From: Caballeronia sp.
Lineage (GTDB): Bacteria; Pseudomonadota; Gammaproteobacteria; Burkholderiales; Burkholderiaceae
Assembly: GCF_028292365.1 (NCBI RefSeq)
Contig: NZ_JAQGMM010000494.1
Coordinates: 1 to 37,710, forward strand
DNA: 37,710 nucleotides
Direction of reading: 5' to 3'
Numbering within the stretch: the stretch's first letter is position 1; every line of letters begins with the position of its first letter. Both the position numbers and the translations under genes were made by a program. Shown piece by piece: positions 1 through 37,710 of the stretch. The notes beneath the pieces were generated by a model. It did not search any database and was not told where the DNA came from. It saw only the letters and a program-made list of their open reading frames with translations.

Positions 1-135
1 AATGGCATGCCCGATCAGGCCGCCGTCTCGCTACTGTCAGCGGCGGGTCTTGCCCATCCGCTCGCAGCGACTTCCACACCTTCGTCGGGCACCGGCACCG
101 GCAGTACCAGCGGCGCCACCGGCGGCATGATGTGA
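1..135 (+). CDS. C-terminal tail of an unidentified protein (partial)
   Basis: The frame is open from the first base to a TGA at 133-135 and gives 44 residues. It begins with a helix-like stretch (D-Q-A-A-V-S-L-L-S-A-A-G-L) and ends in a low-complexity Gly/Ser/Thr tail finishing G-G-M-M. Tails like this are common at the ends of membrane or exported proteins, but nothing here identifies the family. It is called coding because the codons are strongly GC3-biased and the frame ends cleanly about 50 bases before the marR promoter. The protein starts outside the window. Confidence 0.45.
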   Translation, partial: NGMPDQAAVSLLSAAGLAHPLAATSTPSSGTGTGSTSGATGGMM

Positions 136-183
136 AGTTTGGCGAGCACTGCAACTGCTTGATAGCGCCGGTAAAAAATAAAC

Positions 184-212
184 TTGACAATGAACGTTGT
201 ATCTACAACAAT
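184..212 (+). promoter_or_regulatory. Putative marR promoter with a palindromic operator in its spacer
   Basis: A perfect -35 hexamer TTGACA (184-189) is followed after 17 bases by AACAAT (207-212, four of six matches to the -10 consensus). The interrupted palindrome GTTGTA-TC-TACAAC (196-209) lies inside the spacer and touches the -10. A MarR dimer bound there would block RNA polymerase, as in many autorepressed marR genes. A start near 219 would leave a short leader before the ATG at 241. The motifs are seen; their use is inferred. Confidence 0.6.
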
Positions 213-240
213 GAATTCATCAACAGACTTGGTCCGATTC

Positions 241-681
241 ATGACAACACGTAGCTCCATTCGCGAAATCGTTAACAACTGCCTGGCCATGCGTGTTCGT
301 ATCGTCGCGCGATCGGTTTCGGCCATCTATGAACAAGCGATGGCAAGCCATGATGTGACCATTGCACAGGTGAATATGCTTACCGCATTGGGTGAACTTG
401 GTCTTTGCGCCCCGGGTAAGATCGGAGAGGTTCTTCAACTGGAACGATCTACCGTTTCGCGCAATCTGGATCTATTAATTCAGAAGGGTTTGGTCGAGGC
501 CGTGTCATCAGACGCAAAGGGAATTCGAGAAGTCGCGCTAACAGCAGCAGGCGACGAAAAGATTGAAGCCGTGCTCCCGGATTGGCGCGCCGCACAAAAA
601 CAGGCCGGCAAGTTGCTGGGGCCGGAGGGAGTTGGGGCAGTCCATAAAGCATCGGCATCGATCTGGAGTGCGCCGGTCTGA
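241..681 (+). CDS. MarR-family transcriptional regulator
   Basis: This 146-residue protein has the size and layout of MarR winged-helix dimers: N-terminal dimerisation helix, then a helix-turn-helix around residues 45-85 (P-G-K-I-G-E-V-L-Q-L-E-R-S-T-V-S-R-N-L-D) and a wing (G-L-V-E-A-V-x3-D-A-K-G-I-R-E-V). The ATG at 241 is preferred because longer in-frame starts, including TTG at 184, fall inside the likely promoter. A palindrome upstream suggests autoregulation, and a 12/14-identical copy precedes the next gene, so the three downstream genes are its likely targets. Two cysteines (C14 and one in the L-G-L-C-A-P-G segment) could allow redox sensing, but no ligand can be read from sequence. 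Confidence 0.85.
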   Translation: MTTRSSIREIVNNCLAMRVRIVARSVSAIYEQAMASHDVTIAQVNMLTALGELGLCAPGKIGEVLQLERSTVSRNLDLLIQKGLVEAVSSDAKGIREVALTAAGDEKIEAVLPDWRAAQKQAGKLLGPEGVGAVHKASASIWSAPV

Positions 682-739
682 GTTGTCATCTGCCTGTGAT
701 TGTCGCCGTCGTTTCGATGGCATTTTTTTTACCGTTAAT

Positions 740-753
740 GTTGTATATACATC
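740..753 (+). promoter_or_regulatory. Second MarR-type operator-like palindrome
   Basis: GTTGTATATACATC differs at two of 14 positions from the palindrome at 196-209. It covers a TATATA that could serve as the -10 of the downstream gene, whose AAGGAG ribosome site is at 770-775. A further repeat, TACAT-N5-ATGTA (748-762), overlaps it. The placement fits repression of the 781-2694 genes by the upstream MarR protein; this is inference. Confidence 0.5.
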
Positions 754-780
754 AAAAATGTATCCCCTTAAGGAGATGTC

Positions 781-1263
781 GTGACTATCGAGAAAATCAT
801 CAACCTGGCTGCAATGGGTCCTGCTTCGAGGCTTCCGAAGCGGTTAGTGACCGCCGCACTGGCGGTCACGCTGGCGCTTGCCGCACCCGCATTCAGCTTC
901 GCACAGACGGCATTGGAGCCCGCGCAAGCGTCCGCTTCACTCGGGTTACCCAATGTACCCACCACCCGAATACTTGCGATCGGACGGTTGTCGTCCAAGT
1001 CGACGCCCGGTGCGATCGGCGCGGTGCTTCCGCAGGAGGTACGCGACACCGTCAAGCTTTACCTGGAGGGAAAGATTGACCAGTGGTATGTGCGCAAGGA
1101 CCAGGCGAGCGTCGTTTTTATCCTCAATATGACCGATGTGAATGAGGCACGCAGCACACTGGCACAGTTGCCGCTCGGCAGGGCGGATCTAATGGAATTC
1201 GACCTCATTCCACTCGGCCCGTTATCTCCGCTGGCGGCTTTGGGCGGTTCGCCAAGCCGGTAG
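781..1263 (+). CDS. Secreted dimeric alpha-beta-barrel (muconolactone isomerase-like) protein
   Basis: The 160-residue product starts at GTG 781, five bases after AAGGAG. A long signal peptide (basic R-L-P-K-R near residue 20, hydrophobic A-L-A-V-T-L-A-L-A-A-P-A, likely cut after F-A-Q near 42) precedes a small ferredoxin-like domain. That domain contains I-L-A-I-G, G-K-I-D-Q-W-Y, V-V-F-I-L-N and L-M-E-F-D-L-I-P-L-G-P-L. This is the signature of small proteins usually annotated as muconolactone delta-isomerase-like. The gene at 2320 encodes a clear paralogue lacking the signal peptide. No catalytic role is demonstrated; binding of a small hydrophobic or quinone-like ligand is only a guess from the fold. 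Confidence 0.75.
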   Translation: MTIEKIINLAAMGPASRLPKRLVTAALAVTLALAAPAFSFAQTALEPAQASASLGLPNVPTTRILAIGRLSSKSTPGAIGAVLPQEVRDTVKLYLEGKIDQWYVRKDQASVVFILNMTDVNEARSTLAQLPLGRADLMEFDLIPLGPLSPLAALGGSPSR

Positions 1264-1306
1264 GAAATAGAACGAAATTCCAAGGGCAGGGTGGACGAAG
1301 GATATC

Positions 1307-1324
1307 GGAATGGTACTCCATTCC
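1307..1324. repeat. Inverted repeat between the 781 and 1371 genes
   Basis: GGAATGG-TACT-CCATTCC is a perfect 7-bp stem with a 4-base loop. It has no T-tract after it, so it could be an mRNA processing or attenuation hairpin, or a protein site, within the 107-bp gap. Confidence 0.4.
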
Positions 1325-1370
1325 ATATATGTAGGATGACGAAGTTTATTAAAACTATCTGGAGAATGAA

Positions 1371-2258
1371 ATGAGTGATGAACTGTATCTGGTAACTGGC
1401 GCAACAGGCGCCACCGGTCGGAGTGCCATCGAGCATCTGCTGTCGAGGGGATCGAAGGTACGTGCTTTCGTGCATAACGACGATGACCGTGCCGCGGCGC
1501 TGCGCGCCAATGGAGTTGAGGTTGTCCTGGGCGATCTCCTCGATAACGGCGTCGTTCAAAAAGCAGTGCAGGGGGTGACCGGCGCGTACTTTGTGTATCC
1601 CGTCACGCAGCCGCAACTTGTCGATGCAAGCGCCTATTTCGCGCATGCCGCGATAACCGCGGGGGTGCGCTCCATTGTGAATATGTCGCAGATTTCTGCA
1701 AAGGTTGACGCCGTGAGCCAAGCCGCGCGTTCGCATTGGTATGGAGAACGCGTATTCGACTGGGCCGGCGTACCCGTTACGCATCTGCGTCCCACCTTCT
1801 TTATGGAATGGCTGACGTACGGGTTTCAACTGCCGCTTATCGCTAACCACGATCTCATCAAGGTGCCGGCAGGAGACGGGCGCCATGCACCTATCTCAGC
1901 GGAAGACCAGGGCCGCGCCATTGCCAATATCTTGCTCGACCCAACGCCGCATTCCGGCAAGACCTATCCGCTTTATGGGGCTGTGGAGATGAATCACGAA
2001 GAGCTCGCGATCGCAGTTGGCGATGCATTGGGCCGAAAGATTCGCTACGAACCAGAAAGCTTCGACGCATTTGGCGCACGGCTGAATGCGATCGGAATGC
2101 CAGAGCATTTCATCCAACATATCGTCGCGGTTTATCGCGACTACCAAAACGGAGATTTCGCCGGAAACAACGATGTGATTGAGGCTTTAACGGGTAAAAA
2201 ACCGATGACGGTTGGCGAATACGTCAAAGCCAACATCAAGCTTTTTCAGCCTGAATAA
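1371..2258 (+). CDS. NmrA-family NAD(P)-binding protein
   Basis: The 295-residue protein opens with a Rossmann strand and the glycine-rich loop T-G-A-T-G-A-T-G (residues 9-16), as in NmrA-like atypical SDR proteins. It has no Y-x3-K pair at the usual SDR position. NmrA-like proteins either sense NAD(P) redox state or reduce quinones (QorB type); the lining residues seen here do not separate these options. A GGAG sits 9 bases before the ATG. Position between two paralogous alpha-beta-barrel genes under a MarR regulator suggests a small stress or quinone/aromatic-detoxification unit, by inference. Confidence 0.85.
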   Translation: MSDELYLVTGATGATGRSAIEHLLSRGSKVRAFVHNDDDRAAALRANGVEVVLGDLLDNGVVQKAVQGVTGAYFVYPVTQPQLVDASAYFAHAAITAGVRSIVNMSQISAKVDAVSQAARSHWYGERVFDWAGVPVTHLRPTFFMEWLTYGFQLPLIANHDLIKVPAGDGRHAPISAEDQGRAIANILLDPTPHSGKTYPLYGAVEMNHEELAIAVGDALGRKIRYEPESFDAFGARLNAIGMPEHFIQHIVAVYRDYQNGDFAGNNDVIEALTGKKPMTVGEYVKANIKLFQPE

Positions 2259-2319
2259 CAGTAGTCCAAATTGTAGTGGTCCCCGTATTCCCCACATTTT
2301 GATCAACTGGAGTTTGAAC

Positions 2320-2694
2320 ATGTCCCAAGTGAAAAATCCGCGCGTCCACGCAGACATCCTGCCCGCGCTCGCCGCTGTCGTTGCCCCCACGAACAAAATC
2401 CTCGCGATAGGTTCGGTGACAACGAAGGGAACACCTGACGCGATTGCACCTATCTTGCCTTTCGAAGTGCGGGCCACTGTCCGCAACTACCTGGCCGGTA
2501 AAATTGATCACTGGTACTTCCAGGCCGAGGGGTACGGGGTTGTCTTTATCATGAACGCCTCGAGTACAGCCGAAGCTCACGAGATTCTGGCAAAGCTGCC
2601 GCTGGGCGTGGCGGGCATGATGGAATTTGAACTCATCGCTCTTTCTCCGCTGAAGCCGCTCGCCCTGCTGATCGGAGATCCTTCTGCTGCCTGA
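2320..2694 (+). CDS. Dimeric alpha-beta-barrel (muconolactone isomerase-like) protein, cytoplasmic
   Basis: The 124-residue product starts at ATG 2320 behind CTGGAG (2307-2312); the frame is open further upstream but no better start exists. It aligns without large gaps to the mature part of the 781 protein (I-L-A-I-G, G-K-I-D-H-W-Y, V-V-F-I-M-N, M-M-E-F-E-L-I). It lacks a signal peptide, so the pair probably acts on either side of the inner membrane. It is the last gene of the MarR-linked group, 61 bp after the NmrA gene. Function is unproven. Confidence 0.8.
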   Translation: MSQVKNPRVHADILPALAAVVAPTNKILAIGSVTTKGTPDAIAPILPFEVRATVRNYLAGKIDHWYFQAEGYGVVFIMNASSTAEAHEILAKLPLGVAGMMEFELIALSPLKPLALLIGDPSAA

Positions 2695-2768
2695 TGCGGG
2701 AGCCCGAAGTGAACGGACGGGAAAAGTTGGGTACTCCAGAGGCGCGGTAACCCGTACGCGAACGACCC

Positions 2769-3530
2769 CTATGCCGTAAAACCGCCATCGACAACAAGCT
2801 CAGCACCCGTCACAAAGGACGCTCGCGGTCCGGCAAGGTAAGCGACCGCATCAGCAATATCTTCGACGTGTCCGTATCGTTGAACAGCGATTTGCGGCTT
2901 CACGAATTTCGCAATTGGCCCATCGGCGGGGTTCAGGTCAGTGTCGGTCGGTCCTGGGTGCACGGTGTTTACGGTGATGCCGCGCGGTCCCAGGTCACGT
3001 ACCAGGCCGCGCGCGAAGCCGGTAATCGCGCCCTTTGTGAGCGTGTATAGGGAGGCGGTCGAAATACCCGCATAGCGGGTCATGGTGCTGCCAATCTGCA
3101 CGATCCTTCCTCCCTTCGGCATGTGCCGTAGCGCCTCTTGCGTCGCCACAAACATACCGGTGATATTCACGGCGATGATCCGCTGATAGTCGGCGAAATC
3201 GATGTCCTCAGGCGCGCCGTGGATTCCGATGCCTGCGTTATTAACCAGGATATCAATGCTTCCGAACTTCCCCGCGGCCTGGATGACAGCGGAACGCACT
3301 GCCTCGTGGTCACCCGCGTCAGCCTTGATCGCGACCGCACGCCCTTGGGCATCTTCAATTGCCCGGACTACATCCTGCGCATTGTCGGCCGAGGCATTGT
3401 AGGTGATCGCCACAGAAGCACCGTCCGCCGCGAGCCGCTTGGCGATTGCAGCCCCGATGCCGCGCGATCCTCCAGTAATAAACGCGACTTTCCCTGTCAA
3501 CGGCGTGTGCGTACGCTCAGCGTGAACCAT
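2769..3530 (-). CDS. Short-chain dehydrogenase/reductase (SDR), classical type
   Basis: The 253-residue protein starts at the ATG complementary to 3528-3530, preceded by GGAGG on the minus strand; a longer in-frame ORF lacks such a site. It carries the cofactor loop T-G-G-S-R-G-I-G (residues 19-26), where Arg23 suggests NADPH, then N-N-A-G (97-100), a Ser/Thr pair at 148-149 and Y-T-L-T-K (Tyr162, Lys166), and ends with the usual V-D-G-G-F motif. It is a complete classical SDR, similar to 3-oxoacyl-ACP or glucose dehydrogenase-like members; the substrate is unknown. It is divergent from the LysR gene at 3642, which is the likely regulator. Confidence 0.9.
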   Translation of the reverse strand: MVHAERTHTPLTGKVAFITGGSRGIGAAIAKRLAADGASVAITYNASADNAQDVVRAIEDAQGRAVAIKADAGDHEAVRSAVIQAAGKFGSIDILVNNAGIGIHGAPEDIDFADYQRIIAVNITGMFVATQEALRHMPKGGRIVQIGSTMTRYAGISTASLYTLTKGAITGFARGLVRDLGPRGITVNTVHPGPTDTDLNPADGPIAKFVKPQIAVQRYGHVEDIADAVAYLAGPRASFVTGAELVVDGGFTA

Positions 3531-3594
3531 GATCGTTTCCTCCGTGAATGACGATGAATTCACACTGTATGGTGTACGCTCATCAACTGTTAGC

Positions 3595-3618
3595 TGAAAC
3601 TTAGTTGAATTAGTTTCA
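3595..3618. promoter_or_regulatory. Inverted repeat in the SDR/LysR divergent promoter
   Basis: TGAAACT-N10-AGTTTCA has perfect 7-bp arms and lies 23 bp before the LysR start, within the 111-bp divergent intergenic region. A second, overlapping pair CAACT...AGTTG is nearby. The size and placement fit a LysR-type operator controlling both genes; this is inferred. Confidence 0.5.
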
Positions 3619-3641
3619 AGCATTCGTTGAAAAGGTCGCCT

Positions 3642-4565
3642 ATGGAAACTCTATCGAATCTCGAATCGTTTGTTCGCAGCGCCGAGCTTTCAAGCTTCTC
3701 TGCCGCCGCACGGCGATTGGCACTGACGCCCGCAGCGATTAGCCGAAACGTGGCGCGACTTGAGTCCAACCTTGGCGTGAGGCTATTTCAGCGTACGACG
3801 CGGGGATTGACGCTTACCGAACAGGGCGAGCGATTTCTAAGTACGGTGCGAGGCGGCCTCGACACGATTCAATCCGCAATCGCGGACTTGACAACAAACG
3901 CCGGACAACCGGCGGGTGTTTTGAAAATAAACGCTCCTGTTGGCTTTGGCATCGACTATTTGCTTCCGTTGATACCCGCGTTCGTGTCGCGTTACCCGGC
4001 CGTGATGCTCGACTGGTCGTTCGACAACAGGCCGGTGGACATGATCACGGGAGGTTTTGATGTCGCGATTGGCGGGGGCTTTGAACTAAGTCCAGGGTTC
4101 GTTGCGCGTGAGCTGGCGAGAGTACAGATCGTTGCCGTCGCCGCGCCCGAGTTTGTGCAAGGCAAGCATTTGCCGAAGACGCCCAAGCACCTCTCCAACT
4201 TTGCTGCTGTTGGTATGAGGTCTCCAAAGACCGGCAAACCTTATGAACACCGAATGAGAAATGCCGCAGGCAAGGAGATGTCGATATCGCTAGATACCCG
4301 AATGATGGTGAACGACCCGGAGGCCCTTTGCAAGAGTGTTCTCATGGGGATGGGCATCGGCCTGCTGCCGATGCCGCACGTACATCGTTTTATCGAAAGC
4401 GGGGCGTTGATTCGGTTGCTTCCAGGATGGCACATGGACGTTGGTCCGATCTCCCTTTACTTCGCAAGTCAAAAGCTTTTGCCTGCCAAAACAAGAGTCT
4501 TCGTGGACTTCATAGTCGAAGTTTTCATTCGGAACGGCATTGCCAGGAAACTGTCCGCATCGTAG
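3642..4565 (+). CDS. LysR-family regulator divergent from the SDR gene
   Basis: The 307-residue protein has the N-terminal winged helix of LysR proteins (residues 1-60: L-E-S-F-V-R-S-A-E-L-S-S-F-S-A-A-A-R-R-L, then S-R-N-V-A-R-L-E) and a periplasmic-binding-protein-like effector domain after a linker helix. The ATG at 3642 is chosen over the TTG at 3627 because the domain then begins at the usual place. It belongs to the large group often annotated as DhcR/AaeR-like regulators that sit beside oxidoreductases. Divergence from the SDR gene and a shared inverted repeat suggest that it controls that gene and itself. The inducer is unknown. Confidence 0.88.
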   Translation: METLSNLESFVRSAELSSFSAAARRLALTPAAISRNVARLESNLGVRLFQRTTRGLTLTEQGERFLSTVRGGLDTIQSAIADLTTNAGQPAGVLKINAPVGFGIDYLLPLIPAFVSRYPAVMLDWSFDNRPVDMITGGFDVAIGGGFELSPGFVARELARVQIVAVAAPEFVQGKHLPKTPKHLSNFAAVGMRSPKTGKPYEHRMRNAAGKEMSISLDTRMMVNDPEALCKSVLMGMGIGLLPMPHVHRFIESGALIRLLPGWHMDVGPISLYFASQKLLPAKTRVFVDFIVEVFIRNGIARKLSAS

Positions 4566-4736
4566 GGACTGAAAGGACTGCGAGGCATGATGCTCACTTG
4601 CGTCTATCGACCCCCTGAGAATTCTTCGAATGTTGCCGCAAGAAACGGGGAGTATCTGAGCGCTTGCGTCGATATTGTTCAGGCAGAGAGAGGCGATCGT
4701 GCCGCTCTTCTACAACCTGTCAATGAGGAATTCACC

Positions 4737-5186
4737 ATGTCCAGAGAAGACGACAACAAGGCGATCGTAGGCCGCTGGTTCACCGATTTCTGGGGCAAAA
4801 CCTGCAACCTCGACATCGTCGACGAACTTGCTGCGCCCGACATGCTTCTGCGCTACTCGCTGCACGAACCGCGCCGTGGCCGAGAGGACATCAAGGCGTT
4901 CATGACCGATTTCCGCGAAGCATTTCCGGACCTTGACTTCTGGGGCGCTGCAGATCTCATCGCCGAGGGAGACTATGTAGTCGGCCGTTGGGAGGGTGGC
5001 GGCACGCATACGGGTCCGGCATTCAGCGATTTTCTGATCGGATCGTTGCCGGCTGCGACTGGCCGGAAAATGCGCTTTACCGGCACGACCGTGCTCCGCC
5101 TCAAAGATGGGAAGATTGTTGAGGAAATCGGCCTGGACGATGGCGTGACCGCCCTGCAACAACTCGGGCTCATCAAGGCAGCATGA
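4737..5186 (+). CDS. SnoaL-like (NTF2-fold) ester cyclase family protein
   Basis: The 149-residue product starts at ATG 4737 with GAGGA seven bases upstream; the frame is open for 50 more codons but without a ribosome site. It has the pattern of SnoaL-like proteins: W-F-T-D-F-W, D-I-V-D-E-L, a strand with R-G-R-E-D-I-K-A-F, F-P-D-L-D-F and the closing G-K-I-V-E-E. NTF2-fold members include polyketide cyclases and many binding proteins of unknown role, so no substrate is assigned. It follows the LysR gene in the same direction after 171 bp and may be one of its targets. Confidence 0.8.
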   Translation: MSREDDNKAIVGRWFTDFWGKTCNLDIVDELAAPDMLLRYSLHEPRRGREDIKAFMTDFREAFPDLDFWGAADLIAEGDYVVGRWEGGGTHTGPAFSDFLIGSLPAATGRKMRFTGTTVLRLKDGKIVEEIGLDDGVTALQQLGLIKAA

Positions 5187-5254
5187 CCGAGGGCGCGGCG
5201 CTTCCGGTATCTTTCGGTAACGCCGCGCGCATCTAACTTTCTCGGCTTAAGCGA

Positions 5255-5271
5255 GCGGCCATGATGGCCGC
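5255..5271. terminator. Hairpin between convergent genes
   Basis: GCGGCC-ATGAT-GGCCGC forms a 6-bp GC stem in the 117-bp gap between the convergent SnoaL-like and LysR genes. No U-tract follows on either strand, so it may be a weak bidirectional terminator or a 3' stabilising structure. Confidence 0.35.
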
Positions 5272-5303
5272 CTTCCACGGGCACCAACACCAACCAATGT
5301 TAC

Positions 5304-6266
5304 TCAGGAAGCCCAACTATCTGCTGAATCAGTGTCCACCCTTTGCATCGCTGCCGTATCTTTGGTGAGCACCTCAGTGAGCGCACAACGCAACAGGTCG
5401 ATAGCCCGCATCAACCGCGCGGGGACAGAACCGTGAATGAACCATACATCGACTCCCGTTCGAAAGTCAGTGGTCTCTATTACCTGGAGCGCCGGACGAT
5501 GCACCGTGCGTTCCAGCATGTCCGGCGTGACGAGCCCAATACCGAGTCCACGTGCGACCAGAGACAATTGCAGTTCGGAACCAAACGCTTCAACGGCGAC
5601 ATTGAATGGCATTCCCGCTGCTTCCAACGCGCGTCTTAACACCGAACGCATCCCGCAGCCATCCTGATTGAGCACCCATTCGTAACGTGCGAGATCCGCC
5701 AGTGTCACCGGCGTATCGGGCAGGCCGAGGGTGCGCGCCGCGACGATCACGGTCGGCAGGAATGCGAGGCGGGTACCGCGCAACGTCTCGGGGGGTGCGA
5801 AGCCGGACGGCATCAACACGATCGATGCGTCGAGCGACGCGCGTTCGACACTCTGTACCAAAGCGGGAGACCACCCCGCCGTTACGCGCAGCGTAAGCCG
5901 GGGAAAGGCGCAGCGCAGAAGGTCGACTGGCTTTTCGAGCGCCATTTCCGCCAGAAACGGTGGCATTCCAATTCTCAACTCCCCGGACGGCTCGCTTTCG
6001 GGAGAGGCCACCACGAGCAGATCGTCCACTGCGCGCAACACGGTGCGCGCGAGCGCATACACCTCGTTGCCGGCAGCGGTCGGCTTGAGCGGCTTGCTCT
6101 GGCGATCGAGCAATTCCACGCCCAGCATGGTTTCAAGGTTTTGCACGCGCCGCGTCAATCCTGGCTGCGTGAGATGGAGTTTTTCTGCCGCACGCACCAT
6201 CGAACCGCTGTCGACGACGGCCACGAACGCCTGTAGATCTCGTGTATTCAAGCGGGTGCTCCACAC
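5304..6266 (-). CDS. LysR-family regulator divergent from the MFS transporter
   Basis: The 320-residue protein begins with a standard LysR helix-turn-helix (L-Q-A-F-V-A-V-V-D-S-G-S-M, A-A-E-K-L-H-L-T-Q-P-G-L-T-R-R-V-Q-N-L-E). A complete effector domain follows (G-E-L-R-I-G-M strand at about 95, V-A-R-G-L-G-I-G-L-V near 240). The C-terminal 20 residues after the last strand are a variable tail. It is divergent from the MFS gene at 6387 and probably controls it. The effector cannot be read from sequence. Confidence 0.9.
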   Translation of the reverse strand: MWSTRLNTRDLQAFVAVVDSGSMVRAAEKLHLTQPGLTRRVQNLETMLGVELLDRQSKPLKPTAAGNEVYALARTVLRAVDDLLVVASPESEPSGELRIGMPPFLAEMALEKPVDLLRCAFPRLTLRVTAGWSPALVQSVERASLDASIVLMPSGFAPPETLRGTRLAFLPTVIVAARTLGLPDTPVTLADLARYEWVLNQDGCGMRSVLRRALEAAGMPFNVAVEAFGSELQLSLVARGLGIGLVTPDMLERTVHRPALQVIETTDFRTGVDVWFIHGSVPARLMRAIDLLRCALTEVLTKDTAAMQRVDTDSADSWAS

Positions 6267-6288
6267 GGGGGTCCAATTCTGAAGGGTA

Positions 6289-6344
6289 GAATATATTCCG
6301 CATAATCATTATCAACATATTTCAATTGTCGCATATTAGATGCG
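6289..6344. promoter_or_regulatory. Cluster of palindromes in the LysR/MFS divergent promoter
   Basis: Three elements lie in this AT-rich stretch: GAATATATTC (6289-6298), ATAATCATTATC (6302-6313) and CGCAT-ATTAG-ATGCG (6330-6344). The last has the arm length and spacing of a LysR site. The middle one equals the last 12 bases of the 19-bp Fur-box consensus, but the other seven positions match only once, so Fur control is a weak idea. Confidence 0.4.
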
Positions 6345-6386
6345 CCCCTAGGATGGCTTCTCAGCCCCATCTTGAGAATCCGTTCG

Positions 6387-7661
6387 ATGATCTCATCCGC
6401 AGAAAGTCCCGCCTGTGCTCTCACGACGCAGGAAGCCGACAGCCCGCACAGACTCACGGGGCCGCTGACGGTCTTCTTCGCGACGGCAGTCGGCGTGATT
6501 GTGATGAACCTGTTTGCCGCGCAAACGCTGACCGGTGCGATCAGCCGCAGTTTGCACCTCGCCCCTCAGTTCGCCGGCCTCGCCGCGATGCTGCCGCAAC
6601 TTGGCTATGCAGTCGGCCTGGTGCTGCTCGTGCCGCTGTGCGACCTGCTGGAGAACCGTCGGCTGATCGTGCGCACACTGACCCTCGGCGCGGGTTTTCT
6701 CGCGATCGCGATGTTCACCGAATCGCGCGTATTGTTTTTGATCGCTGTATTCCTGGCCGGCGCTGCGTCCAGCGTGATCCAGATGCTAGTGCCAATGGCC
6801 GCTTCGATGGCGCCGGAAAGTCACCGTGGACGTGCAGTCGGCAACGTGATGAGCGGGTTGATGCTCGGCATCCTGTTGTCGCGACCAGCCGCGAGCCTGA
6901 TTGCCGGGTCAGTGGGCTGGCGTGCTTTCTACGGGCTTGCCGCGGTGATCAATGCGCTGCTTGCGCTCGTCCTGTACATGAAACTGCCTGCGCGCACACC
7001 GGCCATGCCGACGCGTTATCCGGCGCTCCTGTTCTCGCTCTGGACGCTGCTGCGCACTGAGCCTGTGTTGCAACGCAACGCTGCATCGGCCGCATTGGTA
7101 ATGGGCGCGTTCAGCGCGTTCTGGACTGCGATCGGCCTGCGGCTCGTGCAGCCGCCATTCAGCTTTGATATGAATGGCATCGCGCTATTCGCGCTCGCCG
7201 GCGCCGCTGGTGCGATTGTGACGCCGCTTGCCGGCCGTGCGGGCGACCGCCGGTGGGATCGCAATAGCTTGCTTGCCGGCCACCTGACGATGCTCCTTGC
7301 GCTTGTGGCCATTGGCGTAGCAGGCGCGGGTTGGGGTGGCTTCTCAGCGAGTGCCCATCCTGTTCTGGCGGTTGCGATGCTCGTCGCTGGGGCGGCTGCG
7401 CTCGACGCAGGTGTTGTCACTGACCAGACTTTGGGGCGGCGCGCGATCAACCTGATGGATGCTGCCGCGCGCGGAAGACTGAACGGTTTGTTTGTCGGCA
7501 TATTTTTTGTCGGCGGCGCGTTGGGTGCAGCGCTCTCCGGTGCTGCGTGGGCGATGGCTGGCTGGACAGGTGTCTGTGTAGTGGGATTCGTTTTCACCGG
7601 CCTTGCTTTTGTTCTCCGGCGTCGCGCCGATCCGCAGTTCTTAGGCGACGGGCAGCAATAG
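6387..7661 (+). CDS. MFS transporter, 12 transmembrane segments
   Basis: The 424-residue protein has twelve hydrophobic helices in two halves separated by a short loop after L-Y-M-K-L-P-A-R-T near residue 205. The loop-2/3 region shows D-L-L-E-N-R-R, a variant of the MFS motif A (D-x3-R-R), and the second half repeats it as A-G-D-R-R-W-D-R. The translation start is ATG 6387 rather than the upstream TTG 6372. The length and topology match small-molecule/H+ antiporters. A divergent LysR regulator suggests inducible export; the substrate is unknown. Confidence 0.88.
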   Translation: MISSAESPACALTTQEADSPHRLTGPLTVFFATAVGVIVMNLFAAQTLTGAISRSLHLAPQFAGLAAMLPQLGYAVGLVLLVPLCDLLENRRLIVRTLTLGAGFLAIAMFTESRVLFLIAVFLAGAASSVIQMLVPMAASMAPESHRGRAVGNVMSGLMLGILLSRPAASLIAGSVGWRAFYGLAAVINALLALVLYMKLPARTPAMPTRYPALLFSLWTLLRTEPVLQRNAASAALVMGAFSAFWTAIGLRLVQPPFSFDMNGIALFALAGAAGAIVTPLAGRAGDRRWDRNSLLAGHLTMLLALVAIGVAGAGWGGFSASAHPVLAVAMLVAGAAALDAGVVTDQTLGRRAINLMDAAARGRLNGLFVGIFFVGGALGAALSGAAWAMAGWTGVCVVGFVFTGLAFVLRRRADPQFLGDGQQ

Positions 7662-7773
7662 GATCGCCGGTTGATCAAAAAATAACAGGGTGATCTTGAG
7701 AAATTTTAATACGTATAGGATTCCTCTGCATGTAGAAAAGACGTTGGAAAAGAATGATGCGCCGATAGAACCA

Positions 7774-8910
7774 TCATGCCTTGAGGCTGGGTAACACAAA
7801 ATGGCGCAGCACTTCGTCTGGCACCTGCCAGTCTTTCGGATCGTTGTAATTTCCGGCTGTGACAACCACCACGAGTTCGCGTGCCGGAATGATAGCCAGC
7901 AACTGTCCACCATTACCGATACCCATCACATAGTGCTCGCCCCGAATTCCGCCCTTGCTCGGGTAGGCGATCTGGCCGACCCGCCACAGGTATCCATATG
8001 ACTGCCCGTCACGGACGGTAGCAGCGGGCGTGAAGCTCGCGTCTAGCCAAGCCGCGGGCACGATCGTACGGCCCTCCCATTGGCCGCGTGCGAGCACCAG
8101 TTGTCCTATACGCGCAAGTTCACGCGGCGTCAGACGTAATCCGGATGCGGCAATCGCCTCACCATCCGTGCCTTTCGCCCATGAGAATTTGTCGATACCA
8201 AGTCGCTCGAACAGAGCCGAGCGCGCGTAGTCCGCGAGCGCTTGTCCGGTGCCTTTCTCGATCAGGCGGCCGATCAGCGCGACAGCCCCACCGCTATAGG
8301 TCCAGACTTCGCCCGGTGCAGCGACAATCGGCCGTTCGAGCACGTAGCGGTAGCGATCATGCGCCGCGTCCATTGCCGACTCGCTGTTGGCCGGATCTCG
8401 ATACGAAAGTTGCTCGTTCCATTGCATGCCGAGTGTCATGGTCAGCGCATTGGCGACTGTGAGATTCGCCCGTTGCGGATCACGGGCGAGATCCGGGTAT
8501 TCCGGGAACTGCGCCAGAAGCGGTGCATCGATTGGCGGGACGCGCTTGTCCGCGAGCGCGATGCCGTAGAGCAACGACACAAGGCTCTTGGTGACTGAGC
8601 GCAGATCGTGCTGTGTGTCGGGACCGAAAACGACCTCCCCGGCCGCTTCGCCCCGGGTTTCATCAAGGCCTGAGAAATAGCGCTCGAGGGCTATGTGCCC
8701 TTGATGAAGCACCAGGACGCTGTGCAGGTTGGACAGCGAAGCCGTGGTACGAAATGCCTCGAAGCGGGCGTCGAGATCGGGTGCGAAACCGGAAGTCATA
8801 GGGGTCCTCGTTGCCAAGGAAGCGGCTTGGGCGAATAGCGGCATCTGGCTTGCCATGAATGCGGCTCCGGCAAGTTTGAAGATATCGCGCCGGCTGGCAG
8901 ACTTGATCAT
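7774..8910 (-). CDS. Tat-exported serine hydrolase (class C beta-lactamase-like)
   Basis: The 378-residue protein starts with a twin-arginine signal (S-R-R-D-I-F-K at residues 6-12, hydrophobic stretch to about 30), so it is probably exported folded to the periplasm. The catalytic S-V-T-K (105-108) is the S-x-x-K of the beta-lactamase/DD-peptidase fold, and Y-S-G (205-207) is in place of the usual Y-x-N. Such proteins are esterases, DD-peptidases or 6-aminohexanoate-dimer hydrolase-like enzymes; true beta-lactamase activity is not implied. The gene lies 35 bp after the HAAS/GIN gene in the same direction, with GGAGACG before its ATG, and is probably the last gene of that operon. Confidence 0.87.
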   Translation of the reverse strand: MIKSASRRDIFKLAGAAFMASQMPLFAQAASLATRTPMTSGFAPDLDARFEAFRTTASLSNLHSVLVLHQGHIALERYFSGLDETRGEAAGEVVFGPDTQHDLRSVTKSLVSLLYGIALADKRVPPIDAPLLAQFPEYPDLARDPQRANLTVANALTMTLGMQWNEQLSYRDPANSESAMDAAHDRYRYVLERPIVAAPGEVWTYSGGAVALIGRLIEKGTGQALADYARSALFERLGIDKFSWAKGTDGEAIAASGLRLTPRELARIGQLVLARGQWEGRTIVPAAWLDASFTPAATVRDGQSYGYLWRVGQIAYPSKGGIRGEHYVMGIGNGGQLLAIIPARELVVVVTAGNYNDPKDWQVPDEVLRHFVLPSLKA

Positions 8911-8945
8911 AAACGTCTCCTTGAAGGCCCTGGCGTGCGATGCCG

Positions 8946-10346
8946 CTAAGGCATGTTCTCGATACGACCACTACCCGATATGTCTGAATGCAACTGCGCC
9001 GGATGGCCGTGCAACTTCACGACACCGCTGCCGCGGATCGCGATGTCAGCGTTGTCCTGCGCTGCGATCTGCACTTCACCGCTGCCATGAACGACGATCT
9101 CGGCAGATCTGGCCGTGAGGCCTTGCAATTCCGCTTCGCCCGAACCCGCAACATTGAGCGCGACAACCTGCACGGCGCCGCTCGCGACAACATGGCCGCT
9201 TCCCGTGATGCGCAATTGCAGTTTCTGCTGGTCGATACCCGATAGAACGAGGTCGCTACTCCCTCTGATTCCCCATGTTGCGATGGACGGGGCTGTCAGC
9301 CGAACCGAGAGTGGCGAGACTGGGGCACAGCCGAGTTCGCTGTCGAAACCGAGCCTGCCATCGGCGATGTGCACGTGGCTGATGACAGACGAATCGCCCG
9401 TCACGGTCGCCTCGGCCTTGGGGCCGGGCTGATAGCTGACGGAGGCCGGCAGATCGATATCGAGGCGGTCGTTCGCCTCGAACGGGAACGTAACGGAGGC
9501 AGGCGAAGTGCCGGCCGGGTTCATCGCATTGACGCCGCTTGCTCTCCGTTCGCTTGCGGACGAGCCGTTGAACCCGTTAATCCATGTTGGACCACAACGC
9601 CATCCGCCATCACGCCACCAGGACGCACTGCTAATCCGATGCGATCCGGCGAGCGAACTGCCGAGTGCAAGGAGACCACCGAGAGCAACGACGACGATCA
9701 ATACCGCGACCACAAACAATGCCGGTCTTTTAGCCGGATTCCGCTTCTGCGCCGGAAGGTCTTCGCCCGGAACTCGCGTCCCGTCCTGATGGGATTCCAG
9801 CAAGTGGTAATGCATCCGCATATAGCGTCCGAGCATTCGCACGCCTGCGCCAAGTCCCATCAACAGCAGCGAGCCGCCAATGACAAGGCAGGCAATCAGC
9901 CCCATGCCGACCACGAAGCGGACCACCCCGCCAACGAACGAGCCGCCGTGAGCCACGAATACGACGGTGAAGATCATGTGCGCGCCGACTGCGCCGAGGG
10001 CCACGAGGCCGATGCCAATGCCGAGGGCGACGGCCACCACGATGAGCAGCAGCGGCATCAGGAAGAAGATGTCGACCGCCGCGAGACCTGCCAGCGCAAG
10101 CATGGCTGTGATGAGATTCGCAATGCTGCGATGGGCCTCGTATCGACGCAGGCCGGTTTCGGCGCGAAGCTCCCGGGCGAGCCGAGCTGGATCACCGAGC
10201 GCCTCGGCGACCTCTGCCTCACTGCGACCCGACGCGCGCGCCTCGGCAAAATGCGCGTCGTAGTCGGCGATGATCTCGTCGACCTCTTCCCTTGACAAGC
10301 CGGCGAGCCCGGCGCGCAGCGTGCGCAAGAATGCTTCACTGTTCAC
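8946..10346 (-). CDS. HAAS (DUF1700) membrane protein with C-terminal GIN (DUF2807) domain
   Basis: The 466-residue protein has three parts. Residues 1-70 form the soluble HAAS/DUF1700 module (L-S-R-E-E-V-D-E-I-I-A-D-Y-D-A-H-F, then A-L-G-D-P-A-R-L-A). Residues 75-240 hold about five or six membrane segments. Residues 300-466 are an exported beta-helix-like GIN domain with repeated G-S-G units (I-T-G-S-G, V-A-G-S-G, V-H-G-S-G, I-R-G-S-G, I-S-G-S-G). HAAS proteins are typically encoded beside PadR regulators, as here (ATGA overlap with the PadR gene). The combination suggests an envelope sensor or scaffold; its ligand is unknown. Confidence 0.88.
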   Translation of the reverse strand: MNSEAFLRTLRAGLAGLSREEVDEIIADYDAHFAEARASGRSEAEVAEALGDPARLARELRAETGLRRYEAHRSIANLITAMLALAGLAAVDIFFLMPLLLIVVAVALGIGIGLVALGAVGAHMIFTVVFVAHGGSFVGGVVRFVVGMGLIACLVIGGSLLLMGLGAGVRMLGRYMRMHYHLLESHQDGTRVPGEDLPAQKRNPAKRPALFVVAVLIVVVALGGLLALGSSLAGSHRISSASWWRDGGWRCGPTWINGFNGSSASERRASGVNAMNPAGTSPASVTFPFEANDRLDIDLPASVSYQPGPKAEATVTGDSSVISHVHIADGRLGFDSELGCAPVSPLSVRLTAPSIATWGIRGSSDLVLSGIDQQKLQLRITGSGHVVASGAVQVVALNVAGSGEAELQGLTARSAEIVVHGSGEVQIAAQDNADIAIRGSGVVKLHGHPAQLHSDISGSGRIENMP

Positions 10347-10669
10347 GGCTGAGCTCCAAGAAGTTGATCGACTGCAGCCACGAAGGCCCGCCAGTCACGC
10401 CGATGCGCTTCAAGCGCGTCGTGGCCCATAGGCGTGAGCCGATAATATTTGCGCGAAGGTCCGCTACTCGATTCGACCAGACGCGTGGCGACCAGCCCGT
10501 CGTTCTGCATGCGGCGCATCAGCGGATAGATCGTGCCTTCGCCCATGCCGACGGCGCTGGCAAGCGTACTGGCGATCTCGTATCCATAGCTCTCTCCGCG
10601 TGCCAGCAGGGCCAGCACGCATAGGTCGAGTGCGCCTTTTTTCAGTTGAACCTGGATCGATTCGGTCAT
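10343..10669 (-). CDS. PadR-family transcriptional regulator
   Basis: This 108-residue protein is the short PadR type. It has the signature G-A-L-D-L-C-V-L-A-L-L, the helix-turn-helix S-Y-G-Y-E-I-A-S-T-L, the recognition segment G-E-G-T-I-Y-P-L-M-R-R-M and the wing R-K-Y-Y-R-L-T-P-M-G. Its stop overlaps the start of the HAAS gene by four bases, indicating translational coupling. A perfect inverted repeat upstream is a likely autorepression site. PadR proteins often respond to phenolic acids or envelope stress, but the signal here is not known. Confidence 0.92.
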   Translation of the reverse strand: MTESIQVQLKKGALDLCVLALLARGESYGYEIASTLASAVGMGEGTIYPLMRRMQNDGLVATRLVESSSGPSRKYYRLTPMGHDALEAHRRDWRAFVAAVDQLLGAQP

Positions 10670-10704
10670 ATGCGAACTCAGTGAATAGGATAAACATATA
10701 ACAC

Positions 10705-10727
10705 GCTACCTGTTTATGCAAGGTAGC
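10705..10727 (-). promoter_or_regulatory. Probable PadR operator
   Basis: GCTACCT-N9-AGGTAGC is a perfect 7-bp inverted repeat about 35 bp before the padR start. On the minus strand it overlaps a plausible promoter (TTGCAT, 17-bp spacer, TATGTT). The arms differ from the ATGT-N8-ACAT site of classical PadR, so the assignment rests on position. Confidence 0.55.
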
Positions 10728-10817
10728 TAGTTTGATATTTGTCGGGGAGGGGATCGCGTGTGTCGGCGAGCTACAAACTGATGTGACGCTAACGCACGTT
10801 GTCCGCGACCGCCCCGT

Positions 10818-11810
10818 TCAACGTACCTTGCCGAATCGGCGAAATTGTCGGAGCGCGGTCCTGAAGTAGGCGGCGTCGCCGACAGTTGCCGTTGACGCGG
10901 CAATCTCTCGCGGGAGCGTGGGAAGGGCCGTCCACGGCAGCGTGGGGTGCCGATGATGCAACTGGTGCAGATGATGATTCATCAGCACAGCCTGCCAGAT
11001 GCGGGGCGCGCGGAAATTGCGCGCCCGTTCAGGCTCGTCGAGCGGGACATCGTAATGCGGCAGGTTGTCCGCCAGCGACAGCCACACGCCGCGCAGGTAC
11101 ATCGTCATGGCGAGTGTTGGCCACCACGCGCCGTATAGATAAAACGCAACTACGTGCAGCACGAGCGACAGCAGCCAGTCGCGCCGGATGCGGCTACGCC
11201 GTGCCGGATCGCCGGCAAATCCGACGAACAGGCGCTGGACATTCATCCCCGCTGGACCTTCACTGCCAATCGCTCGCGCGACCACCTGACGCGTGCGCGT
11301 GACCGGCAGAAATGCGAGCAGCGGCAACACCAGTTCCGCCGCATAGAGACCGCCCAGCAAACGCGCGTAGTAGTGAACACGGGCGCGCGCGCGATGCGAC
11401 GAACCATCGTGCACGTCCGGGCGATCATACGGTTCGCGCGTGAAACGATGGTGCATCAGGTGACCGAAGCGCACTGCGTCGAAAGGCAACAGGAAGGTGA
11501 TGGCCAGCACACGGCCGACTGATTCGTTGAGCCGTCGCCGCGGCAGCAACTGCCCGTGAATTGCTTCATGTATCAAGCCCCAGTGAGTTGGCGCGAGCAC
11601 CACGAGCGGCACGGCGAGCCATAGCGCCTGCGCCCCCCAGTGCCGCAACAGGAACGGCCACGCAAAGAGCTGCAGCACCATGGCGAGGGTGACCAGGGCG
11701 AGCAACGCCAGATTGGCGCGGCTGTCGATGGCAACATGCTTGGGCGTTCGCTGCGTTCCCGCTGCAGTGGATGCTTTCGTTCGCGCCTTGGTGGGTGCCT
11801 CCAGGTCCAT
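10818..11810 (-). CDS. Membrane fatty acid desaturase
   Basis: The 330-residue protein contains the three histidine boxes of acyl-lipid desaturases: H-E-A-I-H (81-85), H-L-M-H-H (117-121) and H-H-L-H-Q-L-H-H (279-286), which bind the di-iron centre. Hydrophobic segments lie around 33-75, 100-112 and 210-235. It introduces a double bond into an acyl chain using electrons from a ferredoxin or cytochrome b5-like donor; the bond position cannot be told. The first 30 residues are a basic, low-complexity extension. GGAGAG precedes the ATG. It stands alone, with a 12-bp palindrome just upstream. Confidence 0.9.
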   Translation of the reverse strand: MDLEAPTKARTKASTAAGTQRTPKHVAIDSRANLALLALVTLAMVLQLFAWPFLLRHWGAQALWLAVPLVVLAPTHWGLIHEAIHGQLLPRRRLNESVGRVLAITFLLPFDAVRFGHLMHHRFTREPYDRPDVHDGSSHRARARVHYYARLLGGLYAAELVLPLLAFLPVTRTRQVVARAIGSEGPAGMNVQRLFVGFAGDPARRSRIRRDWLLSLVLHVVAFYLYGAWWPTLAMTMYLRGVWLSLADNLPHYDVPLDEPERARNFRAPRIWQAVLMNHHLHQLHHRHPTLPWTALPTLPREIAASTATVGDAAYFRTALRQFRRFGKVR

Positions 11811-11825
11811 CTTCTCTCCGTCGAC

Positions 11826-11837
11826 ACAACATGTTGT
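11826..11837. promoter_or_regulatory. Palindrome upstream of the desaturase
   Basis: ACAACATGTTGT is a perfect 12-bp palindrome starting 15 bp before the desaturase ATG. Desaturase genes are often repressed by TetR-type fatty acid sensors such as DesT, so an operator role is plausible, but no regulator gene is adjacent. Confidence 0.4.
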
Positions 11838-12242
11838 CCGCAGAACTTAACAACGCCTTGTGACAGTCTGAAGAATCGTTCGTGCGCCGGAAATATCCGG
11901 TAAGCGATGCAGACAAAGACACCGGTAGTTTCCGAAAACGCACATCGCAAGATCGGCTATTCGCCACCTACCAACGCGTTGCGTCCTTCCGCAACGCTTC
12001 GCTGCCGCCCGGTAATTCATTTGCTACACTGGCTTAAGAAGCTTAAGAAGCAGACCTGTTTGGCGCTCGGTTCGACGGCTTCACTTCCCCACATTCAACA
12101 CCAGTCCAGCTTGAGAGAGAAGGGCTTCACGGTCGTTCTGCAAGCATGGGTTGTCGAGACGACGCCGGCTTCGTCGCCAACACTATTAAGTCGCGCTTGC
12201 CGGTGAAGCGGTATTTCAAATTCCCGTATGTGACTTGGCTTA

Positions 12243-12258
12243 TCGCGATTGATCGCGA
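12243..12258. promoter_or_regulatory. Inverted repeat upstream of the aldo/keto reductase
   Basis: TCGCGAT-TG-ATCGCGA is a perfect 7-bp inverted repeat about 195 bp before the AKR start. It could be an operator for the AKR/NTF2 unit; no cognate regulator is visible in the window. Confidence 0.35.
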
Positions 12259-12451
12259 CTTAACGGCACGCAGTGTAAGCAGTTCACGAATTCGTTAGCC
12301 AGGATTTCGCTATGGAATCTGCCATGAAAGCGGTTCACCGATTTGACGACTCGAGTACGTTGACGTTTTTTCTGTTCATGGACCTCGCGCACGATTGCAC
12401 GGCGAAACGCGGGTCCCCCATCGCAGGGCATGAAATTGCGGAGGTGTGGCC

Positions 12452-13393
12452 ATGGTTGAGTCTTCCGATTTCCGGAGCAAAAAAATAGTGCTTGGTCACG
12501 GAGGCGGCCGTATGCCCGCGCTCGGATTTGGCACGCTGATTCCCGATCCAGCCACGACCATCAGTGCGACCAAAGACGCGCTGGATGCGGGTTATCGACA
12601 CTTCGATTGTGCCGAGCGATACCGGAACGAGCGCGAGGTGGGCGAGGCGCTGCGGCTAGGGCTTGCTGCCGGAGGGATTGCGCGCGAAGACATCTTTGTG
12701 ACCACGAAATTGTGGAACTCCAATCATCGGCCGGAGCGTGTTGGACCGGCGTTCGATACAAGTCTTGAAAGGCTCGGCCTCGACTATCTTGATCTTTATC
12801 TGATACACACTCCGTTTGCATTTCAACCCGGCGATGAGCAGGACCCGCGCGATGAAAACGGCGATGTCATCTACGATAAAGGCGTGACGTTGCAAGACAC
12901 ATGGGGGGCGATGGAAGATCTCGTCGACCAGGGAAGATGCCGGGCGATCGGACTGTCGGATATTGGCCTGGACGAATTGCGGCCTCTTTATGAATCGGCA
13001 CGCATCAAGCCGGCGGTGGTGCAGGTCGAAGCCCATCCGTATCTTCCAGAAACGGAACTTCTGGAATTCTGCAAGGCGAACGAGATAGTGTTCCTGGCCT
13101 TTGCGCCCCTGGGCCACGGAATCAGGCCGGGGCCGCTTGAGGATCCCGTCGTCACGCGTATCGCTGCAAGAATCGGCAAGACGCCAGCACAGGTATTGCT
13201 TGGCTGGGCGATCCAGCGAGGCGGGGCTTTGCTCACCACGCCCAAGACCGCGACCCGCGCGCGCGAGAATTTCGATACTTCCGCGCTTCCGGCAGACGCG
13301 TTCGACGAGATCAACCGGATTGAGACGCGGCAGCGGTTCAACGAAGTCGTCAAGACGGGCAGCCCCGGCTTTATTCCGCGACCTGCTCAGTAG
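12452..13393 (+). CDS. Aldo/keto reductase
   Basis: The 313-residue protein has the AKR catalytic tetrad: Asp52 (H-F-D-C-A), Tyr57 (E-R-Y-R-N-E), Lys86 (T-T-K-L-W) and His119 (L-I-H-T-P). The family signature G-L-S-D-I-G follows, then V-E-A-H-P-Y-L and the NADPH-binding segment T-T-P-K-T-A-T-R near residue 265. It should reduce aldehydes or ketones with NADPH. GGAGG (12440-12444) is seven bases before ATG 12452 but only one base before the alternative GTG 12446, so the ATG is chosen. It is followed after 41 bp by an NTF2-like gene and probably shares its mRNA. Confidence 0.92.
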   Translation: MVESSDFRSKKIVLGHGGGRMPALGFGTLIPDPATTISATKDALDAGYRHFDCAERYRNEREVGEALRLGLAAGGIAREDIFVTTKLWNSNHRPERVGPAFDTSLERLGLDYLDLYLIHTPFAFQPGDEQDPRDENGDVIYDKGVTLQDTWGAMEDLVDQGRCRAIGLSDIGLDELRPLYESARIKPAVVQVEAHPYLPETELLEFCKANEIVFLAFAPLGHGIRPGPLEDPVVTRIAARIGKTPAQVLLGWAIQRGGALLTTPKTATRARENFDTSALPADAFDEINRIETRQRFNEVVKTGSPGFIPRPAQ

Positions 13394-13434
13394 ATAGACC
13401 TCGAGACAGACCTGAACGATATCCGGAGACACTC

Positions 13435-13818
13435 ATGCAGGAAGAGAAAATACGTGAAGCCCTGAATGCGCATTGGCAAGCGTCGGCGGCCGGCGATCTC
13501 GACGCGGAACACGATATTTACGATGACGACGCCATCTGTGACTATCCCCAGTCCGGTGAACGAATCATTGGGCGAAGCAATTTGCAGGCACTGCGGGGGC
13601 ATCATCCCGATAAGCCATCAGGTTTCGATGTCAGGCGCATTCAAGGCGAGGGTAGTCTCTGGATCACGGAATACACGATCACCTACACGGGGCAAGCGAC
13701 CTTCACGGTAAGCATCATGGAGTTCTGCAACGGCAAGGTCATTCACGAGACCCAGTATTTTTCGGATCCGTTTGAAGCACCGGGCTGGCGGAGTCAATGG
13801 GTTCAGCAGATCGCCTGA
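13435..13818 (+). CDS. SnoaL/NTF2-like protein
   Basis: The 127-residue product shows the small NTF2-like cone fold pattern: helix W-Q-A-S-A-A-G-D-L-D, D-D-D-A-I-C-D-Y-P, G-R-S-N-L-Q-A-L-R, Y-T-I-T-Y-T-G and F-C-N-G-K-V-I-H-E-T-Q-Y-F. Proteins of this class bind or isomerise small organic molecules. GGAG precedes the ATG and the gene follows the AKR gene closely, suggesting a shared substrate. No catalytic residue can be assigned with confidence. Confidence 0.8.
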   Translation: MQEEKIREALNAHWQASAAGDLDAEHDIYDDDAICDYPQSGERIIGRSNLQALRGHHPDKPSGFDVRRIQGEGSLWITEYTITYTGQATFTVSIMEFCNGKVIHETQYFSDPFEAPGWRSQWVQQIA

Positions 13819-13845
13819 GGTGGCCTGGTGCAGCGTTTCGATCAC

Positions 13846-13863
13846 CACTGCTCAACAGCAGTG
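13846..13863 (+). terminator. Hairpin after the NTF2-like gene
   Basis: CACTGCT-CAAC-AGCAGTG is a perfect 7-bp stem with a tetraloop 27 bp past the stop codon. The sequence after it is only moderately T-rich, so it is a weak intrinsic terminator candidate. Confidence 0.45.
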
Positions 13864-14044
13864 ATTCGTCATAGTTTCTTCAATTGTAAGTATTACGAAC
13901 TGACACATTTTCGGTCGCGACACAAACCACTGCCGCCCGATCCCGCCTGTCGCCGGCTGAACTTCCTTTCCAATTCTTACTGACCTGCACGTCGGTCGGC
14001 CTCGCTTGCCCGGAACGGTCCGGGATGGCATTAACGAGTGTGAG

Positions 14045-14086
14045 CAACTGGGTGACGCAGGGTAAAGCGAGCTACCCGCCCAGTTG
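14045..14086. repeat. Bipartite stem-loop
   Basis: An outer perfect 8-bp stem CAACTGGG/CCCAGTTG encloses an inner 5-bp stem GGGTA/TACCC with an 8-base loop. It is isolated in the intergenic region, with no T-tract. It could be part of a small RNA, a 5' leader element of the mipA-like gene or an extragenic repeat. Confidence 0.45.
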
Positions 14087-14218
14087 TCGCTTAGCGCCGG
14101 AATTAGCTAACCCGCTCAAACTCTCTTCCATGGAAGTAATTGATTGCTGAGTAAGTGAACAGTAAGTGCCCCGGTCATACAGTACGCCGCAACGACCACA
14201 CCAAGAAAGGGCACTACT

Positions 14219-15037
14219 GTGAAAAAACACCTTCGTCGCGAGTATCAACTGCTATTCGCCGTCGTATCCGTTCTGATGTATTCGGGCGCGGCTTGGGCAG
14301 AAGGTCCTAGCGCGAACCTGCCCAACACCGACACGAGCGGCTTTGCGATCCTGAGCAACGCCACGAACGTTACCCATTGGGGACTTGGCGGCGGGGCGGC
14401 TTTTGAGCAATCACCTTACAGAGGTTATGGCACGCACATAACACCGGTTCCGTTTTTCTTTTTCGACGACAAATGGATACACGCAATTGGCACAACCCTT
14501 GATCTGAAGGTCGGGACATGGGGCGGCGTTGCGTTCACGCTGCGCGGAAATTACGCAATCGCAGACGGCTACAGGGGCTCCGACGCACCCATACTCAATG
14601 GAATGCAAACCCGGAGCGCCGCATTCTGGCTAGGCCCTGCATTCAAATGGACAACGCAATACGGCGACCTTTCTGGGGACTACCTGACTGGCGGAAACAA
14701 AGGACAGAAGGCCGATATCGCGTTCGGCAAGACCTTGAACTATGGTAACTTCTCCATAGAACCCCACGCGGGAGCCACCTGGTTCAGCGGCAGCTATGTT
14801 GACTATTACTACGGTGTAAGGACGTCGGAGGTGCGAGCCGGACGCCCTGCCTACACCGGCACATCCGCCTACAAAGAATCAGTCGGCGCGAAGTTCGACT
14901 ATCGCGTAACGCGCAACCAGCTCGTCAGCGTTGATCTGGGTGTCGCCCACCTGGGCAGCGGAATAACCGACAGCCCCATTGTCGGCAAGCGATTCATTCC
15001 TGAAGCCAGGGTGGCTTATCTCTATCAATTCAAATAA
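14219..15037 (+). CDS. MipA/OmpV-family outer-membrane protein
   Basis: The 272-residue product has a signal peptide (M-K-K-H-L-R-R, hydrophobic to about 25, cut after A-W-A near 27). The rest is alternating beta-strand sequence ending in a typical outer-membrane terminus (V-A-Y-L-Y-Q-F). Motifs such as W-G-L-G-G-G-A, P-F-F-F-F-D and G-A-x-F-D-Y-R-V fit the MipA/OmpV barrel, a scaffold or porin. The start is GTG 14219. It is followed after 9 bp by two response regulators and a kinase, so it may be in their operon and regulon. Confidence 0.88.
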   Translation: MKKHLRREYQLLFAVVSVLMYSGAAWAEGPSANLPNTDTSGFAILSNATNVTHWGLGGGAAFEQSPYRGYGTHITPVPFFFFDDKWIHAIGTTLDLKVGTWGGVAFTLRGNYAIADGYRGSDAPILNGMQTRSAAFWLGPAFKWTTQYGDLSGDYLTGGNKGQKADIAFGKTLNYGNFSIEPHAGATWFSGSYVDYYYGVRTSEVRAGRPAYTGTSAYKESVGAKFDYRVTRNQLVSVDLGVAHLGSGITDSPIVGKRFIPEARVAYLYQFK

Positions 15038-15046
15038 ACCGGCCCT

Positions 15047-15772
15047 ATGTCGCGAATCGCACTGATCGAGGATCATGCCCGGCTGGCGGACATGATCCGG
15101 CAATCGTTATCGGGTGCCGGAATCGAAACCGATATCTTCAGCACTCTCTCTGAAGCAGCCTATGGCCTAAGCCATGGCGACTATTCGGTAATGATCTTTG
15201 ACCGCGGATTGCCCGACGGCGACGGGCTGCTTTTTCTGCGAACCTTGCGTGCTGCCGGAACCATGACTCCGTGTCTGATGCTGACCGCGCGCGATGCGTT
15301 GCACGACCGGATAGAAGGGCTCGAGACCGGTGCGGACGACTACGTCACGAAGCCATTTGAAATGAGTGAGCTGGTAGCACGCGTCCGAACGCTGATGCGC
15401 AGACCAGCCGAAATGACGGCGCTGGTTCAAAGCTTCGCAGATATCGCAATTGATCCGCAGCAACATGCCATGCGGTGTGGCAACCAGTCCGTCCCGCTTG
15501 CGCCCGCCGAATTGCAGATCATGTCTGTTCTATTGAAAGCCGCCGGCCGGACCGTTCGCCATTCGGCGCTTGAGCATGCGGGTTGGGGTCTGGGCGATGC
15601 AGTCACCCCCAACGCGCTTGAAGTGACCATCCACCGGCTCCGAAAGAAGCTGCTCGCGGTGGGCGCGACCACACGACTTGCGAACATCAGGGGGGCGGGT
15701 TTCGCAGTCCAGGGGCTTGAGTGCCCACCTATGCAGGCAGGCCTCGGGCAACGCGTTGAAAGGCAAAAATGA
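15047..15772 (+). CDS. OmpR-family response regulator (first of a tandem pair)
   Basis: The 241-residue protein has a complete receiver (acidic pair Glu8-Asp9, phospho-acceptor Asp52 in F-D-R-G-L-P-D-G-D-G, switch Thr80 in L-T-A, Lys102 in T-K-P-F). A C-terminal winged helix ends with R-L-R-K-K-L and R-G-A-G-F. It should bind DNA as a phosphorylated dimer. Its stop overlaps the start of a second regulator by ATGA, and the histidine kinase follows. The mipA-like gene upstream is a likely target. Confidence 0.93.
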   Translation: MSRIALIEDHARLADMIRQSLSGAGIETDIFSTLSEAAYGLSHGDYSVMIFDRGLPDGDGLLFLRTLRAAGTMTPCLMLTARDALHDRIEGLETGADDYVTKPFEMSELVARVRTLMRRPAEMTALVQSFADIAIDPQQHAMRCGNQSVPLAPAELQIMSVLLKAAGRTVRHSALEHAGWGLGDAVTPNALEVTIHRLRKKLLAVGATTRLANIRGAGFAVQGLECPPMQAGLGQRVERQK

Positions 15773-16542
15773 AGCGACTTATCCTCGTCGTAGACAGCGA
15801 CCCTACGTGTCGCGATATCTTGCGCACCGCCTTGCAGACCGACGGTTACGAAGCCGCGGTCTTATATGACGCGAGCAAGGTGGCTCGCCGGATCAAAGAG
15901 GAGCGCCCGGCGCTGATCCTGATGGACAGCGGCTCGTCTGAACGCGGAGGTCTGCCTGCGCTTCGAGCACTTCAGGCGTTGCGAATCGATCAGGATGACA
16001 TACCAATTATCATGCTTGGCGAGCGCGACGACACAATCGAACGTATTGTCGCGCTCGAGTGCGGCGCTGACGATTTTATTTCCAAGCCGTTCAACGTGCA
16101 CGAAGTGTTGCTGAGAATTCGCACCGTTCTGCGACGAGTCGGAGAGCATCATTTTCAGGACCCCACCTACCGGACGCCTTTTTTGTTTGGTGGATTTAAA
16201 CTGGATTACGGGATGCGTGCGCTCACCTATCTCGATGAGCCAGTCTCGCTGACCCAGCATGAATACGCCATACTCGCGTTGTTTTCGACAGCGCCCGGCA
16301 GGATCTTCTCAAAAGCCGCCATTGCTCAAAGCATGCATTCCGACGCGGCAAGCGCTCGCACCAACGTCGGCGTCTGGGTTCATCGGTTGCGCGAACGCAT
16401 CAGGCAGATAGTGGGTGCATGCGAGTTCATAGAGACTTTTCGCGGCCATGGGTACGTCTTTCGTCCCGAGCGTCAGACTGCGTCGCAACGCCTGCGAGTG
16501 GAGGCTGATCTGTCAGCGGCAAGTCGACACAGTGCGGGATGA
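15769..16542 (+). CDS. Second OmpR-family response regulator, atypical receiver
   Basis: The 257-residue protein has a receiver with Asp9/Asp11, acceptor Asp53 and Lys106 (S-K-P-F), then a winged helix (T-Q-H-E-Y-A-I-L, R-L-R-E-R-I, F-R-G-H-G-Y-V-F). Two normally conserved receiver positions differ: the switch Thr/Ser after the fourth strand is Gly84 (I-M-L-G-E-R), and the loop after Asp53 reads S-G-S-S-E-R-G-G without the usual Pro. It may be weakly phosphorylated or work as a partner of the first regulator. It overlaps the preceding gene by four bases. Confidence 0.9.
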   Translation: MKRLILVVDSDPTCRDILRTALQTDGYEAAVLYDASKVARRIKEERPALILMDSGSSERGGLPALRALQALRIDQDDIPIIMLGERDDTIERIVALECGADDFISKPFNVHEVLLRIRTVLRRVGEHHFQDPTYRTPFLFGGFKLDYGMRALTYLDEPVSLTQHEYAILALFSTAPGRIFSKAAIAQSMHSDAASARTNVGVWVHRLRERIRQIVGACEFIETFRGHGYVFRPERQTASQRLRVEADLSAASRHSAG

Positions 16543-16677
16543 CTCACTAAGACCGGTAGCTGATGAGCGACGAACGTCATGCAGACGGAGAGCGGAGGGC
16601 GCGCCCCCTGATCAGCGCCCGTAGCGCGCCATGTCATCCTTCATCGTATTCGATGAAGTTACACGGATAGCATCATC

Positions 16678-18033
16678 ATGTTCAGTTACTGGATCAAAAG
16701 CCTCTCGGCGCGCTTATGGATCACCAGCGTGGCGGCGTTGGCGGTGTGTCTTGCCGTCATCGCCGCAATCGTGCTCTACGCTTTCAATCATTTGCCGCCA
16801 GACAGGTTCCGGATGGGTGAGAGTGTAAGAAGCGCCCACCTGTTAGCGTCCAAGCTGCGCTTTGACGAGTCGGGGCGCCCCGTCTCGGTAGCCCTTGATG
16901 AGCGGACGACGTGGCTCTTCGACTTCGCGCCGACGGAGTTGTGGTACCGCGCGTTCGACGCTTCGGGACATGTGCTTTTTGCATCCCGTGGCGCGTTGAA
17001 CGTTCCGTCCTCGGATGCCGGTGATTTGACAAGTTCTCTCGGCGTCATGAAACGCGTGACTATTAACGACAAGCCCTTTGACGTCGTGACCCTCGAGATC
17101 ACGCGCGGCCAGACGCCCTTTTTCTTGCAGAGCGCGGCGAGCGTAGCGTTCAATAAAGCCGTTCTCGGCGAGCGGATCGAGCCGATTCCGAAGGTGGTGA
17201 GCTATACCTTGCTGATCACCACAATTATCTTCGGCCTGACCTTGACGTTCACGGTTCGTCGCGTGCTGCGGCCCTTGCGCGTGGCATCGGATTCCGCCGC
17301 CTCAATCACCCCGCAGAACCTTCGCATGCGGCTTTCCATCAAGGGCGTTCCCAGCGAGATCAAGCCCATTCTTATCGCATTCAATGATGCGTTGGCGCGC
17401 CTCGAAAATGGCTTCGCTGTACAACAACAATTTCTCGCCTCGGCTGCACATGAACTTCAAACGCCGCTGACTTTGATAAGAGGACAGATTGAATTGCAAC
17501 CCGAGGTCGAGAACAAGGAGTTGCTGTTCCGCGAAATCGACTTGATGGCGCGGCAGGTCCGCCAACTCCTGCATCTCGCCGAAGTAAGCGAATCGCAAAA
17601 TTTTGAATTTGGCGAGGTCGACAAGGTCGATGTTGCCGAGGACGTCGTGGACTATCTGGCGCGCAAGGCAGACAAGAAACAGGTGAAGTTGCATGTCGAC
17701 GCGCCTGTGATTCCCGCGACAATCCGGGCCGACAGGAGCGCGCTTTTCATCTTGCTGAAAAACATAGTTGAAAACGCGATCAACGCGACGCCTTCGCATG
17801 GGTCCGTCATTGTTTCCGTCGACGAAACGACGATCCGTGTCCAGGACGAGGGACCCGGTGTGAGCCCTGAACATCTGCCATTTCTGTTTGAGCGTTTTTG
17901 GCGCGCGCCCGATGCTCAACACGACGGCGCCGGCCTGGGCCTGTCGATCTGCAAGGAGATAGCGCTGGCGCACAATTGGAAGCTGTCCGTCAGGACGTTG
18001 GCGTCCGGCACCCAGTTTATTGTTTCCTTCTAA
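16678..18033 (+). CDS. Sensor histidine kinase
   Basis: The 451-residue protein has a membrane helix at about 15-37, a periplasmic sensor of about 135 residues, a second helix at about 174-195 and a HAMP-like linker. The H-box has His258 in A-A-H-E-L-Q-T-P (Gln replaces the usual Arg). The ATP-binding domain has the N-box (Asn366), G1 D-E-G-P-G (390-394), the F-box F-E-R-F-W and G2 G-A-G-L-G-L-S. It probably phosphorylates one or both regulators encoded upstream. The gene starts 135 bp after the second regulator, so it may have its own transcription start. Confidence 0.92.
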   Translation: MFSYWIKSLSARLWITSVAALAVCLAVIAAIVLYAFNHLPPDRFRMGESVRSAHLLASKLRFDESGRPVSVALDERTTWLFDFAPTELWYRAFDASGHVLFASRGALNVPSSDAGDLTSSLGVMKRVTINDKPFDVVTLEITRGQTPFFLQSAASVAFNKAVLGERIEPIPKVVSYTLLITTIIFGLTLTFTVRRVLRPLRVASDSAASITPQNLRMRLSIKGVPSEIKPILIAFNDALARLENGFAVQQQFLASAAHELQTPLTLIRGQIELQPEVENKELLFREIDLMARQVRQLLHLAEVSESQNFEFGEVDKVDVAEDVVDYLARKADKKQVKLHVDAPVIPATIRADRSALFILLKNIVENAINATPSHGSVIVSVDETTIRVQDEGPGVSPEHLPFLFERFWRAPDAQHDGAGLGLSICKEIALAHNWKLSVRTLASGTQFIVSF

Positions 18034-18097
18034 CCCTGTTCCCTGGTTCGAAGCGGCTGCCAATTCGCGCTAAGGTATGTTGATAGGCATAAGCTCT

Positions 18098-18134
18098 CAA
18101 ACAAAAAAGCCGCACTCGTTTCCGAGAGCGGCTT
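18098..18134 (-). terminator. Intrinsic terminator of the autotransporter gene
   Basis: On the minus strand the stem AAGCCGC-x-CTCG pairs with CGAG-x-GCGGCTT around a 4-base loop, with one A/A mismatch. It is followed by TTTTTT-G-TTT, a classical U-tract. It lies 45 bp past the autotransporter stop. On the plus strand the same stem after the kinase gene has no U-tract. Confidence 0.85.
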
Positions 18135-18178
18135 ATCCGACACGGGTTTAACTGAACAACAAACCCGGCGCGCAGCGT

Positions 18179-21100
18179 TTACCAGCTGTATCGATACCCA
18201 ACCTGACCAAAAACGCCCTGACGATAATCGCCGCCAATGTTGCGGGAGTACTTGACGTTGGCGTACATCTCCGACGATTTGCTCATGCTCGTGGTGACAC
18301 CCACGCCGACTTCATACCAGGTCTTCGACAGGCCGCTGTTGAACGATGCGCCATCCACTGCCGTATTGCCCGGGTTCAGGAAATCGTGCAGTACGTCGGC
18401 GGTGAAGTAGGGCGTTGCTGTTCCCGTCTTCGTGTCGTTGGTCAGGTTTGCCTTGAAGATCCGGAAGCCGGCCCGTCCGCGCAACGCGTTGCTCGATGTG
18501 CTCGACACCGGCGAGATGCCGTCATCGAAGCCGTTCAGATGCAGGTACTGGTACATCAACTGGGCTTGCGGTTCGATCGCGATCGTCGTCGATCCGATCA
18601 GGAACGGCTTGCCCACTTCACCGGACAGACCCGTGCCAACGCCATTCTGCGAAGCGCCGCCACCGTACACATCGCCGAACTTGTTCCGATAGTGGGTGAG
18701 TTGCGCCACGGCGTCGAAGTAGCTGCCGTCTTTCAGGTACTTGGTCCAGTAACCGCCAAGCGATTGCGCTTGTGTTTCAACTGAGCCGGTAGCATTCGTC
18801 AGCGTCGGATTAAGGCTGCGCGCGCTGTCTTCGAAAGTTGCCGACGAAGACCCGATGGTCACCGTGACGCCCGCATGCGTGCTGCCGCCGGCCGGGTTCG
18901 TCGAGAGTGTCCAGTCCTTGCCGAACTGCGCGAAGAACGTGCGTTCATCGGCGGAGAAACGATCGCCCGAGTTGGCGTTCAGGCTCTGGCCGCCAATACG
19001 TCCCCACACGCCGTTGCCATACGTTCCCTGCGCATTCTCGAGACTCGCGACATCGCCGACACGCTCGTGCAGCCGGCTCATGATCGAGAAACCGTAGTCG
19101 AGGTTGAGCGACGGCGTCATTGTGTAGCCGACCACCGCAGGACGGTACGCGATCACCGAAGGCTGAGTGGCGGGCGTGGAGTTCGGCGTGCCCGCCGACA
19201 CGATCGGCGTCACCGGCGTAACGACAGCGCCTGGGTTGGTCGGCGTGGTGGCCGGCGGCGTTGTAGCCGGCGGCGTTGTAACGGGCGGTGTCGTAACCGG
19301 AGGCGTTGTAACCGGTGGCGTCGTAACCGGCGGTGTCGTAACCGGAGGAGTCGTAACCGGCGGTGTTGTGACGGGAGGCGTCACGCTCTCAAGCGACGAG
19401 CGCAAGTAGAAGTCCTCGGGACGGCCCGAGCCGCCTTGATACAACAGATACTGGTACGCCCCGGCCTGAACCGGCGCAAGCGTATGGAAGGCCGTGGCGG
19501 CAGCAGTGCCGTTCACCTGGACGATCTTGATGCCGTCGCCTACCGTCAGCGCGCCCAGGCCGCTCGGACGCACCGTCACGAGCGTGCTGCCGGTCGCGTT
19601 GCCGCCAATGACCAGTTGATCGGTGAACTGATTGGAGGCAGCGCCACCCGCATTCATCACGGTGTTCACGATCAACTGCGCGTTAGTACCGCCTACGTAG
19701 TTACCGCTCACGTTCAGTACGTTGCCCGTCGCGCCCGATGCAGCCGCCAGGTTGATCGTGGCGTTGTTGGTGAGGTCGCCGTGGATCGCGAACGTGCCGG
19801 TCGACGATGCCGAGAAAGCCGGCAATGCGTTCGCCGCGGCGATCGTGCCCGAGTTGAACACGGAGCCCAGCACGGTACCGTAACCGCCGAGCGTGGCGCC
19901 TTGTGCAACGGTCGTCGTGCCCGTACTAATGCTGGCCAGATTGTGTTGTGCATCGCCGACCGCAAGGGTGCCCGCCAGCACGTTCGTGTCACCATAGGTG
20001 CTTACGCCGTTCATCGTGAGGATGCCGCTGCCGAGCTTCGTCAACGAGCCGGTTCCGGTTACCCCTTGTGAGAGCGTCGATGAATATTGCTGCGTGTCGA
20101 TCGTGCCGCCGTCCGCACCAATCGAGATCGCACGCGTCGCGGCGAGGTCGAGGTTGTTGCTCAGTTGCAGCGTGCCGCCGTTGAACGTGAGACCACCCGA
20201 GGTCGCGCCCAATGCGTTATCAGCTGCAATGTTCAGCGTGCCCTGCGTGATCAGCGTGCCGCCCGAATACGTGTTGCCACCGGTTGCCGTGGGCGCAAGG
20301 AACAGCGTGCCCGCACCGGTTTTCTCGATCGAACCCGTGCCGCTCAACAAGCCCGCGTAGGTGCCATCATCGGTTTGTGCAAAGCGGACCAGGCCGTTGT
20401 CGGTAATGGCGGCGGGCAGGCTCTGTGCGCGCGCCTGGAGCGTACCTGCGGTATCGACGAGCATCTGGCCTGTGTAGGTGCTGTTATCGCCCGTCAGGAT
20501 CAACGTACCGCCTGCCACTTCAGCACTTTGCACGTCGACCGGGATGCCGTTGACGGTCCACGTACCCGTATCGGTCTTGATCAGCGTCTGGAAGTTGACG
20601 ATGTTGCCCGTCAGCGTGTCCACGCCGAGCCCGCTCAGGAACAACTGGTTATTGCCTGTACCGCCGTCGATCGTGCCCGACACCGATGAACCGGTATAGA
20701 TGCGCATGTTGTCGTCGCCACCCGAGAACACGATATCGCCGATAACCGTGCCCTTGTTGGTGAAATCGATAGGCGCGTCGCCGCTCGAACCGATCACGCT
20801 GCCGGGCGACTGGATCACGCCGGTTTCGTTATTGATGATCGTGTTGCCGCCCACCTTGTTCTGGAACCAGATGGCGCTGGCGTTGATCGCCTGGATCAAG
20901 CCGTTATTGGTGATGACGTTGCCTTGGCCTTGTATGTTCACAGCCTCGGCAATGTCCTGTGTGCCATTGGACAGCACCTTGCCGCCGGCTTGAACGGTCA
21001 GCGTACCGTTGTCCTGGAACTCGATGGTGTTCGCGCCATCGCCATAGTTGCCGTGCGAATCGACAGCGTAATTGCTGACCGTGCCGCCCGACTGAACCGT

Positions 21101-21370
21101 GATGTTGGCATGGTCAGCGAGGCTGATTGCCGATGCATCTTGCGTGGTAATCGTCGCGCCGTTCAGGACAGTGACCGTCTGATTGTCGTTGCCCGGTACC
21201 CAGCCCGTACCGATGGCCGTGGTCCATGGATTCGGCGATGTTGAATCGCAAACCGTATCGAGACCGTTCACGGCACATGCTGCTGCCGCCGCAATGGGAC
21301 TCAGGAGAAAAGGAATCAGCAGCAGTGATGGAGCAAGCGAGATCGCTCGCGAACGAACTGGATTAGACAT
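18179..21370 (-). CDS. AIDA-type autotransporter with Thr-Pro repeat hinge
   Basis: The 1063-residue protein has an N-terminal signal peptide (cut after A-A-A-A near 31). A long beta-helical passenger (about 35-655) contains repeated G-x-L-x-L and T-Y-x-G-x-T motifs typical of PATR units. A Thr/Pro/Val hinge follows (about 660-715), with nine near-identical TTPPV-type units. The C-terminal 300 residues form an autotransporter barrel ending G-Y-R-Y-S-W, as expected for BamA recognition. It is a type Va surface or secreted protein, probably an adhesin. A strong terminator follows. It is divergent from a glycosyltransferase, but no functional link is proven. Confidence 0.93.
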   Translation of the reverse strand: MSNPVRSRAISLAPSLLLIPFLLSPIAAAAACAVNGLDTVCDSTSPNPWTTAIGTGWVPGNDNQTVTVLNGATITTQDASAISLADHANITVQSGGTVSNYAVDSHGNYGDGANTIEFQDNGTLTVQAGGKVLSNGTQDIAEAVNIQGQGNVITNNGLIQAINASAIWFQNKVGGNTIINNETGVIQSPGSVIGSSGDAPIDFTNKGTVIGDIVFSGGDDNMRIYTGSSVSGTIDGGTGNNQLFLSGLGVDTLTGNIVNFQTLIKTDTGTWTVNGIPVDVQSAEVAGGTLILTGDNSTYTGQMLVDTAGTLQARAQSLPAAITDNGLVRFAQTDDGTYAGLLSGTGSIEKTGAGTLFLAPTATGGNTYSGGTLITQGTLNIAADNALGATSGGLTFNGGTLQLSNNLDLAATRAISIGADGGTIDTQQYSSTLSQGVTGTGSLTKLGSGILTMNGVSTYGDTNVLAGTLAVGDAQHNLASISTGTTTVAQGATLGGYGTVLGSVFNSGTIAAANALPAFSASSTGTFAIHGDLTNNATINLAAASGATGNVLNVSGNYVGGTNAQLIVNTVMNAGGAASNQFTDQLVIGGNATGSTLVTVRPSGLGALTVGDGIKIVQVNGTAAATAFHTLAPVQAGAYQYLLYQGGSGRPEDFYLRSSLESVTPPVTTPPVTTPPVTTPPVTTPPVTTPPVTTPPVTTPPATTPPATTPTNPGAVVTPVTPIVSAGTPNSTPATQPSVIAYRPAVVGYTMTPSLNLDYGFSIMSRLHERVGDVASLENAQGTYGNGVWGRIGGQSLNANSGDRFSADERTFFAQFGKDWTLSTNPAGGSTHAGVTVTIGSSSATFEDSARSLNPTLTNATGSVETQAQSLGGYWTKYLKDGSYFDAVAQLTHYRNKFGDVYGGGASQNGVGTGLSGEVGKPFLIGSTTIAIEPQAQLMYQYLHLNGFDDGISPVSSTSSNALRGRAGFRIFKANLTNDTKTGTATPYFTADVLHDFLNPGNTAVDGASFNSGLSKTWYEVGVGVTTSMSKSSEMYANVKYSRNIGGDYRQGVFGQVGYRYSW
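19242..19376 (-). repeat. 15-bp coding tandem repeat in the autotransporter hinge
   Basis: Nine 15-bp units such as GGCGTCGTAACCGGC (plus-strand view) run head to tail and encode V-T-T-P-P / A-T-T-P-P. A degenerate tenth unit follows. The unit is a multiple of three, so copy-number changes alter hinge length without a frameshift. The most divergent units are at the 19242 end. Confidence 0.9.
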
Positions 21371-21832
21371 GGACCGCCCCCCGGCGTTGTTATCTGTGAA
21401 AGCGGGCGGAATTTAACAAGCAGGCTATCTTGTGAATGTGGCTAGCCGAACAAACAAGGCCGGAAACCTTACCGAGTGCTACCAGCTTTGTGCAGCATCG
21501 CGCGTTAAACAGCAGAAAGGGTCTGGGTATTTGTCAATTGTTGTTAAGTCGACAAGGGAAAAATAGTGAGGTGGCACGTGTTGGTCAGTGGTGAGCGGCA
21601 GCGGTTTAGCCTCGATCGCTTGCATGCTTGTGGGCTTGCGTTAAATAGCAGAATCCGCTCGTGGGTTATGAGCGCTGCCGAACACGCAGCGCAGATGCAA
21701 CGCGTTGTGTGGGTTACCTATCGCTTTAGCGCGGATGTCTTGCTTCAGGGCGTTCCCTCTGCGTCCATGCGTCGGTACGATGCGTTCTTCGACGCGTCAC
21801 GCGCGCGTACAAGCGCTGATATCGGGGGGAAT
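21371..21832. other. 462-bp divergent intergenic region
   Basis: It lies between the autotransporter and glycosyltransferase genes. The glycosyltransferase frame stays open back to GTG 21566, but codon use there is less GC3-biased and the added residues are not glycosyltransferase-like, so it is treated as non-coding. A perfect TTGACA lies on the minus strand around 21533-21538, without a convincing -10. No other element was recognised. Confidence 0.4.
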
Positions 21833-22966
21833 ATGGGAGCGAAAAGCACGAAGGCGAACGGGCCGACGAACGTTCACGTTCATCTGTACTACGGTGTCGA
21901 TCCGAGCCAGTATCGTAAGGGCGAGAACGTTGGGTGTCTGTACGGTTATCACTACGCCGAGTCGGATTCGATGTCGCTTTCCTATTCCCGGGATCATCCC
22001 GAAGGACGTGTTCTTCGGACTATTCGACGCGGCCTGAAAGCGCTTCTTGGTTGTGATCTTATCCATACGTTTCGTAACCGCAAAGCGCTCCTTGAGGCAG
22101 ATGTGATCTGGACGCATACGGAGCGCGAATATCTTTCGGCGGCGTTATTGCTGATGCTTGATCGTGGTCCGCATAGACCCCTCCTGCTTGCACAAAGCGT
22201 GTGGTTGCTCGACATCTGGAAATCGCTTGGCGTGTTCAAACGCGTGATCTTCAAGAGGCTGCTAAGCCAGGCGGACCTGGTGACGACCCTGACTCACGAC
22301 AACGCTGCGCTAGCAAAAAAATGCTGGAACCGTGAAGCAACGGTGGTTCTCTACGGTATCAGTACCGACGATTTCCCTTTGCAGCCGGTGTCCGAGTGGC
22401 GCCCTCATAAAACGTTGCGCGTGGCTGCAATTGGTAACGATCGTGATCGCGATTGGCAGACCTTCATGGCCGCATTCGAAAACGACTCACGCTTTAGCGC
22501 GCGGCTGGCGACTCAGCGCAAAGTCACGCGTCCTGATCGGGCCGATAACATTGTGGTCGCGCCGGTGTCGGGATTAGCCGAGCAACGCGCGCTCTATGAA
22601 TGGGCCGATGTGATTGTCGTACCGCTTCATCCCAATCACCATGCCTCGGGCATTACGGTGCTGCTGGAGGCGGTGATGGCCGGCAAGGCGGTGGTTGCAA
22701 CCGGCATAGGCGGTCTGTCCGACTATTTTTCCGATGACGCCGTCTCATACGTACCGGTGCACGATGCACAACGCCTGCGTGAGACTGTCGCCGCGCTCGG
22801 TGCCGATCCCGAAGGCACGACTGCGCGGATTCGTCGTGCGCAGCAAGAATTGGTATCAAAGGATCTGACCACGCGCGGCTTCGCCCGGCAACACGTCATG
22901 CTGACTCAACAAATGCTGCGCCAGGCACAGTCGAACGAGCGGGAGGAATCGCTTGCGCGTGCTTAA
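21833..22966 (+). CDS. Glycosyltransferase, GT4/GT1-like
   Basis: From ATG 21833 (behind a run of six G and an A) the product is 377 residues and begins V-H-V-H-L-Y-Y-G-V-D-P close to its N-terminus. It has a two-Rossmann GT-B layout: R-V-A-A-I-G-N-D near residue 200 starts the C-terminal half, and H-A-S-G-I-T-V-L-L-E-A-V-M-A-G-K-A-V-V-A-T holds the conserved donor-binding Glu. It should add a sugar to a surface polysaccharide or glycolipid. A longer form from GTG 21566 would add 89 residues. No other polysaccharide genes are adjacent. Confidence 0.8.
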   Translation: MGAKSTKANGPTNVHVHLYYGVDPSQYRKGENVGCLYGYHYAESDSMSLSYSRDHPEGRVLRTIRRGLKALLGCDLIHTFRNRKALLEADVIWTHTEREYLSAALLLMLDRGPHRPLLLAQSVWLLDIWKSLGVFKRVIFKRLLSQADLVTTLTHDNAALAKKCWNREATVVLYGISTDDFPLQPVSEWRPHKTLRVAAIGNDRDRDWQTFMAAFENDSRFSARLATQRKVTRPDRADNIVVAPVSGLAEQRALYEWADVIVVPLHPNHHASGITVLLEAVMAGKAVVATGIGGLSDYFSDDAVSYVPVHDAQRLRETVAALGADPEGTTARIRRAQQELVSKDLTTRGFARQHVMLTQQMLRQAQSNEREESLARA

Positions 22967-23020
22967 GTGGAGTGCCTGAGTTGCGTCCCTAAGTTGCGTC
23001 CCTAAGTCGCGAGTCAAATC

Positions 23021-23563
23021 TTACTTGCCCGTCTGCATTTGCTTAAGGAAATCGTGCTGGAAAATGCACATGCGATACGCGTTGTGATACCGGCCGTTGC
23101 CAAAAAATTCTTCGATCAGTTCCGCTTCCTGTTTGAAGCCGCACTTCTCGTAGACGTGAATGGCTGACTGATTCGACACATCGACGATCAAATATAGCTT
23201 GCGCAGATTGAGCACGGAAAACGCATAATCCGTTGCCAGCAGGGTTGCGTTTGTTGCATACCCCTGGCCTTGAGCGCCGGGTGCAATGATGATCTGGAAC
23301 TCGCCGCGCCTATGAATGTAGTCAAGCTCGATCAATTCTGCGAGTCCCACGGTCTCGCCCGCCTTGTCGACAGCAACGAAGCGGCGTTCACGCAAATCGT
23401 GGACATGGCGATCGTATAGCTGAGACAACTCAGAGAACGTTTCGTAGGGTTCTTCGAACCAATAACGCATGATTTTTGCGTTGTTGTTCAGGCTGTGGAC
23501 GAAGTGGAGATCGGTACGTTCGAGAGGCCGCAGCATCAGCTCATTATTCTCTTCGATGATCAT
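23021..23563 (-). CDS. speG: Spermidine N1-acetyltransferase SpeG
   Basis: The 180-residue GNAT protein closely follows the SpeG pattern recalled from E. coli: L-R-P-L-E-R-T-D-L near the start, [20 protein letters not shown], the acetyl-CoA loop [15 protein letters not shown] and R-M-C-I-F-Q-H. It acetylates spermidine or spermine in the cytoplasm, relieving polyamine toxicity. The start is the ATG complementary to 23561-23563, with GGAG eight bases upstream, rather than a longer frame. A LysR gene lies upstream on the same strand. Confidence 0.92.
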
Positions 23564-23660
23564 GGGTAACACTCCGTGAATGATGAAATCGACCTGCAAT
23601 ATAACTTAATGGCCTGCGCGTTTCTCGTTGCGTATCAGCCCCAAGAGACCTTCAGGCGGG

Positions 23661-23707
23661 CCCTCAATCAAGCCCTCAATCAAGCCCTCAATCAAGCCCT
23701 CAAGCAA
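23661..23707. repeat. 12-bp tandem repeat between the LysR and speG genes
   Basis: Three exact copies of CCCTCAATCAAG and a partial fourth run from 23661. The fourth contains the stop codon of the minus-strand LysR gene (23700-23702). Read on the LysR strand, each unit carries TGA in two frames. The unit may expand or contract without harming either gene. Confidence 0.85.
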
Positions 23708-24671
23708 TGGCATCCTGCCGTGCGCCATACACTTCGAGTGCGGCATCGTGCAGCGCTCGAAGCACAACGGTTGCCGCCGGCGACAATAGTTGCGTTTGCC
23801 GGGTGATGATGCCGAATGCGTCCATGCGGCACGGCAATTCAATTGCCAGCCGCTTGAGCGTGCCGAATTCCTCGTATTGCCGCGCGACCTCTTCGGGCAT
23901 TACCGCGAGCATGTCGCTCTGCAGCAAGATGCCCGAGATGGCGACAATGTTGTTGGTGTTCACCACATTCTGCGGCGAACTGAGGCCGATCTGCGAAAAC
24001 ACCATGTCGAACCTGTGTCGCAGCACGCTGCCTGGCGGATGCAGAACCCAGCCTGCATTGACAATGTCGTGCATGGTCAGGCCGGCCGCGTGTTCGAGCG
24101 GATGCCCGGGGCGCACGACCACGCATAGCGGTTCTTCTGCAATAGGCTCGTAACGCACCGCATCCTTGAACTGGCCCTGTCGCTCCAGCACTCGGCCGAT
24201 CATGATGTCGAGATGGCCTTCAGCAACCAGCGGCAGCATCACGTCTGAAGTCTCCACCTGCAGCCAGATCTGTAATTGCGGATAAAGCGCTTTCACACGT
24301 GCGATGGCAAGCGGCACCATGGTTGCGGCGGCCGCGGCAATCGCGCCAATCTGCACCTGACCCACGAGCCCCGCGCGCAACGCGGAGATCTCGTCGTGCG
24401 CCTGGTTCAGATTCGACAGCACCATGCGCGCATGCCGGATCATCACCTCACCGTACAGCGTGGCATGCATTCCATGAGGCGTGCGGTCAAAGAGCCGAAC
24501 CTCCAGCACGTCCTCCAGTTCCTTCAACAGACGCGACGCCGCCGGCTGTGTCATGCCGAGGACATCGGCGGCGCGGCGCACGTTGCCTTCTTCTTCCATG
24601 GCCGCGAGCAGCATCAACTGCCGCGTCTTGAGGCGCGCGCGCACGAACCAGTTCGAGTAGCTTTGAGCCAT
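23700..24671 (-). CDS. LysR-family regulator (GbpR/PcaQ-like)
   Basis: The 323-residue protein has an N-terminal helix-turn-helix (L-K-T-R-Q-L-M-L-L-A-A-M-E-E-E-G-N-V, A-A-D-V-L-G-M-T-Q-P-A-A-S-R-L-L-K-E-L-E) and an effector domain (G-Q-V-Q-I-G-A, R-P-G-H-P-L, M-L-A-V-M-P). The E-E-G-N-V-R-R-A-A start and N-N-I-V-A-I-S segment recall the GbpR/PcaQ group that respond to sugars or aromatic acids. The start complementary to 24669-24671 gives the usual N-terminus; the frame is open 11 codons more. Its stop lies in a tandem repeat. Confidence 0.85.
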   Translation of the reverse strand: MAQSYSNWFVRARLKTRQLMLLAAMEEEGNVRRAADVLGMTQPAASRLLKELEDVLEVRLFDRTPHGMHATLYGEVMIRHARMVLSNLNQAHDEISALRAGLVGQVQIGAIAAAAATMVPLAIARVKALYPQLQIWLQVETSDVMLPLVAEGHLDIMIGRVLERQGQFKDAVRYEPIAEEPLCVVVRPGHPLEHAAGLTMHDIVNAGWVLHPPGSVLRHRFDMVFSQIGLSSPQNVVNTNNIVAISGILLQSDMLAVMPEEVARQYEEFGTLKRLAIELPCRMDAFGIITRQTQLLSPAATVVLRALHDAALEVYGARQDAIA

Positions 24672-25001
24672 CGCCGTGTGCCTATGCGTGAATTGAAACG
24701 ACACTGAAAGCTTCTTTGCGTACTGGATATGCCGGCGATTTTTTCATTGTCGTTTTAGCTTGGTGACAAACAAGGTTGTGGCTCAGGGAACGCGCGGATT
24801 CTCTATCGGAATCAGGCGAGACCCGCAGCGGTGGACGCGGCTTGCCGGTCATGGACGTCAATCGTAGCCGATCGTGGCTGCCGGGCAGGCGGACGGCGCA
24901 AGCCACATTATCGCCGCTTGGAGGCGTTTGCCTGATTTAACGTACGAGGGAGGAATGATAGGCGCTTCCCGAAGCCGGGCGAGCAATTCGGCATTCGGTT
25001 G
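24672..25001. other. 330-bp intergenic region
   Basis: It lies between the LysR start and the stop of the membrane-protein gene. A 74-codon frame here lacks a ribosome site and is rejected. A weak GATTC-N7-GAATC repeat is the only structure noticed. Confidence 0.4.
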
Positions 25002-25643
25002 CTAAGCCGTGGCGATCAGCAACACGCCGGTGCCCGCGAGTCCGATGGTCCAGAGCCTGTCGAAGTTGATCCAGCCGCGCCTGAGCACGCCCACGCCCAG
25101 CCAGTCGTACACCAGCAGCGCAATGGCGCCTGTCACGAGCAAGGTGGTCACGGTATGCAGGCCGACAGCGGCGAGCGAGACCAGCAGTGGCCCGGATGAC
25201 AGCCCTGTCATGGACCCGCACAAGGGGATCAGTGCCGGGATCAGCATGAGGCCGGCTCCATGAGCGGTTGCCATCAGGAACGACCAGAGGACGAGGCCGG
25301 CAAAGCCTGTCGTCATGCCAACACGCACGCGGTGCCGGTGTCCGTAGCGAACCTGGTACACGGCCCAGGCGACCAGCAGGACGCCACTCGCGATGCGGAT
25401 GAGGTGACTGTCCAGGACTATCCCCGTCGTGAGCACGAGCGCGGCGACTACGCCAATAGAGAGTGCGTGGCCCAGCGCCATTGGCGGGATTGCAAGAAGG
25501 ACTGCCAGCCGGCTACGCCGGTGCAGACCGAGGGCGACCGCGAACAGCCAGCCCATGGCGGGGTTGATTCCATGAAATACGCCAAGGGCCGCTATGGCGA
25601 ACCACTCCCATGCGTGGCCCGTCCCGGCCCATGCCATATTCAT
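25002..25643 (-). CDS. Six-helix membrane protein beside methanethiol oxidase
   Basis: The 213-residue protein has about six hydrophobic helices. Histidines sit in or beside several of them: V-F-H-G-I-N-P, L-G-H-A-L-S, T-A-H-G-A-G and L-H-T-V-T. In-membrane His residues of this kind occur in metal transporters such as NicO/HupE-type proteins, but I do not recognise the family with certainty. It starts 49 bp after the methanethiol oxidase stop on the same strand and probably shares its operon. A role in metal supply or in sulfur-compound traffic is an inference from that context. Confidence 0.75.
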   Translation of the reverse strand: MNMAWAGTGHAWEWFAIAALGVFHGINPAMGWLFAVALGLHRRSRLAVLLAIPPMALGHALSIGVVAALVLTTGIVLDSHLIRIASGVLLVAWAVYQVRYGHRHRVRVGMTTGFAGLVLWSFLMATAHGAGLMLIPALIPLCGSMTGLSSGPLLVSLAAVGLHTVTTLLVTGAIALLVYDWLGVGVLRRGWINFDRLWTIGLAGTGVLLIATA

Positions 25644-25692
25644 GATGCGCCGGGTTCGAGCGCTTCACGAGAGCGGCCGCTCCCAAAGAACA

Positions 25693-27087
25693 TCACGGAT
25701 AACAATACGAGTCCGACGAGCAATCGCCGCCCTCGAGCCGCACCTGATGCGGCCGGTGCGTGGAAGGCCACTCGACCAGGAAACGCGGATCGAATTCGAT
25801 TCCGCCGTCCGGCGACGCATCGAGTTTCACCATCCAGCCTTTGAGACCATCGGGATAAAACTGTTCGTCGATAGCGCCGTATAGCGAGTTAGTGAAATAC
25901 ACGCGGCTGCCGTCGCGGCTGACCTCGACCATCTGCGGTCCGCCGTTCAGGGCGCGACCGTCCGCTTTCGGATGTGATTCGCGCGATACGATGCCGCCGA
26001 TTCGCACCGTCCCGGTAAGCTTTGGCGCGAAGGGATCGGACACGTCGTATTGCCGCAAGTCTCCGGTTCCCCAGCACGCGACGTAGAGAAAGCGATCATC
26101 CATTGAAAGGTCGATGTCGGTGACAAGCGGAGGCACTGCGCCGAAACCCTTCAGCATGGGCGGCAACAGATCGGGGTCGGCAGGCTCGGCGGGAATTTCG
26201 ATGATCTTCTTGACGCTCCACTTGTCACCGTCGCGATACCACGTCCAGATAGACGCCGATAAATCGTTCAGGCTGATGACGGAGTTCACGAAGCCGTATG
26301 CCTTGGTCGGATCGTGGGCCGGACGCAGTTCGAATACGAGCTGGTTCTCCTTGCCGAAATCAATCTCCTGCTTATGTTTGCGGGTATGCAGGTCCCAGAA
26401 ATGAAGCTTGTGTCCGTATTGACCACCCAGCAGGACCTCCGGCACCAGCCCGTTTTCGAAAGTAGCAGGCAAGCCCCATTCGCTTGTGACCAGGGTGTCG
26501 TGTCCGAGATGCCACCAGGCATCGTAGGATAGTTGCTGAGGACCCCGATCGATTTCCCATTGACCGCGGATGTCGAAGGTCTCGTGGTCCATCAGAAAAA
26601 TGCCACCCGGCGCTTCGCCTTGCGCGTTGCTCAAAGCGGCTACGTAGATACCCTCGGGTCCGCAGTGAACTGTATGAGGCCGCGTATAACCTGCTTTCTC
26701 CGCGACTTCGGCGGGCTCCAGTACGCGCACGATCTTGGGGTTGCGCGGGTCGACCTTGGTATCGAGAATATGGATTCTCGACGATCGCAAGCCGGGCACG
26801 ACCAGATAGCGACGTTCGGCGTGCGGGTGGGGTGCGTTCGGGCATAAGCAGGAACTGCAGGCGTTCCAGCCGAAGTGATGAAGCTCGTCGCCCGTATTGG
26901 GCATTGCAACATTACCGATGAGTTGCGAATAGCTGGACGACGCGGGGTCTACGTCTATGACGGAAATGGCATCCGGAACCTGTCGTGTGGGATCGAAACT
27001 CGCTACATACGCGATCGTCTCGTGCGGCGCCTTCATGGCCATCCGCGGGGAGGGATAGAACGTTGGATCCGGCGTCCAGTTTGCCAT
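25693..27087 (-). CDS. mtoX: Methanethiol oxidase / selenium-binding protein (SBP56 family)
   Basis: The 464-residue protein shows the SBP56 landmarks: D-P-T-F-Y-P-S-P near the start, D-E-L-H-H-F-G-W-N-A-C-S-S-C, Y-T-R-P-H-T-V-H-C, W-G-L-P-A-T-F-E-N-G, D-I-D-L-S-M-D-D-R-F-L-Y-V and H-P-H-Q-V-R-L-E-G-G-D-C-S-S-D at the end. Bacterial members oxidise methanethiol to formaldehyde, hydrogen sulfide and hydrogen peroxide and are reported to need copper. No signal peptide is visible, although some characterised homologues are periplasmic. The C-terminal tail S-Y-C-Y-P after C-S-S-D is unusual. CTGGAG precedes the ATG. The symbol follows the family name only. Confidence 0.88.
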   Translation of the reverse strand: MANWTPDPTFYPSPRMAMKAPHETIAYVASFDPTRQVPDAISVIDVDPASSSYSQLIGNVAMPNTGDELHHFGWNACSSCLCPNAPHPHAERRYLVVPGLRSSRIHILDTKVDPRNPKIVRVLEPAEVAEKAGYTRPHTVHCGPEGIYVAALSNAQGEAPGGIFLMDHETFDIRGQWEIDRGPQQLSYDAWWHLGHDTLVTSEWGLPATFENGLVPEVLLGGQYGHKLHFWDLHTRKHKQEIDFGKENQLVFELRPAHDPTKAYGFVNSVISLNDLSASIWTWYRDGDKWSVKKIIEIPAEPADPDLLPPMLKGFGAVPPLVTDIDLSMDDRFLYVACWGTGDLRQYDVSDPFAPKLTGTVRIGGIVSRESHPKADGRALNGGPQMVEVSRDGSRVYFTNSLYGAIDEQFYPDGLKGWMVKLDASPDGGIEFDPRFLVEWPSTHRPHQVRLEGGDCSSDSYCYP

Positions 27088-27286
27088 GTCATTTCTCCAG
27101 GGAATGTTTGTCCCTGGTGGCCCGGTGGAAGCCGCTCCAAGGATTGCCCGCAGAACTACGAAGCAAATATACCTTGTTTTCAGCTTTCAACGATCGACCG
27201 GCTTAGCGACCAAAGCTTGATTTCTTCTAAGGGAATGCCTTGTGGCGATAAGCGTTGTCTTAGCTCTTACAGACGCCACCAAGCGC

Positions 27287-27317
27287 GAACGCCCGGCTTT
27301 ATGCTTGCCGGGCGTTC
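27287..27317. terminator. Perfect 11-bp hairpin after the minus-strand peptide genes
   Basis: GAACGCCCGGC and GCCGGGCGTTC are exact complements around a 9-base loop. On the minus strand it lies about 50 bp after the stop of the third leader-peptide gene. No U-tract follows, so it may stabilise the mRNA 3' end or end transcription with help. Confidence 0.6.
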
Positions 27318-27352
27318 AGTCCACGCGTGCGTTAATTCAGTCCACGCGTGCG
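27315..27352. repeat. 17-bp direct repeat with TTAA spacer
   Basis: TTCAGTCCACGCGTGCG occurs twice, separated by TTAA, directly downstream of the third peptide gene. Each copy contains the 8-bp palindrome CACGCGTG (27322-27329, 27343-27350), so it may bind a dimeric protein. Confidence 0.8.
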
Positions 27353-27364
27353 CCACAAACCAAT

Positions 27365-27586
27365 CTATTTGCGCGGTTTCCGACCGGTGACTTTTGCCGC
27401 GGGTTGCGTCGCGGCAACTCCAATCTGGTTAGCCGGAAAATTGACGATCTTCGTGCTGTTCGCCGGCGTTGCATACGAGCGAAGCGCCGAACGGGCGCTG
27501 GACCTTGCGCCGCCGACAATCGCGCTCATCGCCTGCTTGTCGAGTTCCACGCTGTCGGGTAGATCCTTGATCAGAATTGCAGCCAT
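27365..27586 (-). CDS. Double-glycine leader peptide with cationic core
   Basis: The 73-residue product has a 26-residue leader matching the pattern I-x-D-L-x4-E-L-D-x2-A-M-S-x-(V/I)-x-G-G, with hydrophobic residues at -4 (Ile23), -7 (Met20) and -12 (Leu15) from the Gly25-Gly26 cut site. C39-peptidase exporters recognise these positions. The 47-residue core has nine Arg/Lys and no Asp/Glu and ends G-R-K-P-R-K. It is unlike the Asn-rich cores of its neighbours. It is the third of three leader-peptide genes in a row. Antimicrobial activity is possible from the charge but not shown. Confidence 0.75.
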   Translation of the reverse strand: MAAILIKDLPDSVELDKQAMSAIVGGARSSARSALRSYATPANSTKIVNFPANQIGVAATQPAAKVTGRKPRK

Positions 27587-27658
27587 GGTGTCATCCAGGA
27601 AAGTTGAGGGTTTCTATTCAAACCAGTATAGGCAATTTAGGCCGTTAGAAACGCCGGA

Positions 27659-27689
27659 TCCGCTGCGGGAAGATTCTCCCCGCAGCGGA
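27659..27689. terminator. Perfect 11-bp hairpin between the second and third peptide genes
   Basis: TCCGCTGCGGG and CCCGCAGCGGA pair exactly around a 9-base loop. On the minus strand it follows the stop of the 27723-28001 gene by about 35 bp. No U-tract is present, which fits a partial terminator or an mRNA-stabilising element setting the ratio of the peptides. Confidence 0.6.
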
Positions 27690-27722
27690 CGTCGACGCGT
27701 GCAGACCTGCATTTGCCTGACT

Positions 27723-28001
27723 TCAAAAATACACAGCCGAACCCGTGCTCGCATACTGGGCCGGATTGACGTTGAGGTGAATCGGCCCGATGTTGGCGCC
27801 GAGCACGCCAATGTTATTGAGCGCATTGACCTCTACGTTTTGATACTGAACGATGTTCTGGTTCGTGTTCACTGCGACGTTGATGTTGGCAAGAGAACCG
27901 GCGTTGGCAAGCGATGTGTTGCCGCCGCCGCGCACGTCCGACATGGCGTGGCGGTCCAGCTCCCGGCTGTGAGACAAATCGTGAATCATGATGGACGACA
28001 T
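27723..28001 (-). CDS. Double-glycine leader peptide with Asn-rich core
   Basis: The 92-residue product carries the same 26-residue leader (D-L-S at 8-10, E-L-D at 14-16, A-M-S at 19-21, V-R-G-G at 23-26). The 66-residue core has 14 Asn and no Cys. It contains Q-x-Q-N-x2-V-N-x2-N-N at residues 52-63, exactly where the two other long members carry it, and ends S-A-V-Y-F. TTGGAG lies before the ATG. It should be exported after removal of the leader. Repetitive N/V/I-rich strands suggest beta-structure, possibly self-assembly; this is inference. Confidence 0.8.
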   Translation of the reverse strand: MSSIMIHDLSHSRELDRHAMSDVRGGGNTSLANAGSLANINVAVNTNQNIVQYQNVEVNALNNIGVLGANIGPIHLNVNPAQYASTGSAVYF

Positions 28002-28082
28002 GGCGGTGCTCCAAGCTAAAAAGTAAGGGTGGCCTGAACGGGCAACCTGGAGACCGCGAGGCCTCCGGGCTGTCGCGCAGCT

Positions 28083-28343
28083 TCAGAAGTTGATCGTGTT
28101 GGTGCCGGTCTGCTTCGGTTTCACGTTCGAGTCAAGATGCTCGGCGAACGCGACGTTGTTGCCGTTGTTGACCAGCGTGTTTTGCGACTGGCTGATCAGT
28201 TGAGTGGCATCGAACGAGGATTCGTACGAGGACACGCTGACGCCGGGCCAGTAGCTGGGCAGCGTGCCACCGCGTACGGCCGACATGGCGCGGCTGTCGA
28301 GTTCTTCGGTAACGGACAGGTCTTTGATCGAGAGTGATTTCAT
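28083..28343 (-). CDS. Double-glycine leader peptide, Asn/Gln-rich (copy A)
   Basis: The 86-residue product is the first of the three minus-strand peptide genes. Its leader ends V-R-G-G at residue 26; the 60-residue core starts T-L-P-S-Y-W-P-G and has the Q-x-Q-N-x2-V-N-x2-N-N motif at 52-63 and the end T-N-T-I-N-F. It has no Cys. It is 74/86 identical to the plus-strand copy at 34291, with changes confined mostly to residues 27-51 and 67-70. AGGAG is seven bases before the ATG. Export through a C39-type ABC system is predicted; the function is unknown. Confidence 0.85.
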   Translation of the reverse strand: MKSLSIKDLSVTEELDSRAMSAVRGGTLPSYWPGVSVSSYESSFDATQLISQSQNTLVNNGNNVAFAEHLDSNVKPKQTGTNTINF

Positions 28344-28433
28344 GGCAGTTCTCCTAAGGGTTAAGCCAGGTGGCTTTAAAGGTTGGTGAGCATCTTGTCT
28401 GCTCGCTGGACACTAATGCATGGCCCGTGCCAG
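28083..28433 (-). repeat. 351-bp inverted duplication, left copy
   Basis: The peptide gene and the 90 bp before it match 34201-34551 in opposite orientation, about 92% identical by hand alignment (4 differences in 90 upstream bases, 23 in 261 coding bases). Similarity stops at the stop codon on one side and around 28433 on the other. Confidence 0.9.
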
Positions 28434-28723
28434 AAGCGTCGAGGTGTGACGAAAAAGTCCTGAAAGGCTTGTGCAGAAAGGCCTGGGGCAAAGTGGGGCA
28501 GGCGCGTCATGCACGCCTTCTCACTGGCATTCGACACGCGTGACGGTTGGCGGCCAACATCCGGAACCGGATCTGTTGGGCCGGCAACAACATGTGCCCG
28601 ATCGAACATCCGCAACGAAACCATGTTGCGAAAGGCAGGGCTGTCACCTAGTATCGAAACACTGCGAGTGCGGGTAACTACAGACAATATGTTCACTAAT
28701 GGAGCCGCGTACGAGCCGTAGAG
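28344..28723. other. 380-bp divergent intergenic region
   Basis: It separates the first minus-strand peptide gene from the kinase gene. The first 90 bp are the duplicated 5' region with AGGAG and the small palindrome AAGCCA-CC-TGGCTT. The remaining 290 bp hold only short frames without ribosome sites, and no clear promoter was recognised. Confidence 0.45.
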
Positions 28724-30760
28724 ATGACCAGTCTTGCGCAAGCTATCCGAACCTTCCAAAACAGCGGTGCGTCACGCGATGAGTTCTTGATACTCGTCGA
28801 CGGTGCGTTGTCCGTCGACGACACCTCGCCCGGGCGGCTGCTGGAAATACTCCGAGAAGAACAAGCCAGGACGCCGCTGCCGGCCGATCTTTATGCGGCC
28901 GTGCATCGGCGGATCGAGCAGGCGTCGCTGGCGAGTCACGGCGCGAATTCCGATGAGACTCGCCTGCAGACTTCGCCAGGCGCGTTGCACCAGCCGTCGA
29001 TCCCCTCCTCGCCGTCATCCTCCTCCCCCTCCTTGTCTGCGCGCGACTTCGTGATGTCCGGGACGGATCAGATGAAGGAGGTCGGCGATACCCTCAACGG
29101 GCGCTTCGTGCTTGAGGAATGTCTTGGTGTGGGCGGCATGGGAACCGTCTACAAGGCGCTCGACCTGCGCAAGCTCGAAGCATCTGATCGCCGTCCATAC
29201 ATTGCGATCAAGGTGCTGAATCTACAGTTTCGCGGCAATCCGAAATCGCTCATTGCCCTGCAGCGAGAAGCGAAGAAGGCGCAGACGCTGGGGCATCGAA
29301 ACATCGTCACGGTGTACGACTTCGATCGCGATGGCCCAGTGGTTTACCTGACCATGGAGTATTTGTCGGGCAAGCCGTTGAGCCGGATCTTGCGGGCTCC
29401 TGAGTTCAAGGGCATGCCGTATGCAGAGGCCTTGCCGATCTTCAAAGGCATGGCAAATGCGCTGGCCTATGCGCACGAGCGCGGATTCGTGCATTGCGAT
29501 TTCAAACCCGCGAACGTATTTCTGACCGATACCGCCGAGGTGAAGGTCATCGACTTTGGTATCGCCCGCGTGTTCCAGCGGCCCGAAGAAGAGACCGACG
29601 CAACAATCTTCGACCCCGGTAGTCTCGGCGCGCTGACGCCTGCTTATGCGAGTCCGGAGATGCTTGAGCATCGCGAACCCGATCCCCGCGACGACATCTA
29701 TGCACTCGGCTGCACCACCTACGAGCTGCTGACCGGGCGGCATCCCTTCGACCGCGTACCGGCAAGCCAGGGGCGCAGCTCGGGGCTTAAGCCGCAGCGT
29801 CCCGATGGTCTGGGGACGCGGCAATGGCGGGCGCTGAGGTCCTCGCTCGAATTCGAGCGTGAAGCGCGCATGCCGACGGTCACCCAGTTCCTGCAGGAAT
29901 TTGGCGAACCCCAAAAACGTAGCGGTATGTCGGGCGCGGCGGTGAGGGCGGCTATCTCCGCGGGCGTACTAGCCGCGGTGGCTGCCGCCGGCTATTTCTA
30001 TGCGTCGACGCATCGCACCACGCCACAGGAGAAAGCCGCCGCCATACCGGAGAAAACCGCCGCGGCGCCAGTGCCCACGCCGGTCGTCCCCGCCACGCTT
30101 TCACTCGCCACGGTCACCCCTGTGCTCGCGCGTGTGCCGTGTTCGGCGCTGGCTGCGTCGGTGCAGGATCAGGCACTGAGTGTGAGCGGTTATGTTGGCC
30201 GGAGCTATGGCACGCAGAAGTTGCGCACGACGCTAAGCCAGATTCCGGGTGTCACCCATCCCGGCGTACAGGTTCAGGAAGTCGACGACGATAAATGCGA
30301 CATGCTCAAGCTGATCGCGCCTTACTTGACGACGAGCCGGCCGGCGTCGATCCAGACCCGGAATCACGATGCGCAGTTGACCGAAGGCCAGCCGCTGGTC
30401 GTTCAGATCACCACGCCGCCCTACGATTCATGGGTCAATATCGACTATTACCAGCTCGATGGCAGCGTAGTTCATATGCTGCCGAACGCACGTTCGAAGG
30501 ATAATCAGGCGCCGCCGAACTACGCTGCAACTATTGGCAGCGCAGGCGACTGGATTGTCGCGAAACCGTTCGGCTCGGAAATGATCGTGCTGCTCGTGAC
30601 GCCCGCAGCGCTGTTCGATACGACCAGGCCAGAGAGCGAGCCGCGAGCGGATTATTTGCGGGCGGTGGAGAAGCGGCTTGCCGATATCGCGAACAAATTC
30701 GGGCGCGACAAGATTGCCGTGGATCTCGTTCAGATCGACACGCACCCCCGCAAACAATAA
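28724..30760 (+). CDS. Membrane-anchored Ser/Thr protein kinase with DUF4384-like C-terminus
   Basis: The 678-residue protein has an N-terminal region of about 120 residues with a Ser/Pro-rich stretch, then a Hanks-type kinase (125-395): G-V-G-G-M-G-T-V loop, Lys163 in A-I-K-V, H-C-D-F-K-P-A-N (257-264; Cys replaces the usual Arg of HRD), D-F-G at 277-279 and S-P-E at 310-312. A membrane helix spans 405-427. The exported part (430-678) includes V-V-Q-I-T-T-P-P-Y-D-S-W and D-G-S-V-V-H-M-L-P-N, which resemble DUF4384. It should phosphorylate cytoplasmic partners; the double-FHA protein at 36441 is the natural reader. Confidence 0.9.
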   Translation: MTSLAQAIRTFQNSGASRDEFLILVDGALSVDDTSPGRLLEILREEQARTPLPADLYAAVHRRIEQASLASHGANSDETRLQTSPGALHQPSIPSSPSSSSPSLSARDFVMSGTDQMKEVGDTLNGRFVLEECLGVGGMGTVYKALDLRKLEASDRRPYIAIKVLNLQFRGNPKSLIALQREAKKAQTLGHRNIVTVYDFDRDGPVVYLTMEYLSGKPLSRILRAPEFKGMPYAEALPIFKGMANALAYAHERGFVHCDFKPANVFLTDTAEVKVIDFGIARVFQRPEEETDATIFDPGSLGALTPAYASPEMLEHREPDPRDDIYALGCTTYELLTGRHPFDRVPASQGRSSGLKPQRPDGLGTRQWRALRSSLEFEREARMPTVTQFLQEFGEPQKRSGMSGAAVRAAISAGVLAAVAAAGYFYASTHRTTPQEKAAAIPEKTAAAPVPTPVVPATLSLATVTPVLARVPCSALAASVQDQALSVSGYVGRSYGTQKLRTTLSQIPGVTHPGVQVQEVDDDKCDMLKLIAPYLTTSRPASIQTRNHDAQLTEGQPLVVQITTPPYDSWVNIDYYQLDGSVVHMLPNARSKDNQAPPNYAATIGSAGDWIVAKPFGSEMIVLLVTPAALFDTTRPESEPRADYLRAVEKRLADIANKFGRDKIAVDLVQIDTHPRKQ

Positions 30761-30795
30761 CGCCTGCCGCAAGACCTGTTTGCCGCAAGACCAGT

Positions 30796-32709
30796 TTATT
30801 TCATGTCGCGCGCCACGCGCATGCCATTCTGCGATTGCCGCACGCTAGGGCTGTATTTGAACCGCGTGGACGACTGCATGTAGGCGGCGCCGTCTGGCCA
30901 CGAGCCGCCGCGGATGACGCGCATCGGGCAGCCGGGTTCATCCCACACACGGCCATCCGCCGGCGCCCCTTTGTATGAGCTGTGCCAGCAGTCGCCGACC
31001 CAGTCCCACACGCTGCCGTTCATGTCGAAGAGTCCGAAGGGGTTGGGAGTGAACGAGCCTACGTTCACCGGGCTGTCCTTGCGCCACGGCTCGCCGCAGT
31101 CCTTGCAGTCGGCGTAACCCTTGCGCATCTCGTTGCCCCACCAGTAGGCGGTCGTGGTACCGCCGCGTGCGGCGTATTCCCACTCGGCTTCGGCCGGCAG
31201 GCGATACGTCTTGCCGGTTGTCTTGGTCAGCCACTTAACGTAGGCCTGCGTGTCGTCCCAGCTTAGATTGCGCATCGGCGCGGACTTCGCGGCGTTGCCT
31301 TCTATATCGACGCGCGGGCACCCGCTTGCATCCGCGCACGCGCTCCACTGCTCGACGGTCACTTCGGTTTTACCGATAGCGAACGGCCGGCCGATGCTGA
31401 CCCTATGCACGGGGCGTTCGGCAGGATCGTCGGAACTACTGCCCATTTCGAACGTGCCGCCCGGTAGCGAAACCAGCGCAGGACACGTGGCGCAGTCCTT
31501 GATCTCGCTCGCGGCGGACGCGGCTGTCTTGATGGCCGGAGCGGGAGCCGGGGCAGGCGGCGGCGTGGGAGTGGCCGCCGCTTTTTCCGCAGGCGCCGGT
31601 GCGGGCGGTGCGACTGTGACGGGCGAGGCAGGCGGCGTGGCTGCGCGCGGATGGTCTGCCTGAGCGGGCGATTGCGCCTTCGGAGCGGAGGCCGCAGCGC
31701 GAAGCCGGTCGATACGGGCGTGTGCGAGCGTGGCAAAGCGCCCGTTAGGATAGGCCTTCAAATAGGCTTCGTAATCGCTCGGGTAGGTGCTGTCCTTGAT
31801 CGACTCCCAGAACGTGAGTTCGTATTGTTCGTTGCTGTCCTTGGGAAGAATTCCCCGGCTTTGATACGCGACGACGGTTTCGGATGCCGTCATACGGTTG
31901 CTGCTGTCGCTCGCTTGTCGACCAGCAGCAGGAGCGAACTGGAAGCCCCGTGCAGCCGTTGCGGGTCCTACCGTCATCCATGGCACTTGCCGCCCCTCTG
32001 TTGCACGGCTCACGGATCGCGCGACATCGTGTAGCACGTCTTCAACACTTCGCCCCGGCTGGTTGATCGCGCGCAATAACGCCGCGGTGTACGTGCCATG
32101 TCGCGCGCCGTCGGCGGCGTAGGCGCCGGCTGCAGTCGCATACGCCACGATCGTCCGCGAGGGCGGCCGGACCATGTTGACATTGACCGGGTCATAGGGA
32201 TTGTTCAGACAGGTATCGAGCATGACCAGATTGAGTTGGTCGATGCGGGGCGCCGACATGCCAGCAAGGATGCTGTTCAAGTCGATACCCTGGGTGATCG
32301 GCGCCGCGGGTGACCCCTGCGCGTCGAGCGGCAGCAGCAGCGTGGATTTGCCGACTTGCACGGCATGTCCGGCGAAATAGAGCAGTCCGACACCGCCCGC
32401 AGCCAGGCGCTTGTTGAATTCCTGAACTGCTTCGTTCATGTGCGCGCGATCGAGGTTCGAGTACGTCATGACCTCGAAGCCGAGCCGGCTCAGCATCTCG
32501 CCGGTCGCCGTCGCGTCGCGCGTGGCGTTGGCGAGCGGATGATCCTCATAGCTTCCATTGCCGATGACCAGCGCAAGGCGGCGCGGATGCACCCCGCCAT
32601 TCTGCTCAGCGGCGCCGCTGCTGAGTGCGACCGCCCCAAGCAGGATCGCGAGCCAAAGATTTCTCCACATGATTTTTCGTATGAGTCTTCGTATGATTCT
32701 TCGCCACAT
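30796..32709 (-). CDS. Secreted caspase-like (C14) / SUMF1 fusion protein
   Basis: The 637-residue protein has a basic N-terminus and signal segment (to about 34). A caspase-like domain (43-260) has L-A-L-V-I-G-N, the catalytic His115 in Y-F-A-G-H-A and Cys167 in L-D-T-C-L-N-N-P. A helical Y-P-x-G-x-F-A motif (310-335), a long Ala/Pro linker (345-400) and a C-terminal SUMF1/FGE-like domain (408-637: [41 protein letters not shown]) follow. The first two ATGs sit in a short duplication (M-W-R-R at 1, M-W-R-N at 14), so the start may be 32670. It is convergent with the kinase gene. Its substrate is unknown. Confidence 0.9.
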
Positions 32710-33105
32710 TGATCACACCCCGTGCCGGTATTCAACGGCACCCTCAAGGAACCGCGCCAGAGCCGCATGATCCGCGGGAGGGTAGCTGCCCTCTCGCAGA
32801 ATTCGATCGTCCGATGGGCGAGCATCACAACCAACCATAGCACGCAACTACTTCATATCAACGTGGTCAAGACGGCGTAACGATGCAACGTGTCGTGATT
32901 TGCCCGGGGATTGGCCTTTTATGACGAATTCATCGTTACGGCAAAAGACGGAGACCTAATTATTATGACGATACAGAATAAATAATCAGTCGCACGATGC
33001 CTCGAAAACGGCCGAATTGCGCTCCCTCGGAGCATGTCTTTTTAACGGATTCCGTCCTAAGCTAGCTAGGAGAAAACCGTGCATAGGGCTCGGGAGAATA
33101 CGAAA
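32710..33105. other. 396-bp divergent intergenic region
   Basis: It lies between the caspase/SUMF1 gene and the first DUF4399 gene. The part near 32940-33000 is AT-rich and probably holds promoters for one or both sides, but no convincing -35/-10 pair was identified. The palindrome AGCTAGCT lies at about 33060-33067, just before the AGGAG at 33068-33072. Confidence 0.4.
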
Positions 33106-33537
33106 ATGCTAAGAAGAACCTTCCTCGGCGTGCTCGCTTTCATGACGGTGCTGATACCGTCGCGTTCCTTCCCGGCTGCGCGCACGCCGTCGCCCCCTGG
33201 CGCGGAGGCATTCATCATCTGGCCGCCCGACGGCGCGGTGATCACAGGCGGAAAAATATGGGTCCGCATGGGCCTGCGCAATATGGGTGTGTGCCCGAAG
33301 GGCGTCAACATCCCCAATGTAGGTCACCATCACTTGCTGATCGATACGGAATTGCCTCCGTTCGACGAGGCAATTCCGTCGGACCGCCAGCATCTGCACT
33401 ACGGAGCGGGTGAAACCGATGCCCGGGTCGAATTGCCGCCGGGCAAGCACACGCTGCAGTTGCTCATGGGCGACTACAACCACGTGCCGCACGATCCCCC
33501 GATCTATTCGAAGAAGATCACGATCACCATGAAATGA
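33106..33537 (+). CDS. DUF4399 exported protein (first of two)
   Basis: From ATG 33106 the product is 143 residues with a signal peptide (M-L-R-R-T-F, hydrophobic to about 22, cut near F-P-A-A). A GTG at 33079 with AGGAG upstream would add nine residues. The mature part matches DUF4399: G-H-H-H-L-L-I-D-T, I-P-S-D-R-Q-H-L-H-Y-G-A-G-E-T, L-P-P-G-K-H-T-L-Q-L-L-M-G-D-Y and H-V-P-H-D-P-P-I-Y-S. The clustered His residues could bind metal. It is periplasmic by prediction and is followed after 31 bp by a paralogue. Confidence 0.88.
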   Translation: MLRRTFLGVLAFMTVLIPSRSFPAARTPSPPGAEAFIIWPPDGAVITGGKIWVRMGLRNMGVCPKGVNIPNVGHHHLLIDTELPPFDEAIPSDRQHLHYGAGETDARVELPPGKHTLQLLMGDYNHVPHDPPIYSKKITITMK

Positions 33538-33568
33538 CAGGCTGCAGATTAAGGGGAGGGCGTGTGCC

Positions 33569-34015
33569 ATGAAGAAATTTTGCGCTGCCGCAGTGGCCGC
33601 AATCTCGATCGCGGTTTCTCTGATATCCGGGTCCGGGTCTGCGCTGGCCGGCCCCACGTCCGCGCCCGCCGCTGCATACGCGTATATCGGTTACCCGAAC
33701 AACGGGCAGACCCTTCCCGCCGGCAAGCCATTTCGCGTGTGGTTCGGGCTGCGTTACATGGGCGTCGCTCCGCGCGGCGTGAAGTATCCGAATACCGGCC
33801 ACCATCATTTGTTGATCGACACGGACCTGCCCAAGTCGTTCGATGACGAGATTCCCTCCGACCGCCAACACCTGCATTTCGGCGCGGGTGAAACGGAGAC
33901 CACGCTCGAGCTGCCTCCCGGCAAGCACACGCTGCAATTGCTGATGGGCGACTACATGCACGTTCCGCACAATCCCCCTGTCTATTCGAAGAAGATCACG
34001 ATCTACGTTAAATGA
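33569..34015 (+). CDS. DUF4399 exported protein (second of two)
   Basis: The 148-residue product has a clear signal peptide (M-K-K-F-C, hydrophobic to about 20, cut after A-L-A near 27). Its DUF4399 domain closely resembles the preceding protein's: G-H-H-H-L-L-I-D-T, R-Q-H-L-H-F-G-A-G-E-T, G-K-H-T-L-Q-L-L-M-G-D-Y, H-V-P-H-N-P-P-V-Y-S-K-K-I-T-I. The two genes form one operon and probably a tandem duplication. GGGGAGG lies before the ATG. A periplasmic binding role, for example metal or peptide, is possible but unproven. Confidence 0.9.
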   Translation: MKKFCAAAVAAISIAVSLISGSGSALAGPTSAPAAAYAYIGYPNNGQTLPAGKPFRVWFGLRYMGVAPRGVKYPNTGHHHLLIDTDLPKSFDDEIPSDRQHLHFGAGETETTLELPPGKHTLQLLMGDYMHVPHNPPVYSKKITIYVK

Positions 34016-34022
34016 TCGAGCC

Positions 34023-34054
34023 GGTTCACGCGCAGCGAGTGTCGCGTGTGAACC
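34023..34054 (+). terminator. Hairpin after the DUF4399 pair
   Basis: GGTTCAC (34023-34029) pairs with GTGAACC (34048-34054), and GCG/CGC extends the stem across a small bulge. It begins 8 bp past the stop codon. There is no clear U-tract. Confidence 0.5.
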
Positions 34055-34257
34055 AACAGTTCATCAAACAAGCGTTGGTTGCCGCCCATCATGCGAGTCT
34101 GCATGACGCGTGGGCGACCGCCTTCCGCCGCTACAAATTAATCGCGCAAACCCTTTCCCAATAAAGCTCAGAATGCCTCGGGCCAATTCATTGGTCACGC
34201 CTGGCATGGGCCATGCATTAGTGTCCAGCGAGCAGACATGATGCTCACCAACCTCTA

Positions 34258-34271
34258 AAGCCACCTGGCTT
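34258..34271 (+). promoter_or_regulatory. Conserved leader palindrome of the peptide genes
   Basis: AAGCCA-CC-TGGCTT lies seven bases before the TTAGGAG ribosome site and is identical in the left copy. It may be an operator or a small 5' hairpin affecting translation. Confidence 0.45.
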
Positions 34272-34290
34272 ACCCCTTAGGAGAACTGCC

Positions 34291-34551
34291 ATGAAATCAC
34301 TCTCGATCAAAGACCTGTCCGTTACCGAAGAACTCGACAGCCGCGCCATGTCCGCAGTACGCGGTGGCAACCTGCCCAGCTACTGGCCCGGCTACAGCAG
34401 CACGTCGGCCGACTTCTCGTTCAACGCCACGCAACTGATCAACCAGTCGCAAAACACGCTGGTCAACAACGGCAACAACGTCGCGTTCTCCGAGAATATT
34501 GACTCGAACGTGAAACCGAAGCAGACCGGCACCAACACGATCAACTTTTGA
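34291..34551 (+). CDS. Double-glycine leader peptide, Asn/Gln-rich (copy B)
   Basis: The 86-residue product shares its first 26 residues, up to V-R-G-G, with the minus-strand copy A, and most of its C-terminal half. The core starts N-L-P-S-Y-W-P-G and differs mainly in residues 35-51. It has 12 Asn in 60 core residues, no Cys, and the Q-x-Q-N-x2-V-N-x2-N-N motif at 52-63. TTAGGAG is at good spacing before the ATG. It is the gene directly before the outer-membrane factor at 34650, in the same direction, which links the peptides to a type I-like export route. Confidence 0.87.
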   Translation: MKSLSIKDLSVTEELDSRAMSAVRGGNLPSYWPGYSSTSADFSFNATQLINQSQNTLVNNGNNVAFSENIDSNVKPKQTGTNTINF

Positions 34552-34553
34552 TC

Positions 34554-34607
34554 TTCAGGCGCAGGCAGCGAAGGTCATCCGGTCTTCGCTGCCGCACCTG
34601 GCCTGAA
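34554..34607 (+). terminator. Long bipartite hairpin between peptide and exporter genes
   Basis: An outer 7-bp stem TTCAGGC/GCCTGAA encloses a perfect inner 10-bp stem GGCAGCGAAG/CTTCGCTGCC (34564-34593) with a 10-base loop. It starts directly after the peptide stop and has no U-tract. Such an element could protect the short peptide mRNA and limit read-through into the exporter gene. Confidence 0.6.
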
Positions 34608-34649
34608 CCCAGTCGCATAGTCGGATAACACCTGCCCCGGAGTGAGATC

Positions 34650-36191
34650 ATGAAAACCACGTCGCTATTGGGTAGGCTGCCGGCCCACACCGCCAAGTTT
34701 TCTGCGCCGGGTGCTGCAAACATTCTGCTCGGACGGTTCGTGCTTCCGGTACTTGCCTGCACGACACTTCTCAGTGGTTGCATTGATGTGAATGTACCGG
34801 ACTACAAGCGTCCTGATACGCCAGCCAAGACGACGTGGTCACAAACGGCCAAGGCGCTGGTCTCACCGGCCGACACCATTACGCTCGACTGGTGGAAGCA
34901 ATTCCACGACCCGTATCTCGACTCCCTCGTCAATCGGGCCATAGCGGGCAACTTCGATATCAAGATTCTCGCTGCGCGCGTGTCAGTCGCCGGTGGACAG
35001 ATTAACGAGGCGCGTGCCGGCGCGCTTCCCACCGCCGATCTCGGCGCGGGCGTGGAGTTTAATAAAAGCACGCGGCAGGATTTCACGAAGCAATATAACG
35101 TCGCCACGCAGGTGAACTGGGACATCGACATCTGGGGCGCGGTCGAGAAGGGCGTACAGGCGCAGAAGGCCGAATATCGCGCGTCGGAAGCGGATTGGCG
35201 CGCGGGCTATCTCACGCTTGTGTCCGATGTTTCGACGACCTACTTTCAGATTCTTCAGTTCGATGACCAGATCGACCAGCAGCAAAAAACGCTGCGCACC
35301 AACCAGCAGATCCTGACCATCTTCGAAGGCATGGCAAAGAACGGCCTGGTGCCGAAAACACAGGTTTTACAGCAGCGCGCGGAAATCAACCGCATGACCA
35401 AAGACCTGCTGGAATTGCATCGCGCCCGCGACCTGGCGAACAACGCGCTGGCCACATTGATCGGCGTTCCGGCTGGCGAGTTCACCGTGCCCGCGGGACA
35501 GCTCGAGAAGCGCGTGCAGATTCCCGTCGTGCCGGCGGGCTTGCCGGCGCAATTGATGGCGCGGCGACCGGACGTAGTGGCGGCCGAATACCGCGTGCTG
35601 GAAGCGTATGACGTCGTGGGCCAGGCGAAGCTCGCGCAGTTGCCGACCATCAGCCTCACGGGCCGGGGCGGTAGCGCGAGTTTCGCGCTGACCGATTTAT
35701 TGAAGTCCTTCACGTTCAGCTTCATGCCCAGCATCAACATTCCTCTGCTGGATCCAAGCGTCAGGGCGCATGTCAAGACGACCGAGGCACAGACGATCGT
35801 GGTGGAGCAACAGTATCGACGCACCGTGATGGGGGCGTTCGAGGAAGTGGAGAATTCGCTGGTCAACCTCGACGCACATACGAAGCAGCGCGCCGAACTG
35901 CAGGAAGAAGTGGGGCACCTGCAAGTGGTGGGTGCCCAGATTGAAGCGCAACTCAAGGAAGGCGTGGTGTCGCAACTGGAGGTCTTCGAGACCGAACGTA
36001 CGTTGCTTGCGGCAGAACTGGCGTTGCTTGAAAACCATCAGCAACTGCTCTCCGATACGGTGACCCTCTATAAGTCGCTAGGCGGCGGTTGGCCGTCGGT
36101 CGATGTCCAGAAGACCGATCAGGCAAGTGACCCGACCGCCGCGCATGATGCGCACGCTGGACTTGCCGCAAGTAAGGGAGCAACGAACTAA
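34650..36191 (+). CDS. NodT-family outer-membrane efflux lipoprotein (TolC-like)
   Basis: The 513-residue protein has an extended N-terminus and a lipobox L-L-S-G-C with Cys near residue 44. The two TolC-like halves follow: W-W-K-Q-F-H-D-P-Y-L-D near the start, W-D-I-D-I-W-G, A-R-R-P-D-V-V-A-A-E in the second half and long coiled-coil helices with V-S-Q-L-E-V-F-E-T-E-R. It would be the outer-membrane channel of a tripartite exporter. The adaptor and the inner-membrane pump are not in the window. Position between a leader-peptide gene and an FHA gene suggests it serves peptide export. GGAG precedes the ATG. Confidence 0.92.
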   Translation: MKTTSLLGRLPAHTAKFSAPGAANILLGRFVLPVLACTTLLSGCIDVNVPDYKRPDTPAKTTWSQTAKALVSPADTITLDWWKQFHDPYLDSLVNRAIAGNFDIKILAARVSVAGGQINEARAGALPTADLGAGVEFNKSTRQDFTKQYNVATQVNWDIDIWGAVEKGVQAQKAEYRASEADWRAGYLTLVSDVSTTYFQILQFDDQIDQQQKTLRTNQQILTIFEGMAKNGLVPKTQVLQQRAEINRMTKDLLELHRARDLANNALATLIGVPAGEFTVPAGQLEKRVQIPVVPAGLPAQLMARRPDVVAAEYRVLEAYDVVGQAKLAQLPTISLTGRGGSASFALTDLLKSFTFSFMPSINIPLLDPSVRAHVKTTEAQTIVVEQQYRRTVMGAFEEVENSLVNLDAHTKQRAELQEEVGHLQVVGAQIEAQLKEGVVSQLEVFETERTLLAAELALLENHQQLLSDTVTLYKSLGGGWPSVDVQKTDQASDPTAAHDAHAGLAASKGATN

Positions 36192-36204
36192 GCGCACGTG
36201 ACGC

Positions 36205-36238
36205 GGCCGATTTTTTAGGGCAATAGTTCACATCGGCC
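36205..36238 (+). terminator. Inverted repeat after the outer-membrane factor gene
   Basis: GGCCGAT (36205-36211) and ATCGGCC (36232-36238) pair exactly around a 20-base loop beginning with TTTTT. It begins 14 bp after the stop codon. It is a weak terminator candidate. Confidence 0.4.
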
Positions 36239-36298
36239 AAAACCAATGTTCGGAATGCAAAGTGTTAGTTCTCTGGCGACAGATGTGTTGCTGAATGA

Positions 36299-36326
36299 TT
36301 GACTACCGCCGAGTGTGACTTACACT
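36299..36326 (+). promoter_or_regulatory. Putative promoter of the FHA gene
   Basis: TTGACT (36299-36304), a 16-bp spacer and TACACT (36321-36326) give a plausible sigma-70 promoter. The inverted repeat AGTGT-N5-ACACT (36312-36326) overlaps the -10 and could be an operator. The FHA gene may thus be transcribed separately from the outer-membrane factor gene. Confidence 0.45.
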
Positions 36327-36440
36327 TCATGGCGTCACCGCTTTCACCGCGGTTTCGTCCAACACGGTTCATCGGCGGGAGTGCGGGGGTTTATCGCGCC
36401 GCGCTCAATGCGGGATGAACGTCCTTCGAGATGTGGACCC

Positions 36441-37710
36441 ATGGCTCAAGGGGAAGCTTCCGTTGCCGAGGCAGGGCCGGTGCTGCACAAGGCCTTCGAT
36501 CTCTTGCTCGAGCCCGAGTCCTGTCCCGCGGCCGGTGTCATTCGTATTGACGAAAATCTGTTTGCAGTCGGACGGTTTGAAGCGCCTTTCGCCTCTTATG
36601 AAACCGACGCCGTTGCGCAGTTGTCGCGGCGTCACGCGCGGATCTTTATCGAGAACGGCGCAGCGTACGCGGCCGACCTCGGCAGCAAGAACGGCACGAC
36701 GGTGAACGGTGTGCTGCTGCGCGATAAGCCCGCGCGGATCCAGGGCGGTGACGTCATCGGCTTTGGCGGAAAGCTCGCATTCCGGGTGCGGATGGAACCA
36801 CGCGCCGTATCGCGGGCATACGCGATTCAGCCTGTGCATATGACGCTTACGCCGGAGCGAGGCGACCTCGGATTGCATCCGGTCGAGCTCACGGAGTTTC
36901 CATTCCTCGTCAGCAAGGCGGACGAGACGTTCGCACAATACAGCGACCGTTATCCTCATCAGGTTAACTATGTGTCACGGCGGCACGCGCATATTTTCAT
37001 GAAGGCGGGGGTGCCATTCGTCGAGGATCTCGGCAGCACGAACGGCACATTCGTCGACGGAAAACGACTGGGTGAAACCGCTGTGCCGCTGCAAGATGGT
37101 GCATCGCTTGCATTCGGCGGCAATCACTTCGCATACGTTGTGAGCATGCGGCGGGAAACGGAGCCGCCGGATTCAGCCACGACCACAAGTGCCGCTACGA
37201 CGGCGGCCACAACCGGCCCGGCGGCTCAAAGTTCACCGGACGATCTGGACAAGACCACCTTCATCACGACGGCGCACTCCTTCCTGGATATCTTTTGCGT
37301 GGATCAGGATCAACCGTCGGAAGATGAAATCAACCGCGAGCCATTGCCCGACGAACGTGTCCCGGCACGCCGCCGATCTCGCAGCAAGTTTGTGCGCTTT
37401 GTCTCCGACCTTGGCGCGGCATTCGGTGGCGGCCAGCCGATGAAGCGCGGAGTGCTCTTTGGAGGCCTGGCATTCGTCGCAGCAATGATTGCGATCGGCA
37501 GCGCGCTTTATTTCAGCGGCACGGCCGAGCGAAATCTCAAGAGTCTGGTCGATCTCGGTGACTACCGCCACGCCGTGACGGTCGCGAATACTTACCTGGG
37601 CAAGCATCCAAACGATCCCCAGGCGATGGTCCTGGGCACGGAAGCTCTGTTCAAAGGCTATCTGCCGGACTGGCTCGACCAACTGAAACATCGGAATTTC
37701 GACGCCGCCC
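36441..37710 (+). CDS. Double-FHA-domain membrane protein (partial, runs off the window)
   Basis: At least 423 residues are seen without a stop. Two forkhead-associated domains lie at about 35-115 (V-G-R-F at 43, L-S-R-R-H-A-R, D-L-G-S-K-N-G-T) and 130-235 (V-S-R-R-H-A-H, D-L-G-S-T-N-G-T). Both keep the phosphothreonine-binding S-x-x-H and N-G-T residues. A Thr/Pro/acidic linker, a basic patch (A-R-R-R-S-R-S-K), a membrane helix (338-358) and the start of a TPR-like region (L-G-D-Y-R-H-A-V) follow. ATG 36441 is chosen; an in-frame ATG at 36408 is possible, and neither has a strong ribosome site. It is the likely reader of the kinase at 28724. Confidence 0.85.
   Translation, partial: MAQGEASVAEAGPVLHKAFDLLLEPESCPAAGVIRIDENLFAVGRFEAPFASYETDAVAQLSRRHARIFIENGAAYAADLGSKNGTTVNGVLLRDKPARIQGGDVIGFGGKLAFRVRMEPRAVSRAYAIQPVHMTLTPERGDLGLHPVELTEFPFLVSKADETFAQYSDRYPHQVNYVSRRHAHIFMKAGVPFVEDLGSTNGTFVDGKRLGETAVPLQDGASLAFGGNHFAYVVSMRRETEPPDSATTTSAATTAATTGPAAQSSPDDLDKTTFITTAHSFLDIFCVDQDQPSEDEINREPLPDERVPARRRSRSKFVRFVSDLGAAFGGGQPMKRGVLFGGLAFVAAMIAIGSALYFSGTAERNLKSLVDLGDYRHAVTVANTYLGKHPNDPQAMVLGTEALFKGYLPDWLDQLKHRNFDAA

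Follow-up and report, generated by a model that had tools for sequence, protein, structure and literature searches.

A Caballeronia contig carries roughly half of a probable locus for regulated peptide secretion

Microcins and bacteriocins typically have a GG leader and a C39 exporter, and the C39-dependent type I secretion systems (T1SS) of the class II microcins and colicin V handle toxins that come with immunity genes. GarA and OdhI are FHA phospho-switches that have a conserved Thr-Thr motif near the FHA domain. According to the parts of two published accounts that were available to us, the small GG-motif proteins EbfG1-4 of Synechococcus elongatus are secreted with the C39 peptidase-transporter PteB, and EbfG1-3 are amyloid-forming proteins with a role in the biofilm matrix (PMC4997328, PMC9981879). 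The type VI threonine phosphorylation pathway PpkA-PppA-Fha comprises, in the excerpt available to us, a kinase, its cognate phosphatase and an FHA protein (PMC5995506). Titles and abstracts, with subscription papers mostly out of our reach, contained no description of the system presented here.

The DNA that we analyzed (the window) is a whole contig of 37,710 nucleotides from Caballeronia sp., and the locus therefore ends prematurely at position 37,710. We interpret its content as roughly one half of a locus for regulated peptide secretion, with the following features.

27365..27586, minus strand, leader peptide type D; mature part 47 aa, net charge +9
27723..28001, minus strand, leader peptide type C; Asn-rich mature part, 66 aa
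28083..28343, minus strand, leader peptide type B; Asn-rich mature part, 60 aa
28417..28432, minus strand, sigma-54 promoter-like site (-24/-12); one mismatch to TGGCACN5TTGCW
28724..30760, plus strand, membrane Ser/Thr kinase; catalytic motifs present; C-terminal region resembling DUF4384, with a score under the Pfam cut-off
30796..32709, minus strand, caspase-like (C14) and SUMF1/FGE protein; signal-like N-terminus, judged by eye
33079..33537, plus strand, first DUF4399 protein; start possibly 33106
33569..34015, plus strand, second DUF4399 protein
34202..34217, plus strand, sigma-54 promoter-like site; two mismatches
34291..34551, plus strand, leader peptide type B, second copy; 86% identity with 28083-28343
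34650..36191, plus strand, NodT-type TolC-like outer-membrane channel; above the NCBIfam NodT cut-off
36315..37710, plus strand, tandem-FHA membrane protein, N-terminal part, cut by the contig end; start possibly 36480; DKTT island

The kinase, the C14/SUMF1 protein, the two DUF4399 proteins, the NodT-type channel and the double-FHA protein had been named in a preliminary description of this DNA, and domain searches confirmed all of them. The caspase part is not general: judged by length and by reading, an uncut copy in genome G662 has 412 aa and is without the N-terminal region. The passages that we found on DUF4399 do not concern the present locus, and an Rfam scan of positions 24000-37710 gave no RNA at the gathering threshold.

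The four small genes share one 26-residue leader that ends in GG and has hydrophobic residues at -4, -7 and -12. The pattern proposed for them, I-x-D-L-x4-E-L-D-x2-A-M-S-x-(V/I)-x-G-G, was present in all four. It was found in none of 300 first-order Markov resamples of the window, and a looser pattern, also with four matches in the window, was found once over the 300 resamples combined. There are two further leader peptides in the same genome, on contigs C566 and C477. The mature parts comprise 47-66 residues in the window and 37-85 across the family, a collection that was itself gathered with a GG-leader pattern including the hydrophobic residues at -4, -7 and -12. The dN/dS values of the four window peptides were 0.18-0.51.

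The prediction that a C39-peptidase ABC exporter lies past the end of the window was borne out by a gene on contig C566 of the same assembly. The C39 domain (PF03412) scored 141 bits in the window genome and matched at 1.3e-39 in Caballeronia genome G033, and the catalytic Cys and His columns are kept in both. The exporter combines two cyclic-nucleotide-binding-type domains with the C39 peptidase and the ABC transporter. Contig C566 also carries a PP2C phosphatase and a sigma-54 activator, whose domains were read from orthologues, and a fifth leader peptide beside the exporter. The intact locus, of about 20 kb, is found in G033 (apparently NZ_CP049157.1, Caballeronia sp. SBC1), where the PP2C phosphatase, activator, exporter, parvulin, HlyD, FHA protein, TolC-like channel, two DUF4399 proteins, C14-SUMF1 protein, kinase and peptides occur together; the parvulin has no membrane span. 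An HlyD adaptor had been predicted as well. It is present in relatives, in the same locus as the exporter, but not in the window's own assembly, where a search for HlyD and the parvulin hit the FHA piece and, beyond it, no more than 28 and 35 bases. Because neither gene was found there, the adjacency of contigs C629 and C566 rests on the relatives. Of the marks of a C39 type I system, the C39 exporter, the NodT/TolC channel and the GG-leader substrates were seen, with HlyD in the relatives. This anatomy makes C39/T1SS export of the peptides, as predicted from sequence, very likely.

Within the genus, the exporter was detected in 28 of 61 genomes. All 28 of these also carry the kinase and four or more leader matches, so that exporter, kinase and leader peptides, whose co-occurrence had been proposed as a check, were found together in 28 of 28; the contrary outcome, leader peptides mostly apart from these neighbors or from any such exporter, was absent there. 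None of the 33 exporter-negative genomes had the kinase at an E-value of 1e-60. Weak leader matches were present in three of them (G012, G015 and G018); in G012 the match adjoins a kinase gene broken into pieces, and in G015 one of two matches has an in-frame stop and is near a contig end. In five genomes (G001, G004, G011, G017 and G036), the kinase and the exporter are on one contig at a distance of more than 100 kb, and a leader peptide lies at most 0.6 kb from the kinase. This proximity, and the sigma-54 activator within the locus, would suit peptides that serve as extracellular signals, sensed by the outer part of the kinase in a feedback loop. We consider such a loop rather improbable, given the large mature parts, the several divergent peptide types per genome and a receptor role of the kinase that is itself putative.

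A scan of named genomes gave 280 relatives, of which 80 were examined. The locus was found in Caballeronia, Paraburkholderia, Cupriavidus, Trinickia, Noviherbaspirillum, Aromatoleum and others. Its carriers include relatives of Burkholderia that live in soil or in symbiosis, and the environmental laboratory strains Paraburkholderia xenovorans LB400 (L201) and Cupriavidus alkaliphilus ASC-732 (L191). A peptide was detected in 71 of the 80 loci: the leader pattern identified 62 of them, and similarity the other 9. Two of the peptides recognized by similarity are imperfect, as the reading of L144 crosses a masked stretch and the leader of L177 does not come out in frame. The remaining 9 loci showed no peptide. 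The order TolC-FHA-HlyD-PpiC-exporter-activator, on one strand, was seen in 59 of the 63 named loci having all six genes. HlyD was present in 54 of 63 full-flank named loci; the other 9, including Noviherbaspirillum, have no HlyD, FHA or TolC nearby. The wide distribution, the parvulin, the cyclic-nucleotide-binding-type domains on the exporter and the sigma-54 sites described below all lie beyond what the preliminary description had expected.

The mature parts are rich in Asn (13.3%, compared to 2.8% in 1204 other proteins) and almost devoid of Cys (0.1%). Types A-C are Asn-rich and near neutral or acidic, with a mean net charge of about -1, whereas type D is small and basic (mean +6.2) and not enriched in Asn. 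PDB profile searches with types A and B gave one weak match apiece, and that of type B was to carnobacteriocin B2 (E 0.093, profile positions 12-52, half of it leader). An AlphaFold2 model of the type B family had low confidence (pLDDT 61), showed only the leader helix and did not address assembly. The carnobacteriocin match, the basic type D peptides and the pairing of a GG leader with a C39 exporter would fit bacteriocins, similar to class II microcins, that use the same C39 system to kill competitors. This seems unlikely to us: apart from type D the peptides are not cationic, type A, which is conserved between genera, was found as a single copy in each of 57 stretches, and no immunity gene was recognized on reading the gene lists of the loci.

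The peptides are probably exported unmodified. As had been claimed for the window, there was no lanthipeptide, radical-SAM or YcaO enzyme, or other known modifying enzyme, among the Pfam matches of the scanned locus proteins. Cys occurs in 9 of the 179 mature parts, inspection by eye suggests that the SUMF1 protein is exported, and an LRAT gene is present in only part of the loci (44 of 63 with full flanks). These findings speak against the peptides being RiPPs that are modified by the SUMF1-type or LRAT-like enzymes or aided by the parvulin, whose role would distantly resemble that of TIGR04500 ('peptide maturation'). That the parvulin scored 91.7 bits against TIGR04500 (cut-off 180), that both type B window peptides matched the TIGR04149 rSAM RiPP leaders under the cut-off, and that a related Tolypothrix exporter is near HopA1-like and APH-like genes would fit modification, which we nevertheless regard as distinctly improbable.

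The two sigma-54 promoter-like sites in the window each start 89 bases upstream of a type B gene (the site at 28417..28432 for 28083-28343 and that at 34202..34217 for 34291-34551). Counting sites with at most one mismatch, a threshold that would leave out the second window site with its two mismatches, 66 of 155 type A/B genes had one upstream, compared to 6 of 1182 other genes, a contrast that is flattered by the many other genes that sit within operons and a control that includes 7 long calls matching peptides. These upstream regions of other called genes superseded an earlier control with random 400-base windows (68 of 178 peptides compared to 56 of 3580 windows). At the same threshold, 89 of the 155 type A/B genes had no site, and neither type C (0 of 10) nor type D (0 of 13) had any. 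We are fairly confident that peptide genes are under sigma-54 control. The AAA+ activator of the locus would drive many of the type A/B genes from sigma-54 promoters, a pairing of activator and sites that we infer.

The kinase, the PP2C phosphatase and the FHA protein occur together in the locus. Besides its two FHA domains, the FHA protein contains a membrane span and a large helical part; Foldseek and VIA searches with its model returned mainly FHA domains and barely probed the helical part (350-815). An island at 256-276 has a conservation of 0.81, compared to 0.31 and 0.47 in the flanking linkers. The string [DE]KT[TQV] is also common in exporter (48 of 98) and channel (27 of 68) sequences, and a DKTT-type string is therefore not specific by itself. 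Together, the kinase, the phosphatase and a tandem-FHA protein with a conserved Thr island make phospho-control of the locus probable. Kinase and caspase could instead belong to an anti-phage or cell-suicide module. PADLOC models match the kinase (PD-T4-6, mad6 and others), the caspase part, the PP2C phosphatase (PDC-M21C) and the activator (RtcR-type AAA). These matches span generic kinase, caspase, phosphatase and AAA domains, there were none for the FHA protein, LRAT and the one DUF4399 protein scanned, and the conserved core is the exporter with its substrates; we judge a defense role to be very improbable.

The bacteriocin, signal, RiPP and defense readings were all placed below C39 secretion with assembly. 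Taken as a whole, C39 type I secretion of Asn-rich peptides, under sigma-54 and kinase/FHA/PP2C control and followed by assembly outside the cell, is in our judgment moderately probable. GG-leader precursors would pass to the inner-membrane exporter, whose C39 peptidase would cut the leader after GG, and the exporter, the HlyD adaptor and the NodT/TolC channel would move the mature peptides outside the cell, with the parvulin probably holding them export-competent. The membrane kinase (with its sensor-like C-terminal part), the PP2C phosphatase and the tandem-FHA protein would form a Thr-phosphorylation switch, in which the FHA protein is perhaps phosphorylated at its DKTT island. This switch, modeled on the precedents of PpkA-PppA-Fha and GarA/OdhI, would act on assembly of the exporter or on the activator. 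Once outside, the unmodified Asn/Gln-rich peptides would most likely come together as surface or matrix material in the manner of EbfG; composition, paralogy and the EbfG precedent point to such a role, which we propose tentatively. More speculative is the combined proposal that the locus represents a broad T1SS class in which firing is gated by kinase, PP2C and FHA protein, as in type VI secretion, and the cargo is a new family of Asn-rich surface peptides that assemble. More distant relatives, some of which have a degenerate C39 domain and candidate cargo that is Gly-rich and leaderless, would form a second branch. Peptides that form a matrix would be a new family of assembling proteins in bacteria associated with plants and soil, and peptides that kill or signal would be an untapped class.

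Among known systems, EbfG/PteB resembles the locus in having several small GG-motif proteins and a C39 exporter, a likeness drawn from the published descriptions; a kinase/FHA/PP2C set and a sigma-54 activator are absent from the passages on EbfG/PteB that were available to us. The exporter of a Tolypothrix plasmid (L138), a cyanobacterial C39 exporter with cyclic-nucleotide-binding-type domains as here, is 35% identical over 98% of the exporter and has HlyD and PPIase neighbors. Its neighbors differ in including HopA1-like and APH-like genes, and no FHA protein, kinase-FHA pair or DUF4399 protein is annotated in the 17.6 kb shown. The class II microcin and colicin V systems likewise have a GG leader, a C39 ABC exporter, HlyD and TolC, whereas the peptides here fall into Asn-rich families and have sigma-54, kinase and FHA genes as neighbors. 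GarA and OdhI share with the locus an FHA domain with a conserved Thr-Thr motif nearby, and FHA structural matches; here the protein is a membrane protein with tandem FHA domains, linked to an exporter, and its phosphorylation is putative. In the PpkA-PppA-Fha pathway, as far as the excerpt describes it, a kinase, a phosphatase and an FHA protein are likewise encoded beside a secretion machine. The machine here is a C39 type I exporter, no T6SS core domain was seen among the Pfam matches of the scanned proteins of the locus, and the FHA protein has tandem FHA domains, a membrane span and a helical part. The locus unites C39 peptide export with a kinase-FHA-phosphatase control known from type VI secretion, two things that are usually described apart.

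The four leader peptide genes of the window lie where a preliminary description had placed them and carry the pattern it reported; when the window was resampled 300 times with a first-order Markov model, no resample contained the full pattern. The neighbors claimed for these genes were recovered with Pfam (kinase, C14 plus SUMF1, two DUF4399, OEP channel, two FHA domains), and the channel exceeded the NCBIfam cut-off for NodT, the type to which it had been assigned. None of the four peptides had a Pfam family at an E-value of 0.1. The two of type B (types A to D are classes set by a motif rule) matched TIGR04149 leaders, only below the NCBIfam cut-off. The four peptides look constrained, with dN/dS of 0.18-0.51 (12 comparisons of best-matching copies, the two type B copies possibly not being strict orthologues); the same analysis gave 0.04-0.21 for the kinase, channel, SUMF1 and DUF4399 genes. 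The stretches from sigma-54-like sites to the two type B genes (34218-34290 and 28344-28416) are nearly identical, which may reflect a recent duplication or a regulatory leader. Elsewhere in the window, a 1030-aa ORF (18179-21271, minus strand) resembles by eye an autotransporter, with a passenger and a terminal beta-barrel.

The window is an entire contig (C629) whose end falls within the FHA gene. The C39-peptidase ABC exporter expected past that end was found in the same assembly, where the single Pfam C39 match lies on contig C566. Domains of the C566 proteins were assigned from orthologues in G033, a Caballeronia relative with an intact locus (matching plasmid pSBC1_1 of Caballeronia sp. 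SBC1, NZ_CP049157.1).

Genes of the system in the same assembly, outside the window
C566: C39-ABC exporter, 893 residues, open at contig end
C566: sigma-54 AAA+ activator, domain from G033 orthologue
C566: PP2C phosphatase, domain from G033 orthologue
C566: LRAT-like protein, named from G033 orthologues
C566: fifth leader peptide
C477 (L009:1408-1593), minus strand: sixth leader peptide, orphan, 61 aa, alone and outside the locus

A profile built from the first five peptides found six in this genome; the orphan is perhaps exported in trans. The parvulin-HlyD-FHA DNA of the relative matched the assembly at the FHA piece and otherwise over only 28 and 35 bases, so the stretch between C629 and C566 is absent from the assembly, and we infer their adjacency from relatives.

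The gene order in G033 is LRAT-like, type A peptide, PP2C, sigma-54 activator, exporter (1019 aa, with two cNMP-binding stretches, C39 and ABC), parvulin, HlyD, tandem-FHA protein (830 aa), NodT-like channel, type B peptide, two DUF4399, C14-SUMF1, kinase, and then type B, C and D peptides. The anticipated HlyD adaptor is thus present in the relative, between parvulin and FHA protein. Two further genera of the family have the gene set too (in one genome, G662, PP2C and activator are separated by other genes), as does Burkholderia stagnalis YJ-2, with one DUF4399 gene called. A conserved protein of ~82 aa lies near the LRAT-like gene in 35/85 loci (e.g. L147) and has no match among the locus reference proteins; L074:1296-1544 (minus strand) encodes a similar protein. 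A conserved DKTT island (residues 256-276 of the FHA protein at L070:2217-4709, minus strand) lies inside a poorly conserved linker, and many PP2C phosphatases end in a DKT tail; both are candidate phospho-switch motifs.

Exporter, kinase and leader peptides were inherited together among 61 genomes (37 of the genus and 24 from other families of the order). A match spanning the full 893 residues of the exporter (83-100% identity) was present in 28 genomes, all in the genus. As the preliminary description proposed, leader peptides accompany the kinase and a C39 exporter: all 28 had at least four leader matches (E 0.001), and the kinase (E 1e-60) was found in exactly these 28. Fisher's exact test gave 5e-18 overall (28/0 vs 0/33) and 8e-9 within the genus (28/0 vs 0/9), values that are a guide only because species are not independent. 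Three exporter-negative genomes of the genus (G012, G015, G018) had weak leader matches. That in G012 (L038) adjoins a kinase gene broken into pieces and appears to be what is left of the locus; one match in G015 has an in-frame stop and lies near a contig end. In five genomes (G001, G004, G011, G017, G036) kinase and exporter are more than 100 kb apart on one contig, and a leader peptide is still found no more than 0.6 kb from the kinase, which argues for a functional link beyond neighborhood.

Exporters at ≥68% identity were found in 3/369 genomes in an even sample of the class and 3/398 in one of the phylum (own genome included in each). A named scan of one genome per species (84,980 species) found 280 relatives. 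The best 80 of these came from Caballeronia, Paraburkholderia, Cupriavidus, Trinickia, Noviherbaspirillum, Herbaspirillum, Paucimonas, Aromatoleum and others, including MAGs titled Halioglobus, Methylococcaceae and Thiotrichales. Counts in the 63 loci with full flanks (each at least 23,000 bases) and in all 80 were: activator, 63 and 79; parvulin, 62 and 78; peptides, 59 and 71; PP2C, 55 and 66; HlyD, 54 and 66; FHA, 54 and 66; TolC, 54 and 64; SUMF1 protein, 52 and 57; DUF4399, 51 and 56; LRAT, 44 and 51; and kinase, 12 and 12, to be read knowing that the Caballeronia kinase sits past the 10-kb flank. The order TolC-FHA-HlyD-PpiC-exporter-activator, on one strand, was kept in 59 of 63 loci with all six genes. 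HlyD, FHA and TolC were all absent from nine full-flank loci, five of them Noviherbaspirillum; one locus lacking these three (L146) keeps parvulin-exporter-activator and PP2C-peptides-kinase. The Halioglobus MAG (L140) has a divergent version with its own leader peptides, kinase-like and SUMF1-like genes, and an additional 736-aa gene whose partial similarity to the exporter is probably to the cNMP-binding part.

More distant exporters (34-38% identity) were analyzed in 12 proteobacterial stretches (L109-L114, L129-L134), some ended by contig ends and one, the AT-rich L112, without usable gene calls. BLAST against the G033 set found HlyD in 11, FHA protein in nine, parvulin in six and activator in six. 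In an alignment of 13 distant exporters (11 of the 12, plus Tolypothrix L138 and Skermanella L139), the C39 cysteine was lost in five (L113, L114, L129, L134, L139). Three stretches encode small Gly-rich proteins with a shared DNTSIGDINI-type end and no GG leader.

Gly-rich small proteins ending in DNTSIGDINISS or a close variant
L113:820-1068
L131:177-446 and 510-770
L133:651-911

These lie near the FHA-exporter cluster, accompanied by a gene that is ATP-grasp-like by eye and by genes weakly similar to TolC.

We gathered 182 leader peptides (179 distinct) from 94 stretches, certain of which overlap or share a genome, with an expression that overlooks some Cupriavidus copies. It demands G[GA] and the hydrophobic frame, so these features are built in. 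Beyond them, the leader core opens with Asp (95%) and Leu (95%), with Met at -7 in 93% (n = 175). A motif rule of our own assigned 57 peptides to type A, 99 to B, 10 to C and 13 to D; this is a coarse division, since by eye six or more of the B entries resemble A, C or D. Mature parts of types A-C have 21-23% Asn/Gln and a mean net charge of about -1, and those of type D are basic with 7% Asn/Gln. Asn makes up 13.3% of all 179 mature parts, compared to 2.8% of 1204 other locus proteins. In contrast to the Asn-rich types, type D peptides (window 27365-27586 and relatives) are short and basic and may have a separate role.

Literature searches, with subscription journals mostly beyond their coverage, found no description of this system. 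By analogy with two experimental precedents, we favor a reading in which the locus would carry out regulated export of assembling peptides; the role of the peptides outside the cell is its weakest step. Synechococcus elongatus PteB is a C39 exporter of the GG-motif proteins EbfG1-4 for the biofilm matrix, and EbfG1-3 form amyloid (PMC4997328, PMC9981879); similarly, type VI secretion is a secretion machine controlled by kinase, PP2C and FHA proteins (PMC5995506). The locus resembles the first in its predicted C39 export of GG-motif proteins and the second in its kinase-PP2C-FHA trio alongside a secretion machine.
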